64,000 nt of DNA from Oscillospiraceae bacterium (GTDB taxonomy: Bacteria > Bacillota > Clostridia > Oscillospirales > CAG-272), in assembly GCA_015063795.1 (NCBI GenBank), contig SVTL01000003.1, positions 93,328-157,327 of the forward strand, in the 5' to 3' direction. Both the position numbers and the translations under genes were made by a program. Position 1 is the first letter of the stretch, and each line of letters starts with the position of its first letter. This document shows positions 1-64,000 of the stretch, in pieces. The notes beneath the pieces are model-generated. The model was not told the origin of the DNA, did not search any database, and saw only the letters and a list, made by a program, of their open reading frames with translations.

Positions 1-393
1 CCCGCAGCTCTTTCCCGCGCAGACGTCGGTGAGAAGCTGATCGCCCAGCACGCAGGTGTTGTCTGCCGTGCTGCCCTTTGCCGCCATGGCTTGTTTGAGA
101 GCGGACGTGAGGGGCTTGTGCGCGTCGCAGAAGAAGGGGAGAGCGAGCGCATCGGCAAAGAGCGAAACGCGGGGACGATGGTTGTTGGACAGCAGCGTGA
201 CGGCAATGCCGTTTTCCTGCAGCGCATCCACCCACGCCTTGACCGCCTCGGAGGGCAGAGCCTCTTCATAGGGCGCTAAGGTGTTGTCGATGTCGGAGAG
301 GACATGGATGATGCCGTTTTCCTTCAAAAACGCAGGGGTAAGGCAGTCGAAGGTGTCAAAAACGCGGTCGGGGACAAGCAGACGGCGGAGCAT
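1..393 (-). CDS. YqeG-family HAD (IIIA) phosphatase, partial
   Basis: The reading frame starts at 393 and runs off the window at position 1 (131 codons seen). Residues near 35 read SDIDNTLAPY, the HAD motif I with two aspartates. It is followed by LLSNN (motif II), an HKP lysine and LGDQLLTDV (motif III). This matches the small YqeG-type HAD phosphatases of Bacillota, whose substrate is not settled. The start ATG overlaps the stop of nadE (TGATG at 391-395), so the two are translationally coupled in one minus-strand operon. The C-terminus is not visible. Confidence 0.85.
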   Translation of the reverse strand, partial: MLRRLLVPDRVFDTFDCLTPAFLKENGIIHVLSDIDNTLAPYEEALPSEAVKAWVDALQENGIAVTLLSNNHRPRVSLFADALALPFFCDAHKPLTSALKQAMAAKGSTADNTCVLGDQLLTDVCAGKSCG

Positions 394-1136
394 CAGTCGG
401 CATCCTCGTCGCGGTAAACGGCGGGCATCTGACGCTTGTGTCCGCTTCTTGCGTGGAAGCGGTCGATGATCGCACGGTCGTCCTGCCCGATCTCACCGCC
501 CAGCAGCAGCGTGTCGATGGCCTCGTAGGTAACGCCCATCTCCTTTTCATCGGTCTGTCCTTCAAACAGACCGCCGGAGGGCTCCTTGTCGAGGATGACG
601 GCGGGGCAGTTCAGGTATCGCAAAAATTCGTAGATCTCGCGGACGGTCAGGTCTGCGATGGGATTGAAGTCGTAAGCGCCGTCGCCCCACTTGGTGAAAT
701 ACCCCATGTGGATCTCGCTGCGGTTGCCCGTGCCCGCCACAAGCCGCCCCTCGGCCTGACCGATGGCGTAAAGCGTGATCATGCGGAGACGGGGGTTGAT
801 GTTGGCGGCGGCCATTTGGGAAAGCTCGGTGACGCCTGCCAGCGTTGTCAAAAACGCCTCCTTTTCGGGCGTCAGATCCACCACGCGGGTTTCGATGGAG
901 AAGGCGTTGGCAACAGCCATGCCGTCGTCGTAGTCCATGCCGAAATTGCGCTTGGTCTGGCAGGGCATGATGATGCCGACGGTGTTTTCGCAGGCCATCT
1001 TGCAGAGGATGCCCACAAGGGCGCTGTCCTTGCCGCCGCTGTTGCCGAACACGATGCCCTTCGCGTGGCTGTCTGCCAGCATCTTTCGGATAAAAGCAAC
1101 GCGCTTTTGAGTTTCTTGTCTATAATCTCGTGTCAT
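393..1136 (-). CDS. nadE: NH3-dependent NAD(+) synthetase
   Basis: A 247-residue protein that adenylates and amidates nicotinate adenine dinucleotide to NAD+ in the cytoplasm. The ATP-pyrophosphatase P-loop SGGKDSA lies near residue 30. Further along are GTGNRSE and EPSGGLFEGQTDE, as in NadE. No glutaminase domain is present, so ammonia is the expected nitrogen donor, and the length fits the short form. I chose the ATG at 1136 because AAAGGA sits just upstream; an in-frame TTG at 1154 lies ahead of that site. It lies between the HD gene and the yqeG-like gene in one operon. Confidence 0.93.
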   Translation of the reverse strand: MTRDYRQETQKRVAFIRKMLADSHAKGIVFGNSGGKDSALVGILCKMACENTVGIIMPCQTKRNFGMDYDDGMAVANAFSIETRVVDLTPEKEAFLTTLAGVTELSQMAAANINPRLRMITLYAIGQAEGRLVAGTGNRSEIHMGYFTKWGDGAYDFNPIADLTVREIYEFLRYLNCPAVILDKEPSGGLFEGQTDEKEMGVTYEAIDTLLLGGEIGQDDRAIIDRFHARSGHKRQMPAVYRDEDAD

Positions 1137-1168
1137 AACGGTCCTTTCGGTCAAAAAACGGTCTTTTT

Positions 1169-1831
1169 TCAGAGCAGCTCTTGCCCGTTGATGATCAGCT
1201 TGAATGCCAGCCCCAGCTTTTCGGCGGCGCGGCGGCAGAGGATCATACGGTCAAGGAAGATCTCAAAATAGTCCATCACCGCGCAGTTGGTCGTGTCGAT
1301 GGAGAAACGGAGCTTGATGCTCTTTTTTTCTTTGTCGGCGATGACCTCCGAATGCTTGACGGCGTAATTGACGCGGTCGTGGATGTCGAAATCCTTGATG
1401 TCCTCGCTCTTGCGGACGCGGGAACGGCGGACGTCGGTCTTGTCGGCTAAGATCAGCGCCGCGGCGATGGGATTGACGGGGAAGGCGGTGGACTCATCGT
1501 GGTTGCCGATGGCGGTGGCGATCAGCGCGATCTCACGCGGATCCATGCCCATCTTGTCCAGGATACGGAAGGCCATCAGCGCGCCGCTCTGGGCGTGGTC
1601 GGTACGGTTGATGAGGTTGCCGATGTCGTGCATGAAGCCGGCGATCTGGGCCAGCTCGATGTCTCTCTCGGGGTAATCGAACGCGGAGAGAATGTATTTG
1701 CTCACGGCGGCCACGCGGGTGACGTGCGAAAAGCCATGCTCGGTGAAGCCGAGGGCGGTCAGCGACTCATCGGCCTGGCGGATATAGGTTCTGACGGTCT
1801 CGTTGTTTTTGACATCTTCAAAGGTGATCAA
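1169..1831 (-). CDS. HD-domain metal-dependent phosphohydrolase
   Basis: A 220-residue cytoplasmic protein. The HD signature is visible as HGFSHVTRV near residue 33, GFMHDIGNLINR near residue 66, and a later NHDES. These give the H...HD...D metal ligands. Substrate unknown; such proteins cleave phosphoesters, often of nucleotides. The only fitting start is TTG at 1831, supported by AAAGGA about nine bases upstream; no ATG lies in frame nearby. It is first in a three-gene operon with nadE and the yqeG-like gene, read from a promoter at 1898-1926. Confidence 0.82.
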   Translation of the reverse strand: MITFEDVKNNETVRTYIRQADESLTALGFTEHGFSHVTRVAAVSKYILSAFDYPERDIELAQIAGFMHDIGNLINRTDHAQSGALMAFRILDKMGMDPREIALIATAIGNHDESTAFPVNPIAAALILADKTDVRRSRVRKSEDIKDFDIHDRVNYAVKHSEVIADKEKKSIKLRFSIDTTNCAVMDYFEIFLDRMILCRRAAEKLGLAFKLIINGQELL

Positions 1832-1897
1832 AGCCGAACATCCTTTCCTGTTTTGGGTTTGAAAAAGCGGGCGGGGAGTGCATACCCCTCTGCGGTT

Positions 1898-1926
1898 ATT
1901 TTACCACCATTCGTCTTTAAAATCAA
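1898..1926 (-). promoter_or_regulatory. Sigma-A-type promoter of the HD-nadE-yqeG operon
   Basis: On the minus strand TTGATT (1921-1926) and TAAAAT (1898-1903) are separated by exactly 17 bases, about 67 bases ahead of the TTG start of the HD gene. Confidence 0.7.
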
Positions 1927-1942
1927 GAATTTACATAAAATT

Positions 1943-1954
1943 CTTTACGTAAAG
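1943..1954. promoter_or_regulatory. 12-bp palindrome in a divergent promoter region
   Basis: CTTTACGTAAAG is a perfect palindrome. It covers the -35 box of the plus-strand promoter and lies 17 bases from the -35 box of the minus-strand one. It could be an operator; the regulator is unknown and it may be chance. Confidence 0.3.
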
Positions 1955-1972
1955 GATAAGTTGTGATATAAT
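1944..1972 (+). promoter_or_regulatory. Extended -10 promoter of the small lipoprotein gene
   Basis: TTTACG (1944-1949), a 17-base spacer ending in TGTGA, then TATAAT (1967-1972). The TGTG before the -10 box is the TRTGN extension known from Gram-positive promoters. Confidence 0.7.
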
Positions 1973-2044
1973 AAACGTATGGTCCGCATCAATTCATACT
2001 TTTTTCATTTTTGCGGAGGAATTTCACGTAGGGGGAACTGCCGT

Positions 2045-2656
2045 ATGAACAAACGCATCCGATTCTGGCTGTTGACGCTGCTGGCCGCACTTCTGCTCGT
2101 ATCCTGCGAAAGGGAGGAGACGCCGATCGATCCGTCCCTGACCGATCCGGAGATCCAAAGCGGGGAGCCCGCCCCCGTGACCACCGCCGCACCCGAGACA
2201 AGCTCTGCTCTTGAAACGACAACGGCCGCTCCGCCTGAGATGACCGCACCGCCGTCGGGAAAGGTGCTGACCGCCGAGGGGGAGTTAAAGGCAACGCCTG
2301 TGAAGAATCTGGACCTGCGCGCCCACTGCAGGGTGACGTATGTGGAGGGGGCGGACACAGCAGAGGTGACCGTGGCGCTTTATCTCGACCACTATTCGAT
2401 GACCGTGGGCGAGCGCGCCGGCTGTTATGTGTCGGTCAACGGCGAGAAGGTGAAATTCACCGCGCCGGGCATCAGCCTTTCCGAGGAGAGTCGGGTGTCA
2501 ACGCTGCTCACCGAGCAGACCTTTCAGCTGAAAAAACAAGCGGGCGAAAGCGCGTTTACAATGGATCTTGAGGCGGCGTATATCTTCAACGGCGTGTATG
2601 CCAACACCAAGATCACCGATATCACCATAAAAGAAAGCGTGAGATTGGGGCAATAA
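2045..2656 (+). CDS. Predicted lipoprotein of unknown function
   Basis: A 203-residue exported protein. Residues 1-21 form a lipoprotein signal with lipobox LVSC (Cys21). A linker rich in Thr, Ala, Pro and Glu follows, to about residue 70, then a roughly 130-residue domain likely of beta strands (alternating hydrophobic pattern). I do not recognise the domain. The ATG at 2045 is preferred over one at 1979 because it begins directly with the signal peptide and has GGGGGA upstream; 1979 is only seven bases from the -10 box. It is probably monocistronic, since the T-box promoter of serS follows. Confidence 0.72.
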   Translation: MNKRIRFWLLTLLAALLLVSCEREETPIDPSLTDPEIQSGEPAPVTTAAPETSSALETTTAAPPEMTAPPSGKVLTAEGELKATPVKNLDLRAHCRVTYVEGADTAEVTVALYLDHYSMTVGERAGCYVSVNGEKVKFTAPGISLSEESRVSTLLTEQTFQLKKQAGESAFTMDLEAAYIFNGVYANTKITDITIKESVRLGQ

Positions 2657-2688
2657 GGTCTTTTTGCGGCTTTTTTGCGCCAAACCCC

Positions 2689-2717
2689 TTGATTTTTCAA
2701 GCAAGCTTTGGTATACT
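2689..2717 (+). promoter_or_regulatory. Promoter of the serS T-box transcript
   Basis: TTGATT (2689-2694) and TATACT (2712-2717) with a 17-base spacer, just ahead of the T-box leader. Confidence 0.75.
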
Positions 2718-2723
2718 GTATAG

Positions 2724-2950
2724 GAAAAGAATACACGGCGATGAGGAAAACCATCTGCATCGAAAAAACCGTCCAAAGAGAGCCGCGAGGGTGAAAAACG
2801 GCGTCGGTTTGTATGCGGTATCCACTTTCCGAGCCGTGGGGAAAGCGCCTCCCGAAGGGCGCAGGAAGGCTGTTTTTTACCAAAAAAACGGCGAATTTGG
2901 GTGGCACCACGAAGTCCTTCGTCCCAATGCGGATGAGGGACTTTTTTGTT
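2724..2950 (+). promoter_or_regulatory. T-box leader, tRNA-Ser responsive
   Basis: A leader of about 225 bases between the promoter and serS. Seen in sequence: AGAGAGCC near 2778, typical of stem I; a likely specifier TCC (Ser) at 2821-2823 followed by the usual A; the T-box GGGTGGCACCACG at 2899-2911; and an intrinsic terminator. The acceptor-pairing UGGC (2902-2905) would match a tRNA ending GCCA, and G is the usual discriminator base of bacterial tRNA-Ser. Uncharged tRNA-Ser should favour the antiterminator and switch on serS. Confidence 0.9.
2914..2947 (+). terminator. T-box intrinsic terminator
   Basis: GTCCTTC (2914-2920) pairs with GAGGGAC (2935-2941), followed by six T. Its 5' part overlaps the T-box region used for the antiterminator. 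Confidence 0.85.
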
Positions 2951-2999
2951 TTCACCCCGAACAAAAGAATATTTTTTAAACAAAAAAGGAGATACAACC

Positions 3000-4289
3000 A
3001 TGCTCGACATCAAATTTTTGAGAGACAATCCCGACATCGTTCGTCAGAACATCAAAAACAAGTTCCAGGATGCCAAGCTGCCGCTGGTGGACGAGGTCAT
3101 CGCCCTCGATGCGGAGAACCGCGCCATCGTGCAGGAGGCCAACGACCTGAGAAGCAACCGCAACAAGCTCTCCAAGCAGATCGGCGGTCTGATGGCCAAG
3201 GGGCAGAAGGAAGAGGCCGAGGCCGTGAAGAAGCAGGTCAACGAGCAGTCTGCCCGTCTGGCCGAGTGCGAGGCCAAGGAGACCGAACTGGCCGAAAAGA
3301 TCCGCAAGATCATGATGGTCATTCCCAACATCATCGATCCCTCCGTCCCGATCGGCAAGGACGACAGCCAGAATGTGGAGATCGAGAAGTTCGGCGAGCC
3401 TGTCACCCCCGATTTTGAGATTCCCTACCACACCGACATCATGGAGCGCTTCAACGGCATCGATCTGGATGCGGCCCGCCGCGTGGCCGGCAACGGCTTC
3501 TACTATCTGATGGGCGACATTGCCTGCCTGCATTCGGCGGTGATCTCCTATGCGCGCGATTTCATGGTGGCAAGAGGCTTCACCTATTGCGTGCCGCCCT
3601 TCATGATCCGTTCGGACGTGGTGACGGGCGTGATGAGCTTCGCGGAGATGGAAGCGATGATGTACAAGATCGAGGGCGAGGACCTGTATCTGATCGGCAC
3701 GTCGGAGCATTCGATGATCGGTAAATTCATCGATCAAATCCTGCCCGAGGCCGAGTTGCCCTATACGCTCACCAGCTATTCGCCCTGCTTCCGCAAGGAG
3801 AAGGGTGCCCACGGCATCGAGGAGCGCGGCGTGTACCGCATCCACCAGTTCGAGAAGCAGGAGATGATCGTCGTCTGCCGTCCCGAGGAGAGCAAGGAGT
3901 GGTATGACAAGCTGTGGCAGAACACCGTCGATCTCTTCCGCTCGCTGGACATTCCCGTGCGCACGCTGGAGTGCTGCTCGGGCGACCTGGCCGATCTGAA
4001 GGTCAAGTCCTGCGATGTGGAGGCATGGTCTCCCCGCCAGCAGAAGTACTTTGAGGTGGGCAGCTGCTCCAATCTGGGCGATGCACAGGCCAGACGTCTG
4101 AAGATCCGCGTCAACGGCGAGGGCGGACGCAAGTACCTGGCCCACACGCTGAACAACACCGTTGTCGCACCTCCGAGAATGCTGATCGCGTTCCTGGAAA
4201 ACAACCTGCAAGCCGACGGCTCGGTCAGGATCCCCGAGGCTCTCCGTCCGTATATGGGCGGCAAGGAGCTTCTGATCCCCAAACAGTAA
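3000..4289 (+). CDS. serS: Serine-tRNA ligase
   Basis: A 429-residue class II aminoacyl-tRNA synthetase that charges tRNA-Ser. The N-terminal 100 residues are the charged coiled-coil arm that grips the long variable arm of the tRNA. The catalytic part shows motif 2 as CFRKEKGAHGIEERG and motif 3 as NNTVVAPPRMLIAFLEN. The start ATG at 3000 has AAAAAGGAGA eight bases upstream and lies right after the T-box terminator. The length fits the family. The BspA gene follows 88 bases downstream without a clear terminator, so read-through is possible. Confidence 0.97.
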   Translation: MLDIKFLRDNPDIVRQNIKNKFQDAKLPLVDEVIALDAENRAIVQEANDLRSNRNKLSKQIGGLMAKGQKEEAEAVKKQVNEQSARLAECEAKETELAEKIRKIMMVIPNIIDPSVPIGKDDSQNVEIEKFGEPVTPDFEIPYHTDIMERFNGIDLDAARRVAGNGFYYLMGDIACLHSAVISYARDFMVARGFTYCVPPFMIRSDVVTGVMSFAEMEAMMYKIEGEDLYLIGTSEHSMIGKFIDQILPEAELPYTLTSYSPCFRKEKGAHGIEERGVYRIHQFEKQEMIVVCRPEESKEWYDKLWQNTVDLFRSLDIPVRTLECCSGDLADLKVKSCDVEAWSPRQQKYFEVGSCSNLGDAQARRLKIRVNGEGGRKYLAHTLNNTVVAPPRMLIAFLENNLQADGSVRIPEALRPYMGGKELLIPKQ

Positions 4290-4377
4290 AAGAGCGCTTT
4301 TCTTGCGGAGGGCGGTTCGCTTTCGGCGGACTTCTCTCCGCTGACCTATCCTTGAAAGAAGAGGAAGAAAGACGATC

Positions 4378-7155
4378 ATGAAAAAAAGAATGTGGATGCT
4401 GCTGTCTCTGCTGGCGCTGCTGCTGGCGCTGTCGGTCCCCGTATCGGCAGAAGAGGAGAGCGGCGGCTTTGTATACGAGGTGAGAAACGGAAGCGCCGTC
4501 ATTCTCGCATATCAAGGCGAGACCTTGGAAGACCTCGTGATCCCCGCAACGCTGGGCGGTTACCCCGTGACAACCATCGGAGGTCACGCTTTTTTCCGTC
4601 GGAGCGACCTGACCGGCACGCTGACACTGCCTGAAGGGCTGACGACCGTTGAGAGCCGCGCCTTTGCCTATTGTACCGGCTTTGAGGGCGATCTGATCCT
4701 GCCCTCCACGCTGAGCAAGCTGGAGTCCAGTGCGTTTGAATACTGCAGCGGCTTTGACGGCAGGCTGGTGCTTTCCGAAAAGCTGACGACCATCGAGCCG
4801 AGAGCCTTCGGCGGCTGCACGGGCTTCAGCGGAGAACTGATCTTCCCCGCGGGGCTGACCACGGTGGGCAATGCGGCCTTTCAGGAGTGCAGCAGCCTTG
4901 AGTGCGTTCTCTTCCCTGCAAGCCTGACCGCGCTGGGGGATTTTGCCTTTACAAGATGCGTGAATCTGAGCCGACTCTGCTTTGAGGGCGACTGCCCGAC
5001 GTGGGGACGGTTTGTCTTCTCGGGTGCCAGACTGCCCAAACTGGTGTATAAGCCGGGGACGGTCGGCTGGACGCCCAACGTCTGGATCTCGCCGGAGGGA
5101 AGCATGTATCAGTCGGTCTGCTTCGGGCAGGATAAGCCGATCAGCGGTACGATGGGCAGCAGCGTCAGCTGGGAGCTTTCCATGACCGGCAAGCTGACCA
5201 TCCGCGGCAAGGGCATCGCGTCCAATGCCATGCCCGATTTCCGCTTCTCTTTGGGGGAGGACATCACCTCGGTGGTGGTGGAGGAGGGCGTGACTTTTCT
5301 TCCCTCCAATGTGTTCATGAACTGCTGGAAGATCCGTTCGCTCTCGCTGCCCTCCACGCTGAGCTCCATGGAGAGCCCGTTCGGCGGCGGTGTGACTATG
5401 AATTTTGCCCTGCGCCGCATCGATGTGGCCAAGGGGAACGAGGAGTTCTGCTCGCAGGACGGCATTTTGTACAGCGCAGACATGAGCGAGCTGATCTTCT
5501 ATCCGCCGCAGTCACCGATCACCGATTACCGCATGCCCGATACGGTGAAGAGCATGGCTTACCAAGCCCTTGCCTTCGGCGCGCCCAACCTTTGCACGCT
5601 GACCATCCCCGCCGGCTTCGGCTATTTTGATCCCCATCTGCTGGCCGAGATGACGCAGCTGGAGTCGGTGACGGTGGATCCGAACAACCTGACGCAGAGG
5701 AGCGAGGACGGCATTTTGTATAGCCGTGATCGATCGGAGCTGCGCTTCTATCCGCCGCAGAAGAAGACCGAGTCGTATACCCTCCCTGCCGAGGTGACCT
5801 CCATCTCCACGGCGGCCTTCGGCAGTCAGAATGCCTATCTCAAGAAGCTTTTGATTCCTGCCGGCGGACAGGTGCGGGTGCACAGTCTGGCCTATGTGCT
5901 GGGCGATCTTCTCGCGCTGGAGGAGGTCGAGGTGGATGAGGAGAACGCCTTCTTTGCCTCGGCGGACGGCGTGCTGTATGACAAGACGATGAAAGAGCTG
6001 GTGTTCTATCCGCCCTGCAAGACCGATGAGCGCTATGCGGTCCCCGCCACGGTGACGCGCCTGCCCTCCCTTGTGACTGCGGGAGACAACGGCGGAAACA
6101 AGTATGTGAAGACCATCGTCCTGCCGTCTGCGCTGGACTATCTGTTTGCGGTCAATCTGGATTTCTTCCGCGCACTGGAGGAGATCGTTCTCGATGAAAA
6201 CGAGACCGAGTATGCTGTCATCGACGGCGTGCTGTTCAACAAGGACAAGACCGAGCTGCTGATCTACCCGCGCGGAAGGAACGATGCTGTCTATCAGGTT
6301 CCGGATGGGACGGTGAGCATTGCGGAAGAGGCATTTCGGAATTGTGCAAATCTGAAAAAGGTGTATACGCCCGACAGCCTGACGCACATCGGCATCTATG
6401 CCTTCCGAAACAGCGGATTGGCTGAAGTGCATGTTGCGGAACATGTGTCGTATCTCGGTTACGGCGCCTTTGCCGAGTGCGATGAGTTGTATGATGCTTA
6501 TTTCTACGGCGATGTGCCGGCCTACTGGAATGTGACCTCCGTGATGCGAGGCGGCGGCTATGAGGACAACGTTCCGCTGTTCGGCAGAGGACGGCACGAT
6601 AACTTCCTCATCCACTATCTGGAGGAAAAGGAAGGCTGGACAACACCCACCTGGACTGCACCCGACGAAATTGTGTACAACACCGAGATCTTCAAGCTGG
6701 ATTCGCTGAAGATTTTGGGTGCGCCCGAGCTGATGATTGTCTCCGACCAAAACAAAACCGATCCGGATTGTCTGAACGGCATCGCTCTCGGTACCACGGC
6801 GAAGGAGCTGACTTCCCAATTCGCTTCCGATCGTGTCCGTCTGCTGGATAAGCGCGGCGAAGCGGTGGCGGACGGCGATAAGATCAAGACCGGCGACCGT
6901 GTGGTCCTGCTCGGCGAGGACGGAAAGACCATCCTCGAGGAGGTAGCCGTTGTGGTGAAGGGCGACATCAGCGGCGACGGCGAAAGCGACGTGCTGGATG
7001 TGCTGAGCGGTCTCCTTCTCTTCCAAAAGGGGTATATGTCCTTCTCTGAGCGTCTTTCCCTTGACATCAACGAAGACGGATCTTACAGCACCTACGATCT
7101 GATCGGACTGATCGATCGCCTCATCGGATCCGATTCCGCGCAGCCGCTCAACTGA
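4378..7155 (+). CDS. Secreted BspA-type leucine-rich repeat protein with dockerin
   Basis: A 925-residue exported protein. Residues 1-24 are a signal peptide. About residues 40-200 hold BspA/Treponema-type leucine-rich repeats, each around 23-24 residues, of the type L-x-x-I/V-x-x-x-A-F-x-x-C. From about 340 to 640 come four longer units, each with a DG[I/V]L[Y/F] turn and, in three of them, a [I/V/R]FYPP end. A further leucine-rich stretch follows to about 720. The C-terminal 65 residues form a type I dockerin with two calcium loops (GDISGDGESDVLD and DINEDGSYSTYD). Dockerins bind cohesins on a scaffold or the cell surface; no cohesin is in the window. The role is probably adhesion or binding. 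Confidence 0.88.
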   Translation: MKKRMWMLLSLLALLLALSVPVSAEEESGGFVYEVRNGSAVILAYQGETLEDLVIPATLGGYPVTTIGGHAFFRRSDLTGTLTLPEGLTTVESRAFAYCTGFEGDLILPSTLSKLESSAFEYCSGFDGRLVLSEKLTTIEPRAFGGCTGFSGELIFPAGLTTVGNAAFQECSSLECVLFPASLTALGDFAFTRCVNLSRLCFEGDCPTWGRFVFSGARLPKLVYKPGTVGWTPNVWISPEGSMYQSVCFGQDKPISGTMGSSVSWELSMTGKLTIRGKGIASNAMPDFRFSLGEDITSVVVEEGVTFLPSNVFMNCWKIRSLSLPSTLSSMESPFGGGVTMNFALRRIDVAKGNEEFCSQDGILYSADMSELIFYPPQSPITDYRMPDTVKSMAYQALAFGAPNLCTLTIPAGFGYFDPHLLAEMTQLESVTVDPNNLTQRSEDGILYSRDRSELRFYPPQKKTESYTLPAEVTSISTAAFGSQNAYLKKLLIPAGGQVRVHSLAYVLGDLLALEEVEVDEENAFFASADGVLYDKTMKELVFYPPCKTDERYAVPATVTRLPSLVTAGDNGGNKYVKTIVLPSALDYLFAVNLDFFRALEEIVLDENETEYAVIDGVLFNKDKTELLIYPRGRNDAVYQVPDGTVSIAEEAFRNCANLKKVYTPDSLTHIGIYAFRNSGLAEVHVAEHVSYLGYGAFAECDELYDAYFYGDVPAYWNVTSVMRGGGYEDNVPLFGRGRHDNFLIHYLEEKEGWTTPTWTAPDEIVYNTEIFKLDSLKILGAPELMIVSDQNKTDPDCLNGIALGTTAKELTSQFASDRVRLLDKRGEAVADGDKIKTGDRVVLLGEDGKTILEEVAVVVKGDISGDGESDVLDVLSGLLLFQKGYMSFSERLSLDINEDGSYSTYDLIGLIDRLIGSDSAQPLN

Positions 7156-7227
7156 CGGCGAAAAAGGGCAGTCAGAAAACAAACCCATTCAACAAAGCCT
7201 CTCCCTGCACAGACAGGTCCGATGTAG

Positions 7228-7247
7228 GGCGGGGGTTCACTCCCGCC
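7228..7247. repeat. Short palindromic intergenic element
   Basis: GGCGGG and CCCGCC flank an 8-base loop within the 353-base gap 7156-7508. It resembles the GC-rich intergenic palindromes scattered in clostridial genomes; no second copy was seen here. Apart from this, a terminator and a promoter, the gap holds nothing recognisable. Confidence 0.4.
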
Positions 7248-7346
7248 GCGATCGCTTGCTTTTGAGGAGAAATCAAGCCGCCCTGCAAAAGAAGACCTCA
7301 ATGGTTTCGGCAGCACAGCAGGAAATGGGAACAGAAACAAGAAAAG

Positions 7347-7380
7347 AACACGCGTCTGACAATCGGGCGCGTGTTTTTAT
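7347..7380 (+). terminator. Intrinsic terminator after the BspA gene
   Basis: AACACGCG (7347-7354) pairs with CGCGTGTT (7368-7375) and runs into a short T tract. It lies 190 bases past the BspA stop codon. Confidence 0.7.
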
Positions 7381-7422
7381 GTGGACAATATGCAAAACAG
7401 ACTGGGAAACGCCCATCCCCCC

Positions 7423-7451
7423 TTGACAAACAGTAGAAAATGTGATATCAT
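7423..7451 (+). promoter_or_regulatory. Extended -10 promoter of the 7509 lipoprotein
   Basis: Consensus TTGACA (7423-7428), 17-base spacer ending TGTGA, then TATCAT (7446-7451). The spacer is strikingly like that of the promoter at 52301-52329 (both contain AGAAAATGTGATA). Confidence 0.8.
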
Positions 7452-7508
7452 GAAGAAAAGAACAAAATTAGCGGTTGCCCGGTCTTGTGAAAGAGAAAGG
7501 AGATCGAT

Positions 7509-8438
7509 ATGAGAAACCGTTTCTTGCTTGTCTGGATCCTTTTGCTGACGCTTCTTGCCGCCTCCGCCTGCGAAAGAGACCGTCCTGCCTCAAGCGGCCA
7601 AGGGGACGAGACGGCGCCGGAGCCGATCCTTGCTTATACGCATCTTCCGGACGATTTTTTCGAAGCTGCCGAGGGTGAAACGCTTCGCGAGCGTGTGCTT
7701 GCCCGCTTTCGCAAATTGGATGACATTCGATACTTCCTGCCCGAGGAGGCAAAGATCGAGCCGCAGGCAGGCGATCGGTCGCTTCTCCCCGCCTTTTTCA
7801 AGCTGACATCGCTGAATGCCTATCAAACCGGGACACATTGGCCCATGCGTGGCTTGATGTACCGCGCGGACAGCAACACCACCGTAACCGATTTTCTGTA
7901 TGCTCTGGATGAAAACGGTCTGTACACCGGGCCGACGGACGAAGACTATCTCGGCATCAACAGCCTGACCGCCGTTTCCTATGGCTGGAGCGAGATCGAC
8001 CGTGGCTTTGTTGCCAAAACAGCGGAGGATCTGCTGCCGTCCGACACCAATCGGATTGAAAAGGTGGGCGGGTACGAGCTGTTTGACGCTTCCTCCTCGG
8101 CCGAGATCACGGCGAAAAACGGCAAGGACACGATGTTTGAAGCGTACAAGGCGATGAAGCCGGGCGACATCCTTTTGACGTACCAAGAGGGAAGCGCCTA
8201 TGCGTTGTTGGCCGAGCAGGTATATGAAGACAAATTGTCTTTTTACACCTATTATCCGACTTGCTACAATCAGATCGATGGAATACCGACGGGGGTGAGC
8301 GATATGTCGGATTATCTGGGCGTAAATCTGCTTCAGCATTCCCGCAGCGATGGCGGATATGCGCCTAACGATACAACCTTCGACGAGCTGTACGACGGGC
8401 ATTTTATTCCGCTGACGCATGAGGCGCTGGAGAAGTGA
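7509..8438 (+). CDS. Lipoprotein, divergent and probably inactive papain-like family member
   Basis: A 309-residue protein with lipoprotein signal and lipobox ASAC (Cys21). It aligns by eye with the papain-like lipoproteins at 29-37 kb: a central LYTGPTDEDYLG stretch, then FEAYKAMKPGDILL, which matches YEAxALLKxCDLI in them. Where those have G-D-C-G it has G-I-N-S (Asn151, Ser152), and the Q-H-V/I-R motif is replaced by S-A-Y-A. The presumed catalytic Cys and His are therefore gone. The C-terminal beta-rich domain of the family is also absent. A binding role or a decaying gene are both possible. AGAAAGGAGATCGAT precedes the ATG. Confidence 0.78.
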   Translation: MRNRFLLVWILLLTLLAASACERDRPASSGQGDETAPEPILAYTHLPDDFFEAAEGETLRERVLARFRKLDDIRYFLPEEAKIEPQAGDRSLLPAFFKLTSLNAYQTGTHWPMRGLMYRADSNTTVTDFLYALDENGLYTGPTDEDYLGINSLTAVSYGWSEIDRGFVAKTAEDLLPSDTNRIEKVGGYELFDASSSAEITAKNGKDTMFEAYKAMKPGDILLTYQEGSAYALLAEQVYEDKLSFYTYYPTCYNQIDGIPTGVSDMSDYLGVNLLQHSRSDGGYAPNDTTFDELYDGHFIPLTHEALEK

Positions 8439-8453
8439 GAATCGCATAAAAAC

Positions 8454-8490
8454 AAAACGAGGCTGAATCAACAGTCTCGTTTTTTTTGCA
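8454..8490 (+). terminator. Intrinsic terminator of the 7509 gene
   Basis: AAAACGAGGCT (8454-8464) pairs with AGTCTCGTTTT (8473-8483) and is followed by a T run. Confidence 0.85.
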
Positions 8491-8495
8491 AAGAA

Positions 8496-8521
8496 AAGGG
8501 CACCGTTTGTGCGGCGCCCTT
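8496..8521 (-). terminator. Intrinsic terminator after ftsH
   Basis: AAGGGCACCG and CGGCGCCCTT arms form a stem with T-rich tracts on both sides, so it can work in both directions; it lies 7 bases past the ftsH stop. Confidence 0.75.
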
Positions 8522-8528
8522 GCTTTTT

Positions 8529-10613
8529 TTACTGTTTGTCGGAATCGTCGGAGTCGTCGTCGGTTTTGTCGTTGTCGGCGGGGGGAGTCTGCTCCTGCTT
8601 TTCCTTCATGGCGTATTCGTCAAGCCCGGTGAAGGCGTTATAAGCGTCAGCCTTGGCGCGCTTATGCTCCTCCTCCTCACGCTTGGCCTTTTCCTCGGCC
8701 AGACGCTCCTCGCGCAGACGGTTTTCCTCTTCGCTCTTGCGCTTCTTCTCGGCAACCATCGCTTCCAATTCCTCCACAGAGGGATTGTCGTCGGTCATGG
8801 CCTTTTCAAACTGCTTGTCGTCCATGACCTCGTGGTCGATGAGGTACTGCGCGATGAAGTGAAGCTTATCCATATGCTCGGAGAGGATCTTCTTCGCTTC
8901 CTCGTAAGCGGAGGCGATGATGCTGCGGATCTCGTCGTCGATGTCGGCGGCGGTCTTTTCCGAATAGTTGCGGGTGTTGCCGTAGTCGCGGCCGAGGAAG
9001 ACCTCGGAATCGCTGTGGCCGGCACCGTACACCACCGTACCCAGCTTATCGCTCATACCGTAACGGGTGACCATGCTGCGGGCGATGGAGGTGGCGTGGC
9101 TGATGTCGCCCGAAGCGCCGGTGGAGATGTCGCCCATCACCAGCTCCTCGGCCACACGTCCGCCGAGGGAGGAGACGATGTCCTCTTTCATCTCGTTGCG
9201 GGAGCTGTAATGCTTATCCTCCACAGGGGAGTAGAGGGTGTAGCCGCCGGTACGCATGGTGGGGATGATGGAGATCTGCTTAACGGGATCCAGCTCCTTG
9301 CAGAAGAAGGCGGCGATGGCGTGACCGGCCTCGTGATAGGCGGTCAGCTTGGTCTCGCGCTCGTTGCGCTTGCGGGACTTCTTGGCCGTGCCCACCATGA
9401 TCTTGATGGAGGCCTCCTCAATGTCGTTCATGCCGATGAGGACCTTACCCTTGCGGGCGGCAAGAAGCGCGGCTTCGTTTAAAAGGTTGGCCAGATCGGC
9501 GCCCGTGAAGCCCACGGTGGTCTTGGCAATGGAGGAGAGATCCACACCCTCCTCGAAGGGCTTGCCCTTGGCGTGCACCTTCAGAATGTCCTCGCGCCCC
9601 TTGATGTCGGGATAGCCGACGGTGATCTGACGGTCGAAGCGTCCGGGGCGGAGCAGGGCAGGATCGAGAATGTCGGGACGGTTGGTGGCGGCGATGACGA
9701 TCACGCCCTCGTTGTTGCCGAAGCCGTCCATTTCCACCAGCAGCTGGTTCAGCGTCTGCTCGCGCTCGTCATGACCGCCGCCGAGACCTGCGCCTCTGTG
9801 ACGGCCGACGGCATCGATCTCGTCGATGAACACGATGCTGGCGGGATTCTTTTTCGCGGTTTCAAACAGGTCGCGGACACGGGAGGCACCCACGCCCACA
9901 TACATTTCCACGAAGTCGGAGCCGGAGATGGAGTAGAAGGGAACGCCGGCCTCGCCTGCCACGGCCTTGGCCAGCAGGGTTTTACCGGTTCCGGGAGGGC
10001 CCACCAGCAGAACGCCGTGGGGGATGCGCGCACCCAGCTTGGTGAAGCGGGAGGGATCCTTCAGGAATTCCACGATCTCCTCCAGCTCTTCCTTTTCCTC
10101 GTCGCAGCCGGCCACGTCCTTGAAGAAGACCTTTTTCTTCTCCTCGGCGCCCAGCTTGGTTCTGGCGCGGCCGAAGGCGTTCATTTTGCCGCCCTTGCCG
10201 CCGGTGGCCTGGTTGATGAAATAGAACCAGAAGACGATGAAGAGGATGATGACGATGAGATAAGGCAGGAAGCTCACCAAAAAGGAGATGTCGGCCGCCG
10301 GTTCAAAGTCATAATTGGAGATGATGCCATCCTCGGCCTGCTGTTCGATGGTCTCGCGCAGACCGTCGTAGAAGAAGCTGAGGCTGATGCTGCTCAGCTT
10401 ATAATCGACAACGCGCCCGTCCTTGAGCAGGATGGACAGGTTGTTCTTGCTGTCGATGATGAACTCCTCGACCTGCTCGTTTTTGAAGTACGAGACGATG
10501 TCCTTATAGGTAGCGGACTCCTCGCCGATCATGTTCATGATGCCGGTGACGGCAAAGAGGATGGCCGCGATGATGACCACATAAAATACGATCAGTTTAA
10601 TGTTGCTTTTCAT
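8529..10613 (-). CDS. ftsH: ATP-dependent zinc metalloprotease FtsH
   Basis: A 694-residue membrane-bound AAA+ protease that pulls out and degrades membrane and regulatory proteins. Two N-terminal hydrophobic segments (about residues 5-25 and 120-140) flank an extracytoplasmic part. The AAA module has Walker A GPPGTGKT, the SRH region [19 protein letters not shown] and the zinc site HEAGH. The C-terminus is a charged Glu/Lys-rich tail ending in an acidic Asp-rich stretch. I use the ATG at 10613, where the hydrophobic N-terminus begins; an upstream in-frame extension would overlap hpt. Last gene of the yybS-to-ftsH run. Confidence 0.97.
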
Positions 10614-10636
10614 CGATATTACAGAGCCTTCTTTCT

Positions 10637-11197
10637 TTACGTGGAGTAGATTTCCCTTTTGAGCACGCCGACGAAGGGAAGATTGCGGTACTGCTCGGCA
10701 TAGTCGAGGCCGTACCCGACCACAAATTCGTCCGGGATGACCTTGCCGGTGTAATCGGGGGTGAAGTCGGCGGTGCGGCGGGAGGGCTTGTCGAGCAGGG
10801 TGACGCACTTGACATCGGCGGCGCCCTTGGACAGCAGGTAGGGCTTCAGGTAGGAGAGGGTGCGGCCGGAGTCAACGATGTCCTCCACCACCAGCACATC
10901 GGTTTTTGAAAGATCCTCGCGCTTGAGGTCCAGGATGATGTTCAGATGTCCGCCCGAAACGGTGCCGTTGCCATAGGAGGAGACCTTCATGAAATCGATC
11001 TGCATGGGCAGGTCGATGGCGCGCATCAGGTCGGCCATGAAGACAACCGAGCCCTTGAGAATGCAAACAAGCAGCAAGGGGCGCTTGCTGTCCTTGTAAT
11101 CGGCTGTGATGCGCTTGCCCAGATCCGAAACGATCTGCGCAATTTCTTCTTCGCTGACCAGGATATGGTCGCAGTCCTTTTGTAAATTCATCATCAT
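10637..11197 (-). CDS. hpt: Hypoxanthine phosphoribosyltransferase
   Basis: A 186-residue cytoplasmic purine salvage enzyme that joins hypoxanthine or guanine to PRPP. The PRPP-binding loop [12 protein letters not shown] is near residue 105; KVSSYGNGT and the C-terminal [11 protein letters not shown] fit HPRT. Two or three Met codons stand in a row at the start (MMMNLQ), with no strong ribosome-binding site, so the exact start is uncertain by up to two codons. It lies two bases after tilS and 23 bases ahead of ftsH. The tilS-hpt-ftsH order is the classic Bacillota arrangement. Confidence 0.95.
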
Positions 11198-11199
11198 GT

Positions 11200-12570
11200 T
11201 TATCCGTAAAAGTAAAAAATATTCAGCGTTTCTCGGTTTTTTTCGGGGAGAGAGCCGTCACGCGGGGGAAGAAAGGGAATCCAAAAGATCCCGTTTTCGT
11301 CGCAGAGGACGGGCAAATGTTTTCGCAGGGCCAGGGGAAGCTTTTTGGCCTGCAGGCACTTTTTAACCGACCGCGTCAGACCTCCGAAGCGATAGCGATC
11401 GCCGTCGGCACGAAGACGTACCAACATTTTACCAACTTCACCCTCGCTTTTCACCGCTTGGTGTATAAATAAATTGTAAATATTTTTAAGGCGTTTCACA
11501 TCCTCGCTGTCCGCCTCCTTTGTGAGCAGCAGGCAGGCTCCGTTTGGGAGACGGTGCTCGCCCATCGAGAGGGGGAGGCAAAAGGACGTGTCGGGAGACG
11601 CATCCAAGGCGGCCTGCTCGTGACCGTTTAAGAAGCGCGCTCTCTTGCCCGCACAGAGAAAGCAGACGCCGCCCGGCAGAGAGAGACGCTTTTCCTCCGC
11701 GCAGTCCGATGCCAGCAGGCGCATCATGCTCTCAATGTGGCGGCAGGACAGCTCGCCGTGAAAGCGGGCATCGTATTCGCGCTTGAGCAGACGGGAGAGG
11801 ATGGCGGGCGGAAGCGATGCCAGCAGATCGCGGTCCTCCGAAAAAGGGGGGAGCGCATCGTGAAAATAGGCGCGGTCGAGCCGCAGGGAGGCGGCCAGAG
11901 AGGCAAAGGCATCTTCAAAGGACGGATTGACCTTTCGCAGCAGAGGGGAGACCTCATTGCGCAGGAAGTTGCGGGTGTAGGACGAGTCGCTGTTGGTGGA
12001 ATCGGTGCGGAACGGGAGCGCATGCTCCCTGCAAAAGGCAACCACATCGGCTTCGGTGCAGAGGATCAGCGGACGAATGATGCCGTCGCTTCGCACAGGG
12101 GGGATGCCGCACAGCCCGTCGGCGGCCGTACCGCGGAGCAGGTGGAAAAGCATGGTCTCCGCCGAATCGGTGGAGGTGTGAGCGGTGGCAATGCGGTCTG
12201 CGCAAAAGCCGTCGGCAGCTTCGCGCAGCAGACGGTAGCGGTGGATGCGGGCGCATTCCTCGATCCCTTTGCCGCCCGAAAGCTTAGGAATGTCAACGGT
12301 ATCCACCGAAAGCGGCACCTTCCATTTTCGGCAGAGATGCTCGCAGAGGGCGATGTCTTTTGCCGTCTCGGATTCCTCGCGGATGCGGTGATTCACATGG
12401 CAGGCGAACAGCGAAAGAGACAGCTCCTCACGCAGCAGCACCAGCGCATACAGCAGGGCAACCGAATCCTTGCCGCCCGAGAGTGCAACGAGAATGCGTC
12501 TTTGCTCGCCGAGCATGGAAAAATCGGACAAAGCCTTGCGGATCTTGTCTAACATGGTCTGTCTTCTCAC
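11200..12570 (-). CDS. tilS: tRNA(Ile)-lysidine synthase
   Basis: A 456-residue ATP-dependent enzyme that makes lysidine at the wobble base of tRNA-Ile (CAU), so that it reads AUA. The N-type ATP-pyrophosphatase loop VALSGGKDS is near residue 30. The substrate-binding and C-terminal tRNA-binding parts follow, as the length suggests. The start may be GTG at 12570, which overlaps the dnaB stop (GTGA), or ATG at 12555; neither has a strong Shine-Dalgarno site. Part of the dnaB-tilS-hpt-ftsH run. Confidence 0.93.
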   Translation of the reverse strand: MRRQTMLDKIRKALSDFSMLGEQRRILVALSGGKDSVALLYALVLLREELSLSLFACHVNHRIREESETAKDIALCEHLCRKWKVPLSVDTVDIPKLSGGKGIEECARIHRYRLLREAADGFCADRIATAHTSTDSAETMLFHLLRGTAADGLCGIPPVRSDGIIRPLILCTEADVVAFCREHALPFRTDSTNSDSSYTRNFLRNEVSPLLRKVNPSFEDAFASLAASLRLDRAYFHDALPPFSEDRDLLASLPPAILSRLLKREYDARFHGELSCRHIESMMRLLASDCAEEKRLSLPGGVCFLCAGKRARFLNGHEQAALDASPDTSFCLPLSMGEHRLPNGACLLLTKEADSEDVKRLKNIYNLFIHQAVKSEGEVGKMLVRLRADGDRYRFGGLTRSVKKCLQAKKLPLALRKHLPVLCDENGIFWIPFLPPRDGSLPEKNRETLNIFYFYG

Positions 12571-13904
12571 GGCTCGGAGGCGTTGGTACGGGTGACGAAC
12601 TTGGTGAAGGAGGGCAGCCAGCCCATCTCCACCTTGCCCACCGCACCGTGACGGTTTTTGGCCACGATGATCTCAGCGGTGGCGGCTTCGTTTTTGTTGT
12701 CGTTTTTGTAGTATTCGTCGCGGTAGAGGAAGAGGACGATGTCGGCATCCTGCTCAATGGCACCCGAGTCGCGCAGGTCGGAGAGCATGGGACGCTTGTC
12801 GGTTCTCGATTCGGGACCGCGGGAGAGCTGGGCGCAGCAGACCACAGGGACATTCAGCTCCTTGGCCATGATCTTGAGGCCGCGGGAGATCTCGCCCACC
12901 TCCTGCACCTTGTTGTCGATGCGGCGGTCGCTCTGCATCAGCTGCAGATAGTCGATGATGACCAGCCCCAGATTCTTTTCGCGGCGGAGCTTGGCCTTCA
13001 TGCCCGATACGCTGATGCCGGCGGTGTCGTCGATGAGGATGTCGCATTCGGAGAGCATGGAGGCGGCGTGCGCCAGGTTTTCCCATTCAGAATCGTTTAA
13101 AGAGCCGGTGCGGATGTGGTTGCTGTCCACCAGCGCTTCGCTGGAGAGCATACGGGAAACCAGCTGCTCTTTCGACATTTCCAGCGAGAAAACGCAGACC
13201 GTCTTTTTGCTGGAACGGGCGATGTTGGCCGCCACGTTCATCGCAAAGCTGGTCTTACCCATACCGGGACGGGCGCCGATGAGCACCAGGTCGCTTTTGC
13301 CCAGACCGACCAGCACCTCATCGAGAGCGGAATAGCCGGTGGGCATACCGCTGGCGGAGGTGGGATCGGTTTTGAGCAGCTTCAAGCGGTCATAGACCGA
13401 GACCAGCAGCTCGCGGATGTGGGTGAGGTTCTTCTGCTCCTCGCCGTTGGCCAATTCGAAAATACGCTGCTCGGCCATGCCCACGATGCGGCGTGCGTCA
13501 TCGCTTTCGGTGTAGGCGGCCTCGGACACGTCGGCGCAGATGGAGATGATGCTTCTCAGCACGCTCTTGTCCTTGACGATGTTGGCGTAATCGAGGATGT
13601 TGGCGGCGGAGGGGACCAGATCGGCGATGGTTTTGATGTATTCGCTTAAGGTGTCCTCGCTCTTGTACACACCGTTTTTCACCAGCATGTCGATGAGCGT
13701 GATCACGTCGATGGTGCGGTTGCGCAGATACAGATCCTGCATGGCAAGGAAGATCTGCACATGCTCGCGCAGATAAAAGTCCTCGCTTTTCAGGATTCCC
13801 GCAACGGTATTGAACGAGTCGGGATCGATGAGCACCGATCCGAGAACCGACTGCTCGGCTTCCAGAGAGAAGGGGGGCGTGCGCCCGTAGAGATCCTCTG
13901 CCAT
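12567..13904 (-). CDS. dnaB: Replicative DNA helicase
   Basis: A 445-residue hexameric helicase that unwinds DNA at the fork. The N-terminal primase-interaction domain begins with PPFSLEAEQSVLG. The RecA-like domain has Walker A GARPGMGKTSFA near residue 200, a Walker B LVIIDYLQLM and the CAQLSRGPESR stretch. The length fits. It starts one base after the rplI stop and its stop overlaps tilS. Synteny with rplI and gdpP is the same as in Bacillus (yybS-yybT-rplI-dnaC). Confidence 0.97.
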   Translation of the reverse strand: MAEDLYGRTPPFSLEAEQSVLGSVLIDPDSFNTVAGILKSEDFYLREHVQIFLAMQDLYLRNRTIDVITLIDMLVKNGVYKSEDTLSEYIKTIADLVPSAANILDYANIVKDKSVLRSIISICADVSEAAYTESDDARRIVGMAEQRIFELANGEEQKNLTHIRELLVSVYDRLKLLKTDPTSASGMPTGYSALDEVLVGLGKSDLVLIGARPGMGKTSFAMNVAANIARSSKKTVCVFSLEMSKEQLVSRMLSSEALVDSNHIRTGSLNDSEWENLAHAASMLSECDILIDDTAGISVSGMKAKLRREKNLGLVIIDYLQLMQSDRRIDNKVQEVGEISRGLKIMAKELNVPVVCCAQLSRGPESRTDKRPMLSDLRDSGAIEQDADIVLFLYRDEYYKNDNKNEAATAEIIVAKNRHGAVGKVEMGWLPSFTKFVTRTNASEP

Positions 13905-13905
13905 C

Positions 13906-14355
13906 TTACTTCACATCCGTCACGATGATCTGGATCTTGCCGGTGATCTCCTGGAAGAGCTTGACGGTGGCGGTGTGATTGCCGAAGGCCTTGATGGGCT
14001 CGTCGAAGGTGAGCTTGCGGCGGTCAACCTCGATGCCGTGCTGATCCTTCAGCGCATTGGCAATGTCGGAGGGCGTGACCGAGCCGTAGAGCTTACCGTC
14101 AGCTCCCGCCTGGTTGGCGATCTTGACAATGACCGTCTCCAGCTTCGCGGCGATCTCCTTGGCGGCCTGACGCTCCAGCTCGATCTTGTGGTTCATGGCC
14201 GCTTCCTTGTTTTTGATGTCGTTGAGGGCCTGGGAATCGGCTTCCACAGCCAGCCCCTTGGGGAGGAGGAAGTTACGGGCATAGCCGTCGGACACGTTGA
14301 TCAGCTGTCCCTTTTTGCCCTGTGCTTTGACGTCCTGCGTGAGAATGACTTTCAT
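13906..14355 (-). CDS. rplI: 50S ribosomal protein L9
   Basis: A 149-residue large-subunit protein. The N-terminal RNA-binding domain [17 protein letters not shown] and [13 protein letters not shown] are typical. A long helix follows, then the C-terminal domain (DPIKAFG-like stretch [10 protein letters not shown]). AAAGGATAGAACAATC precedes the ATG. It sits between gdpP (118-base gap) and dnaB (1 base). Confidence 0.97.
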
Positions 14356-14473
14356 GATTGTTCTATCCTTTCCTTATGACCGTCTGCCTGCTTGCTTTGA
14401 AAAAAGAGCAGGGCGGCGGTCCGGTTGTTTGAGCGGTGTATGGTGTGGAACGGCGGTCTTGGCTCTGAAAAAA

Positions 14474-16498
14474 TCAGGCCTCGCCGTTTTCGTCCAGATA
14501 AGCGTCGATGGCATCCTTGAGAAGCTGGAGCGCATCGTGCAGGGAGGTGTTCTTCATCTGCGTGGCTGCCGCATCGTAATGTCCGCCGCCGCCCAGCTTT
14601 TCGAGGATCAGCTGAACGTTGATCGTACCGTTGCTGCGCGCGGAGACATAGACGGTGGAATCGATACAGCAGAGGGCGAAGGAGGCAAGGATGCCGTCCA
14701 CGGTCAGAAGCTTGTCGGCGGCCTTGGCAGCGGCGATGCGGTCAAAGGGGGTGCCGGTGTCGGAGGGATCGCCCTCGTTGGTGGCGATGGCGGTGGTCTT
14801 GCGGTAGATGACCACGTTGGATTCAAACTTGGCCTCGCGGATGATCTCGCTCAGCTCGCTCTTGAAGATCGACTGCGCCTCGTGGGGGCTGGCTCCCTCG
14901 TTGCGGAGGTAGAGCGCGGCGGAGAAGGTGCGCACGCCGGTGTTTTTGGAGAATTGCTTGGTGTCCAGCAGCATACCGGCCAGCAGCAGGTCGGCCTCAT
15001 CCTTGGGCAGGTTGCCGGCGGGGAGCGTCTGCTCTAAGATTTCGGCGATCAGCTCGCTGGCGGAGGAGGCGGAGGGCTCGATGTAGGCGATGGCGGGCTT
15101 GACCTTGAATTCCGCGGTCTTGCGGTGATGGTCGATGTAGACCACCTTTTCCACCGAATCGGCCAGCTCGGGCGATTCCAGCTGTGTGCGGTTGTTCACG
15201 TCGGCCACCACCAGCAGCGTATCGGGCTGGATCAGATCCTGGGAGTCGGCGGCATTGACGAACAGATCGCGGTATTCGGGCTGACGGAGCAGCTTTTCGG
15301 TGCATTTTTGAATGTTGCGGTCGGCCGTATCCAGCACGATGTGGACGGGAACGCCGCAGTAAAGCGCCAGACGGGCAATGCCCGCGCAGGCGGCGATGGA
15401 GTCGAAGTCGGGATTGCGGTGCCCCATGACCAGCACGTTGTCGCTTTCGGCCATCAGAGAGACCAGCTGATTGGCGACCACGCGCGCGCGCACCTTGGTA
15501 CGCTTCTGGACGGTCTTGGTCCGTCCGCCGTAGAACTCCATGTTCTCGTCGTTTTTGACCACCACCTGGTCACCGCCTCTTTGCAGGGCCATGTCCAGCG
15601 CGGCGTGTGCCGCACGCTCCTTCTCCTCCAGCGAGCCTTCGATGCGGGCCACGCCGATGGAGACGGTGATGGGCAGACTGCTCTCGCCCACGCGGACATC
15701 GCGGACCTGATCGAGGATGTCAAACTTGGAGGCAATGAACTGCTCTAACTTCGAGGCCTCAAACAGGAAGAGGTACTTGTCCCTCTCGTATTCCTTGAGA
15801 ATACCGCCCACCGAGCGGGCGCAGTTGCGGAGGATGAGGGCCACATCGGTGGCGGCGGCACGGTAGAGCTCCTGCAGATTCTGCAGAATCTCGTCTAAGT
15901 TGTCGATCATGATGTAGGCAACCACCGTTTCCTTTTCGGAAAGCAGGCGGCGCGTTTCGGTCAATTCCGACACATCCTGCCAGACGGTGATGCAGTATTC
16001 CTTGCCGGGGACGTTGATGGGGTAGCCCTTCAGGCGGAAGAAGCGGTCAAAAGCCAGAACGGGCAGACCGTCGGGCTCGGGCGAGGCTAAAATGTCGGAA
16101 GTGGAGTGGGCGCAGATCTGCTCGATGCTCTTGCCGAAGAAGCTGCGGTGGGAGTCGGCGCAGGAGGTGAAGGCCTTGTTGTACCAGATCAGCTTGTCGT
16201 TTTCGTCGGTGATGATCACGGGCATGGTCAGCTCCAGCATCAGATCCAGCGTCATGTTGCCGATCAGCGGCTCGATCTCCTCGGGCAGACCGCTGCTGCG
16301 GTAGAGACGGGTGAAAACGAGATACAGAACACAGCCGATCACATAAAAGGCGAACACACTGACGGCAGCCCCCTGAAAAGGGATCGTTTCCTTGCAGGAA
16401 AGGATGAGCAGGGCGGCGAAGCAGAAAAGCGAAAAGGCGAGATAGAAGAAGCTGCGCTTGCGGATCGCCGCTTTGATCTTTTCGGAATGCTTTTTCAT
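14474..16498 (-). CDS. gdpP: Cyclic-di-AMP phosphodiesterase GdpP
   Basis: A 674-residue membrane protein that hydrolyses c-di-AMP to pApA and so controls osmotic and cell-wall homeostasis. Order: two transmembrane segments (about 18-60), PAS domain (about 85-170), degenerate GGDEF domain (about 175-310), DHH domain with GHRNPDFDSIA, ADVNNRTQ and YIDHHRK (about 345-490), and DHHA1 with GGGGHYDAA near 645. All metal-binding motifs are present. It sits 23 bases after yybS and heads toward rplI, the standard Bacillota context. Confidence 0.95.
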   Translation of the reverse strand: MKKHSEKIKAAIRKRSFFYLAFSLFCFAALLILSCKETIPFQGAAVSVFAFYVIGCVLYLVFTRLYRSSGLPEEIEPLIGNMTLDLMLELTMPVIITDENDKLIWYNKAFTSCADSHRSFFGKSIEQICAHSTSDILASPEPDGLPVLAFDRFFRLKGYPINVPGKEYCITVWQDVSELTETRRLLSEKETVVAYIMIDNLDEILQNLQELYRAAATDVALILRNCARSVGGILKEYERDKYLFLFEASKLEQFIASKFDILDQVRDVRVGESSLPITVSIGVARIEGSLEEKERAAHAALDMALQRGGDQVVVKNDENMEFYGGRTKTVQKRTKVRARVVANQLVSLMAESDNVLVMGHRNPDFDSIAACAGIARLALYCGVPVHIVLDTADRNIQKCTEKLLRQPEYRDLFVNAADSQDLIQPDTLLVVADVNNRTQLESPELADSVEKVVYIDHHRKTAEFKVKPAIAYIEPSASSASELIAEILEQTLPAGNLPKDEADLLLAGMLLDTKQFSKNTGVRTFSAALYLRNEGASPHEAQSIFKSELSEIIREAKFESNVVIYRKTTAIATNEGDPSDTGTPFDRIAAAKAADKLLTVDGILASFALCCIDSTVYVSARSNGTINVQLILEKLGGGGHYDAAATQMKNTSLHDALQLLKDAIDAYLDENGEA

Positions 16499-16521
16499 AA
16501 AACGGAATCACTCCTTCCGTG

Positions 16522-17592
16522 TCATTGTCCGAATTTTTTGTATACAGCCACCCGAATGGTGGTGACCGCGCCGTAGATGGCGGTCAGGTAGAGCAGGTAG
16601 TAGAAGTTGAAGAAGAGGAAGAAGGCGAGGAAAAGGATGAGGACGGTGCGGATGCCGCCGCCTTCCATGTGGCGAAGCCGAAGGATCAGCGTTTTTGCGC
16701 CGACGATGGCAAAGCCGGGGAGCAGAATGAGAACAAAGTTGAGCGTCAGCGCGTAGAAGATGCTGACTCCTCCCGAAAAGAGGGCAGAGAAGGCGTAGCC
16801 GACAAAGGCGGCCATGTAGAGCACAGCCGAGAGCGTGGAGAGAAAGATGCCCCAGGGGCGCGCGGGGAGACGGGCGGGGCAGAGTCCCTTCAGCAGCAGG
16901 ATCGCCGAAGAGGCGGAGAGATAGGACACCGACAGCAGCGAGAGCACCGCCATGGCGGGCAGAGAGGCCATCAGCAGAGGGATCATTGCCTCCACCGAAG
17001 CGGTGTAGACCATCCGTTGTTCGTCGGTCAGCGGGATCTCGGAAGCGCTGAGCGGGTCAAGGAACAGGGCGCGGAGGCTGTCGGGAATGGAGGACAGCGT
17101 GCTCTTGAGCATATCGACAAGCCCGTCGTATTCGGGCAGGGCGGGCATCATCTGAAGGAGCATGACCGCCAGCCAGACGGCCAGAGTAAGAAGCGTCATG
17201 TTGACCACGGCTGCCGTCTTGGTCTTTTTCTGCAGGATGGCCAGCGCCAGCGCATAGCCGCCGGGGAACGCAAGAATGGCATTGAGCGCGCTCAGCGGAT
17301 CGACGCCGAACAGAAGCGGCAGCACATAGGACAGAGGCAGGATCAGATGCAGCCATTTGGCGTTGGTGCAGGAAAAGAGGATGCCGATGGCGGCGGAGGA
17401 GACAACGGTGTATGCAGACAGACTGAAGCTTCCGCCGGGCAGAGCGGAGAGCAGATTGAACAGCAGGATGAGAATGACCAGAGCGCCGGCCGCAGGAACG
17501 GTCAGCTTGTCCCGTCTTTTGGGGGTGGCGGACGGATCGTTGCTGTTCGGTTGCGTTTGGTTGGGAGCGCCGCCGCGGATGGGATCGGACAT
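16522..17592 (-). CDS. YybS-family (DUF2232) membrane protein
   Basis: A 356-residue integral membrane protein with about eight hydrophobic segments after a polar, Asn/Pro/Thr-rich N-terminus of some 30 residues. Its place directly before gdpP, rplI and dnaB is that of yybS in Bacillus, and the hydrophobicity fits DUF2232. Function unknown; a transport component is possible. AAAGGAGGAGAACAC precedes the ATG. First gene of the seven-gene run. Confidence 0.8.
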   Translation of the reverse strand: MSDPIRGGAPNQTQPNSNDPSATPKRRDKLTVPAAGALVILILLFNLLSALPGGSFSLSAYTVVSSAAIGILFSCTNAKWLHLILPLSYVLPLLFGVDPLSALNAILAFPGGYALALAILQKKTKTAAVVNMTLLTLAVWLAVMLLQMMPALPEYDGLVDMLKSTLSSIPDSLRALFLDPLSASEIPLTDEQRMVYTASVEAMIPLLMASLPAMAVLSLLSVSYLSASSAILLLKGLCPARLPARPWGIFLSTLSAVLYMAAFVGYAFSALFSGGVSIFYALTLNFVLILLPGFAIVGAKTLILRLRHMEGGGIRTVLILFLAFFLFFNFYYLLYLTAIYGAVTTIRVAVYKKFGQ

Positions 17593-17673
17593 GTGTTCTC
17601 CTCCTTTTGTTTTTCTCTTCTGCCGTCGTCGTCATTTGCTTCGCCGAGGGCTGGATAGACGTATAGATAATAC

Positions 17674-17702
17674 ATTATATCACAACTTTTTGCGCTTGTA
17701 AA
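17674..17702 (-). promoter_or_regulatory. Extended -10 promoter of the yybS-ftsH run
   Basis: On the minus strand TTTACA (17697-17702), a 17-base spacer ending TGTGA, then TATAAT (17674-17679), some 80 bases before yybS. Confidence 0.8.
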
Positions 17703-17806
17703 CCGTTTGGAGGAAAATCGCAGGAAAAGAAAGGTGTTTTTGACCGATTCTTCCGGGGGAAGAAGAGCAGTCGATCGCAAAAAAACAAAAAACGATGGGG
17801 GAAAAG

Positions 17807-17847
17807 AAAAAACGGACCGTCTTCTCCCAAAAAACACGATCCGTTTT
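17807..17847 (-). terminator. Intrinsic terminator after leuD
   Basis: AAAACGGATCGT and ACGGTCCGTTTT (minus strand) pair around a 15-base loop and are followed by a T-rich tract, 8 bases past the leuD stop. Confidence 0.85.
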
Positions 17848-17855
17848 GAACAGCG

Positions 17856-18359
17856 TCAGGACCTTTGATAGCGCCGTCTCATCAGCGGCTTGATGCCGCC
17901 TGCCTGCAGAATCTCCATGGCCTTGTCACCCAGAGGCTCGGATTGCAGGACCTCTCCGGTCTCCTCCACGCACACGCGTCCGCTGTCGATGTCCACCGTC
18001 AGCGTCTGACCGTCCTTCACCCTCTGCGAAATGCCCTTGCAGACGATGAGCGGAAGCCCGAGATTGATGCCGTTGCGGAAGAAGATGCGGGCGAAGCTGT
18101 CGGCAAGGACCGCGCCTGCGCCCATGTTGATCAGCGCGATGGGAGCGTGCTCACGGCTGGAGCCGCAGCCGAAGTTGCGTCCGGCGACCACGATGCCGCC
18201 CTTGGGGAAGGAGGGGGCGATGTCCTCGGAGATGCCGGCCAGACAGTGGGAGCCGATCTGCTTGTGATCGGTCAGCTCCAGAAAACGGCCGGGGTAGATG
18301 ATGTCGGTGTCCACGTTGTCGCCCACCACAAGGACCTTTCCGGTTAACAGCGTTTGCAT
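17856..18359 (-). CDS. leuD: 3-isopropylmalate dehydratase small subunit
   Basis: A 167-residue swivel subunit that works with LeuC to isomerise 2- and 3-isopropylmalate in leucine synthesis. The substrate-binding loop NFGCGSSREHAP is near residue 62 and GDNVDTDIIYPGR near residue 12. The short length is that of the HacA/LeuD type common in Clostridia and archaea. It starts three bases after the leuC stop, with GAAAGGAGAGCTGAAAA ahead. The rest of the leucine pathway is not in the window. Confidence 0.93.
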   Translation of the reverse strand: MQTLLTGKVLVVGDNVDTDIIYPGRFLELTDHKQIGSHCLAGISEDIAPSFPKGGIVVAGRNFGCGSSREHAPIALINMGAGAVLADSFARIFFRNGINLGLPLIVCKGISQRVKDGQTLTVDIDSGRVCVEETGEVLQSEPLGDKAMEILQAGGIKPLMRRRYQRS

Positions 18360-18362
18360 TTT

Positions 18363-19634
18363 TCAGCTCTCCTTTCTCGTCAGATAACGGCGGGGATCGG
18401 TGATGCGGCCGTTTAAGAGGCTGGCGGCCACGGTGGCGGGCGAGGCGAGATAAAGGGATGCCCGATTGGAGCCCATCCGCCCGCAGAAGTTGCGGTTGGT
18501 GGAGGTGATGCAGACCTCACCGGGGGCAAGGATGCCCTCGTGCGTGCCTAAGCAGGCGGCGCATCCGGGGGAGACCAGCGTCGCGCCCGCGTCAATCAGC
18601 GTCTGGATATAGCCCTTGTCCATGCATTCCTGCAGAACGGCGGCGGAGGCGGGCACCACGATCAGCCGCGCAAATTTGGGGATGCGCCTGCCCTTGAGAA
18701 TGGCGGCGGCCTGCGCGATGTCTGAGGTGCGTCCGTTGGTGCAGCTGCCGATGTAGCCCTGATTCAGCTCGATGCCCTGCGGCTCGATGCGCGAGATGGG
18801 GTGGACGTTGTCCACGCTGTGGGGGCAGGCGAGGACAGGCTCCATGGCCGACACATCGAAGAGGTGGCTCTCGGCATAGACAAAATCCTCATCGGTGTGC
18901 ATCACCTCAAAGGGACGGACGGCGCGGTCCTTCACATAGGCAAGAACGGCGTCGTTTGGCTGCATATAGGCGGTCTTGGCGCCCATTTCCACCGCCATGT
19001 TGCAGATGGTCATGCGTCCGGGGACATCCAGCGAATCGATGTAGCTTCCCGTGAAGTCGATGGCCTTGTACACCGCACCGTCGGCACGGAGCTTTCCGAG
19101 AACGGTGAGCACCACGTCCTTGGGATAAACGCCGACGGGGGGCTGGCCGTCCAGACGCACCTCGATGATCTCGGGCACGCGGAACCACATCTCGCCGCTG
19201 AGGAGGATGCAGGCCATATCGGTGGCGCCGCAGCCGGTCCCCAGCGCACCGAACGCACCGTGGGTGGTGGTGTGGCTGTCGGTGGCGACTACGATCATGC
19301 CGGGGTAGATCACGCCGGCCTCGGCCATGACCTGGTGGCAGACTCCGGTGTTGATGTCGAAGTGATAGCGCAGGTCGTTCTTTTTTGCGAATTCACGCAT
19401 GGCCTGATGGTTTTCGGCGGTCTTGATGGTGGGGCAGGGGGCGTAGTGGTCGAAAACGAAGGCGGCGCGGGTGTTGTCCCACACGGTTTCGCCGCCCATT
19501 TCGTAAAAGGACGTGACCGTTTGTAAATAGAGGTCGTTGATCTCGGCGAAGTCCACCTTGGCCGTGACGATCTCGCCCGCTCTGACCGACGCTCTGCCGC
19601 TGTTTTTGGCTAAGATTTTCTCAATGGCGTGCAT
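18363..19634 (-). CDS. leuC: 3-isopropylmalate dehydratase large subunit
   Basis: A 423-residue aconitase-fold enzyme with a 4Fe-4S cluster. Ligand cysteines are visible in IGSCTNGRTSD (near 300) and in SPGCAACLGTHEG (near 360). Other family marks are TDSHTTTHGAFGALGTGCG and the start MHAIEKILAK. The ATG at 19634 is backed by AAAGGGAGGATCCCT; a longer frame upstream would run through the promoter. With leuD it forms a two-gene operon. Homoaconitase-like use is possible, but the bacterial context favours leucine synthesis. Confidence 0.94.
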   Translation of the reverse strand: MHAIEKILAKNSGRASVRAGEIVTAKVDFAEINDLYLQTVTSFYEMGGETVWDNTRAAFVFDHYAPCPTIKTAENHQAMREFAKKNDLRYHFDINTGVCHQVMAEAGVIYPGMIVVATDSHTTTHGAFGALGTGCGATDMACILLSGEMWFRVPEIIEVRLDGQPPVGVYPKDVVLTVLGKLRADGAVYKAIDFTGSYIDSLDVPGRMTICNMAVEMGAKTAYMQPNDAVLAYVKDRAVRPFEVMHTDEDFVYAESHLFDVSAMEPVLACPHSVDNVHPISRIEPQGIELNQGYIGSCTNGRTSDIAQAAAILKGRRIPKFARLIVVPASAAVLQECMDKGYIQTLIDAGATLVSPGCAACLGTHEGILAPGEVCITSTNRNFCGRMGSNRASLYLASPATVAASLLNGRITDPRRYLTRKES

Positions 19635-19674
19635 AGGGATCCTCCCTTTGGAAAAGTCGTTTTTTGTCGATACC

Positions 19675-19703
19675 ATTATACCCAAAGCGCGGTCGTTTGG
19701 CAA
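19675..19703 (-). promoter_or_regulatory. Promoter of leuCD
   Basis: Minus-strand TTGCCA (19698-19703), 17-base spacer, TATAAT (19675-19680), 40 bases ahead of leuC. Confidence 0.75.
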
Positions 19704-19730
19704 GGGATAATCAGGAAAAAAGTTTTTGCA

Positions 19731-19766
19731 AAAAAAAGAAAGCAGAGCGGTTAACACTCTGCTTTC
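19731..19766 (-). terminator. Intrinsic terminator after the 19786 gene
   Basis: GAAAGCAGAG and CTCTGCTTTC pair around TGTTAACCG, then eight T on the minus strand. Confidence 0.9.
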
Positions 19767-19785
19767 GGGATGGATGATATTCGAT

Positions 19786-21216
19786 TTATGCCTTCTTCTT
19801 CTTGAGAACGATCACAGCTACAACAGCGATGACCACGACAACAGCAACGACGATGCCGATGATCAGACCGGTGTTGCCGCCCTCAGCCTTGGGAGCGGAG
19901 GGAGCGGAAGGAGCGGGAGCGGTGGTCTCATCGTCCTTCTCGGGAGCCGCGGTGGTTTCGGGAGCAGGAGTGGTCTCGGGAGCCGCGGTGGTGGTTTCGG
20001 GAGCAGCGGTGGTGGTTTCGGGAGCAGAGGTAGCGGGAGCGAAGCCGTCGGGCGTGACGATCTCGTCCACATAAGAAACCAGGTTGTAAACGGTCTGGGC
20101 AGCCTCAACGGTGAGTCCGCTCAGGTCGAGCATGGTGAACTTGGGAGGATTGTTGGCAAGACCAACGCCGTAGTCGTTGATGGAGTCAACGCCGGTGAAG
20201 TCACCGCCGGTGATGGTCATCTTAGCGGAGGACTCAGTGCCGATGAAGCCGCCTGCGCCGGCGATGTTGACCGTGCCGTTGATGGTACCGCCGGAGATGA
20301 TGGTCTCACAGTTGCCGGAGAGGGAGCCGCCGGTCTGGCCGGAGCCGCCGTGGATACCGCCGAGAGCAACGGCCGTGCCGCCGAACTCGAACTTGGCATT
20401 GCCTTCCAGCTTACCGTTGGTGTTGGAGGTGCCGCCGAAGCCGAAGGAGGAACCGGAAATGTGGTTCCAGGTACCGGACTTGACAACCAGGTCGGTGTCA
20501 CCGGTCAGGTTGGCATAACGGGAGCCGGCAGAGAGGCTGGGAAAGTAAAGAGCGTTCTCGGTGGTGGGCTCCTTCTTTTCGCCCTCCACGAAGGCCTCAA
20601 CAACAAAGCCTTCGCCGATAACGGTTTTCTGGTTGAAGCAGGAGAAGATGTTGTTGCCCAGCGTCTGGTTTCTGTCAGCGGTGTTGTTCACGCGGTAGGT
20701 GATGTTTTCCCAGGTGGAACCGACACGGACTTCCATGCAGAGACACTGAGCGGCGGTTCTTTCCATGATGACAGCGGCATTGTTGGTGGTGCGGTAGTCA
20801 ACGCCGTTGTAAACCGAGGTGAAGGTGTAGTTCAGGTGAGAGAAGGTGTCCGCGACCTTGTCGGCAGGCTCGGTGTACTGAGGCTGGAGACGGAAGTCGG
20901 AAGCGCCCTTGGCGTCGGATTCCTTCTGACGGCCGTAGTTGACAGTAACGGGGCCGCAGATAACGATGGTACCGCCCTTGCCGTTTTCAGCAAGCTTGGC
21001 GATGGCCATGTTCAGCGAGTGCTCCTGATAGGCTTCGATGGACCAGGTGGCATAGCCGGGGCCGTTGCCCATGGGGGAATCTGCGGAGGAACCGTCGCCG
21101 GTACCGCCGTCAGCAACGAAAATGACATCGTCGGCAGCGCTCATCGGGATGGCGCAGAAAGCGGCCACGAGGATGAGAGCCAGCATGGGGATCAAAAACT
21201 TTGCAAACTTTTTCAT
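19786..21216 (-). CDS. Surface-anchored beta-helix-like protein
   Basis: A 476-residue exported protein. A signal peptide (1-28) is followed by FVADGGTGDGSSADSPMG, the same opening as the three large proteins upstream in the array. About residues 30-380 have many Gly/Thr/Asn-rich turns and short strands (TISGGTINGTVNI), which suggests a right-handed beta-helix. A linker of APETTTAAPETT repeats (about 390-435) leads to a transmembrane helix and a KKKKA tail, so it is likely held in the membrane across the wall. No LPxTG motif is seen. It lacks the papain-like part. It has its own consensus promoter and terminator. Confidence 0.8.
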   Translation of the reverse strand: MKKFAKFLIPMLALILVAAFCAIPMSAADDVIFVADGGTGDGSSADSPMGNGPGYATWSIEAYQEHSLNMAIAKLAENGKGGTIVICGPVTVNYGRQKESDAKGASDFRLQPQYTEPADKVADTFSHLNYTFTSVYNGVDYRTTNNAAVIMERTAAQCLCMEVRVGSTWENITYRVNNTADRNQTLGNNIFSCFNQKTVIGEGFVVEAFVEGEKKEPTTENALYFPSLSAGSRYANLTGDTDLVVKSGTWNHISGSSFGFGGTSNTNGKLEGNAKFEFGGTAVALGGIHGGSGQTGGSLSGNCETIISGGTINGTVNIAGAGGFIGTESSAKMTITGGDFTGVDSINDYGVGLANNPPKFTMLDLSGLTVEAAQTVYNLVSYVDEIVTPDGFAPATSAPETTTAAPETTTAAPETTPAPETTAAPEKDDETTAPAPSAPSAPKAEGGNTGLIIGIVVAVVVVIAVVAVIVLKKKKA

Positions 21217-21272
21217 GGTGAAAGATTTCCTTTCTGTGAAAATATGGAAAACGAATGTTTTTCCTATGGGGT

Positions 21273-21301
21273 ATTATAGCATAAAAAGTCGGGATTGTCA
21301 A
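21273..21301 (-). promoter_or_regulatory. Consensus promoter of the 19786 gene
   Basis: Minus-strand TTGACA (21296-21301), 17-base spacer, TATAAT (21273-21278): full matches to both consensus boxes, suggesting strong expression. Confidence 0.88.
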
Positions 21302-21401
21302 GGCGTTTGGTGGAATCTTTACTGACGAAACCGCCGAAAATCCAGCCTTGAATTGTGCGATTCTGCCAAAAACGTGTGAAGATCATCGGCCAAAGAACAC
21401 C

Positions 21402-23948
21402 TTATTTGGTGAACGTGAATTGGGAAACGGTCTTCTCTCCGAAGCCGATGGTGGCCTTCAGCTCATAGGTGTACGTGCCGCTCGGCAGGGCTCTGACCGC
21501 GGAGTTCAGCTTGGACATGCCCTGATCGCGGGAGGTATCGGCAGCCGTTCCCTTGGGAGGCGTGGTGGAGACGGTGCTGGTCAGCTTGTGGGAGAGGCTG
21601 TAGGGGTAGACAACCGCTTCCTTGACCACCTTGCCGCTTGCATCGGTGACGGTGGCGTTGATGGCGAAGATGGTGTAATTGCTCTTGACCGTGCCGCGTC
21701 CGACCAGATCGATGCCCTCGGCATAGGAGCCCTTGTCAAAGGTCATGGTGGGCGCTTCCACAACTCCGCTCTTCAGCGTTTTGGTGGTCATGGGGATGTA
21801 GCCGTTCTGGTAGAGCGAAACGAAGGTGTATTTCTGGTTGAGCAGCCAGGTGGTGGACTTGCCCTCGATGTCATAGATGGTGGAGGTCTGCTCGCTGAGC
21901 GTCAGATAGCTCTTGGAGCCCGAGATGACACCGTTGCTGTTGCGGAAGACCACCGCATCCTCCACGGCCATACGGATATGCTGGGAGGTGGAGCTCATGT
22001 TGCCGATGAAGAAGCGGGAGCCCACAAAGTCGCAGGGGCGGACCTGGGCATAGGCCTCATACATCACATCGGGACCGTTGGGCACGCAGATGGCATCGTA
22101 GGTGGAATTATACAGAATGCTGTTTTCGTTTATGTATTTGGAGGTGTTGTATTCACCGACGGTGGCGATGACATCCTTGGTGGCGGGATCGTAGTTGACC
22201 ATCAGCTGGAAGTCCTCGGAATGGATGCCCGAGTTGCAGAGAGCGCCGCCGTAAGCCCAGGCAAGACGCGGAGCGCCGCAGTCAACGCCCATGAGGTACT
22301 CGAAATCGGTCGGACCGGTGTAGACCTTGCTTGCGTTGAGGTAGGGCAGGAATTCGGTGATGGAGGCGGAGGGCTTGCGGGAGGAGGAGTAGGGCATGCC
22401 GGTGTAGGTCTTGCCGCTCTCATAGATCAGACCGGTGGTGAAGGCGGTGGCATCGGTGTAGTCCAGCTTGGAGGGGGCAACCCATTCCACCTGCGACATT
22501 TTGTCGAAGTATTCGATGGTCTTTTCGCGCATCACGTCGGTGTTGGCGGGAACGTCAAAGCCCTCGACGGCGTTGGTCTGGGGAGCGGAGAGCATCTTGA
22601 GCAGGTCGATGACGGTGTGCTTTTTGCCGTTCAGCCGTTCGCCGGCAAGGATCGAGTCATAAACGGCCTTGTACTCATCGCGGGTGTAGGGAGTGGAGCG
22701 GAGACGGTCGATGACATCCTCGGGCAGAGAATCGTCCGCCACCTCATAGGTACGGATCGAGCCGTCAGGCATTTTGATGGAATCAACGCAGGTGATCAGC
22801 GCACAGATCGCCTCGGCGCGCTCGTCAGCCGAGAGACCGTCCTTCGCCTTCATGCCGGAGAGATCGACGGTGGAGGTCTTCGGAGCATACCAGCCCACCG
22901 CGCCGCTGATGTCGTTGATGGCCTTGGTGTACGTGAAGTCGCCGTCGGTGATGGTCAGCGAGGCGGTGCAGTTCTCGTTTTCGAAGCCGCCGCGTCCGCC
23001 CAGATCGATGTCGCCGCGGATGGTACCGCCGTTGATGGTCACGCTGACGTTGCCGTCCACGCGGCCGCCGGTTTGGTAGGAGCCGCCGCCGAGACCGAGC
23101 AGCGTGACGGCATTGCCGCCGAAGGTGACCGTGGAGTTGCCGGTCAGCAGACCGTAGTCGTCGTTCTGCTCATAGCGCTTGAAGCCGACCGTACCGCCGC
23201 AGACATACTGCCAGATGCCGCCGTTGACGGTGACATTGGCGTCGCTTTCCAGATTGTGGAAGCGGTGCGCGGCGGCCAGCAGCGGGAAGTATTTGGCGTT
23301 GGCGGGATCGCTTCCGTCCACCTTGACACCGGCCACATAAGCCTCGGTGGTGAAGGTGTCCTTGAACTGCGTGAGGTAGGTGTTGCAGTGGAAGGTGTAG
23401 TTGATCTCGGTCACGCAGGAGGCACTTTCATGATCGGCACGGAGGATGATGTTTTCCCAGATCGAGCGGCACCACATGGAGGGGGAAAGACGGCTTTTGT
23501 TGATGCGCTTGATGATCAGCGCCGCGTCGTTTTCGGTGCGGTAGTCCACGCCGTTGTAAACGCTGGTAAAGGTGATGGTCTTGGTGGTGTAGGAGTCGGC
23601 GGGACCGATGCGCATCTCCGAAACGGAGGTGTCATTGGCATAGCCCCAGCGAAGGGTGACGGGAGCGCAGACAACGATGGTGCCGCCGGTGTCCTTCAGC
23701 TTGTCAATGGCGCGGTTGACGGCCGATTTGACGTACAGATTCGAGGAAAATTTGCTGGGATCGGAAACGGGATCGGTATAGCCTTCGCCGTGGCCCATGG
23801 GGGAAGAGGGGGAGGAGCCGTCGCCGGTTCCGGTGTCGGAGATGAAGATCACGTTGTCCGCAGCGCTCACCGAGCCGGAGAGGGCGATCAGCGAGGCGGT
23901 GAGGAGCACGAGGGCGATGCAGAGAAAGATTCGAGTCATGTTTTTCAT
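21402..23948 (-). CDS. Secreted beta-helix + papain-like (NlpC/P60-like) protein
   Basis: An 848-residue exported protein, last of an eight-gene tandem set. Signal peptide to about residue 29; beta-helix-like domain about 30-370 with the GTGDGSSPSSPMG opening and a GGTIRGDIDLGGRGGF turn. A linker around 380-470 contains LRSTPYTRDEYKAVYDSILAGE. The papain-like domain runs from about 470 to 760 with MGVDCGAPRLAWAYGGAL (Cys557), YEAYAQVRPCD and SQHIRMAVEDA (His657), then LSEQTST. The last 100 residues form a beta-rich domain ending QFTFTK. Cell-wall peptide cleavage is one option; the target is unknown. No lipobox, so it is released or held otherwise. Confidence 0.8.
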   Translation of the reverse strand: MKNMTRIFLCIALVLLTASLIALSGSVSAADNVIFISDTGTGDGSSPSSPMGHGEGYTDPVSDPSKFSSNLYVKSAVNRAIDKLKDTGGTIVVCAPVTLRWGYANDTSVSEMRIGPADSYTTKTITFTSVYNGVDYRTENDAALIIKRINKSRLSPSMWCRSIWENIILRADHESASCVTEINYTFHCNTYLTQFKDTFTTEAYVAGVKVDGSDPANAKYFPLLAAAHRFHNLESDANVTVNGGIWQYVCGGTVGFKRYEQNDDYGLLTGNSTVTFGGNAVTLLGLGGGSYQTGGRVDGNVSVTINGGTIRGDIDLGGRGGFENENCTASLTITDGDFTYTKAINDISGAVGWYAPKTSTVDLSGMKAKDGLSADERAEAICALITCVDSIKMPDGSIRTYEVADDSLPEDVIDRLRSTPYTRDEYKAVYDSILAGERLNGKKHTVIDLLKMLSAPQTNAVEGFDVPANTDVMREKTIEYFDKMSQVEWVAPSKLDYTDATAFTTGLIYESGKTYTGMPYSSSRKPSASITEFLPYLNASKVYTGPTDFEYLMGVDCGAPRLAWAYGGALCNSGIHSEDFQLMVNYDPATKDVIATVGEYNTSKYINENSILYNSTYDAICVPNGPDVMYEAYAQVRPCDFVGSRFFIGNMSSTSQHIRMAVEDAVVFRNSNGVISGSKSYLTLSEQTSTIYDIEGKSTTWLLNQKYTFVSLYQNGYIPMTTKTLKSGVVEAPTMTFDKGSYAEGIDLVGRGTVKSNYTIFAINATVTDASGKVVKEAVVYPYSLSHKLTSTVSTTPPKGTAADTSRDQGMSKLNSAVRALPSGTYTYELKATIGFGEKTVSQFTFTK

Positions 23949-24003
23949 GGTAAGACTTCCTTATTTTTATAATAATGTTGGTCGAAATCTTGAAGGGGGT
24001 GCT

Positions 24004-26502
24004 TTATCGGGTGAAGTCGAAGCGGGCAACGGTTTTGGTGCCGAAGCCGATGGTGGCGGTCAGCGTGTAGGTATAGCTGCCGCTTGGCAGAGTTTTTGCC
24101 GTTTTGTTGAAAGAAGACATGCCTTGATCACGGGTTCTGTCGGGATCGGCTCCCGAAGTGGGCGTGGTGATGATCTTGGAGATGTCAGACAGGTTAAGCG
24201 AGCAGGTGTAGGGATAAGCGACCGCTTCGGCCACCACCTTGCCGCTTGCATCGGTGATAGCGGCGTTAACGGAGAAGAGAACATAATTGCTCTTGATCGT
24301 GCCGCGGCCGACCAAGTCGATGCCCTCGCTGTAGCTGCCCTTGTCAAAGGTGAGGTCGGGCTTTTCCACCGTCTCACTCTTCAGCGAATGAAGCGTGAGC
24401 GGGATGTAACCGTTGGTGTACAAATTATTGAAGGAGCGCTTTTCGTTGAGGCGCCAGGTGGTCTTTTTGCCATCCACATCGTAAACGGTGCAGGTCTGCT
24501 CGCTGAGGGTGAGATAGCTTCTGACCCCCGAGATGCTGCCGTCCGTGCTGCGGAAGACAGCGGCATCCTTCACAGCCAAAAGGATGTGCTGGTCGGTGGT
24601 GGAGGAGCTGCCCTTGGACCGCTTGACCACGTAATCGCAGGGGCGGATCTGGGCATAAGCCTCGAACATGACCTTTTCGCCGTTGGGCTTGCAGATGCGG
24701 TCAAAGGAGGTGTAGGCATTGATGTCGCTTCCGCTCTTGTAGCCCGACGTGTCATATTCACCCACGGTGGTGATGACCTTGTTGGTCTTATCGTTGTAGT
24801 TGATCATGAACTCAAAATCGGAGGAATACAGGCCGGTGTTGATCAGTGCGCCGCCATAGGCCCAGGCGAGTCTCGGTGCGCCGCAGTCGACGCCCATGAG
24901 ATAGGGGTAGTCGGTCGGGCCGATGTACTGCTTGTTGCCGTTCAGATAGGTGGCAAATTCTTCGATGCTGGTGCTGGGCTTACGGGTGGAGGAATACATC
25001 ATGCCCGTGTAGGTCTGTCCCGCCTCGTAGACCAACTTGGTGGTGAAGGTGGTGGCGGTGCGGTAATCCAGCGTTTTGGGGGTGCTCCATTCCATCTGCG
25101 ACATGCGGTCGAAATAGTCGATGGTTCTCTCGCGCATCACGTCGGTGTTGGCGGGGACGTCAAGGCCTTCCGCACCGTTGGTGGGCTTGGCGCTGAGCAT
25201 GGCAATCAGGTCAAGAACGGAGTGTTGCTTTTCCCCGGCGAGGATGGAGTCATAAACGGCCTTGTACTGCGCACGGGTATAGGGGGTGGAGCGCAGGCGG
25301 TCGATCACAGCCTCGGGAAGCGATATCTCGCCGGCAGAGAAGGTGCGGATCGAGCCGTCCGGCATGAGGACGGAATCGACATAGCTGATCCGTCCGAGCA
25401 GGGCTTCGGCCTGTTCTTGCGGGAGGGCAGAGAGGTCAATCGAAGAAGAGGCGGGTGCATTCCATTTGACGGCCGCATTCACATCGTTGATGGCGGTGAC
25501 GCCTTTGAAATTGCCGCCTGTAACGGTTAAGCGAACGTTGGCGTCGTTGTTTTTGAAGCCGCCGCGGCCGCCCAGATCGATTTCGCCGAAAAGAGTACCG
25601 CCCGTGATGTTAAGGGAGGTATTTCCGTTCAAACGGCCGCCGTCGTGGTAGGAAGCGCCGCCGAGGCCCTCCAAGGTAACGGCGTTCCCGCCGAAGATGA
25701 CAGAGGTGTTGCCTGTGAGGCTTCCGAGCGAATTCTCCTGTTCCCCGTAGGGAAGGCCGATGGTGCCGCCGCAGACATACTGCCAAACACCGCCGTTGAC
25801 GATGAGATTGGTGTCCATGGTGCGGTTGTCCTGTCGGCGGGCGCCGGCGAGAAGCGGGAAGAATCTGGCGTTGGCAGGATCCTTTTCGTCCACTCTGACC
25901 CCGCCCACATAGGCTTCCACGGCAAAGCTTTCCTTGAATTCGGAGCGGTAGCCGGTGCAGAAGAAGGTGAAGTTGTCTTGCGAAACGCAGGAAGCTGATT
26001 CATGCTCAATGCGGAGCGTGATGTTTTCCCATGTCATGGGGCTTTTGGTGACGATGGAAAGAAGGTTTTTGTCGTTGCGCTGCAAAATCAGCTTGGCATC
26101 TGCCGTTTTGCGGTAATCCACGCCGCCGTAAACGCTGGTGACGGTGAAGGGTAGATCGGTTTTTTTGTTATCGGGGCAGACGCCGACCTCATCCGTACCG
26201 GCGGGGTCCTGCTGGGTGGCTCCCCATTTCAGCGTGACGGGGCCGCAGAGGACGACGGTGCCTCCGGTTCCCTGAGCCATCAGCTTGCCCATGGCGCGGT
26301 TGATGGCGGATTTGGAATAAGCACCCTTTTGGAAGGCAGCGTATTCGGGGCCTTCGCCCAAGGGGCTTTCGGGCGAGGAGCCGTCACCGGTGCCGCCATC
26401 GGCGATAAAGACGACGGTCTGTTCGGCATGAGCCGGCAAAAGAGCGGCTGTCAGGCAGGCGAACAAGAGAAACAGACAGAAAAGAAAGACATATTTTTTC
26501 AT
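24004..26502 (-). CDS. Secreted beta-helix + papain-like (NlpC/P60-like) protein
   Basis: An 832-residue paralogue of its two neighbours with the same four-part build: signal peptide, beta-helix-like domain opening FIADGGTGDGSSPESPLG, papain-like domain with MGVDCGAPRLAWAYGG and TDQHILLAVKDA, and a C-terminal beta-rich domain ending RFDFTR. The Cys and His motifs are intact. The H-I/V-R-M pattern becomes H-I-L-L here, the only such change in the array. The ATG at 26502 has AAAGGGA at a proper distance, whereas a TTG at 26511 is too close to it. 55 bases separate it from the next gene. Confidence 0.8.
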   Translation of the reverse strand: MKKYVFLFCLFLLFACLTAALLPAHAEQTVVFIADGGTGDGSSPESPLGEGPEYAAFQKGAYSKSAINRAMGKLMAQGTGGTVVLCGPVTLKWGATQQDPAGTDEVGVCPDNKKTDLPFTVTSVYGGVDYRKTADAKLILQRNDKNLLSIVTKSPMTWENITLRIEHESASCVSQDNFTFFCTGYRSEFKESFAVEAYVGGVRVDEKDPANARFFPLLAGARRQDNRTMDTNLIVNGGVWQYVCGGTIGLPYGEQENSLGSLTGNTSVIFGGNAVTLEGLGGASYHDGGRLNGNTSLNITGGTLFGEIDLGGRGGFKNNDANVRLTVTGGNFKGVTAINDVNAAVKWNAPASSSIDLSALPQEQAEALLGRISYVDSVLMPDGSIRTFSAGEISLPEAVIDRLRSTPYTRAQYKAVYDSILAGEKQHSVLDLIAMLSAKPTNGAEGLDVPANTDVMRERTIDYFDRMSQMEWSTPKTLDYRTATTFTTKLVYEAGQTYTGMMYSSTRKPSTSIEEFATYLNGNKQYIGPTDYPYLMGVDCGAPRLAWAYGGALINTGLYSSDFEFMINYNDKTNKVITTVGEYDTSGYKSGSDINAYTSFDRICKPNGEKVMFEAYAQIRPCDYVVKRSKGSSSTTDQHILLAVKDAAVFRSTDGSISGVRSYLTLSEQTCTVYDVDGKKTTWRLNEKRSFNNLYTNGYIPLTLHSLKSETVEKPDLTFDKGSYSEGIDLVGRGTIKSNYVLFSVNAAITDASGKVVAEAVAYPYTCSLNLSDISKIITTPTSGADPDRTRDQGMSSFNKTAKTLPSGSYTYTLTATIGFGTKTVARFDFTR

Positions 26503-26547
26503 AAAACGCAATCCCTTTTTTAAAAAATTAAAACAGGGGAATGGACG

Positions 26548-29061
26548 TTATTTCTCGAAAGCAAAGCTGCAAACAGTCTTTGTTCCAAACCCGATGGTGG
26601 CGGTCAATTCGTAGGTGTATGTGCCGGAGGGAAGGGCGCGGACGGAGGCATTCAGATCCGACATTCCCTGATCGCGGGAGGTATCGGGGCTTCCGCCGGA
26701 GGGGGTGTTGGTGAGCGCGGAGGGATCGGTCAGCGTGTAGGAGAGGGTGTAGGGGTAGGCAGCGGCCTGCTTGACCACCTTGCCGCTTGCGTTGGTGACG
26801 GTGGCGTTGAGCGCGAAGAGGGTGTAGTTGCTTGTGACCGTGCCGCGCCCGACCAGATCGATGAAGCTGCGGCCCTTGTCATCGAAGGTGAGCGTGGGCG
26901 CTTCCACCGTGTCGGCCTGTAGGGACTTGAGCGTCAGCGGAATGTAGCCGCCGTGGTAGAGAGCGTCGAAGGTGAACTTCTTGTTCAGCTGCCATGTGGT
27001 CTTCTTGCCGTCAACGTCGTAGATGGTGGAGGTCTGCTCGCTGAGCGTCAGATAGCTCTTGGAGCCCGAGATGGCACCGCTGCCGGTACGGTAGACGGCG
27101 GCATCGGCCACGGCCATACGGATGTGCTGGTCGGTGGTGGTCTTCGTGCCGATGAAGAAGCGGGAGCAGACGTAATCGCAGGGGCGGACCTGAGCATAGG
27201 CCTCGTACATCACCTCAGGACCGTTCTTCTCGCAAATGGCGTTGAAGGAGGCCTTGTCGCGGATGTCGGTGTATCCGGTATAGCCGCTGGTGTCATATGT
27301 ACCCACCGTGCCGATGATCCTGTTGGTCGCTTCGTTGTAGTTGATCATCATCTGGAAGTCTCTGGCGTAGATGCCCGAGTTGCAGAGAGCACCGCCGTAA
27401 GCCCAGGCAAGCCGCGGCGCGCCGCAGTCCACACCGATGAGGTACTTGTACTCGGTGGTGCCGGTATACACCCCGTTTTCGGTGAGATAGGGCATGAATT
27501 CGAGGATGGAGGCGGAGGGCTTGCGGGTGGAGGAATAGGGCATGCCCGTGTAGATCTGACCGGCCTTGTAGACCAGCTTGGTGGTGAAGGCGGTGGCTGT
27601 TGTGTAGTCCATGTCGGTCTTGGGTGTCCATTCGATGCGCGACATGGCATCGAAATAGTCAATGGTCTTTTCGCGCATCACGTCGGTGTTGGCGGGAACG
27701 TCAAAGCCGGCAACGCTGTTGGTGGGTTTGGCAGAAAGCATGTTCATAAGCTCCAGAACGTTGTATTGGTTTTCGCCTGCGAGGATGGAATCGTAGACGT
27801 CTTTGTATTGCTTGCGGGTGTAGGGAGTGGAGCGCAGGCGCTCGATGACCGCCTCGGGGAGAGGCTCATTCTCAACGAAGAAGGTGCGGACGCTGCCGTC
27901 CGGCAATTTGACGGAATCGACATAGGTGATCTTACGGCAGAGAGCCTCGGCGCGCTCCATGGCGGATTGCTCGGCGTTGGCCTTCAGGCCCGTGCAGTCA
28001 ACGGTGGCGGATTTGGGCGAATGCCAGCCGGCCGAACCGCTGACATCGTTGATGGCGGTGGTGTTGTCAAAATTGCCGCCTGTGATGGTCAGCGAGGCGA
28101 TCGATTCGGTGCCGTCAAAGCCGCCGATGCCGCCGATGCTGATGTCGCCGTAGACCGTACCGCCGGTGATGGTCAGCGAGGTGTTGCCGGTGATGCGGCC
28201 GCCGTTTTTGTAAGAGCCGCCGCCGATGCCCTCGATGGTGCGGGCGTAGCCGCCGAAGACGACGGTGGTGCTGCCGGTCAGAATGCCGTACTTGTTGTCG
28301 TTTTCGCCGTAGGCAAAGCCGACGCATCCGCCGCAGACGTATTGCCATTTGCCGCCGTTGACGGTGAGCGAGGGATTGCCGGTGACGCTTTTATAGCGGT
28401 GTCCGCCGGTCAGCAGGGGGAAATAGTAGGCGTTGTCGGTGTCGCGGTAGTCGAGGCTGACGCCGTTCAGATAGGCTTCGGTCTCGAAGGTGGTCGAAAA
28501 CACGGTCTTATACGCGTTGCAGGAGAACGAATAGTTGACCGCGGTCACGCAGGAGGCGGTCTTGTGGTTGGCGCGGAGCGTGATGTTTTCCCAGACCGAG
28601 GGGCATTTCATCTCCGGCGAAAGGCGGTTGTTGCTGTCCCGCTCCACGATCAGCGCGGCGTTTTTGGTCGTGCGGTAGTCGATGCCGTTGTAAAGCGAGG
28701 TGAAGGTGACGGTTTTGGACATGGAGCCCGTCCCCGGGCCGATGGGGAGTTCGGAGGCGCCTGTGCCCTGCAGCTTGCCCCACTTGAGGGTGACCGGACC
28801 GCAGACGACAACCGTACCGCCGGTCTTCTTCAGCTTGTTGATCGCTTGGTTGAGCGAGGAGTACTGATAGGCGGTGGAGGTAAAGGTGCTGTAGCCCGAA
28901 GCATTGCCCAGAGGCTTGTCGGGGGAAGAACCGTCGCCTGTTCCGCCGTCGGCGATGAATACCACATGGTCCGCAGCAGAGACCGACGCCGATGCGGCAA
29001 GCAGCGAAGCGCCGATCAAAAGAATGGCGGCAGCGAGTAAAGTGAGTGTTCTTTTTTTCAT
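26548..29061 (-). CDS. Secreted beta-helix + papain-like (NlpC/P60-like) protein
   Basis: An 837-residue paralogue. Signal peptide to about residue 29, then FIADGGTGDGSSPDKPLG and a beta-helix-like part with GGTVYGDISIGGIGGF turns. The linker has LRSTPYTRKQYKDVYDSILA. The papain-like part reads IGVDCGAPRLAWAYGGAL, YEAYAQVRPCD and TDQHIRMAVADA, then LTLSEQTST. The beta-rich tail ends CSFAFEK. It stands between the lipoprotein-type members (27 bases downstream of the 29089 gene) and the other two large ones, so the array shifts here from short lipidated to long non-lipidated forms. Confidence 0.8.
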   Translation of the reverse strand: MKKRTLTLLAAAILLIGASLLAASASVSAADHVVFIADGGTGDGSSPDKPLGNASGYSTFTSTAYQYSSLNQAINKLKKTGGTVVVCGPVTLKWGKLQGTGASELPIGPGTGSMSKTVTFTSLYNGIDYRTTKNAALIVERDSNNRLSPEMKCPSVWENITLRANHKTASCVTAVNYSFSCNAYKTVFSTTFETEAYLNGVSLDYRDTDNAYYFPLLTGGHRYKSVTGNPSLTVNGGKWQYVCGGCVGFAYGENDNKYGILTGSTTVVFGGYARTIEGIGGGSYKNGGRITGNTSLTITGGTVYGDISIGGIGGFDGTESIASLTITGGNFDNTTAINDVSGSAGWHSPKSATVDCTGLKANAEQSAMERAEALCRKITYVDSVKLPDGSVRTFFVENEPLPEAVIERLRSTPYTRKQYKDVYDSILAGENQYNVLELMNMLSAKPTNSVAGFDVPANTDVMREKTIDYFDAMSRIEWTPKTDMDYTTATAFTTKLVYKAGQIYTGMPYSSTRKPSASILEFMPYLTENGVYTGTTEYKYLIGVDCGAPRLAWAYGGALCNSGIYARDFQMMINYNEATNRIIGTVGTYDTSGYTGYTDIRDKASFNAICEKNGPEVMYEAYAQVRPCDYVCSRFFIGTKTTTDQHIRMAVADAAVYRTGSGAISGSKSYLTLSEQTSTIYDVDGKKTTWQLNKKFTFDALYHGGYIPLTLKSLQADTVEAPTLTFDDKGRSFIDLVGRGTVTSNYTLFALNATVTNASGKVVKQAAAYPYTLSYTLTDPSALTNTPSGGSPDTSRDQGMSDLNASVRALPSGTYTYELTATIGFGTKTVCSFAFEK

Positions 29062-29088
29062 AAAAAGGTATTCCTGTTTCGGTTTGTT

Positions 29089-30348
29089 TTACTTGGTGAA
29101 ATCGAATTCGGCAACGGTCTTTTCTCCGAAGCCGATGGCGGCAACGGCCTTAAAGCGATAGGTTCCGGCCGGAAGATCCCGAACGGGGGTGGAGAGGGGA
29201 TAATCGGAGAGGATCGCGGTCAGCGCATAAGGGTAGCCGACAAAGGAGGAGACGACGTTCCCTTGCGCGTCGGTGATCTCGGCGGTCAGCGTAAGGATGT
29301 TGTAATTGCACTTGACCGTGCCCTTGAGCACAGGGGAGGAGGCAAAGTTTTCGGGCTTGCTGAAGCCGGAGGCGGTCATGTCCGGGGGCGTGACGGTTTC
29401 GTTTTTCAGCGAAGCGATGGTCATCGGAACGTAACCGTCCTTGAACAGCTGCTGGAAGGTTTCCTTCACGTTCAGCTTCCAGGTGGTCTTTTTGCCGTCG
29501 ATGGTGCGGACATAAGAGGTCTGCTCGCTGTAGGTAATGTAGCTCTTGGAGGGAGCGATCTTGCCGTTGCCCAAACGGACCACGGAGGCATCCTCCACCA
29601 GCATGCGCACGTGCTGTGCGATGATGCCGTTGAGTTGGAAGCGGGAGCCGATCAGGTCGCAGGCTTTCAGGAGCGCCATGGCCTCATACATGGTTTCCTC
29701 GCCGTTGACCGTCATGATGGAGTCATACGTGGCGGTGTCATGCGTGAAGGCGCTGTCGTCGTATTCCCCCACCTTTTCGGTCACAACGGGAAGTCCTCTG
29801 CGGAGGCTTTCCTTCGGGAACATCTCGAAATCGGCATATTGCATCCCATAGCCGCACAAAGCGCCGCTGTAAGCCCAGGCGCGTCTCATGGAGCCGCAGT
29901 CGCCTCCCACCAGATTCTTGAAATCGGTGGGGCCGGTGTAGAGACCGTCGGCATTCAGATAGCTTTGAAATTCCTCCAGCGAAGCAGCGGGGTGGCGGGA
30001 AGAGGTGTAAGGAATGCCGTAGTAGGTCTGTCCCTTTTCGTAAACAAGATGGGTGGTCCATTTGGAGGATGCCGTATAATCCATCGTCTCGGGGGCGATC
30101 CACTTGACCGCGGACATGGCGTTGAAGTATTCGATGGTGCGCTGTCTCACCTCGTCCATGGAAGCGGGGACATCGAAGGCATCTTCCTCAAGGGGCGCGG
30201 CGTTTTCAGACGCGGCGTTTTCAGGCGCGGCCGTTTGCTCGGCGGCGGGGGTGGATCCGTCGGCGGGATCGGCAGGTTCGGCGGGCGAGCAGGAGGAAAT
30301 CAGCGCGGCAGCCAAAAGGACCGCAAAGCTCCATACAAATCGTTTCAT
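29089..30348 (-). CDS. Papain-like (NlpC/P60-like) lipoprotein
   Basis: A 419-residue lipoprotein: lipobox ISSC (Cys20), Ala/Pro/Glu-rich linker to about 55, papain-like domain about 62-310, beta-rich C-terminal domain about 320-419. Key residues by eye: Cys151 in GGDCGSMRRAWAY, MALLKACDLIG near 225, His246 in AQHVRMLVEDA and Gln276 in YITYSEQTS. The end reads AEFDFTK, like most members. It should sit on the outer face of the membrane. AGGAGTTCAACC precedes the ATG at 30348. It is 27 bases from the large 26548 gene and 70 from the 30419 gene. Confidence 0.82.
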   Translation of the reverse strand: MKRFVWSFAVLLAAALISSCSPAEPADPADGSTPAAEQTAAPENAASENAAPLEEDAFDVPASMDEVRQRTIEYFNAMSAVKWIAPETMDYTASSKWTTHLVYEKGQTYYGIPYTSSRHPAASLEEFQSYLNADGLYTGPTDFKNLVGGDCGSMRRAWAYSGALCGYGMQYADFEMFPKESLRRGLPVVTEKVGEYDDSAFTHDTATYDSIMTVNGEETMYEAMALLKACDLIGSRFQLNGIIAQHVRMLVEDASVVRLGNGKIAPSKSYITYSEQTSYVRTIDGKKTTWKLNVKETFQQLFKDGYVPMTIASLKNETVTPPDMTASGFSKPENFASSPVLKGTVKCNYNILTLTAEITDAQGNVVSSFVGYPYALTAILSDYPLSTPVRDLPAGTYRFKAVAAIGFGEKTVAEFDFTK

Positions 30349-30418
30349 GGTTGAACTCCTTTTTACAGCACAGCGCCGCGGCCAAAATGAAGACCTCGGC
30401 GTTGTGATGAAAATGATG

Positions 30419-31675
30419 TTATTTGGTGAAATCGAATTCGGCAACCGTCTTGGTACCAAAGCCGATGGTGGCGGTCACCTTGAAGTGGTAGTCACCGCTC
30501 GGAAGCTCCTTGACGGGCGTGGACAGCGCATGCTCGGAGAGGATGACCTTCATCGAATAGGGATAGATCTTCATATGGCTGGCGACATTGCCGTCCTTGT
30601 CGGTGATGGTGACCTCGGTCTCAAAGATGTTGTAGTTGCACTTGATCGTACCCTTCAGCATGGGAGAGGAGGCGAAGTTTTCGGGCTTGCTGAAGCCGGA
30701 GCCCTCCATTTCGGGCTGGGTGACCTCAGACTGCTGAAGCGTGACGGTGGACATGGGGATATAGCCGTCCTTCAGCAGGTCGGTGAAGGAGATCTGCTGG
30801 TTGAGCAGCCAGGTGGACTGCTTGCCGTCCACGGTATGAACGGTGGAGGTCTGCTCGCTGAAGACGATGTAGCTCTTGGCGGGCGCGATCTTGCCGTTGC
30901 CGAGACGCATGACGGTGGCATCCTCCACCAGCATACGCACGTGCTGAGCCACCGAGCCGCCCGACAGCTTGAAGCGGGCGCCGATCAGATCGCAGGACTT
31001 GAGCAGGGCATAGCTTTCATACATGACATCGGCATCGTTGTGAGCGATGACGCACTCGTTGGTGGTGGTGTTCTTGGCGAAGTGGCTGTCGTCGTATTCG
31101 CCCAGCTTCACGAGAACGGGCTGCTTGTTGTCGTATGTATTTTCATAAACGAACATTTCCCAATCGTCGAAGGTCATGCCGAAGCCGCAGATGGCACCGC
31201 CCCAGGCCCAGGCTCTTCTCATCGAGCCGCAGTCGCCGCCGATCAGCTGGCGGTATTCGGTGGGGCCGGTGTAAACGCCCTTGGCGTCCAGATAGGTCTC
31301 AAATTCGGACAGACCCACGCCCGGATCGAGGTAGGTGGAGTAGGGCAGACCGTAGTAGGTGCGTCCCTTTTCGTAGATCAGCTTGGTGGTCCAGGGGCAG
31401 TCATCGGTATAATCCATGCGCTCGGGCGCGATCCATTTGACCGCAGACATGGCGTCGAAGTATTCGATGGTCTTCTTGCGGATGCCGTCCATATCGGCAG
31501 GGACAATAAAGGGATTTTCCTCGATGGGGGCAGCGGTGGTCTGCTCGGGAGCGGGGGATCCTTCTTCCGCAGAGGGGGTGGATCCGTCCGTGCCGGGAGC
31601 AGGCTCGGCGGGGGTGCAGGCGGCAATGGCCGCGATCAGCGCAAAGGCGAGAAGCAAAAGCAAGGTTTTTTTCAT
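30419..31675 (-). CDS. Papain-like (NlpC/P60-like) lipoprotein
   Basis: A 418-residue paralogue with lipobox IAAC (Cys20), Thr/Pro/Glu-rich linker, GGDCGSMRRAWAWGGAI (Cys149), YALLKSCDLIGARF, AQHVRMLVEDA (His245), YIVFSEQTST and a beta-rich tail ending AEFDFTK. An extra Cys in DDCPWTTKLIY is shared with the 33061 and 35924 genes, and in position with the 34381 gene (SCPWTT). Spacing to the next gene is 66 bases. AGGAAAGGAACCCA precedes the ATG. Confidence 0.82.
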   Translation of the reverse strand: MKKTLLLLLAFALIAAIAACTPAEPAPGTDGSTPSAEEGSPAPEQTTAAPIEENPFIVPADMDGIRKKTIEYFDAMSAVKWIAPERMDYTDDCPWTTKLIYEKGRTYYGLPYSTYLDPGVGLSEFETYLDAKGVYTGPTEYRQLIGGDCGSMRRAWAWGGAICGFGMTFDDWEMFVYENTYDNKQPVLVKLGEYDDSHFAKNTTTNECVIAHNDADVMYESYALLKSCDLIGARFKLSGGSVAQHVRMLVEDATVMRLGNGKIAPAKSYIVFSEQTSTVHTVDGKQSTWLLNQQISFTDLLKDGYIPMSTVTLQQSEVTQPEMEGSGFSKPENFASSPMLKGTIKCNYNIFETEVTITDKDGNVASHMKIYPYSMKVILSEHALSTPVKELPSGDYHFKVTATIGFGTKTVAEFDFTK

Positions 31676-31741
31676 TGGGTTCCTTTCCTCCGGAATGTTG
31701 AATGGGATATGGTGGATTCAGGTGTTTTGAGGACCTGTCGG

Positions 31742-32998
31742 TTATTTGGTGAAATCGAATTCGGCGATGGTTTTGGTGCCGAAGCCGATGGTGGCGGTGG
31801 CCTTGAGGTGGTAATCGCCGGCGGGAAGCTCGGAAACGGGAGTGGAGAGGGTCAGCTCGGAGAGGGTGGCTTTCAGCGCATAAGGATAATTTTTGACGTG
31901 AGAAACCACATTGCCGTCCTTGTCGGTGACGGTGATCTCGGTTTCAAAGATGTTGTAATTGCACTCAACCGTTCCCTCCAGCACAGAAGAGGAGACGAAC
32001 GATTCGGGGGTGCTGATGCCGGAGGCGGTCATAACGGGCTTGGTGACCTCGGTCTGCTGCAGGGAAGCGATGGACAGGGGAACATAGCCACCGCTCAACA
32101 GCGTGGAGAAGGAGACCTGCTCATTGAGCAGCCAGGTGGTGTTCTTGCCGTCCACGGTGCGCATGGTGGAGGTCTGCTCGCTGTAGGTGATGTAGCTCTT
32201 GGAGGGGGCGATCTTGCCATTGCCCAGGCGGAAGACCTCCGCATCCTTGACCAGCATTCTCACGTGCTGCGTACACCCTTTTGAGGTGGCCGTGATGCGG
32301 AAGCGGGAGCCGATCAGGTCGCAGGATTTGAGCAGGGCATAGCTTTCATACATCACCTCGGGCTCATTATAAGCCATCACGCATTCAACGGAGGGGATAT
32401 CGTCCACGAAGTGACTGTCGTCATAAGAACCGATCTTGACAATGGCGGGCTGTTTGTTGTTCATGATGTTTTTGTAAACGAACAGTTCCCAGTCCTCAAG
32501 CTTCATGCCGAAGCCGCAGAGAGCACCGCCATAGGCCCAGGCTCTGCGCATGGAGCCGCAGTCGCCGCCGATCAGATCTTTGTACTCCAGCGGGCCGTTG
32601 TAAACGCGCTTTTCGTCAAGGTAATCCTCAAATTCGCCCAACGAGACACCGGGCTGGCGACGCGAGCTGTAGGGCAGACCGTAATAGGTGCGGCCTTTTT
32701 CATACACCAGCTTGGTGGTGATGGCGCTGGACTGGGTATAGTCCATGCGGGTGGGTGCGACCCATTTGACGTTTGCCATGGCTTCAAAGTATTCGATGGT
32801 CTTCTGACGGATGCCGTCCATGTCGGCAGGGACATCAAAGGGATCTTCCTCAATGGGAGCGGCTGTGGTCTCGGGTGCAGCGGTCTGCTCAGATGCAGGG
32901 GCGGATCCGCCGGCGGGATCGGCAGGCTCGGCGGGAGCACAGGCGGCAATCGCCGCGATCAAGGCAAAGGTAAGAAGCAGAAGCAGAGCTTTTTTCAT
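31742..32998 (-). CDS. Papain-like (NlpC/P60-like) lipoprotein
   Basis: A 418-residue paralogue: lipobox IAAC (Cys20), GGDCGSMRRAWAYGGAL (Cys147), YALLKSCDLIGSRF, a CTQHVRMLVKDA variant (His245), YITYSEQTST, tail AEFDFTK. It has a short insert rich in Thr/Ser ahead of the His motif (RITATSKGC). The ATG at 32998 follows GGAGGAAACCATC; a start five codons upstream would take in the ribosome site. Its signal peptide is almost the same as that of the 30419 gene, a sign of recent duplication. Confidence 0.82.
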   Translation of the reverse strand: MKKALLLLLTFALIAAIAACAPAEPADPAGGSAPASEQTAAPETTAAPIEEDPFDVPADMDGIRQKTIEYFEAMANVKWVAPTRMDYTQSSAITTKLVYEKGRTYYGLPYSSRRQPGVSLGEFEDYLDEKRVYNGPLEYKDLIGGDCGSMRRAWAYGGALCGFGMKLEDWELFVYKNIMNNKQPAIVKIGSYDDSHFVDDIPSVECVMAYNEPEVMYESYALLKSCDLIGSRFRITATSKGCTQHVRMLVKDAEVFRLGNGKIAPSKSYITYSEQTSTMRTVDGKNTTWLLNEQVSFSTLLSGGYVPLSIASLQQTEVTKPVMTASGISTPESFVSSSVLEGTVECNYNIFETEITVTDKDGNVVSHVKNYPYALKATLSELTLSTPVSELPAGDYHLKATATIGFGTKTIAEFDFTK

Positions 32999-33060
32999 GA
33001 TGGTTTCCTCCAAAATGTGAATGGGATATCACAGAAGCCGGCGTTTTGACGCGCAGCTGC

Positions 33061-34317
33061 TTATTTGGTGAAGTCGAATTCGGCAACGGTCTTTTCTCCG
33101 AAGCCGATGGTGGCCGTGGTCTTGAAATGGTAATTGCCGGCGGGCAGCTCCTTGACAGGGGTGGAGAGCTGGATCTCGGAGAGCATGACCTGCAGGTCGT
33201 AGGGATAGACCTTGGCATGGCTGACCACGTTTCCGCTTTGATCGGTGATGGTGATCTCGGTCTCAAAGATGTTGTAATTGCACTTGATGGTGCCCTTTAA
33301 AACAGGGGAGGAGGCGAAGTTTTCGGGCTTGCTGAAGCCGGTGGCGGTCATGTCCACGGGATCGGGCGCATCCTTTTCCATGGAGATCAGCCTCAGCGGG
33401 ATGCAGCCCTTGTTATAGAGGTCGGTGAAGGACATGACCTCGTTTAACACCCAGGTGGTCTTCTTGCCATCGATGGTGCGGATGGAAGAGGTTTGCTCGC
33501 TGAAGGTGATGTAGCTTCTGGAGGGGGCAATTTTGCCGTTGTTCAGGCGGAACACCGTCGCATCGTCCACGATCATGCGGATATGCTGAGCGATCTGCCC
33601 GTTGGTGGAAAGGGTGAAGCGGTAAGCGATGATGTCGCAGGCCTTCAGCTGAGCATAGGCTTCATACATCACCTCGGTGCCGTTGACCTCATTGATGTTG
33701 TTGAAGGTGGGAGTTGAGGAGGAGAATTGGCTGTCATCGTAATGTCCCACTTTTGTGGTGGCAATTTTGTTGCCGGGACGGCTGAAGCCGGGAATCATCT
33801 GAAAATCCTTCCCCTGCATACCGAAGCCGCAGAGAGCGCCGCCGTAAGCCCAGGCGCGTCTCATCGATCCGCAGTCGCCGCCGATCAGCTCACGGTATTC
33901 GAGCGGACCTTTGTAAACGCTTTTGTCGTCGAGATAATCCTCGAATTCGGCCAGCGACACACCGGCGCGGTAGGTGGAGTAGGGCAGCCCGTAATAGGCT
34001 TGTCCTTTTTCGTAAACCAATGTGGTGGTCCAGGGGCAGTCGTCTTTGTAATCCATGGTCTCGGGCGCGATCCACTTGACTTCGGACATGGCGTTGAAGT
34101 AGTCGATGGTCTTCTTGCGGATGCCCTCCATGTCGGACGGGACGTCAAAGGGATCTTCCTCAACGGGCGCGGCCGTGGTGTCAGGCGCGGCTGCGGTGTC
34201 GGGTGCGGTGGATTCTTCCGCTGCAGGGGCGGATCCGTCGGCGGGATCGGCAGGCGAGCAGGCGGCAACCATGGCGATCAATGGGAAGGTGAGAAGCAGA
34301 AGCAAGGCTCGTTTCAT
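33061..34317 (-). CDS. Papain-like (NlpC/P60-like) lipoprotein
   Basis: A 418-residue paralogue: lipobox VAAC (Cys20), Ala/Thr/Pro linker, GGDCGSMRRAWAYGGAL (Cys149), YAQLKACDIIAYRF, AQHIRMIVDDA (His245), YITFSEQTSS, tail AEFDFTK. Its last 130 or so residues are nearly the same as those of the 34381 protein, and the DNA there is near identical at an offset of exactly 1320 bases, while the middle differs more. That pattern fits recent duplication or gene conversion limited to the 3' half. Confidence 0.82.
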   Translation of the reverse strand: MKRALLLLLTFPLIAMVAACSPADPADGSAPAAEESTAPDTAAAPDTTAAPVEEDPFDVPSDMEGIRKKTIDYFNAMSEVKWIAPETMDYKDDCPWTTTLVYEKGQAYYGLPYSTYRAGVSLAEFEDYLDDKSVYKGPLEYRELIGGDCGSMRRAWAYGGALCGFGMQGKDFQMIPGFSRPGNKIATTKVGHYDDSQFSSSTPTFNNINEVNGTEVMYEAYAQLKACDIIAYRFTLSTNGQIAQHIRMIVDDATVFRLNNGKIAPSRSYITFSEQTSSIRTIDGKKTTWVLNEVMSFTDLYNKGCIPLRLISMEKDAPDPVDMTATGFSKPENFASSPVLKGTIKCNYNIFETEITITDQSGNVVSHAKVYPYDLQVMLSEIQLSTPVKELPAGNYHFKTTATIGFGEKTVAEFDFTK

Positions 34318-34380
34318 AAGGATGACCTCCGAAAGGTGACCGAGGAAACGGTGAAAGCAGGCGCTTGTATGTACGGCTGC

Positions 34381-35628
34381 TTATTTGGTGAAGTCGAATT
34401 CGGCAACAGTCTTGGTACCGAAGCCGATGGTGGCCGTGGTTTTGAAATGATAGTTTCCGGCGGGCAGCTCCTTAACGGGGGTAGAGAGCTGCACCTCGGA
34501 GAGCATGACCTGCAGGTTATAGGGATAGACCTTGGCATGGCTGACCACGTTTCCGCTTTGATCGGTGATGGTGATCTCGGTCTCGAAGATGTTGTAATTG
34601 CACTTGATGGTGCCCTTGAGAACGGGGGAGGAGGCGAAATTCTCGGGCTTGCTGAAGCCGGTGGCGGTCATGTCCACGGGATCGGGCGCATCCTTATCCA
34701 TGGAGATCAGTCTCAGCGGCATATAGCCCTTCTGGTAGAGGTCGGTGAAGGACATGGTCTCGTTTAACACCCAGGTGGTCTTCTTGCCGTCGATCTCACG
34801 GACGGTGGAGGTCTGTTCGCTGAAGAGGATGTAGCTCTTGGCGGGCGCGATCTTGCCGTTGCCCAGACGGACCACCGTCGCATCGTCCACCACCAAGCGG
34901 ATGTGCTGACCGATCTTGCCGTTGGAGGCGAGCACGAAGCGGTGGGCAATGATGTCGCAGGCCTTCAGCTGAGCGTAGGCCTCATACATCACATCGGTGC
35001 CGTTGACCTTGTTGGTGTTGTCAAAGGTGGTGGTGTCATCGGAATATTGGCTGTCGTCGTAGTTGCCCAGCTTTATCGTACCCACCTTCTGGCCGGCCTT
35101 GGTGTGTCCGGGGATCATCTGGAAGCCCAGCTGCATCGGCAGGTCGCACAGAGCACCGCTCCAACCCCAGGCGCGTCTCATCGATCCGCAGTCGCCGCCG
35201 ATCAGGTTTTTGTATTCCAAAGGCCCTGTGTAAACGTTTTTGGCGTTGAGATAGTCCTCGAATTCGGCCAGCGAAACGCCGGAGCGGTCGGAGGAATAGG
35301 GCAGACCGTAGTAGGTCTGGTTGCGGTCATAGACCAGCGTGGTGGTCCAGGGGCAGGACTTGGTGTAGTCCATCTTTTCGGGGGCAACCCACTTGACGGC
35401 AGACATGGCGTTGAAGTATTCGATCGTTCTTTGGCGGATCTCGTCCATGGTCTTGGGCTCGTTGAAGGGATTGACCTCCGCAGCCGCGGCAGTGGTCTCT
35501 TCAGAGAGCGTGGTCTCGGTGACATCGGGCGAAAGCGTCTCGTCTCCTGAGGAGGGCTCGGTGCCGTTGCAGGAAGCGAGGACAAGCGCCAGCGAAAGAG
35601 TGAAAACAAGCAGTGTGATTTTTTTCAT
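34381..35628 (-). CDS. Papain-like (NlpC/P60-like) lipoprotein, promoter-proximal
   Basis: A 415-residue paralogue and the first gene after the promoter at 35693-35721. Lipobox LASC (Cys20), Thr/Glu-rich linker, GGDCGSMRRAWGWSGAL (Cys147), YAQLKACDIIAHRF, GQHIRLVVDDA (His242), YILFSEQTST, tail AEFDFTK. Its C-terminal third is shared almost unchanged with the 33061 gene. No strong terminator was found between this gene and the 21402 gene, so eight genes may lie on one transcript of about 14 kb. Confidence 0.82.
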   Translation of the reverse strand: MKKITLLVFTLSLALVLASCNGTEPSSGDETLSPDVTETTLSEETTAAAAEVNPFNEPKTMDEIRQRTIEYFNAMSAVKWVAPEKMDYTKSCPWTTTLVYDRNQTYYGLPYSSDRSGVSLAEFEDYLNAKNVYTGPLEYKNLIGGDCGSMRRAWGWSGALCDLPMQLGFQMIPGHTKAGQKVGTIKLGNYDDSQYSDDTTTFDNTNKVNGTDVMYEAYAQLKACDIIAHRFVLASNGKIGQHIRLVVDDATVVRLGNGKIAPAKSYILFSEQTSTVREIDGKKTTWVLNETMSFTDLYQKGYMPLRLISMDKDAPDPVDMTATGFSKPENFASSPVLKGTIKCNYNIFETEITITDQSGNVVSHAKVYPYNLQVMLSEVQLSTPVKELPAGNYHFKTTATIGFGTKTVAEFDFTK

Positions 35629-35692
35629 GATCAGAATCCTCCTAAAAACGCAGGCAGAGGGGACAATTTCCCATGCTTAAAGATACACAGCA

Positions 35693-35721
35693 AGTATACC
35701 ATTTTTTCAGTGGACAGTCAA
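35693..35721 (-). promoter_or_regulatory. Promoter of the eight-gene papain-like array
   Basis: Minus-strand TTGACT (35716-35721), 17-base spacer, TATACT (35693-35698), 65 bases ahead of the 34381 gene. No comparable promoter was seen in the short gaps inside the array. Confidence 0.78.
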
Positions 35722-35856
35722 GAACTTTTTGGTGGTTTTCCCCTCTACCGAACGATGTTTTTTTCTTAAATATTAAATGAAGAAAAAAGAATGAACAGGC
35801 TGTGACCGACCGCATACCGTCTTTTCAAAAACCGTTTGCATCTTGCTTTGCGCAAA

Positions 35857-35897
35857 GCAAAAAAAGGACCGCCGTGCGGGAAAGAGCACAGCGATCC
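35857..35897 (-). terminator. Intrinsic terminator after the 35924 gene
   Basis: Minus strand: GGATCGCTGTGC pairs over 12 positions (with G-T pairs) with GCACGGCGGTCC, then seven T. It separates this gene from the array promoter. Confidence 0.9.
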
Positions 35898-35923
35898 GTT
35901 TGTTTTTTTGTCGGGGAAAGGCC

Positions 35924-37201
35924 TTATTTTTTGAAATCGAAGTTGGCAACGGTCTTTTCGCCGAAGCCGATGACGGCATTGAGCTTGAAATGGTAGTCGC
36001 CGGCGGGCAACTCCTTGACGGGCATCGAAAGCTCGATCTCCGAGGCGAGCGCGCTCAGCCCGTAGGGGTAATACTTACCGGAAGAAACGGTGTTGCCGTC
36101 CTTGTCGGTGATGACCGCCTCCAGCTTGAAGATGTTGTAATTGCACTTGACCGTTCCCTTCAGCACGGGGGAGGTGCCAAAATTCTCGGGCTTGCTGAGA
36201 CCGGTGACCGTCATCTCCACGGGGGTGACCGTTTCGGTCTGCAGCGAAACGATGGACATGGGGATGTAGCCCTTGGAATAGAGGTCGGTGAAGGAGATCT
36301 GCTGGTTGAGCAGCCAGGTGGTCTTTTTGCCGTCGACCGTGTGGACGGTGGATGTCTGCTCGCTGTAGGTCAGATAACTCTTGGAGGGTGCGATCTTACC
36401 GTTGCCGAGGCGGTAGACGGTGGCGTCGTCCACGATCAGCTGGATGTGCTGGGCGATGGTACCGCCCGAGAGCTTGAAGCGGTGGCCGATGAAGTCGCAG
36501 GCCTTCAGCTTGGCATAGCCCTCGTAGAGAGCTTCGGCTTCGTTGTGACCCATGATGCACTCAAAGGTGGGAATTTTTTCATCAAAGTGGCTGTCGTCGT
36601 AGTCGCCGACCTTGACGATGACCGGCTGCTTGTTTTCCTTGATGTTCTGCCCCACGAAGTATTCCCACACGTCGTAGGTCATGCCGTAGCCGCAGAGAGC
36701 ACCGCCGTAGGCCCAGGCACGTCTGGGCGAGCCGCAGTCGCCGCCGATCAGCTTTTTGTATTCCAGAGGCCCTGTATAAACACTCTTGGCATCCAAGTAG
36801 TCGGTGAATTCTTCAAGGCCGACACCGGGCTGGATGTAGGTGCTGTAAGGAAGACCGTAGTAGGTCTGATTCTTGTCGTAGACCAGCTTCGTGGTCCAGG
36901 GGCAGTCGTCGCGGTAGTCCATGGTTTCGGGTGCGATCCACTTGACTGCGGACAGCGCATTGAAATAGTCGATGGTCCGTGCGCGCACCTCGTCCATGGT
37001 CTTGGGCACATCAAACGAGTCGTTCCCGAACGTGCCGTTGCCCGAGGCGGAGGGAGAAGCGGTCTCAACCGACTCGGCGGCAGCAGACTCGGTGCTTTCG
37101 GCGTCGGTGCTTTCGGCGTCGGCGGCGGGGGTGTTTGTGCCGCAGGCGGAAAGGGCGAGCGCGAGCAGAATGGACAGAAGAAATAGGGTGATGTTTTTCA
37201 T
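35924..37201 (-). CDS. Papain-like (NlpC/P60-like) lipoprotein, own transcription unit
   Basis: A 425-residue paralogue with lipobox LSAC (Cys20) and a longer Ser/Thr/Glu-rich linker with a repeated AEST. GGDCGSPRRAWAYGGAL (Cys156), YAKLKACDFIGHRF, AQHIQLIVDDA (His252), YLTYSEQTST; the tail ends ANFDFKK. It has its own promoter (37252-37280) and strong terminator, so it can be controlled apart from the eight-gene set. The ATG at 37201 begins the signal peptide; the longer frame upstream would overlap the promoter. Confidence 0.82.
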   Translation of the reverse strand: MKNITLFLLSILLALALSACGTNTPAADAESTDAESTESAAAESVETASPSASGNGTFGNDSFDVPKTMDEVRARTIDYFNALSAVKWIAPETMDYRDDCPWTTKLVYDKNQTYYGLPYSTYIQPGVGLEEFTDYLDAKSVYTGPLEYKKLIGGDCGSPRRAWAYGGALCGYGMTYDVWEYFVGQNIKENKQPVIVKVGDYDDSHFDEKIPTFECIMGHNEAEALYEGYAKLKACDFIGHRFKLSGGTIAQHIQLIVDDATVYRLGNGKIAPSKSYLTYSEQTSTVHTVDGKKTTWLLNQQISFTDLYSKGYIPMSIVSLQTETVTPVEMTVTGLSKPENFGTSPVLKGTVKCNYNIFKLEAVITDKDGNTVSSGKYYPYGLSALASEIELSMPVKELPAGDYHFKLNAVIGFGEKTVANFDFKK

Positions 37202-37251
37202 GTGTGATCTCTCCGTTGATGGATTGTTTTTACCGGTTTTTCTTTGGTGAA

Positions 37252-37280
37252 ATTTTACCATATCGGCAGGCATTTGTCAA
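37252..37280 (-). promoter_or_regulatory. Promoter of the 35924 gene
   Basis: Minus-strand TTGACA (37275-37280), 17-base spacer, TAAAAT (37252-37257). Confidence 0.78.
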
Positions 37281-37397
37281 GAAAACGCGGCTCTACTCAT
37301 GGTGGCGGAGAGTCTCGCGTCGGTGGAAAAAATCCATTTTTCGTGTGAATGGCACATCGTCCGCTATGCGTTCTGTTCAACGGCTTGTGTGAGCCGT

Positions 37398-40300
37398 TCA
37401 ATCGGCGGACAGGGCAGAGAGATCGATCTCCACGGGACGTCCGAGCGAGAAGGAGTAGAGGCAGGCGCGGGAAACGGGACGGCCAAGCAGACGGCGGACC
37501 GCCTCGGCGTAGTAGACCAGCTGGCGGGCGTGGCGCTTGCGCAGGACGGTTTCCGCCTCCTTGCCGAACACGCGGTCGGTCTTGTAGTCCACCAGCGTCA
37601 GACCGCCGGTTTCATCCTCAAACAGGCAGTCGATCACGCCCTGCACCAGAATCTGTCTTTCGGCAAAGCGCTCCTTGTTTTGAGAAGCAAAGAGCGAGGC
37701 GGGCAGAAAAACATTGAAGCGCTTTTCGCGGTAGAGCGTGGGGGAGGCGGACATGGCGCCGAACAGCTCACTGTCAAAGAAGCGGGCGAGAGCGGACACA
37801 TCCACACTTTCCGCCTCTTTTTGTGACAGGAAGCCCTGCTTCACCAACCGTTCGAGCTCGGCGACCACACCGTTTCGGCGCACCGACTCAAAATCGCAGA
37901 ACTGCATGAAGGCGTGGGTGGCGTTGCCCTTTGCGATGCCGTCGGGACGCTGACCGCCGAGAAAAGCGGGCGTGGCGGCAAACAGGTCGCGTTCATCCTT
38001 TTCACTGCCGCCCTGGGAAAGATCCAACGCATCGTCGCTTTCGTCCAGCAGATCGGGATAGAGCGTGGAAACCGAAACCTTGGCAGGGATGCCGGTGGGA
38101 TGGGGATAGACAAAGGAAAAGCGTTCTTTTAAAACCGCTTTTTCTTCCTCAAAGGGGAGGAGGGGCGCGGACTCGCCGTGTGCATCTTCCTCCCGAACGG
38201 TGTCCAAGGGCAGGAGAGACTGACGGTCGAAGACAGACAGCTCACAGCAGGCAAGACGGTCGATGTCGGGCAGAGCGGAGAAGATCAGGCGGAGAAAGCT
38301 GTTCTGCCCGAAGATGGTCTCGCGGGTGAAGAAGGCGGGCTCGCAGGCGTATTTGTCAGGAAGGCTCTGCGGATCCTTGTCGGTGTAGGTCAAAATCAGC
38401 TGCTTTTTGGCGCGGGTGAGGGCGGTGTAGAGAATGCGCTGCTCCTCCTCGGCGGAGCGGAGAAGAAGCTGGTGGCAGATCAGACGGCGGAGAAGGGTGT
38501 CCTCGCGTGCGAAGCCGGCGGGGTGGGGGAGATAAAGGGCGATGCCGCTTTTGTCGTAGAGCAGGGGCTTGCTCAGATCGCTTCGGTTGAAGTCCCGATC
38601 GCAGCCCACCAGAAAAACGGTGTCAAACTCCAGTCCCTTTGAGCCGTGGACGGTGAGGAAGGCCACCTCGCCCGACTCCTCGGAGGCATCGGTCAGCGTC
38701 GCAGGCGTCTTGCCCGAGGCGATCAGATCGTTCAAAAAGGCAAGGAAGGCATAGAGACTGCGGTAGGAGCCGCTGCCGAAGCGGAGCGAGAGCGTGTAGA
38801 GCTGCATCAGCGGCTTTTTGCCGAAGGAGAGCAGATCCTTTTCCCGATAGAGACGGAAGAGCAGGCTCTCGGCAGGGAGAGTGGCGGCCAGATGGCGGTA
38901 GCGGTCGAGAAAGGCGAGAACATCGGCTTTTTTGCCTGCGAGGGAGGGACTTTCGCAGGAGAGAAGCGCGTCATAGAGAGAGGAGGCCTCCCGCTCGCCT
39001 TGACGGATCAGTGCCATGTCGTCGGCAGTGAAGCCGAACAGCGGGCTCATCAGCGCGCCCAAAAGATAAACGTCCCGCCGCGGGTTGTCGATGATGTGCA
39101 GCAAGCAGAGCGTGAGCAGGATCTCGGGACGGGAGAAAAAGTCGTCGGTGCTGTCGGAGGCGCGGGGGATGCCGTATTCGCCCAACAGCCTGCGGATGCG
39201 GGCAACGACCTTCGACGAGCTGCGGTAGAGCACAGCGATGGAGGCAGGATCCCTGCCCATGTCTACCAGCTTTTTGATCTCGCTTGCCACAAACAGCGCC
39301 TCGTCCTCGCCCTCGGCATTGCCGACCGAGCCCACGATCTGCACGGGGGTACGGTCATCGCCTGCCGCGCCGTGGAAGAGCGCGTCCCCCTCATCGTAGG
39401 AGAAACGGCTGTTGCCGTGACCGAACAGGCGGTCAAAAAGGACGTTGATGAAGTCGATCACACCGCTGTCCGAGCGGAAGTTGTGGGAGAGACGGATGCA
39501 GCGGAAGGCGTCGGAGGAGCGGTAGGACTCAAAGATCTCGGGCTCCGAGCCGCGGAAGGCATAAATGCTCTGCTTCACGTCGCCGACCATAAAGCGGTTG
39601 TGTCCGTTGGAGAGCGCGGAAAAAATAGCGTCCTGAACGGCATTGGTGTCCTGATATTCGTCGATGAAGATGTGGTCAAAGCCCTTTGCGATCTCCCCTG
39701 CCACAGCGGTGGGCTTGCCGTCTCCGCCGATCAGCAGACGGTGGGCGAAGCGCTCCAGATCGGCATAGGTCAGCATCCGTCTGCGCAGCTTTTCCTCAGC
39801 AAAGCGGTCTTCAAAGGCCGAGAGAAGCTCGGCAAGCACGGTGAGCGTATCGGCGGTGCGGCGGAACTGCTCGGTGACGCTCTCTTCACTGCAGGAGAAG
39901 AAGGTGTCCTTTTTGTTCTTCAGGCTCTTTTTAAACGCATCACGTCTCGCCTGATGCGCCTTCAGCGTCTCATCGGCACCGCGGATCGCCTTCAGCGAGG
40001 GCGGCACATACGAGCCAAAGGCATAGCAAAGGGCGGAAAAATCCTTTTTCTGCAGAGCCTCCTGCGCCTGAGAAAGAAAGAGACGGTCGGCAGAAAAGGC
40101 GGGAAGCCAGTTGGCGGCGGCTTTTTCGTCGGCGGATATGTCGCGGCAGGCGGCATCATAGACGGTTTGATAGTGGGAGAGGAAGGGGGCGACCGCCTCT
40201 TCCAGCATCGGGAAAAAGACGGTTTGGGCAAGAGAGCCCTCGGCGGCTTTTTTCACCTGATCGCGGAAGGACTCGATGAGCCCGACGGGGGAGGGGAAGG

Positions 40301-40844
40301 AGGCGATGCGGTTGTAGAATTCGGAAAAGATGTCGCCAAGCTTGCTCTCCTCGCGCTCGGAGGAAAAGCCGGCGGCAAAGGCGGCAAAGTCCTCTTTTTC
40401 GGCGTAAAAGCGTGCCAGCGTTTCATCCATGACGTTCTTTTGCAGCAGAAGCGACTCGGTCTCATCGGCGATGCGCATCCCGGCAGGAAGCCCCAGCAGG
40501 GGGAAGTGGTTTTTCACCACGTCGAAGCAGAAGGCGTGGATGGTGCTGATCCGCGCACTTCCGAGAAGAAGAAGCTGACGGTTGAGCCGCGGCGAATCGG
40601 GGTTCTGCTCCAGCGCGCTTTCCAGCGCCAGACGGATGCGGTCGCGCAGCTCGCCTGCGGCCTTGCGGGTGAAGGTGACGATCAGCATACGGGACAGGTC
40701 TCCCTGCTCTTCCTCGCTTGTGATCAGGCGGAGCAGGCGCTCGGTGAGAACGGCGGTCTTGCCCGATCCGGCCGCAGCCGAGACCAGCAGATTGCCGCCG
40801 CGGTATTCGATGGCGTCTGTTTGTGCCTCAGTCCATGATCTCAT
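37398..40844 (-). CDS. addA: ATP-dependent helicase/nuclease subunit A
   Basis: A 1148-residue UvrD-like helicase with a C-terminal RecB-type nuclease, the Bacillota counterpart of RecBCD for double-strand break repair. Walker A SAAAGSGKTAVL is near residue 25; FIDEYQDTN marks Walker B; VGDVKQSIYAFRGSE and TVHGSKGLEFD are helicase motifs. The nuclease core is QGVIDCLFED...LVDYKTD near residue 1070. The ATG at 40844 has AAGGAGGAGCAAGAGC upstream and overlaps the addB end by 17 bases; that fixes the start against a frame open to 40895. Confidence 0.95.
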   Translation of the reverse strand: MRSWTEAQTDAIEYRGGNLLVSAAAGSGKTAVLTERLLRLITSEEEQGDLSRMLIVTFTRKAAGELRDRIRLALESALEQNPDSPRLNRQLLLLGSARISTIHAFCFDVVKNHFPLLGLPAGMRIADETESLLLQKNVMDETLARFYAEKEDFAAFAAGFSSEREESKLGDIFSEFYNRIASFPSPVGLIESFRDQVKKAAEGSLAQTVFFPMLEEAVAPFLSHYQTVYDAACRDISADEKAAANWLPAFSADRLFLSQAQEALQKKDFSALCYAFGSYVPPSLKAIRGADETLKAHQARRDAFKKSLKNKKDTFFSCSEESVTEQFRRTADTLTVLAELLSAFEDRFAEEKLRRRMLTYADLERFAHRLLIGGDGKPTAVAGEIAKGFDHIFIDEYQDTNAVQDAIFSALSNGHNRFMVGDVKQSIYAFRGSEPEIFESYRSSDAFRCIRLSHNFRSDSGVIDFINVLFDRLFGHGNSRFSYDEGDALFHGAAGDDRTPVQIVGSVGNAEGEDEALFVASEIKKLVDMGRDPASIAVLYRSSSKVVARIRRLLGEYGIPRASDSTDDFFSRPEILLTLCLLHIIDNPRRDVYLLGALMSPLFGFTADDMALIRQGEREASSLYDALLSCESPSLAGKKADVLAFLDRYRHLAATLPAESLLFRLYREKDLLSFGKKPLMQLYTLSLRFGSGSYRSLYAFLAFLNDLIASGKTPATLTDASEESGEVAFLTVHGSKGLEFDTVFLVGCDRDFNRSDLSKPLLYDKSGIALYLPHPAGFAREDTLLRRLICHQLLLRSAEEEQRILYTALTRAKKQLILTYTDKDPQSLPDKYACEPAFFTRETIFGQNSFLRLIFSALPDIDRLACCELSVFDRQSLLPLDTVREEDAHGESAPLLPFEEEKAVLKERFSFVYPHPTGIPAKVSVSTLYPDLLDESDDALDLSQGGSEKDERDLFAATPAFLGGQRPDGIAKGNATHAFMQFCDFESVRRNGVVAELERLVKQGFLSQKEAESVDVSALARFFDSELFGAMSASPTLYREKRFNVFLPASLFASQNKERFAERQILVQGVIDCLFEDETGGLTLVDYKTDRVFGKEAETVLRKRHARQLVYYAEAVRRLLGRPVSRACLYSFSLGRPVEIDLSALSAD

Positions 40845-43800
40845 GCTCTTGCTCCTCCTTTCTGCGGCAAACGGCCTTAAATGAGCAATAGGCACAGCCG
40901 TCGTGCTTGTCGTCCTTGAGCGGGCGGGCAGACATGTCGCCGCTTTTCATGCGGAGTCCGATCTGTGAAAGCGTGTCGGACACCTGCCCCATCAGCCGGC
41001 CGAACTGCTCCAAGGTCGCCAGCGAGGAGCTGCTTTTTAACTCGCCCTCTTTTCCGATCCTGACGGGGAGAAAGCGCCCGTCCAGATTTTTGTCCATCTT
41101 GCGGAGAATCTCCTCGTCGGCCAGATAACAGCCGCTGCGCACGATCCTGTTCGCGGCCAGCTGCAGCACCTGCTCGGCATCGGTTCCGCTGACCACCGAC
41201 AGCATGGGGATGTTGGCTGAGTGGTAAGAAGCGGCGGCGGGCAGGACGTTTTTGCCTGTTGGGTAGTTTTTCCAGAGCGAGAAGAGGTAGACCAGTGTCT
41301 GCAGGTTCAGACCGGCGGCCACATCGGTCAGAGAAAAGACCTTGCTTCCGCTCTTGTAGTCCACCACGCGCACGTAAAGATCCTGCTCGGTCTCATACAC
41401 ATCCACGCGGTCGGCGATGCCCTGCATGGACAGACGGCTGCCGTCGGGAAGCAGACAGGTGAAGGGCGGGATGTGCCTCTCGTCGATCTTCTGCTCGAAG
41501 AGGATCGGGCGGAATTGAGACTGAGAAAACTCCGCAGCAAGGTCGGAAAGCAGCAGAGAGGAGACACGCTTTAGTCGCGTCATCAGCGCCAGCAGACGCT
41601 TGTCGGGCGTCGGATCGGGGCAGATCAGACGGATGTAGTCGTTTGTCAGCGATTCGACCAGCGCCTCGCCCTCTTTTTCGTAAAGCGCCGCGTCAAAGGA
41701 GCCGTCCGCAAAGAGCGCGGACAACGCCTTGTCCAGCACGTGATGGTAGTAGTTGCCGATCTCGGCGTAGGAGAGGGTGTTTTCCCCCTTCTGCTCGGCG
41801 CGCAGGACATACTTGGCGAAGAAGGAGAAGGGGCAGGAAACATAGGTGTCGGTCTTGGACTGGGAGAGAGTGAGGTCGCCGCCGAAGAGCGTTTCGGCAG
41901 TCTGCTCGGACAGCGTGACCTGCGTCAGCGACAGGGGACGGTCGGCGATGCGTAGACGCTCTCTGCGCGCTTCATCCTCCTCGTACAGCGAGCGGAGCGC
42001 CCGTCCGACGGGGGAAGCGGGATGCTCGCGCATCAGCGAGAGCGAGGAATCGCCTGTGATCGCACGCTCAAGAAGCGGAAGATCGGCGTGACGCTCAACT
42101 TCAAGTCCGTCAAACATGGCTGCGATCTTCGGCAGGAAGCGGCAGGGGGAGGCAGGCTTACCCTCCTCGCGGGCGGCATAGACGTAGGTGAGGCGGTCGG
42201 AGGCAGAGCAGGAGGCGCGGTAGAAGAAGAAGAGCTCCTTTTCGGCCTGCTCGGTGCTTTCGGGCAGGAAGGGAAGTCCGCCCTGCTCGATCTCTCTCTT
42301 TTCGCGGTCGGAGAAAAGACCGTCCTCATGCGGATCGGCAGGGAAAACGCCGCTGTTGGCGCCGAGGATGAAGGTGTGCTTCACGCTGTCGGTACGCAGA
42401 GCGGAGGCCGAGCCGAACAAGACCTGATCGGTGGAGGTGGGCAGAACACCGATGTCGGTGCCGGTGAGAAGCATTTTCAAAAGTGAGGCAAAGCCCTCCG
42501 AATCGGTCTCGCAGTCGCCGGCGGTCAGCACCAGCTTGTCCAGAGCGCTCATCAGGTAAGCCCACAGCTGGCCGTCCTCGCCCTCGCTGCCCAGCCGGAT
42601 CGCCTGCTCCTTCAAACGCTCGGCGATGCTGTTCTCGGAAAGAAAAACGTACAGCGCCTGACAGGCCTCGCGGACCGTGAACGGCAGGCGGAAGGATTCG
42701 TGCAGCTTGATCAGCGGATCGGCGAGACGGCGGCGGATGTCGTTGATCTGCTGAAGCTTGGCAAAGCTTTTTTCGTTGTGGGGACGGTAGCCGTCGGGGT
42801 TGGCCATCCAGTCCTCCTCGCTTTTCCATTGCCGTGCCGAGACCCGCCAGCGGCGGATGTATTCCTCCAGAATGTCGCATTCGGCAAGGGAGAGGGAGGT
42901 AAGGCCTGTGCGGAGATGGGAGATCACGTCCTCCTGCCGCCAGCCGTTTTTGAGGATGGCGAGGGCGGTGAAGATGTATTTGACCACAGCCTTTTCGCCG
43001 ATGTTCACGCGGCGTGAGGTGAAAAGGGGGATGCCGCTTTCCTCAAAGGCAAAGTCGATCAGCCCCTCGTAACGGGAGGTGTCGCGGCAGATGACGGCAA
43101 AATCGCGGTAGCATCCGCCGTTTCGGACGGCCTTGGCGATCTCCTCGGCGGCGAAGAGACATTCGTCGTAAGCATCGGCGCATTCGACGATGCGGATGTC
43201 CCCGCCGCAGAGTCCCTTTTCCTTGGGCAGACGGGAGGCGGGAAAGTGCTTTTCGAGGAAAGCAAGAGAAGGCGAGGCAAAGGCGTGACCGCCCTTAAGA
43301 GAGGTCTCGTCGTAACGGTCGGCGAGACGGAGCAGACGGCTTCTGGTCTTGCGGGTGGAGTCAAAGAGGGGGGAGGTGTCGGACACATCGAGATTCAGCG
43401 TCAGCGTCACCTCCTCGGCCTGACGGAAGAGGTGGGACAGGATGGCATACTCCTGCTCGGTGAAGCCGTCGAAGGAGTCAACGAACACGTGAACGCCGTC
43501 AAAAACCGTCTTTTCGCTCAGCAGGGCGATGAGGCGGTCGGCGTTTTCCTCCACGTCCGCATATTCCTCCTTCAGAAGCGAGGTGAAGGAGGCCAAAATC
43601 AGCGAGATGTCCTCCAGCTTGTTCTTCAGCTTTTCATCCTCGGTCCTCTGCGCCGCCCGTTCGAGGGCATAGGGCGTGATGCGCCGCTGACGCAGACTCT
43701 CGCAGGTGCGGAGGAGCAGATCGATCAGCGACGTGTCGGCCGGCGAGACGTTTTGGTATTCCTTCAAAAAAGGGATCAGCGAGGCGAGAATGCGCCACAT

Positions 43801-44073
43801 CAGAATCCGCTTGCCGTTGCCGTCGATGCTCTGACCGAACAGACCGCCCGCCTGACGGAAGACGTGGTTGGCCAAACGCTTGAAGTTGAGGATCTCCAGA
43901 GAAAAGGTGTTCAGCCCGGCAAAGCGGGAAGCGGCGTGCTTTTCGGAGATGACCGCCTGCTGCTCGGGCACCAGAAGCAGACAAGGCTTGCCCTGTGCCA
44001 GACAGACGGCGATCCGCTCAAACACCTCATAGCTTTTGCCGCTGCCGGCGCGGCCGTAGAGAAAATGGACCAT
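40828..44073 (-). CDS. addB: ATP-dependent helicase/nuclease subunit B
   Basis: A 1081-residue partner of AddA. It begins MVHFLYGRAGSGKS with a Walker A loop. The C-terminal nuclease has VRVVDYKSG near residue 940 and an iron-sulfur cluster site: one Cys in TYVSCPFSFFAKYV (about 800) and three in the end piece CAYCSFKAVC (about 1065). Helicase motifs are otherwise worn, as is normal for AddB. The start at 44073 has AAAAAGGAGCTCTCC upstream. It is co-translated with addA. Confidence 0.95.
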   Translation of the reverse strand: MVHFLYGRAGSGKSYEVFERIAVCLAQGKPCLLLVPEQQAVISEKHAASRFAGLNTFSLEILNFKRLANHVFRQAGGLFGQSIDGNGKRILMWRILASLIPFLKEYQNVSPADTSLIDLLLRTCESLRQRRITPYALERAAQRTEDEKLKNKLEDISLILASFTSLLKEEYADVEENADRLIALLSEKTVFDGVHVFVDSFDGFTEQEYAILSHLFRQAEEVTLTLNLDVSDTSPLFDSTRKTRSRLLRLADRYDETSLKGGHAFASPSLAFLEKHFPASRLPKEKGLCGGDIRIVECADAYDECLFAAEEIAKAVRNGGCYRDFAVICRDTSRYEGLIDFAFEESGIPLFTSRRVNIGEKAVVKYIFTALAILKNGWRQEDVISHLRTGLTSLSLAECDILEEYIRRWRVSARQWKSEEDWMANPDGYRPHNEKSFAKLQQINDIRRRLADPLIKLHESFRLPFTVREACQALYVFLSENSIAERLKEQAIRLGSEGEDGQLWAYLMSALDKLVLTAGDCETDSEGFASLLKMLLTGTDIGVLPTSTDQVLFGSASALRTDSVKHTFILGANSGVFPADPHEDGLFSDREKREIEQGGLPFLPESTEQAEKELFFFYRASCSASDRLTYVYAAREEGKPASPCRFLPKIAAMFDGLEVERHADLPLLERAITGDSSLSLMREHPASPVGRALRSLYEEDEARRERLRIADRPLSLTQVTLSEQTAETLFGGDLTLSQSKTDTYVSCPFSFFAKYVLRAEQKGENTLSYAEIGNYYHHVLDKALSALFADGSFDAALYEKEGEALVESLTNDYIRLICPDPTPDKRLLALMTRLKRVSSLLLSDLAAEFSQSQFRPILFEQKIDERHIPPFTCLLPDGSRLSMQGIADRVDVYETEQDLYVRVVDYKSGSKVFSLTDVAAGLNLQTLVYLFSLWKNYPTGKNVLPAAASYHSANIPMLSVVSGTDAEQVLQLAANRIVRSGCYLADEEILRKMDKNLDGRFLPVRIGKEGELKSSSSLATLEQFGRLMGQVSDTLSQIGLRMKSGDMSARPLKDDKHDGCAYCSFKAVCRRKEEQEHEIMD

Positions 44074-44129
44074 GGAGAGCTCCTTTTTGATCGGTTGAAC
44101 TTTTGGGATCGGTTTGCGTTTTTCGGATG

Positions 44130-44169
44130 AAAAACCGATGAGGGGTGCCGCATCGGAACGCAGCACCCC
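44130..44169 (-). terminator. Probable terminator after the Gfo/Idh/MocA gene
   Basis: Minus strand GGGGTGC (44163-44169) pairs with GCACCCC (44142-44148); the tail is only partly T-rich. Placed between the oxidoreductase stop and addB. Confidence 0.5.
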
Positions 44170-44187
44170 ACGTGAAGGTGAATGGTA

Positions 44188-45309
44188 TTACAGCTTGATG
44201 TACTGCTCGCTTCTGGGCATATTCTTGCGGAAGTTGGGAACGTCCAGGATGCGGGAGCCGTTGGTGACCGACAGGGAGCTGAGCAGAGCGACAGCGGTCC
44301 ACTCGCAGGCCTTGTACACGTCGATGGGGGGCTGGGTGCCGTTCATGCAGGCATCCACGAAATCCTTGACCACGAAGTAGTCGCCGCCCCAGTGGCCGGT
44401 CTTTTTCTGCTGCTCGGTGGCGTTCTTGTAGCGCTCGGGCAGATATTCGTTGAAGTCGGAGAGGGGACGCCAGTTCTTCACCGAGTCGGGATTGCCCTCC
44501 TCGTAGAAGGCGATCTTCGGCACGTCGCCCATGCCGCGGGCCGACTCGTATACGCCGTGCGTGCCCTGCAGCTGATAAGCGTTCATGTTGTGAGGACGCT
44601 GCGAGCAGCAGTCCACGCGCAGACGGACCAGCTTGCCGCTTTCCAGCTGGCACATGGTCACGTTGGTGTCCTCCTGACGGAGACCGGTCTTGTGGTGCAC
44701 GCCCGAGCCGAAGGTGGCAATGGAGGCGATGCGCTCATCCTTCATCCAGGTCATCACCGGGCCGAGGGAGTGAGTGGGATAGAAGGTACCGTGGGTACCC
44801 AGCTGCCAGAAGGTACGCCAGGAGGTCTTGCCGTTGGGGTAGGTAGCCAGGTTGCAGACGTTGTGGAGGTACTCGCCCTCGCCGTAGTAGAGCTCGCCGA
44901 ACATACCGCGCTTGACCAGCTCGTTGACCAGCTGGTTGGTGGGGGTGTAGATGAAGTTTTCGGCCAGCATGTAGGTCTTCTTGTACTTTTCAACGGTTTC
45001 GATCAGCCACCAGAGCTCATCCATGGTAACGCCCGCGGTCACTTCGCTGAGCACGTGCTTGCCTGCCTCGAGAGCGGCAATGGCCATGGGAACGTGGAGC
45101 TGCATGGGGGAAGCGATGACAACCGCGTCAATGTCGCTTTCCAGCATGTCGTCGAAGATGCGGTAGGTGTTGGGGATGCGGTAATGCGCGCTTTTCTGCT
45201 TGAGCAGATCTTCGTTGAGGTCGCAGAGAGCGGTGATCTCGCAGCCCTCGATGGTACGGAAGCCGAGAACGGAGGAAAGGCCTCTTGCGCCGACAATTCC
45301 TACTTTCAT
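44188..45309 (-). CDS. Gfo/Idh/MocA-family oxidoreductase
   Basis: A 373-residue NAD(P)-dependent sugar or cyclitol dehydrogenase-like protein. The Rossmann start is KVGIVGARGLSSVLGF, a variant of GxGxxG. LCDLNEDLL and IASPMQLHVPMAIAALEAGKHVLSE follow; the last has the usual His but E-V-T replaces the common E-K-P, so the catalytic Lys of EKP may be missing. Later GGDYFVVKDFVDACMNGTQPPIDVYKA is typical of the family's C-terminus. Substrate unknown. It has its own promoter. Confidence 0.85.
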   Translation of the reverse strand: MKVGIVGARGLSSVLGFRTIEGCEITALCDLNEDLLKQKSAHYRIPNTYRIFDDMLESDIDAVVIASPMQLHVPMAIAALEAGKHVLSEVTAGVTMDELWWLIETVEKYKKTYMLAENFIYTPTNQLVNELVKRGMFGELYYGEGEYLHNVCNLATYPNGKTSWRTFWQLGTHGTFYPTHSLGPVMTWMKDERIASIATFGSGVHHKTGLRQEDTNVTMCQLESGKLVRLRVDCCSQRPHNMNAYQLQGTHGVYESARGMGDVPKIAFYEEGNPDSVKNWRPLSDFNEYLPERYKNATEQQKKTGHWGGDYFVVKDFVDACMNGTQPPIDVYKACEWTAVALLSSLSVTNGSRILDVPNFRKNMPRSEQYIKL

Positions 45310-45425
45310 GATGGTAGTTCCTTTCTGAATATAAAGAATGAAAAAAAGTAAATTCGATGCGGAAAGCGGCCCCGCCGCCCTAGGAAGGTTTTGACGTAAA
45401 TTTGTTTTTTACGAAAACTTACCTC

Positions 45426-45454
45426 ATTTTAACATAAATCGAAAAGTCTGTCAA
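45426..45454 (-). promoter_or_regulatory. Promoter of the Gfo/Idh/MocA gene
   Basis: Minus-strand TTGACA (45449-45454), 17-base spacer, TAAAAT (45426-45431). The gap 45310-45529 holds this promoter and the next terminator only. Confidence 0.78.
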
Positions 45455-45485
45455 GGCGGATATGAGAATTTATATGGAACGGGGA

Positions 45486-45520
45486 GAAAAAGAGAACAGC
45501 CCGCCGAAAGGGCGGGCTGT
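45486..45520 (-). terminator. Intrinsic terminator after the 45530 gene
   Basis: Minus strand ACAGCCCGCC and GGCGGGCTGT form a 10-bp stem around CTTTC, followed by TCTCTTTTTC. Confidence 0.85.
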
Positions 45521-45529
45521 GTGGGGAAA

Positions 45530-48394
45530 CTATTGAATTTGCTTTGCTAAATAAAGCGCATCGAGAACATCCACGGATGAATCGCCGTTGAGGTCGAAAT
45601 AGGAAGGTTTATAGTCTTCGGCCATGGTTTCTATTAATGTTGATACATCATCCATGTCAACATCACCGTCGATATCAATATCGTGTATGAGATATATCTT
45701 AATGGCGGATAATGTTTTGTTTGCATTTATTGTTATGGTTTTTGAATAGACTTCATGATCTGGCTTTGTGATTTTCAAGGTATAAGTTCCGCTTGCAATG
45801 CCACTTATGGTGAAACTTTGTGTATAGCGTGCACTGCTGCTTGTTGATGAGATTGTGGTAGAGTACTTTACAGTTTTATTCTGTAAGAGTTGAATTGTTG
45901 TGGTAACTTTGGGGTTGTTGGTTGTAACTTTTCCACTCAGCGTATATGTGGCAGTGCCGCCGGAAGAACCACCGGAGGAATTCTTTTTCCATACCGCATA
46001 GAAAGTAACACTTCCTGTTACCTTATAGCTGTCGCCTGGCTGATAAGATGCAGCCGAGGATCCGGAAACAGTAGCCCATCCCTGGAAGGTATAACCGGAG
46101 AGGGTTGGCGTTGTAGTGCTGATGTTGATGGTTTCGCCGGAATTTACAGTGACAGATGCAGGGGCTCCCGTGCCGTCTCCGTCATCGTAAGATACTGTGT
46201 ATTTTGTCACACCGGCGCTTGGAAGATTTTGCTTGCTGACGACATCGCAAAGATAGCAATATCGTGTTTGCGAATTACCCTCTGTTACCCATTCACTCCA
46301 CAGATGGGTGTGTGAACAATTTTCGTTTATGTACCATTGGTGTACATACGAATATGAATATTCTTCCCATGATGTGAATATTTTCGTTCCATTATATGAG
46401 AAAGACTTAATTTTTTTATTTGTTTTATCAAGTGTCATCTCATATATATGCTCATTGTACATGGCGGCGTTTAAATTTGATCTAACGCTTGGGTCTACGA
46501 CATAATATACATCTTCACTTTTTTGACCAATAATCAAAATACAATGCGGTTTGCTGAAATGGAAATAAATAGGTGAATAATTTTTATTACTTGCATAATT
46601 ATCATATAAATTATCGAGTGAACCTTCGATATGCTTAACATTCGATATTTTGTCAGTAATATCTTTATATGGATTTGAATTACCATATGATCCAGATATG
46701 CCTCTTGAAGAAATTATTGTTGACATTTCCACTGGTGTTAAGTCGATGCCGAGATAGGATAATGCCATTGAATACGCGGCTCTACTGCACAATTCATGAC
46801 AATATGGCTTTGATATATTATTATTATTCTCGTTGTATGATGTTGTCAAGTCGAAATAATCATTTTTCCAATAACTGTCACAAAAATTTGCATATCCAGT
46901 GATTTGAGGCATATGTCTGACAAATTCTTTTTTTACCGAAACTTCTTGGTTGTTTTTTGAATACATTACTATAGATTTTGCATGTTCCAGAGTACTTATT
47001 GTGTCAGGTTTATCATTTTCGTTTCCTCCGCTAGAACTGCTATTTTCCGTCAATGTAAAATACAAAACCATACTACCGCTTGAAAACGGGCTTTGTTTCC
47101 AGTAATCGTTGGGTGTATCGGAGTTGGATGCGTAGAAGGTGATTTTGTATGTACCAGCTGTGCATCCTGAGATGTCCAGAGAAATCAGACTTGTGCTTGT
47201 ACTTGAATCAATCGTACTGCCACCGGAAACGGGCGAGAGATTGGCTGTGACTTTTCGAACATGGTTGGAAGTAATGCTGATTTCCATATTTGTTTGAGGA
47301 AGTGAATACGATCCGATAGAATCTCCGTCTTTGTAGATTGTCTTGTTTGAAGAAGTTCCACGCCAAAGGGTAATGGTTGGAGCACTTTCTCCGCAGGCAT
47401 CTTGAGATACGGTGATATCCTTGCTTAGTCCGTTGGAGGTAACGGTAACGGTGGCGGTTCGTTTAGAAGCAGAGTAATTGTTTCGCTCCGGAACAATTTT
47501 CAGCGTACTGCCGGACTTGGTAACGGTTAACCATTCATAATCGAAGGTAGCCTTGTCCGAACTGCTGATGCCGGAATAAGCAACGCTGTATGAATAGCTT
47601 CCGCTGTATGTAACGGTGACAGAACTGCTGGCTGTGTCATTCCAAGCAAAGGAAAGAGAGGTTTTGCTCAAGGACAGCTTTTTTGATGAGGTATCTTCAT
47701 CGGTGGTGAAGTTTTTAGCGGATAGATATTCTTCGCCCATTGCGTTAACAGCATAGGCACGGTAATAATATTTTGTATCGGGCTCGAGGGTGGTAATGGT
47801 CATGGTTTTCGTGCCAATGGCAGAGGCACTGTATGAACCGTAGTCTTGAAAACTGTACTTTGTCATGCGGCTTTTGGTGGAGGAAGTCCCGATATAGAAG
47901 CCGCTGTCAGTGATGTCGCTGCCGCATTGGTTGCTGATCGTCATTTTGAGGGTAGCACCGTTTGTTGTGATGTTGCTGGAGGATTGAGTTCCAAGCGTTG
48001 GAACATCGGCAACGGTGACAAAAATAATCTGATCAGCTAAACAACCGAGTGCAGGATCATCGCTTTTAGCTGCCATTGCTCCAACCCAAATTTTCAATCG
48101 AGGAAATTCGTTGCTGGATAAATCGTCTGTGATATTGGAAAGCGAATAACTTTTTTTGGTCGTCCAATAATTTTGTTTGTAGTATTCTCCGGTGGCATCA
48201 TTTTTTACCGTTATACGATAGCCGGCAGCACCACTGACTGAAGTCCATTTCAGAGAGGGAGGACTACTTTTAGAAATATAATCTCCGTTTTTGGGCTGTG
48301 TGATGGAGAGCGTGGATGCAGCATAAGAAGAAACTGCCATCATAAATGAGAAAAGAACCACGGCGATGATCAGAGGCATGATTTTTCGATGCAT
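45530..48394 (-). CDS. Secreted multidomain C39-like peptidase with BACON and dockerin
   Basis: A 954-residue exported protein. Signal peptide (1-25); two fibronectin-III-like domains (about 27-130 and 133-230); a BACON-like domain (about 235-335); a linker with a Ser-rich end near 460. A papain-like C39-type domain follows (about 480-690), with ELCSRAAYSMALSYLG (Cys) and KPHCILIIG...VVDPSV (His, Asp). Then come an InlB/Flg_new beta repeat (ATVSGSSAASY...FYAVW), a PEGA-like domain and a two-loop dockerin (DIDIDGDVDMDDV, DLNGDSSVDVLDA). The peptidase stretch is far more AT-rich than the flanks. AAAAGGAGTCAAACA precedes the ATG. Confidence 0.82.
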   Translation of the reverse strand: MHRKIMPLIIAVVLFSFMMAVSSYAASTLSITQPKNGDYISKSSPPSLKWTSVSGAAGYRITVKNDATGEYYKQNYWTTKKSYSLSNITDDLSSNEFPRLKIWVGAMAAKSDDPALGCLADQIIFVTVADVPTLGTQSSSNITTNGATLKMTISNQCGSDITDSGFYIGTSSTKSRMTKYSFQDYGSYSASAIGTKTMTITTLEPDTKYYYRAYAVNAMGEEYLSAKNFTTDEDTSSKKLSLSKTSLSFAWNDTASSSVTVTYSGSYSYSVAYSGISSSDKATFDYEWLTVTKSGSTLKIVPERNNYSASKRTATVTVTSNGLSKDITVSQDACGESAPTITLWRGTSSNKTIYKDGDSIGSYSLPQTNMEISITSNHVRKVTANLSPVSGGSTIDSSTSTSLISLDISGCTAGTYKITFYASNSDTPNDYWKQSPFSSGSMVLYFTLTENSSSSGGNENDKPDTISTLEHAKSIVMYSKNNQEVSVKKEFVRHMPQITGYANFCDSYWKNDYFDLTTSYNENNNNISKPYCHELCSRAAYSMALSYLGIDLTPVEMSTIISSRGISGSYGNSNPYKDITDKISNVKHIEGSLDNLYDNYASNKNYSPIYFHFSKPHCILIIGQKSEDVYYVVDPSVRSNLNAAMYNEHIYEMTLDKTNKKIKSFSYNGTKIFTSWEEYSYSYVHQWYINENCSHTHLWSEWVTEGNSQTRYCYLCDVVSKQNLPSAGVTKYTVSYDDGDGTGAPASVTVNSGETINISTTTPTLSGYTFQGWATVSGSSAASYQPGDSYKVTGSVTFYAVWKKNSSGGSSGGTATYTLSGKVTTNNPKVTTTIQLLQNKTVKYSTTISSTSSSARYTQSFTISGIASGTYTLKITKPDHEVYSKTITINANKTLSAIKIYLIHDIDIDGDVDMDDVSTLIETMAEDYKPSYFDLNGDSSVDVLDALYLAKQIQ

Positions 48395-48577
48395 TGTTTG
48401 ACTCCTTTTGAATGATAATATAGAAATGTAAATTAACCGAAGTTACTTATTGAAAAACGAAAACTTCGATTGTCGTCAAACAAACATCTTCCATAACTGT
48501 AAGTATATGAAAAATGTATGCGTTTTCATAAAGAGAAAAATACATACAGTTTGGATATTCAGTTTGTCTGGCATTTT

Positions 48578-48606
48578 ATTTTACAACAAAATATTATGTT
48601 TGTCAA
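48578..48606 (-). promoter_or_regulatory. Promoter of the 45530 gene, with long leader
   Basis: Minus-strand TTGACA (48601-48606), 17-base spacer, TAAAAT (48578-48583). The leader to the start codon is about 175 bases and AT-rich. It can form CGAAGTT/AACTTCG pairing (near 48438-48471). No known riboswitch recognised in the gap 48395-48736. Confidence 0.72.
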
Positions 48607-48654
48607 TATTCTTCAAATATTGATTTGAGAGAATGTTTCTTTTGTGTGGCAGAC

Positions 48655-48697
48655 AAAAAAAGACACACAATCGGTTTTGCCCGACGGTGTGTCTTTT
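48655..48697 (-). terminator. Intrinsic terminator after the 48737 gene
   Basis: Minus strand AAAAGACACAC...GTGTGTCTTTT with inner CGTCGG/CCGATT-like pairing and a T run. Confidence 0.88.
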
Positions 48698-48736
48698 CAT
48701 CTTTATAAAGGATCTTTTGAGAGGTCGTTCCTCTCC

Positions 48737-49966
48737 TCACTCTGCCTGATACTTCAGCTCGGCCCAGAGCAGGGCATGGTCGGAATTCCAGGAGGGATTC
48801 ATGCCCGAATCGAGGAATGTCCAACCGGAATCGGCGATGATGTTGTCGATGGCTGTTTCTGAGGGGAGAAAGGTTTTGTATTGCCCCTTGTTCAACACCT
48901 TGCAGTCGCCGAAGGTCTTGCGCCCAATGAACGCGGTGGTGTTGAAGTCGGCGGTGATGATGAAGCCGCGAAATCCCTCCGTAGCCTTTGCGATTTCATC
49001 CAGCTGGACGAGTCTTGAGGATTCGGATTCATGCGACAGATGCGTGTTGAAAAAGTCGATCAAAACGCCGCCGATATCGATAACGGCATGACCGATGGCG
49101 CGGGGCTCATGACCGTTGCCCACGGTCAGGCGGATGATCTCATGCTCTTTGATGGGGTATTTGCTCAGGATGGCGGTTCCGTATTGGCTGTCGCCGTGGT
49201 CCACGGCCGCGGTGTAGGCGTAATGGTCATAGCCGGCTTTTTCCGCCAGAAGCTTTGCCACATCTTGATATCCGGAGCGCTCAAAATTCTTGTCCACCTC
49301 CTGCAGACCGACGATGTCTAAGTTAAAGGACTTGATTTCCTCGGCCAGAATATCCATGTTATGGCCGACGCCGTTGCCGCCTAACCAGATGTTGTAAGAG
49401 CCGATGCGAAGCGTGGGAGAGAGCGTGGTCAGATCGTACTCACGGTATTCGGTCTTGCAGCCCTCCGTGTTCAGATACAGCTTCCCCTCCTCAAACGAGC
49501 AGAGGGAGAGAACATAGTCGGCAGCGTCTGCCAGAGTCCAGGACGAAACGGCGTTGACAACGATCCGCTTGCCCTCCTTCATCACCCACCAGCCGTCGTT
49601 GCCGGTGTTTTCGGGCGTGATCGAGCTGGCGGAGCGGTTGGTGCCTCCCACCAGAATCTCATAGTCGGAAAAAGCATCGGGATCGGTGTCCCGGTCCACC
49701 CAGTCATCGGTGAGGATAAACTTGGCTTGCGTGAGCGCACAGAGGCCTTCTTGAACGTTCTGTGCGGCGGCCTCGGTTTTGAGATCGCTCTTTTGGGGAA
49801 AGACCACGGTATACAGCGGCGTGCCGTTCTCGGCAAGGAGGATACGGGTGTCTTCCGTTTGGATTATCGTTTGGCTTTCCTGCGGATCGCCCGAGGCGGT
49901 GTCAGCGCAGGACGGCAGCAGAAGAAGCAGAAGCAGAGCCAGCAGAGAAACGAGAATCTTTTTCAT
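48737..49966 (-). CDS. Endonuclease/exonuclease/phosphatase-fold lipoprotein
   Basis: A 409-residue lipoprotein with lipobox LPSC (Cys20). Residues about 35-165 form a small domain (ILVGGTNRSAS) that resembles the N-terminal domain found ahead of some alpha-glucuronidase-like enzymes; this match is tentative. The C-terminal 230 residues are an EEP domain: IGSYNIWLGGNG, IVGLQEVDKN, NTHLSHESE, ITADFNT and SDHALL give the Asn, Glu, His, Asp/Asn and final His of the active site. It may cleave phosphodiesters of nucleic acids, lipids or sugars outside the cell. The ATG at 49966 has GAGAGGG upstream. Confidence 0.83.
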   Translation of the reverse strand: MKKILVSLLALLLLLLLPSCADTASGDPQESQTIIQTEDTRILLAENGTPLYTVVFPQKSDLKTEAAAQNVQEGLCALTQAKFILTDDWVDRDTDPDAFSDYEILVGGTNRSASSITPENTGNDGWWVMKEGKRIVVNAVSSWTLADAADYVLSLCSFEEGKLYLNTEGCKTEYREYDLTTLSPTLRIGSYNIWLGGNGVGHNMDILAEEIKSFNLDIVGLQEVDKNFERSGYQDVAKLLAEKAGYDHYAYTAAVDHGDSQYGTAILSKYPIKEHEIIRLTVGNGHEPRAIGHAVIDIGGVLIDFFNTHLSHESESSRLVQLDEIAKATEGFRGFIITADFNTTAFIGRKTFGDCKVLNKGQYKTFLPSETAIDNIIADSGWTFLDSGMNPSWNSDHALLWAELKYQAE

Positions 49967-50124
49967 AATAAACCCTCTCAATCGTGACTTTTTTCGGCGC
50001 AGTATGCTTCCATTATATCCCGATGAAAGGAGAAAAGTCAAGGCTTTTGGCCGTTTGAAGGCATTCTTGCGGGAGAGGATGAGCATTTTTGGCAAAAAAA
50101 AGACGAAAGCGCGGAGAAGAGGGC

Positions 50125-50153
50125 TTGAAAAAGAGCGCGAACTGTGATACAAT
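50125..50153 (+). promoter_or_regulatory. Extended -10 promoter of the phosphatase gene
   Basis: TTGAAA (50125-50130), 17-base spacer ending TGTGA, then TACAAT (50148-50153), 41 bases ahead of the start codon. Confidence 0.75.
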
Positions 50154-50194
50154 CATAAGGATATTGGCAAGAAAGGCATGGATAACACAAGAAC

Positions 50195-52063
50195 ATGATG
50201 GAAAGATCGGAAAAAATACGCTTTGCACTCTTTGTTTTGGCGATCATCGCCGTGATCGGGCTTCTGGCGGCCGTGTTTCTTCCCCGTTTTATGGATACGT
50301 TCGTTCAGGTCAACGACACCAAAACGCTGCAGGAGGCAAGCAATGCCTTTGCTCTTGTTCTGCGCGATCAGAAGGATGAGGCGCTGGCAGACGGCACGGT
50401 TGTCACTTTGGGCGACAGCACCTTTGTTTGTCTCGGAAACCGACTGAAGGCCGCGCAGGATACTCCCGACTCGTCTGCGGCGATCACGGTCGCTTCGGTT
50501 GGGGAAAGCGGTGTATCGGTTTACCTGCTCACGGGCGACGGCGAGGAGGAGGCACATAAGGCCTCGGGCAGCATCGTCTACGAGCGATTGATCGATCCTG
50601 ACGACGACACGGTCGAAACGTATACCTATTCGCAGGTCAACCAAGCTGCACAGGCCTTCTTGGATGAGGTCTCCTACGAGGGCGCAGACGATACGGTGTC
50701 GAAGATCGCGGCGTATACGGATGCGGCCAAGCGGTACGACAGACCGGAGGGCTGCACGGTCGAGCTGGAGGCGGGCGAGCTGACCGTCTTCGACAACGGA
50801 ACCAAGCAGGCATATACGGTGAGCGTGCAAAAGGGACCGTATACCTTTTATAACATCACGCCGGGCGTGGGCGGCGAGTTTTATGTGAGAAACGAGAGCG
50901 GCATCGTGCAGAAAGGACATCTGCGCCCCACAGGAACGCTGCGGATGATCCATTCCGATACTTACGGTCTGCAGAACATGCGCGATCTGGGCGGCTGGCC
51001 CTGTGACGGCGGCACGATCAAATACAACCTGCTCATCCGCGGCGGCACGGTCATCAACGCCGCCGACACCGACCGCAACACCTGGGTGAAGCTGCTGGGG
51101 ATCAAGCACGATCTGTTTGTGAAGACCTATGCCGATTCCGAGCTCGAGGGCAGAGAGCAATATCGCAAGCAGAGTCCGCTGGGCGAATCGGTCTCGCTGT
51201 ATCAGCAGGATCTGTCGGCAGAGGGATCGGAAAACAAACGGAATTTTTCGATGGCAAAGGAGCAGATGAACGGGATCATGAACCGTTTGTTTGACAATGC
51301 CATCGCCGGCGAGACCACCTATTTCCATTGCCTGGCGGGTGCGGATCGGACCGGAATGGTCGCCATTGTGACCGAGGGCGTGCTGGGTGTCTCACTGAGC
51401 GACATCGACCGCGATTATGAGCTCACCTCCTTCAATTGTCTGAGGGAGCGCAACGGCGACGGCTATCGGGCCGACATCAACATTCTGAAGAGCTACCCCG
51501 GAGTCAACTTCCGCGATAAGTGCATCGCGTATCTGCTGGATTGCGGTCTGACGCTGGAGAAGATCAATGCCTTCCGCGATGCGGTCATCGACGGTGAGCC
51601 TGAGCCGATCGTGGAAAAGAAGCTGGACGAAGAGCCGGCAGGCATGAATCTGTGCGTTCCCGACGGGGAGGGCTGGCTCGACGGCGGACGCTGCGCGAAG
51701 GACGGAGAAGAGCGGACCGACGCGGGAAGCCATGTTCTCACCAACTTCTTTGCGGTGCAGAACGGGGATACCGTGTATGTGAAGAACCTGCACGTGTCCG
51801 ATAGTCTGGGCTCCGGTCTGTATAAGACCAATAAGCTTGCTCTGTCCGGCTTTGTTCTGTCGGCGCAGGAGGGCGCAGGCTTTGTGAAGGACATTCAGCT
51901 GACCGACGAGTGGGAGGTCTTCACCGTCGATCATGAGGAGGCCGGCTATCTGCGTCTGTGCGGCATTCTCAAGGCGGCGAAGGAGGATGTGGTGATCTGC
52001 ATCAGCCGAGGCGGTCAATGGCTGACCGAAGCAGCCGCAGACGGCGGAAACACCAACAGCTGA
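50195..52063 (+). CDS. Membrane-anchored tyrosine phosphatase-like protein
   Basis: A 622-residue protein. One N-terminal transmembrane segment (about 9-30) reads LAIIAVIGLLAAVFLP, much like a type IV pilin helix but without the prepilin cleavage site. An extracytoplasmic region follows to about 240. The phosphatase domain (about 248-470) starts NMRDLGGWPCDGG and has the P-loop HCLAGADRTGM (C-x5-R), as in the Y_phosphatase3/DSP-like group. About 480-620 is a beta-rich C-terminal part. It should act outside the membrane. ATG-ATG at 50195 has only a weak ribosome site. Confidence 0.83.
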   Translation: MMERSEKIRFALFVLAIIAVIGLLAAVFLPRFMDTFVQVNDTKTLQEASNAFALVLRDQKDEALADGTVVTLGDSTFVCLGNRLKAAQDTPDSSAAITVASVGESGVSVYLLTGDGEEEAHKASGSIVYERLIDPDDDTVETYTYSQVNQAAQAFLDEVSYEGADDTVSKIAAYTDAAKRYDRPEGCTVELEAGELTVFDNGTKQAYTVSVQKGPYTFYNITPGVGGEFYVRNESGIVQKGHLRPTGTLRMIHSDTYGLQNMRDLGGWPCDGGTIKYNLLIRGGTVINAADTDRNTWVKLLGIKHDLFVKTYADSELEGREQYRKQSPLGESVSLYQQDLSAEGSENKRNFSMAKEQMNGIMNRLFDNAIAGETTYFHCLAGADRTGMVAIVTEGVLGVSLSDIDRDYELTSFNCLRERNGDGYRADINILKSYPGVNFRDKCIAYLLDCGLTLEKINAFRDAVIDGEPEPIVEKKLDEEPAGMNLCVPDGEGWLDGGRCAKDGEERTDAGSHVLTNFFAVQNGDTVYVKNLHVSDSLGSGLYKTNKLALSGFVLSAQEGAGFVKDIQLTDEWEVFTVDHEEAGYLRLCGILKAAKEDVVICISRGGQWLTEAAADGGNTNS

Positions 52064-52104
52064 CCGAAGCAGCCGCAGACGGTGAAAACACCAACAGCTG
52101 ACCG
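52021..52104 (+). repeat. 38-bp tandem duplication over a stop codon
   Basis: A unit starting GCTGACCGAAGCAGCCGCAG repeats at 52021 and 52059 with a partial third copy at 52097 (period 38; one base change, GGCGGAAA to GGTGAAAA). Since 38 is not a multiple of 3, the second copy is out of frame and supplies the TGA of the phosphatase gene. Confidence 0.9.
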
Positions 52105-52178
52105 ACAATAACGGGTGTCGGAACATCCGCCAACGGAAAACGTTGCTTCCGCCACCCATCAAAAAAGAATACAGCAAA

Positions 52179-52224
52179 AAAGACACATCCCTTTGGATCT
52201 CTCCGAAAGGTTGTGTCTTTTTTT
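52179..52224 (+). terminator. Intrinsic terminator of the phosphatase gene
   Basis: AAAGACACA and TGTGTCTTT form a 9-bp stem with further inner pairing (CC/GG, TTTGG/CCGAA), then a T run. Confidence 0.9.
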
Positions 52225-52300
52225 GTTGCATTTTTTGCGGTACTGCTTTCTTGTTTTGTTGTGTTTTTGATCGAAGCATCAGGTTTTTTCGGACCTTCTC

Positions 52301-52329
52301 TTTACAAACTGCAGAAAATGTGATAGAAT
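52301..52329 (+). promoter_or_regulatory. Promoter of the 52336 structured RNA
   Basis: TTTACA (52301-52306), 17-base spacer ending TGTGA, TAGAAT (52324-52329). Start of transcription is expected near 52336, the first base of the closing stem of the RNA. Confidence 0.78.
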
Positions 52330-52335
52330 AAAGAT

Positions 52336-52542
52336 GCCAAACTAATCGAATATTGCAAAAGCAGGTATAGCTTTCTTTTTTGGGAAAGGTATATCCTTTC
52401 TCGTTGCGTCAAAAATAGAATTTGATAAAATGCAAATTCCTCCCTTTTGGCGTAAGAGGTTATACCGATTTTGCAAAAGATTAGTTTGGCGACTATCGGA
52501 GTTTGCGTTTTTATGCGTCTGCTTCGGTAGGCGCATTTTTTA
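52336..52542 (+). ncRNA. Candidate structured leader or small RNA, unassigned
   Basis: Six nested helices can be drawn: P1 52336-52347/52479-52490 (12 perfect pairs), P2 52353-52360/52469-52476 (8), P3 52364-52369/52461-52466 (6), P4 52384-52389/52395-52400 (6), P5 52406-52414/52445-52453 (9, with G-T pairs), P6 52418-52424/52433-52439 (7). A terminator hairpin follows. Segment 52493-52501 (CTATCGGAG) can pair with 52522-52530 (CTTCGGTAG) and would break the terminator. It could be a riboswitch-like leader for the 52567 gene or a free RNA. No known class was recognised; a palindromic mobile remnant is an alternative. Confidence 0.6.
52513..52542 (+). terminator. Intrinsic terminator with UUCG loop ahead of the 52567 gene
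   Basis: ATGCGTCTGC (52513-52522), TTCG loop, GTAGGCGCAT (52527-52536), then a T run. It stands between the structured RNA and the ribosome site of the next gene. Confidence 0.9.
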
Positions 52543-52566
52543 ATTTTTTTAATTTTTGGAGGACTT

Positions 52567-53010
52567 ATGAAAATTCAAACCACTCAAGAAAACACGAAAA
52601 AGAAGAATCTGATCTGCGTAATTAGTATGTGTCTCGGAATCATATCTTTGGTTGTAAACGCAATGGATGAGATACCTGGCTTAGAAACTTTAGATATTAT
52701 TGTTAAGATTGTATCTTTGGTTATCACTTGCTGCGGTTTGTTTCTCGCGTTTTACGGACGGATCAATGCCTATAAAACTGGTTCGCAAGGCTATGGATTT
52801 GCGCTTACAGGTTTTATCTTGAACCTGATAACGACGCTTGGAGTGTTGGATATCATGGCATCCAAGATGCTCGGCTCGCCTGCACAATTGATCATCAGTG
52901 GCAAGATGGACAGTGCGATGATAATTTTTATTATTGTTGAAGGCGGTTTGGTGGCAGTCGCCGTAATTCTTTCAGTAATATACGGAAAGGTTGCAAAGAA
53001 ATACAGATAA
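52567..53010 (+). CDS. Small membrane protein, DUF4190-like
   Basis: A 147-residue protein with about four hydrophobic segments (near 16-32, 42-62, 78-96 and 118-140) and a Lys-rich polar N-terminus. The glycine-containing helices (GYGFALTGFILNLI) resemble DUF4190-type proteins; function unknown. GGAGG lies just ahead of the ATG. The 43-base distance from the terminator at 52542 suggests that its expression depends on read-through of that hairpin. AT-rich compared with the rest of the window. Confidence 0.7.
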   Translation: MKIQTTQENTKKKNLICVISMCLGIISLVVNAMDEIPGLETLDIIVKIVSLVITCCGLFLAFYGRINAYKTGSQGYGFALTGFILNLITTLGVLDIMASKMLGSPAQLIISGKMDSAMIIFIIVEGGLVAVAVILSVIYGKVAKKYR

Positions 53011-53155
53011 TCCTTGCATTGTTCGAACTGAATGAACATATTATTTCTGCCCCAAGGTGCAATCAGGCATGTTGATGGCAGTCAAAAAGCGAAAAATTAG
53101 CTTTGTTATTGAAATATGAATAACGAATCGAAAAAAGATTATTATGGAGGACGAA

Positions 53156-54040
53156 ATGAAACGAGTCATCACAGTGTTATCGGCTATAACCATTCTGTTG
53201 CTTCTGGGAATGACAGCAATTTTTATGACATCCTGTTCGGAAGAGATCAGCTTAAGTTCAAGTTGTGATAAAATTCTATGCACAGGTACAGACGAGGATG
53301 GTAATTATTATGAATTGGTAGGGAATCAATACGAAGACGCTTTGGGTGTGGAAATTGAATTGGGCATTATCAAAAACAACACCTGGTTGGTAGAACTGAC
53401 GGATTCGTTCCCATTTTTAAATGATAATGGCATGTTTCGAACAACTCACTATACGATTGGAGGAATAATCGACGAGGATCTGTATTCTTATCCAGTAAGT
53501 TCAAATATACAATTTATTACGTCCGGTGCATTTGTGATTGAAAAGTATATTGAGGCAAGTAGCTTTTGGGCAGAAGACGAGAAAGTGCTTTGTTTCTTTA
53601 GCTGTAAAACGTTAAAAAGCACAGAATTAAGCTTAAATGAATACAATATACCTATCAAACCCTATGATGGCTATTGTACAGAGGATGATGATCTTCTTCT
53701 ATATGGAATTTCCGGTGAAAAAAGAGACGAATGGCTTCTTTTCAATGTAAATACGTTTGAAATGAAATCCATGGGTAAGCATAAGAAAGGAGCTTATCCG
53801 ATAAGACCGGTTTCGGAAGGCCTTATTTTTGCTTCTGACGAGTGCTTTTATAATACAAATTTTGAAAAAGTAATCGATATATCGGAATATAATATAGATT
53901 TATCCGCTAAAAGCACTCTGTGCTTTGAAGAAGAAACTGGGAATTGTTGTTTTTATGTCACCAATCCCCAAGGAAAACGTTATTTTATAGTCATAGATAA
54001 AACGGGAAAGATCGTTTCACAAAGACAGGAGAGTGACTAA
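53156..54040 (+). CDS. AT-rich predicted lipoprotein of unknown function
   Basis: A 294-residue protein with lipobox MTSC (Cys about 27) and a mature part made of beta strands with turns of the WLLFNVNTFE type, possibly a small propeller. No family recognised. GGAGGAC stands right before the ATG at 53156; an upstream in-frame ATG at 53144 would overlap that site. Codon use and low GC differ from the neighbours. The 3' end meets the integrase remnant on the other strand (54041-54250), so this piece may have come in by transfer. Confidence 0.68.
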   Translation: MKRVITVLSAITILLLLGMTAIFMTSCSEEISLSSSCDKILCTGTDEDGNYYELVGNQYEDALGVEIELGIIKNNTWLVELTDSFPFLNDNGMFRTTHYTIGGIIDEDLYSYPVSSNIQFITSGAFVIEKYIEASSFWAEDEKVLCFFSCKTLKSTELSLNEYNIPIKPYDGYCTEDDDLLLYGISGEKRDEWLLFNVNTFEMKSMGKHKKGAYPIRPVSEGLIFASDECFYNTNFEKVIDISEYNIDLSAKSTLCFEEETGNCCFYVTNPQGKRYFIVIDKTGKIVSQRQESD

Positions 54041-54250
54041 CTTGTGCAACGTCTCTCTCAGAAACACTACATACCTCTGGTACAACTTCTTGTCCATCTC
54101 CATGACAGGCATGTTTAAGTCAAAGAACTTTGCAAATTGAACGTAGCTCTGTCGGTAGTGATTGATTGTTCCTTCTCTCAGGTTTCGGGCGTGGCAGTTG
54201 TCAAGATACTTGTTGCATCCCTCTTCAAGCGTCAGTGAATTTTCCTTCAC
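54041..54250 (-). pseudogene. Tyrosine integrase remnant, N-terminal domain only
   Basis: The minus-strand frame from 54250 reads SLTLEEGCNKYLDNC, then NLREGTINHYRQSY and YQRYVVFLRETL. This is the SAM-like DNA-binding N-terminal domain of phage-type or Xer-type tyrosine recombinases. The frame then ends; the catalytic domain with R-H-R-Y is absent. The break lies where the AT-rich lipoprotein gene ends. A relic of a mobile element. Confidence 0.7.
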
Positions 54251-54287
54251 AAGTCTCGTTTTTTATCATCTTTTCTGCCTCAAAACA

Positions 54288-54338
54288 ATTGGACACATCA
54301 CAATGGATTTCTCCAATATGATGTGTCCAACTTTTTTT
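54288..54338. terminator. Strong hairpin after the GGGtGRT gene
   Basis: TTGGACACATCA (54288-54299) pairs perfectly with TGATGTGTCCAA (54318-54329). Eight T follow on the plus strand; on the minus strand the tail is less T-rich. It lies 51 bases past the GGGtGRT stop. The rest of the gap 54251-54388 holds nothing recognisable. Confidence 0.75.
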
Positions 54339-54388
54339 TATTTAAGTTTCCGTATTGCTTATCGGGGAAAAGCAACCGTTTTTCCTTC

Positions 54389-55387
54389 TTACTTGCTAGC
54401 CTCTTCCACAGCAACAGCGCAAGCGACGGTCATACCGACCATCGGGTTGTTACCTGCGCCGATCAGACCCATCATTTCGACGTGAGCGGGGACGGAGGAG
54501 GAGCCGGCAAACTGAGCGTCGCCGTGCATACGGCCCATGGTGTCGGTCATGCCGTAGGAAGCAGGGCCGGCGGCCATGTTATCGGGATGCAGGGTACGTC
54601 CGGTACCGCCGCCCGAAGCGACCGAGAAGTAGTTGACGCCGTTTTCGATCGCCCACTTCTTGTAGGTACCGGCAACGGGGTGCTGGAAGCGGGTGGGGTT
54701 GGTGGAGTTACCGGTGATGGAAACGCCCACATTCTCCAGCTTCATGATGGCAACGCCCTCGGGCACGTTGTCCGCGCCGTAGCAGTTGACCTTTGCTCTC
54801 GGACCCTTGGAGAAGGGAACTTGACGAACGACCTTGACCGTCTCGGAATAGGGATCGAACTCGGTCTCGCAATAGGTAAAGCCGTTGATACGGGAGATGA
54901 TATAGGCAGCGTCCTTGCCCAGACCGTTGAGGATCACGCGCAGGGGCTTGACACGGACCTTATTGGCGTTCAGAGCGATCTTGATCGCGCCCTCAGCGGC
55001 AGCGAAGGACTCGTGGCCGGCGAGGAAGCAGAAGCACTCGGTCTCCTCGGAGAGGAGCATCTTGCCGAGATTACCGTGACCGAGACCGACCTGACGGTTT
55101 TCGGCGACCGAGCCGGGGATGCAGAAGCTCTGCAGACCGATACCGATGGCGGCAGCGGCGTCGGCAGCCTTCACGCAGCCTTTTTTGATAGCGATGGCGA
55201 CACCGACGGTGTAGGCCCAGACGGCGTTTTCAAAGCAGATGGGCTGAGTGGAGCGGATGATGTTGTCCACGTCGATGCCCTTGGCGGTGCAGATGTCCTT
55301 GCACTCGTCGATGGAAGAAATTCCGTATTCCTTCAACGTAGCGAGGATTTTGGCCTCGCGTCTTTCGTAACCTTCAAAAGTAGCCAT
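54389..55387 (-). CDS. GGGtGRT protein
   Basis: A 332-residue cytoplasmic protein of the family named after its SGGGTGRTLHPDN motif, here near residue 275. Cysteines and a Gly-rich C-terminal part (GLIGAGNNPMVGM) are also seen. The family is usually encoded next to a NifU-like scaffold, as here (12-base gap), and is thought to take part in iron-sulfur handling, but its reaction is not known to me. AAGGAGGTACAGAA precedes the ATG. Confidence 0.88.
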   Translation of the reverse strand: MATFEGYERREAKILATLKEYGISSIDECKDICTAKGIDVDNIIRSTQPICFENAVWAYTVGVAIAIKKGCVKAADAAAAIGIGLQSFCIPGSVAENRQVGLGHGNLGKMLLSEETECFCFLAGHESFAAAEGAIKIALNANKVRVKPLRVILNGLGKDAAYIISRINGFTYCETEFDPYSETVKVVRQVPFSKGPRAKVNCYGADNVPEGVAIMKLENVGVSITGNSTNPTRFQHPVAGTYKKWAIENGVNYFSVASGGGTGRTLHPDNMAAGPASYGMTDTMGRMHGDAQFAGSSSVPAHVEMMGLIGAGNNPMVGMTVACAVAVEEASK

Positions 55388-55399
55388 TTCTGTACCTCC

Positions 55400-56119
55400 T
55401 TATTCCTTGCGCGGGTCGATATACTTAGCAGCCTCATCGAAGCGGCCGTAGGTACCCTTGGACTTTTCGTAAGCCTCATTGGGCTCCATGCCCTTCTTGA
55501 TGAAGTCGGTCATCTTGCCCAGGGAAACGAACTCATAGCCGATGACCTCGTCGTTCTCGTCGAGCGCCATTCTGGTGCAGTAGCCCTCGGTCATCTCCAG
55601 GTAACGGACGCCCTTTTCCTTGGTGCCGTACATGGTACCGACCATGGAGCGGGCACCCTTGCCCAGGTCTTCCATACCGGCGCCGATGACGAGACCGCCC
55701 TCGGAGAAGGCAGACTGGGTACGGCCGTAAGCGATCTGGAGGAAGAGCTCACGCATGGCGGTGTTGATGGCATCGCACACCAGGTCGGTGTTCATGGCCT
55801 CAAGAACGGTCTTGCCGGGGAGGATCTCAGCGGCCATGGCGGCTGAGTGCGTCATGCCCGAGCAGCCGATGGTCTCAACCAGCGCCTCCTGGATGATACC
55901 GTCCTTGACGTTCAGCGAGAGCTTGCAGGCGCCCTGCTGAGGAGCGCACCAACCCACACCGTGGGTATAGCCGGAGATATCCGACACTTCTTTGGATTTG
56001 ACCCACTTGCCCTCTTCGGGGATCGGAGCGGGACCGTGGCAGGGGCCCTGAGCCACATGCGTCATGTTGGCAACCTCATGAGACATGGCGATCGGGCAGG
56101 AAAATTCTTTTTCTGACAT
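55400..56119 (-). CDS. NifU/IscU-like iron-sulfur scaffold protein
   Basis: A 239-residue protein with a SufE/NifU-N type core: VGWCAPQQGACKLSL, then ETIGCSGMTHSAAMAAEIL near residue 82, which gives the cluster-ligand Cys of the scaffold fold. It also has GRTQSAFSEGGLVIGAGMED. It is longer than a plain IscU (about 130 residues) by N- and C-terminal parts. It precedes the GGGtGRT gene in a fixed pair. AAAAGGAGAAACAAC precedes the ATG. Confidence 0.85.
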   Translation of the reverse strand: MSEKEFSCPIAMSHEVANMTHVAQGPCHGPAPIPEEGKWVKSKEVSDISGYTHGVGWCAPQQGACKLSLNVKDGIIQEALVETIGCSGMTHSAAMAAEILPGKTVLEAMNTDLVCDAINTAMRELFLQIAYGRTQSAFSEGGLVIGAGMEDLGKGARSMVGTMYGTKEKGVRYLEMTEGYCTRMALDENDEVIGYEFVSLGKMTDFIKKGMEPNEAYEKSKGTYGRFDEAAKYIDPRKE

Positions 56120-56190
56120 GTTGTTTCTCCTTTTCTGTCTGAATGTTTTTCTATTTTTTTGTTCTTTCTTTCTGATTTTAATGCGGTGAT

Positions 56191-57411
56191 TCAGGCGGTG
56201 AAATCGAAGCGGACCACATCGGCGCTTTCCTCGGTAGTTTTCACCGAAACGGCGAGAGTATACGTTTTTCCTTTTTCAAGCGAAGAAGAGATTTTCTGGA
56301 AATCGAAGGCGGACAGATCGAAATAGTGGCGGTCGCGCTGCATCATGCCGTTTTGAGAGGCGACCTCCTTGCCCTCGGCATCGAAGATCTTCAGCTTGAT
56401 GGAGTTGAGCTTGTCCGTTGAGACGATCATGCCGCTCATTTCGCCTTTGAAGGAGGCGGAATCGGGAGCGCCGTAAGCCGTCAGCACGTGGGTGAGGCTC
56501 AGATAGTCCACATAGAAGGGCTCCACGGTCACGGGGATATAGCCCTCCTTGGCCATATCGGCGAAGGTCCATTTTTCATCGATGGTCCAGGTGGTGAAGC
56601 GATTGTCGTCGGTCTTCTTCAGAATCAGATTCTGATCGATGAAGGTGATGTAGCTCTTTTCGGGAACGATCTTGCCTCCCTGAGTGCGGACAATGACGGG
56701 CTCTCCGTAGACCATGCGGGAGTGCCCCTTGACGTTGAGGCGGCGGACAAGCGTGTCGCCCTTTTTCAGCAGGGCATAGGCTTCAAAGATAGCCTGCTCG
56801 GAGTTGCGGTCGATGATGAGACGGGTGTCGTCGTAATCGTAGCTTTCGAGATAGCCGTCGTAAAGCCCGACCGGATGAAAGCCGCGTCCGCTGCCCGGGA
56901 TCATGTGCTGGGTGTAGACCACATCCACATCGATGCCGAGGATCTTTTCATAGGCAAGGAAGATGGAGGACGAGCAGTCCACGCCCATACAGGTGTCGCG
57001 GGAGGTGGGGCCGGTGTAGACCAGACCATTTTCCAGCGCCGCAACAAAATCGTCGTAGGGGGTGTCGGTCTTGTTGACATAGGGCATGCCCACATAACGG
57101 GAGCGGGGGGAGAAGGACAGCGAGCTGTGGATGCCGGTCAGATCGATGTCGGTCTTCGGGCGCCATTCCAGCGTGGCCATGTTGACCATTTCCGCCACGA
57201 CCGCCTCGCGCTGCTCTTCCTTCCAATCAACCGAAGCGAGCGGATCGGCAGGCTTTGCATCGACCGTTGTTTCGGCTTCGGTGTCGCGGACGGCGGAAGA
57301 GGCTTCCTCTTGGGGAGGCACGGCTTCGCCTTCGTCAACCGCGGGAGAATCACAGGCAAACAGCGTTGGGACAAGAAGAAGGGAGAGCAGGATGATGAGA
57401 CACTTTTTCAT
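56191..57411 (-). CDS. Papain-like (NlpC/P60-like) lipoprotein, DCSS type
   Basis: A 406-residue lipoprotein, lipobox LFAC (Cys20), Glu/Ala-rich linker to about 60. The papain-like part has YTGPTSRDTCMGVDCSSSI (Cys146), YALLKKGDTLV and KGHSRMVYGEP (His230), followed by YITFIDQN. The D-C-S-S and K-K-G-D forms are closer to classic NlpC/P60 motifs than the first array. The beta-rich tail ends VRFDFTA. It is the most divergent of the four second-cluster members and lies 71 bases ahead of the NifU-like gene. Confidence 0.8.
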   Translation of the reverse strand: MKKCLIILLSLLLVPTLFACDSPAVDEGEAVPPQEEASSAVRDTEAETTVDAKPADPLASVDWKEEQREAVVAEMVNMATLEWRPKTDIDLTGIHSSLSFSPRSRYVGMPYVNKTDTPYDDFVAALENGLVYTGPTSRDTCMGVDCSSSIFLAYEKILGIDVDVVYTQHMIPGSGRGFHPVGLYDGYLESYDYDDTRLIIDRNSEQAIFEAYALLKKGDTLVRRLNVKGHSRMVYGEPVIVRTQGGKIVPEKSYITFIDQNLILKKTDDNRFTTWTIDEKWTFADMAKEGYIPVTVEPFYVDYLSLTHVLTAYGAPDSASFKGEMSGMIVSTDKLNSIKLKIFDAEGKEVASQNGMMQRDRHYFDLSAFDFQKISSSLEKGKTYTLAVSVKTTEESADVVRFDFTA

Positions 57412-57453
57412 GGGAAAGGAACTCCTTGGGTTGCTTTCGGATGGGAGAGGGAA

Positions 57454-58932
57454 TCAGCGGTCGAAACGGAAGCGGGCGAGCTCGGCGAATTCGCCGTCGG
57501 TACCGGCGGTCTTGGCCGAGACGGTGAAGACCCAGCGGCCATTGTTTCTTCCGATGGCGTTGCGCAGCTTGACAACGGAGAAGGAACCGAGCTGCATGAC
57601 AAAGCTGTTGATTTCCTTGCTTTCACTGTAAACCTCGTTGCCGTTCAAGTCGAGAACCGCGATCTTAGCCTCGGTTATTTTCTGCGTACAGACGAACTGA
57701 CCGGTGAGGCGGGAGGGGAAGTTTTTGCCGTCACAGAGGTTATACACGGTGAAGATGGGCTCCTTCGACTGATCCACGTAAAAGTCTTCGATGCAGACAG
57801 GGAGATAGTCTCCGTTGAACAGGGAGGTGAAGGTGGCCTTCTTTTTGAGCTGCCAATTGGACTTATAGCCTTCGAAATCGCGGATGGTAGAGGTCTGGTC
57901 GGTGAAGTAGATATACGATTTTTTGCCGTCGATGCTGCCATCGTCGTTGCGGACAACCTTCGGGTCTTCGTAAACCATGCGGATGTGGGCAGAGTTTTCG
58001 GCCCAGCGGCAGACAACGCCGTCGGCTTCATGAAGCAGGGCGTAGGCCTCGAACAGCACCTGCTCTCCGCTGACCGGGGGAATGCCGGTGGTCAGAATGG
58101 TGTTGCCCCGCGCTTCGTAATCGTAACTGCCGACGGGCTCACAGCCGTGGCCATCCTTGGGAAGCATGGTCTTGGTGCTTTCGCAGGTCAGATTGGGGTT
58201 GTAGGTTTTCCAAGCGGCGGCAATGGCGCTGGAGCAATCAAAGCCAATGACATCGGCTTTGGTGGTACCGCCGGTGTAAACGCCGTCCACGAGAGCGTCG
58301 GCGAACATCTGCATGGTGCCGTCGATGCCGTTGGTGTAAGGTGCACCGTGGTAGGTGACGCCCTTTTCGTAGATGATGCCGCGCAGGTATTTGCTGGAAG
58401 GCGTGGAAATATCAAAGGTTTCCTTGGGCGTCCACTCCATGTTGGCGAGGGCGATCATATGATCGTGGATGTCCTTTCGTGCCTTTTTTTCGGAGGCAGA
58501 AATGGAATCGGGTTTGGTTTTGACGGTCACGGAAACAGCAGGCTTTGCGGAGATGGGAGCAGCTGTCGTCGTGGGAGCAGCTGTCGTCGCGGGAGCAGCC
58601 GTCGTCGCGGGAGCAGCCGTCGTCGCGGGAGCAGCTGTCGTCGCGGGAGCAGCCGTCGTCACCGGAGCAGCTGTCGTCACCGGAGCAGCTGTCGTCGCGG
58701 GAGCAGCTGTCGTCGCGGGAGCAGCCGTCGTCACCGGAGCAGTCGTCGTCGCGGGAGCAGCTGTCGTCGCGGGAGAAGTTGTTGCAGCAGGAACCATTGT
58801 GGTGTCTTCGGTAACCGAAGCGACGGGAAGGGACGTTGTTTCTTCGCCGATGCTCGGCGTTTCGTCACAGGCGGAAAAGGTCAATAAGAGGAAAAGCAAA
58901 AGCGTAACAAGGGCAATTCGTTGCTTTTTCAT
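57454..58932 (-). CDS. Papain-like lipoprotein with long TTAAPA repeat linker
   Basis: A 492-residue lipoprotein with lipobox FSAC (Cys22). Residues about 50-125 are a low-complexity stalk of six-residue units such as ATTAAP and VTTAAP, which should lift the domain away from the membrane or through the wall. The papain-like part has IGFDCSSAIAAAW (Cys233), YALLHEADGV, SAHIRMVYEDP (His316) and IYFTDQTST. The beta-rich tail ends ARFRFDR. The ATG at 58932 begins the signal peptide; a longer frame starts 13 codons earlier without support. Confidence 0.82.
   Translation of the reverse strand: MKKQRIALVTLLLFLLLTFSACDETPSIGEETTSLPVASVTEDTTMVPAATTSPATTAAPATTTAPVTTAAPATTAAPATTAAPVTTAAPVTTAAPATTAAPATTAAPATTAAPATTAAPTTTAAPISAKPAVSVTVKTKPDSISASEKKARKDIHDHMIALANMEWTPKETFDISTPSSKYLRGIIYEKGVTYHGAPYTNGIDGTMQMFADALVDGVYTGGTTKADVIGFDCSSAIAAAWKTYNPNLTCESTKTMLPKDGHGCEPVGSYDYEARGNTILTTGIPPVSGEQVLFEAYALLHEADGVVCRWAENSAHIRMVYEDPKVVRNDDGSIDGKKSYIYFTDQTSTIRDFEGYKSNWQLKKKATFTSLFNGDYLPVCIEDFYVDQSKEPIFTVYNLCDGKNFPSRLTGQFVCTQKITEAKIAVLDLNGNEVYSESKEINSFVMQLGSFSVVKLRNAIGRNNGRWVFTVSAKTAGTDGEFAELARFRFDR
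58555..58772. repeat. 18-bp tandem repeats coding for the stalk
   Basis: About twelve copies of an 18-bp unit of the type GGAGCAGCTGTCGTCGCG (plus strand), each coding for six residues (A/V-T-T-A-A-P). Near identical copies make copy-number change by slippage likely; changes stay in frame. Confidence 0.92.
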
Positions 58933-58997
58933 GTTGAGAATCTCCTGATATTTTTGTATCGAAGCGATCATCCTGTTTCAGCCGTTCGACGGAGGTT

Positions 58998-60185
58998 TTA
59001 TTTGGTGAAATCGAAGCGGGCGGCCTCGGCAAATTCGGTTTTGGTGGAGGGCGTTTTGACCGAGACGACAAAGCTCATCTTGCCGCTCTTTTGTCCGATC
59101 GCATTGCGCAGATTGACCGAGGAGAAGGAGCCGACCGACATCACATAGCTCTTGAACTCTTTGATCTCGCTGTAAAGCTCGTTGCCGCTTTCGTCCACAA
59201 CGGCGATCTTGCCCTCCATGATCTTCTGCGTGCAGTAGATCTGGCCGGAGAGACGGGCGGGGAAGTTGCTCGGATCGTTCATGCCGTTGACGGTGAAGAT
59301 CATCTCACGGCTCTGGTCTTGATAGAAATCCTCAATGCAGATCGGAAGGTAATTGTTTTTGACCAAAGAGGCAAAGGTGACGGTCTGGTCAACCTGCCAG
59401 TTGGAGGAATAGCCGCGGAACTCGCGGATATCACTGGTCTGATCGCAATAGGTGAGGATGGATTTGTCGGGGTTGATGGAGCCGTCGGCGTTGCGCACAA
59501 CGACGGGAGGGAAGGAGACCATACGGATGTGGGCCGAGTTTTTAGCCCAGCGGTTGACGATGGCGTCGCCCTTCTGCAGCAGGCAATAGGCCTCGCACAG
59601 CACCTGCTCACCGCTGGCCTGAGCGACCTCGGTGGTCAGAATGGAGGTGCCGCGGACGGAGTAGTCGTAGCTTCCCACGGGCTCACAGCCGTTTCCGTCC
59701 TTGGGAAGCATGGTCTTGGTGCTTTCGCATTTCAGATTGGGGTTAACGGTCTTCCAGGCGGCGGCGATGGCGCTGGAGCAGTCAAAGCCGATCACATCTT
59801 CTTTGGTGACGCCGCCCATATAAACGCCGTCCACGAGAGCATCGGCGAACATCTGCATGGTGCCGTCAATGCCGTTGGAATAGGGCGCGCCGCGGTAGGT
59901 AACGCCTTTTTTGTAGATGATGTTCTGCAGGTATTTGCTGGAGGGGGTGGAGATGTCAAAGGTCTCGTTGGGCGTCCACTCCATGTTGGCGAGAGCAACC
60001 ATGTGATCGTAGATCTTCTGGCGTGCCTCGGCCTCGTTGAAGGCAGGCTCGGCAGGGGCAGTCGTTTCGGAAGCGGTGGTGTCCTCGGTCTCGCCCGTGA
60101 CATCAGGCTGATCGACAGCGGTGTTGCAGGCGGTGAACGGGAAAGCCAACAAAAGCGCTAACAGCGTGAGAAATCCTTTTTTCAT
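58998..60185 (-). CDS. Papain-like (NlpC/P60-like) lipoprotein, DCSS type
   Basis: A 395-residue lipoprotein: lipobox FTAC (Cys20), short Thr/Glu linker, IGFDCSSAIAAAWKT (Cys136), YCLLQKGDAIV, SAHIRMVSFPP (His219), LTYCDQTSD, tail ARFDFTK. It is close to the 57454 and 60272 proteins (shared ANMEWTP, TMQMFADALVDGVY and ESTKTMLPKDG). AAAAAGGAGATCGTC precedes the ATG. The upstream gap of 86 bases contains a second copy of this start region. Confidence 0.82.
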   Translation of the reverse strand: MKKGFLTLLALLLAFPFTACNTAVDQPDVTGETEDTTASETTAPAEPAFNEAEARQKIYDHMVALANMEWTPNETFDISTPSSKYLQNIIYKKGVTYRGAPYSNGIDGTMQMFADALVDGVYMGGVTKEDVIGFDCSSAIAAAWKTVNPNLKCESTKTMLPKDGNGCEPVGSYDYSVRGTSILTTEVAQASGEQVLCEAYCLLQKGDAIVNRWAKNSAHIRMVSFPPVVVRNADGSINPDKSILTYCDQTSDIREFRGYSSNWQVDQTVTFASLVKNNYLPICIEDFYQDQSREMIFTVNGMNDPSNFPARLSGQIYCTQKIMEGKIAVVDESGNELYSEIKEFKSYVMSVGSFSSVNLRNAIGQKSGKMSFVVSVKTPSTKTEFAEAARFDFTK

Positions 60186-60227
60186 GACGATCTCCTTTTT
60201 TAAAAAATGGAAGAGGGGAGAGGCCGT

Positions 60228-60245
60228 TTTTTCATGACGACCTCT
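60228..60245 (-). repeat. Copy of the 58998 start region in the gap
   Basis: Minus strand GAGGTCGTCATGAAAAAA matches GAGATCGTCATGAAAAAA at the start of the 58998 gene with one change. The frame from this ATG soon ends. It looks like the leftover of a deleted or duplicated paralogue start; it also takes part in a 9-bp stem with CGGCCTCTC. Confidence 0.5.
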
Positions 60246-60271
60246 CGTCCCGATAAAGACTGTGTTCTGTT

Positions 60272-61477
60272 TTATTTGGTGAAGTCGAAGCGGGTGACCT
60301 CGTGGAAAGCATCCTTGGTGGAGGGAGTCTTGACCGACACGACGAAGGTCATCTTGCCGGTGTTCTTGCCCACCGCGCTTCTCAGGTTGACCAGGGAGAA
60401 GGAACCGATCTGCATGCAGTAGTTCTTCAGCTCCTTGACCTCGCTGTACATCTCATTGCCGTTGGCATCGAGAACGGCGACCTTGCCCTCCATGATCTTC
60501 TGCGAGCAGGTGATCTGGCCGGTGAGACGGGCAGGGAAGTTGTTGGGATCGTTCATGCCGTTGATGGTGAAGAGCATCTCCTGGGTACGGTTCACGTAGA
60601 AGTCTTCCAGACAGATCGGGATGTACCAGTTTTCAAACAGCTTGTTGAAATAAGCCTTGGCATCGATCTGCCAGTTGGACTTGTAGCCCTTGAAGTCGCG
60701 GATGGTGGAGGTCTGGTCGCAGTAGGTGATGTAAGACTGTTTGCCGTCGATGGTGCCGTCGGGATTGCGGACGACCACAGGCTCGCAGGAGACCAGACGG
60801 ACGTGCGCGGCCTCGGAGGCCCAGCGGCACATGACCGCGTCGCTCTTCTTCAACAGGGCGTATGCTTCATACATGGTCTGCTCGGTGCTGACCTTGGTGA
60901 TCTCGGTGGTCAGGATGGTGGTGCCGCGGACCGAGTGGTCATAGAAGCCAACGGCCTCGCAGCCGTAGCCCTGACGGGGGAACATGGTCTTGGTGGTTGT
61001 GCAGCGGATGTCGGGGTTGTAGGCTCTCCAGGCATCGGCAACGGCGGAAGAGCAGTCGAAGCCGACGGCATCCTCACGCGTGAGACCGCCCATGTAAACG
61101 CCGTTGTCCAGGATGGCGGCGAAGGACTCCATGGTCGCATCGATTTCGTTGGTGTAGGGTGCGCCGCGGTAGGTGGTGCCCACCTTGTAGGTGATGTTCT
61201 GAAGGTATTTGCTGGAGGTGGAAAGGTCAAAGTCCACCTTGGGGGTCCACTCCATGTTGGCGAGAGCGACCATCTTGTCGTAAATGGCCTGGCGGGCCTC
61301 CTCCTCGCTCATCTTGGGCGCGGCGGGCTCGGTTTCCTTCGCTTCTTCGGTGGTGTCCTCGGTTTGCTCGCCGGCATCGGTGGTATCGGTCACATCGGGC
61401 TGATCCACGTTGCTGTCACAGGCGGTGAAGGAAAAAGCAAGCAGCATGGCGAAAAGAACCAAAAGAATCTTTTTCAT
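60272..61477 (-). CDS. Papain-like (NlpC/P60-like) lipoprotein, DCSS type
   Basis: A 401-residue lipoprotein: lipobox FTAC (Cys20), acidic Thr-rich linker, VGFDCSSAVADAWRA (Cys142), YALLKKSDAVM, AAHVRLVSCEP (His225), YITYCDQTST, tail TRFDFTK. First of four second-cluster genes; 117 bases after pduL, with no clear promoter of its own, so it may be read from the pduL promoter. AAAAGGAGTTTGCC precedes the ATG at 61477; a start seven codons upstream includes that site. Confidence 0.82.
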   Translation of the reverse strand: MKKILLVLFAMLLAFSFTACDSNVDQPDVTDTTDAGEQTEDTTEEAKETEPAAPKMSEEEARQAIYDKMVALANMEWTPKVDFDLSTSSKYLQNITYKVGTTYRGAPYTNEIDATMESFAAILDNGVYMGGLTREDAVGFDCSSAVADAWRAYNPDIRCTTTKTMFPRQGYGCEAVGFYDHSVRGTTILTTEITKVSTEQTMYEAYALLKKSDAVMCRWASEAAHVRLVSCEPVVVRNPDGTIDGKQSYITYCDQTSTIRDFKGYKSNWQIDAKAYFNKLFENWYIPICLEDFYVNRTQEMLFTINGMNDPNNFPARLTGQITCSQKIMEGKVAVLDANGNEMYSEVKELKNYCMQIGSFSLVNLRSAVGKNTGKMTFVVSVKTPSTKDAFHEVTRFDFTK

Positions 61478-61594
61478 GTTTGGCAAACTCCTTTTCATTT
61501 TGGGTGTTTGGGGTGTGGAAAGGGCCGTCCGTTCACCAAAGCGCGGGGAAGCCGCTTTTTGTGTAGCAGCGTCCCCGTGCTGTTGGGATGGCTC

Positions 61595-62167
61595 TTACTT
61601 AACGATCTCGCCGGTGACCGCACCGAAAGCGGCGGCGGCATTGGCCTCGTCGGTGTCGATGTGCATGGCCAGAGCGAACTTGTCGCTGACGCGGACAACG
61701 GTGTCGCCGAAGACGGTGGTTCTGGGCGAGGTGATCTTAACGGAAACGATCTCCTTGTCCTTCACACCCAGACGCTCGGCGTCGGCAGTGGTCATATGGA
61801 TGTGTCTCTTGGCCACGATCACGCCCTCGGTCAGCTCGACCTCGCCGCAGGGACCGACCAGCTTGCATCCGGCGCTTCCGGCGGTGTCGCCGCTCTCGCG
61901 AACAGGAGCGGTCACGCCCAGAACGCGGGCATCGGTGAAGCTGACCTCAACCTGAGAAGAAGGTCTGGCGGGGCCGAGAACGCGGACGCCCTTGATGGTG
62001 GACTTGGGACCGACCACATCAACCTTTTCCTCGCAGGCATACTGACCGGGCTGGCTCAGATCCTTGAAGGGGGTGAGGGTATGGCCCTGACCGAACAGAG
62101 CCTCCACGTCGCTCTGCGACAGATGAATGTGTCTTGCACTGGTTTCTACAACAAAGGTTTTTTCCAT
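61595..62167 (-). CDS. pduL: Phosphate acyltransferase PduL-like
   Basis: A 190-residue zinc-dependent phosphotransacylase that moves acyl groups between CoA and phosphate. Two His-rich motifs, ARHIHLS (near residue 12) and KRHIHMTTAD (near residue 120), are those that bind zinc. No microcompartment shell genes are near and there is no long encapsulation peptide at the N-terminus, so it probably works in the cytoplasm as an acetate or propionate route. AAGGAGATATCAATC precedes the ATG. Confidence 0.92.
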   Translation of the reverse strand: MEKTFVVETSARHIHLSQSDVEALFGQGHTLTPFKDLSQPGQYACEEKVDVVGPKSTIKGVRVLGPARPSSQVEVSFTDARVLGVTAPVRESGDTAGSAGCKLVGPCGEVELTEGVIVAKRHIHMTTADAERLGVKDKEIVSVKITSPRTTVFGDTVVRVSDKFALAMHIDTDEANAAAAFGAVTGEIVK

Positions 62168-62208
62168 GATTGATATCTCCTTGAACGGTATAAAATATGA
62201 ACGCCTCC

Positions 62209-62237
62209 ATTATAATATATTTGTTCGAAAAAGTAAA
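62209..62237 (-). promoter_or_regulatory. Promoter of pduL
   Basis: Minus-strand TTTACT (62232-62237), 17-base spacer, TATAAT (62209-62214), 42 bases ahead of pduL; it could also serve the four lipoprotein genes and the NifU-like pair downstream, since no strong terminator was seen between them. Confidence 0.72.
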
Positions 62238-62298
62238 CAGGTATGGAGTAAATATTTCGCATTTTTTTGAGTTTTTTCTTAGCAGAAAGGGGTAAGTT

Positions 62299-63033
62299 AT
62301 GAAAAATGATATGGAACCGATGGAATTTGAACAGGAGCTGGAGCAGGAAAAAGAGGAAAAGCTTCGTCTGGAGACCATCTCCATGAGCAACGCCGTCACC
62401 ACCCACAGCGGGGGCAGAGCCATCCACACCATGACCGTCATCGGGCAGGTGGAGGGGCATTACCTGCTGGGCGGCGGGCAGAAGAGCACGAAGTATGAGC
62501 AGATCATTCCTCTGCTGGTGTCGGTGGAGGAGAGCGAGGAGGTGGACGGGCTTTTGCTGATCCTCAACACCGTGGGCGGCGATGTGGAGGCGGGGCTGGC
62601 CATCGCGGAGCTGATCGCGTCCATGTCCAAGCCCACCGTTTCGCTGGTGCTGGGCGGCGGACACTCCATCGGCGTGCCCTTGGCGGTCTGCGCCGACCGT
62701 TCGTTCATCGTTCCCTCGGCCACCATGACCATCCATCCCGTCCGCACCAACGGCCTTGTGATCTCCTCGCCCCAGACCTTCCGCGGCTTTGAGAAGATGC
62801 AGGATCGCATCATCGATTTTATCGTCGCCCATTCCTCGGCGGAGGCATCGAAGCTGCGGGAGCTGATGATGAAGCCCGACGAGATGGCCACTGACATCGG
62901 AACGGTGCTGGAGGGCAGAGAAGCGGTGAGCCTTGGGCTGATCGACGAGATCGGCGGACTGAAGGAGGCGCTGGCCTGCCTGCATAAACTGATCGACAGC
63001 AGGCTCCGCAGCGAACAAAGGCCGTCCGAATAA
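62299..63033 (+). CDS. ClpP/TepA-type serine protease
   Basis: A 244-residue ClpP-fold protein of the TepA (translocation-enhancing) group. The catalytic Ser is in GGGHSIGVPLA near residue 135, the His in TMTIHPVRTN near residue 152, and an Asp in the TDIGTVLEGREA stretch fits the third position. NTVGGDVEAGLAIAELI is the ClpP oxyanion loop. No ClpX-type partner is nearby. AGAAAGGGG precedes the ATG. It diverges from pduL. Confidence 0.87.
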   Translation: MKNDMEPMEFEQELEQEKEEKLRLETISMSNAVTTHSGGRAIHTMTVIGQVEGHYLLGGGQKSTKYEQIIPLLVSVEESEEVDGLLLILNTVGGDVEAGLAIAELIASMSKPTVSLVLGGGHSIGVPLAVCADRSFIVPSATMTIHPVRTNGLVISSPQTFRGFEKMQDRIIDFIVAHSSAEASKLRELMMKPDEMATDIGTVLEGREAVSLGLIDEIGGLKEALACLHKLIDSRLRSEQRPSE

Positions 63034-63045
63034 GGCGGTCTTTTT
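63020..63045 (+). terminator. Intrinsic terminator of the TepA-type gene
   Basis: GGCCGTC (63020-63026) pairs with GGCGGTC (63034-63040) with G-T pairs, then five T; the stop codon lies in the loop. Confidence 0.75.
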
Positions 63046-63047
63046 GC

Positions 63048-63088
63048 GAGAAAAAACAGAAGAGGCCGCCATGGAAAGGCAGCCTCTC
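63048..63088 (-). terminator. Intrinsic terminator of the 63111 gene
   Basis: Minus strand GAGGCTGCC pairs with GGCGGCCTC around TTTCCAT, then TTCTGTTTTTTC. Confidence 0.82.
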
Positions 63089-63110
63089 GGATGGATATGG
63101 TGTTGTCGGA

Positions 63111-64000
63111 TCAGCCGACGTTGCCGGTGATGACGCGGATGAGATAGATCGCATCCATCACATCCACCGATCCGTCCCCGTTGAGGTCGAAGACATTGGT
63201 CGGGCGGTCGTCGGCAGGGCCGGCCTTTACGGTCAGATTGTATCGGTCATAGCCGAAATACATGTTTCCCATTTTCACTTCAAGCTTGTAGGTGACGTCC
63301 TTATCGCCGATGAGGGCGGGGATGGGCAGCTTCATGCGGATGTTCTCTCCGTCCATACGGATGTCCAGCGCCTCGATGGTTGCAAAGGAGGAGCGGGCGG
63401 TCAGCGAAACGGAGTTGAGTCCGTGTGCCAGGTTTTTACCGCTGAGAACCACATCCACGATGCCGCCCGCAGAGGACAGCGTTTTGTTGTAGCTCACATT
63501 GGAGATCTGCGGGATCACTTCCTCCGAGGAGATGGTGACCGTAAACGGATAAGCGGTCTCTGTGCCGTCGAGCTCCAGTCTGACGGTGAGCGAGCAGGTG
63601 TATCCGCCCTCTTCGTTGACCGACCAATAGCCGTAAGACGGCGAGCCGAGGAAGGTGATCAGCGTGGGATCGACAACGGTCGGCTCGTTCATGTCGGAGA
63701 AATTGCCGTAAACGCGGATCTGACCGATCTTGTCCAGATTCTGTCCGTGGAAGCGGAATTCGATGGCGCCGCCGCGGAAGGTAGGAGCGATCGCTTCGGC
63801 GGAGGTGACCGTCGGAAGCTCGGAGGCAAGGATCCTGTATTCAAAGTCCTTTGTGATCTCTTCGCCCTCCAGCTCCGCATGAACGGCTCCTGTCAGCACA
63901 AAGGCATCGCCGTCGACCGTCCAGAGATCGGGATTCAGCGGGTAAGAGCCTGTCATCAGGCTTGCGCTGTCAATGTCCAGAGCGAACCCTTGGTTGGAGG
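63111..64000 (-). CDS. Secreted beta-sandwich protein with half dockerin, partial
   Basis: The frame is open to the window end, so the N-terminus is missing. The visible 296 residues hold two or three Ig-like or carbohydrate-binding-like beta domains (AIEFRFHGQNLDKIGQIRVYG, then VDVVLSGKNLAHGLNSVSL, both IPT/TIG-like). The C-terminus FDLNGDGSVDVMDAIYLIRVI has one clear dockerin calcium loop, where normal type I dockerins have two. It may still bind a cohesin or serve another purpose. Confidence 0.75.
   Translation of the reverse strand, partial: SNQGFALDIDSASLMTGSYPLNPDLWTVDGDAFVLTGAVHAELEGEEITKDFEYRILASELPTVTSAEAIAPTFRGGAIEFRFHGQNLDKIGQIRVYGNFSDMNEPTVVDPTLITFLGSPSYGYWSVNEEGGYTCSLTVRLELDGTETAYPFTVTISSEEVIPQISNVSYNKTLSSAGGIVDVVLSGKNLAHGLNSVSLTARSSFATIEALDIRMDGENIRMKLPIPALIGDKDVTYKLEVKMGNMYFGYDRYNLTVKAGPADDRPTNVFDLNGDGSVDVMDAIYLIRVITGNVG

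Follow-up and report, generated by a model that had tools for sequence, protein, structure and literature searches.

Nine exported proteins encoded in tandem in a Clostridia genome probably represent an uncatalogued, expanded branch of the NlpC/P60-CHAP superfamily

We analysed a 64,000-nucleotide stretch of an Oscillospiraceae genome (GenBank assembly GCA_015063795.1, contig SVTL01000003.1; hereafter the window), in which nine consecutive genes code for exported proteins with one shared core. Profile comparisons indicate that this core is probably a new, uncatalogued branch of the NlpC/P60-CHAP papain-like superfamily, and a strikingly expanded one, rather than a new kind of system. The NlpC/P60 superfamily would gain an uncatalogued family whose genes fill roughly 3% of a small genome.

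Layout of the array

Reading of the open frames in the window gave nine consecutive genes, all on the minus strand, running from position 37201 down to 21402. Six code for lipoproteins (short forms, 415–425 residues) and three for long secreted forms (about 835–848 residues) with an added N-terminal domain. The nine genes, together with one for a related stand-alone domain, were as follows:

35924..37201, minus strand: array gene 1, 425 aa; lipoprotein (LSAC) with NlpC-like core and Ig-like C-terminal domain
34381..35628, minus strand: array gene 2, 415 aa; lipoprotein short form, lipobox LASC
33061..34317, minus strand: array gene 3, 418 aa; lipoprotein short form
31742..32998, minus strand: array gene 4, 418 aa; lipoprotein short form
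30419..31675, minus strand: array gene 5, 418 aa; lipoprotein short form
29089..30348, minus strand: array gene 6, 419 aa; lipoprotein short form, reference protein for residue numbering
26548..29061, minus strand: array gene 7, 837 aa; long form with N-terminal glycine-rich repeat domain, core and Ig-like domain
24004..26502, minus strand: array gene 8; long form whose ATG is at 26502, the open frame running from a TTG at 26511
21402..23948, minus strand: array gene 9, 848 aa; long form
19786..21216, minus strand: stand-alone long-form N-terminal domain joined to a Thr/Pro-rich linker and ending in a membrane helix, without the catalytic core

The gene 6 protein matched the eight other array proteins with phmmer E-values of 1e-168 to 3e-92, far past chance, and the tandem array reported in the first-pass annotation is real, with its shared motifs as described there. 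A lipobox, previously noted in six members, occupied residues 17–20 in all six short forms (LSAC, LASC, VAAC, IAAC, IAAC and ISSC, respectively); all three long forms carried an ordinary signal peptide without a lipobox. Start-to-start spacing from gene 1 to gene 9 was 1573, 1311, 1319, 1323, 1327, 1287, 2550, and about 2560 bases, the interval between genes 7 and 8 being 2559 if the ATG of gene 8 (26502) is taken as the start and 2550 otherwise. The periods of about 1.32 kb and 2.55 kb given earlier describe all later intervals and miss the first. Long plus-strand frames across the array were rejected as shadows of the real minus-strand genes.

The extra N-terminal domain of the long forms spans about 400 residues with many glycine repeats. 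These repeats resemble a right-handed beta-helix; profile searches gave no confirming match. The product of 19786..21216 shared 42% identity with the N-terminal domain of gene 9.

By reading, the neighbours of the array were housekeeping genes, with leuCD on one side and addAB-like helicase-nuclease genes on the other. No conserved gene neighbourhood was found in the fifteen array neighbourhoods read, the surroundings differing between genomes. The array therefore seems self-contained.

Transcription signals on the minus strand were located as follows:

37252..37280, minus strand: promoter-like site before gene 1 (TTGACA-17-TAAAAT; 11 of 12 matches, extended -10)
35866..35897, minus strand: terminator-like hairpin after gene 1 (12 pairs, then TTTTTTT)
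35693..35721, minus strand: promoter-like site before gene 2 (TTGACT-17-TATACT, extended -10)
21273..21301, minus strand: promoter-like site before the stand-alone domain gene (TTGACA-17-TATAAT; 12 of 12 matches, extended -10)

The number of promoter matches across the region (eight) was barely higher than in shuffled sequence (5.1), with the three scoring 10–12 of 12 falling exactly in gaps between genes. As the gaps between genes 2–9 measured 27–70 bases, these genes likely form one operon read as a single eight-gene transcript.

Relationship of the core to known families

Searches of Pfam, NCBIfam, PHROGs, and PADLOC assigned no family to the array proteins. When the source genome was scanned with PF00877 (NlpC/P60; curated cut-off 23 bits), one match was obtained, on contig C23, and the array was not matched; PF00877 was likewise absent from the 25 Pfam families listed for 66 members. 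The CHAP family (PF05257) matched one paralogue with 20.9 bits, short of its curated cut-off of 26 bits (E 9e-4, calculated for one genome), and one of the 66 members in the Pfam scan (E 0.02).

Aligned with hhalign to 20 NlpC/P60 domains of the order to which the genome belongs, the 66-sequence core alignment scored 29.7 (E 5e-4), against a maximum of 19.5 and a mean of 12.3 in 60 column shuffles and 14.2 for the reversed alignment. The full alignment paired GxPY with GxPY, GxDCS with GfDCSG, [GA]D with GD, and H with H. The core scored 21.9 against the CHAP profile (null maximum 15.6), whereas NlpC/P60 and CHAP scored 53.9 against each other, which makes the array family the more distant branch. 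In a search of the PDB with the core profile, the sole chain under E 10 was 8er5, an NlpC/P60 protein, at a non-significant E of 1.6 with Cys and His in register. UmuD-like PDB matches of a single protein disappeared once profiles were used.

Predicted structure and active site

The AlphaFold2 model had a mean pLDDT of 96.1 for the mature protein and 96.0 for the core, which was modelled alone because Foldseek searches with the whole mature protein were swamped by Ig-like domains. In the core model, the proposed nucleophile (residue 90) lies just before helix 93-100, the conserved Asp (residue 170) at the start of strand 171-178, His185 within strand 181-189, and Gln215 within the next strand, 209-222. 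A helix that starts with Cys, followed by one strand bearing Asp, one bearing His and one bearing Gln, is the order given for papain-like cluster II (PMC10318531). Foldseek of the core model against the PDB returned no confident match (best E 0.16), the weak ones including staphopain, vasohibin, and a CHAP-bearing synthetase. Against BFVD, the best whole-core match was a CHAP protein, also weak (TM 0.45 by target, E 0.05). Of the structural check suggested in the first-pass annotation, the papain-like order of elements was seen in the model.

Cys151, Asp231, His246, and Gln276 (numbering of the 29089-30348 protein; residues 90, 170, 185, and 215 of the core model) were invariant in an alignment of 29 copies. 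The codons of the proposed catalytic residues are:

29896..29898, minus strand: Cys151, proposed nucleophile (alignments)
29611..29613, minus strand: His246, proposed catalytic base (alignments)
29521..29523, minus strand: Gln276, proposed third residue (conservation and model)
30007..30009, minus strand: Tyr114 of GxPY, proposed oxyanion-hole Tyr (its counterpart in the alignment is the NlpC/P60 GxPY Tyr)

Across 112 domains, Cys and His were both kept in 108 and both lost in four, and in none was one lost alone; the Fisher value for this joint loss (2e-7) ignores relatedness and is a guide only. The four domains without Cys and His sit in three proteins, in separate places of the tree. Asp was found at the Asp231 position in all 112 domains, the preceding Gly often being Ala, Ser, or Cys. 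The third-residue position held Gln in 103 domains; a few of the others had Asn, Ser, or His there, and degenerate copies had lost the residue. The conserved Gln, put forward earlier as a possible third catalytic residue, lies on the strand that follows the one bearing His and has a solved Cys-His-Gln precedent (PMC3573020), both of which favour that prediction. The profile scores relative to shuffles, the order of elements in the model, the weak CHAP match, and the joint loss of Cys and His all argue for the NlpC/P60-type core suspected from the motifs, and the fold of the core is very probably papain-like.

Copies in the genome and duplication history

The nine-member count holds for the array itself and is incomplete for the family: the 2.16 Mb genome carries 29 intact and two degenerate copies. 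Contig C28 holds fifteen intact copies and one degenerate copy, and contig C3 one intact copy. Outside the array, the window contains four intact members at 56191-61477 and one degenerate member at 7509-8438, located by sequence search:

56191..57411, minus strand: family member, lipoprotein
57454..58932, minus strand: family member, lipoprotein with long TTAAPA linker
58998..60185, minus strand: family member, lipoprotein
60272..61477, minus strand: family member, lipoprotein
7509..8438, plus strand: degenerate member, with catalytic Cys changed to Ser, His to Tyr, and Asp231 retained

The array was born by local tandem duplication within its own lineage. In a tree of 108 cores, the nine array members formed a single clade (SH-aLRT 97) beside a protein from another genus, and several C28 members clustered with proteins of other genera; old paralogues and a local burst therefore both contribute. 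Genes 2 and 3 were closer in the Ig-like domain than in the core, both in protein (96% versus 71% identity) and in DNA (92% versus 78%; dS 0.29 versus 0.59), which suggests domain-wise conversion between them. The dN/dS ratio in the cores of array pairs was 0.3–0.6, indicating that the array genes were kept functional.

Distribution and architecture of relatives

The first-pass annotation recommended mapping the genomes that carry tandem copies. Relatives were found in uncultured Clostridia, many of them from the guts of herbivores, and the number of core matches in a genome ranged from 1 to about 48. At E 1e-8, matches were found in 21 of 395 genomes and 13 of 71 genera of the same taxonomic family. 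A sample of the order gave matches in 14 of 394 genomes, and a sample of the phylum (398 genomes) yielded, apart from the source genome, no more than a single match that was weak and partial. Seven genomes of three genera had 48, 26, 31, 28, 21, 19, and 12 core matches and nine other genomes, including sisters of the 48-match genome, had 1–7, in counts for which all candidates were scored, multi-core proteins were counted repeatedly, and most genomes were incomplete. The pattern scan used a closer set of sequences, the alignment of all 29 copies being too divergent. Named records with relatives were metagenome-assembled Clostridia, and their source, where titled, was goat, sheep, yak, or rabbit. 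No relative was detectable among the viral contigs, plasmids, and phages searched; a mobile or phage origin is therefore unsupported.

Among 113 sampled proteins and fragments, a simple rule recognised 61 lipoproteins and a further 20 with a signal or membrane segment of another type. About 20 complete relatives had no signal peptide or membrane segment at all; these include bare cores of 238 residues and proteins with two or three tandem cores, and they often share a gene run with lipoprotein forms (L093, L066, L068, L069). The outward orientation proposed for the array thus agrees with the signal peptides of these nine proteins and does not extend to every member of the family. Two relatives terminate in a Pfam dockerin (L095), which places the core in outside complexes, and in another (L091) the core is joined, partly as judged by eye, to the glycine-rich domain, with a membrane helix at the C-terminus.

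Proposed function

We propose, with moderate confidence, that all nine are exported and act as cysteine hydrolases, either peptidases or amidases, which cut polymers outside the cell and whose copies differ in target, the substrate being the weakest part of the proposal. Cys151 is predicted to attack after activation by His246, with Gln276 orienting His246 and Tyr114 helping to form the oxyanion hole. Six of the proteins would be tethered by lipid and three secreted, the N-terminal domain of the latter possibly binding polymer. The copies may differ in the outside peptide or amide bond that they cut, in dietary, host, or other bacterial polymers, and would have no part in building the wall of the cell itself. 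That the expansion recurs in gut bacteria and is bound to lineages suggests that the substrate is of importance in that habitat. A wider and much more speculative reading, offered only tentatively, is that herbivore-gut Clostridia have a separate enzyme system: tens of diversified NlpC-like hydrolases outside the cell would act jointly with signal-less sisters from the same gene runs and, by degrading proteins or peptides, form a counterpart to the expanded loci with which other gut bacteria take up sugars.

Lipoprotein anchoring is common among peptidoglycan hydrolases. Cleavage of stem peptides in the walls of the cell itself or of its rivals, of the kind carried out by classical NlpC/P60 D,L-endopeptidases, would also agree with the single PF00877 match in the genome and with the action on peptidoglycan of the tested NlpC/P60 members of the superfamily (PMC10318531, PMC3573020). 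We nevertheless consider it unlikely: Pfam scans of the 66 members and the fusion proteins found no SH3b, LysM, or other wall-binding module, copy numbers from 1 to about 48 among related genomes are too variable for housekeeping, and the dockerin and glycine-rich-domain fusions point outward.

Surface transferases, in which an amine or hydroxyl would resolve the thioester and surface polymers would be cross-linked or acylated in a transglutaminase- or LRAT-like manner, are improbable. Papain-like cluster II does take in transglutaminases and lipid-acting enzymes (PMC10318531), and lipid tethering to the membrane fits, but Cys comes before His in the core, unlike the permuted LRAT/YiiX order, and a transglutaminase family match was absent. 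We give similarly little credence to contact-dependent weapons against neighbouring bacteria, expanded in an arms race. Quick tandem expansion in several separate genera and the sign of domain-wise recombination in genes 2 and 3 speak for weapons; the fifteen neighbourhoods, by reading, held no immunity-like gene or constant partner, which speaks mildly against them; further points against are the lack of a PADLOC match of weight and of any plasmid or phage match. Finally, the retention of Cys and His in nearly all domains, and of Gln in most, makes it very improbable that the core is kept mainly for binding, with expansion as surface variation, even though four degenerate domains persist without Cys and His.

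Among the proposed outside hydrolases, the short forms with a lipid anchor are small proteins that are readily expressed, and the family members that have naturally lost both Cys and His offer ready-made controls.

Comparison with known systems

YiiX/LRAT proteins (permuted NlpC/P60) belong to the same superfamily and are circularly permuted, with Cys near the C-terminus, whereas the array Cys precedes His. CHAP (PF05257) gave the top whole-length BFVD match and the 20.9-bit match in one paralogue, but that match is below the curated cut-off and the CHAP profile score is under that of NlpC/P60 (21.9 versus 29.7).

In RflaF_05439 of Ruminococcus flavefaciens, the only comparable module with a solved structure, the site consists of Tyr71, Cys109, His215, and Gln230; protease activity was looked for and none was detected (PMC3573020), which counts against the proposed hydrolysis. 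This protein (PDB 4EYZ as cited in PMC10318531) was not retrieved from the PDB by the core profile at E 10, and it differs in His-Gln spacing (15 residues versus 30 in the array) and in being encoded by one gene versus tens of copies. It resembles the array proteins in its NlpC/P60-type module with Cys-His-Gln, in Tyr-Cys spacing (38 residues; 37 in the array), in a long Cys-His spacing (106; 95 in the array), and in its tandem modules and dockerin.

Compared with NlpC/P60 (PF00877), whose scan left the array unmatched, the array core is longer (about 260 residues versus about 110), the stretch from the GxPY Tyr to Cys being longer by about 25 residues and that from Cys to Asp by about 42, and its third residue is Gln rather than His. 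In both, the GxPY, xxxCS, [GA]D, and H motifs follow one another identically and fall in register, and the succession of helix and strands seen in the model is also shared.

Family members in mixed runs and with multiple cores

Signal-less relatives of the array proteins were found in gene runs together with lipoproteins. The gene order at loci L066, L068 and L069 was lipoprotein, bare signal-less core (238–240 residues), lipoprotein, and it was identical in the three genomes concerned (G120, G206 and G062). A run of eleven family genes at L093:409-13183 comprised seven members with no signal peptide and four lipoproteins. Proteins carrying two or three consecutive cores were encoded at L102, L103, L097, L098 and L101; the proposed catalytic Cys and His were gone from one or two cores of those in L102 and L097.

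The TTAAPA linker of the family member at 57454-58932 was encoded by a repeat of an 18-base unit (58555-58775, 12.3 copies), and its length may vary from strain to strain.

Neighbouring genes and dockerin links

Further genes in the window were annotated as follows:

19786-21216, minus strand: stand-alone N-terminal domain with a membrane anchor (sequence comparison and promoter scan)
45530-48394, minus strand: large multidomain protein, matching BACON and the Listeria-Bacteroides repeat
48737-50152, minus strand: endonuclease/exonuclease/phosphatase family member (Pfam E 8e-17), made as a lipoprotein
50195-52063, plus strand: protein bearing a phosphatase-like signature, HCLAGADRTG, and a membrane helix at its N-terminus (by eye)
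63111-63956, minus strand: protein whose C-terminus weakly matches a dockerin (domain search)

The stand-alone domain gene lies immediately downstream of the array and is preceded by a perfect sigma-70-like promoter. The large multidomain protein gave weak matches to a C39-like peptidase and a dockerin, and is perhaps a further papain-like peptidase, within an outside protein.

Because of the weak dockerin match in protein 63111-63956, the source genome may build dockerin–cohesin complexes. Two adjacent family members at L095:276-3933 ended in C-terminal dockerins (Pfam E 2e-10 and 3e-11), which links the family core to cellulosome-like complexes.
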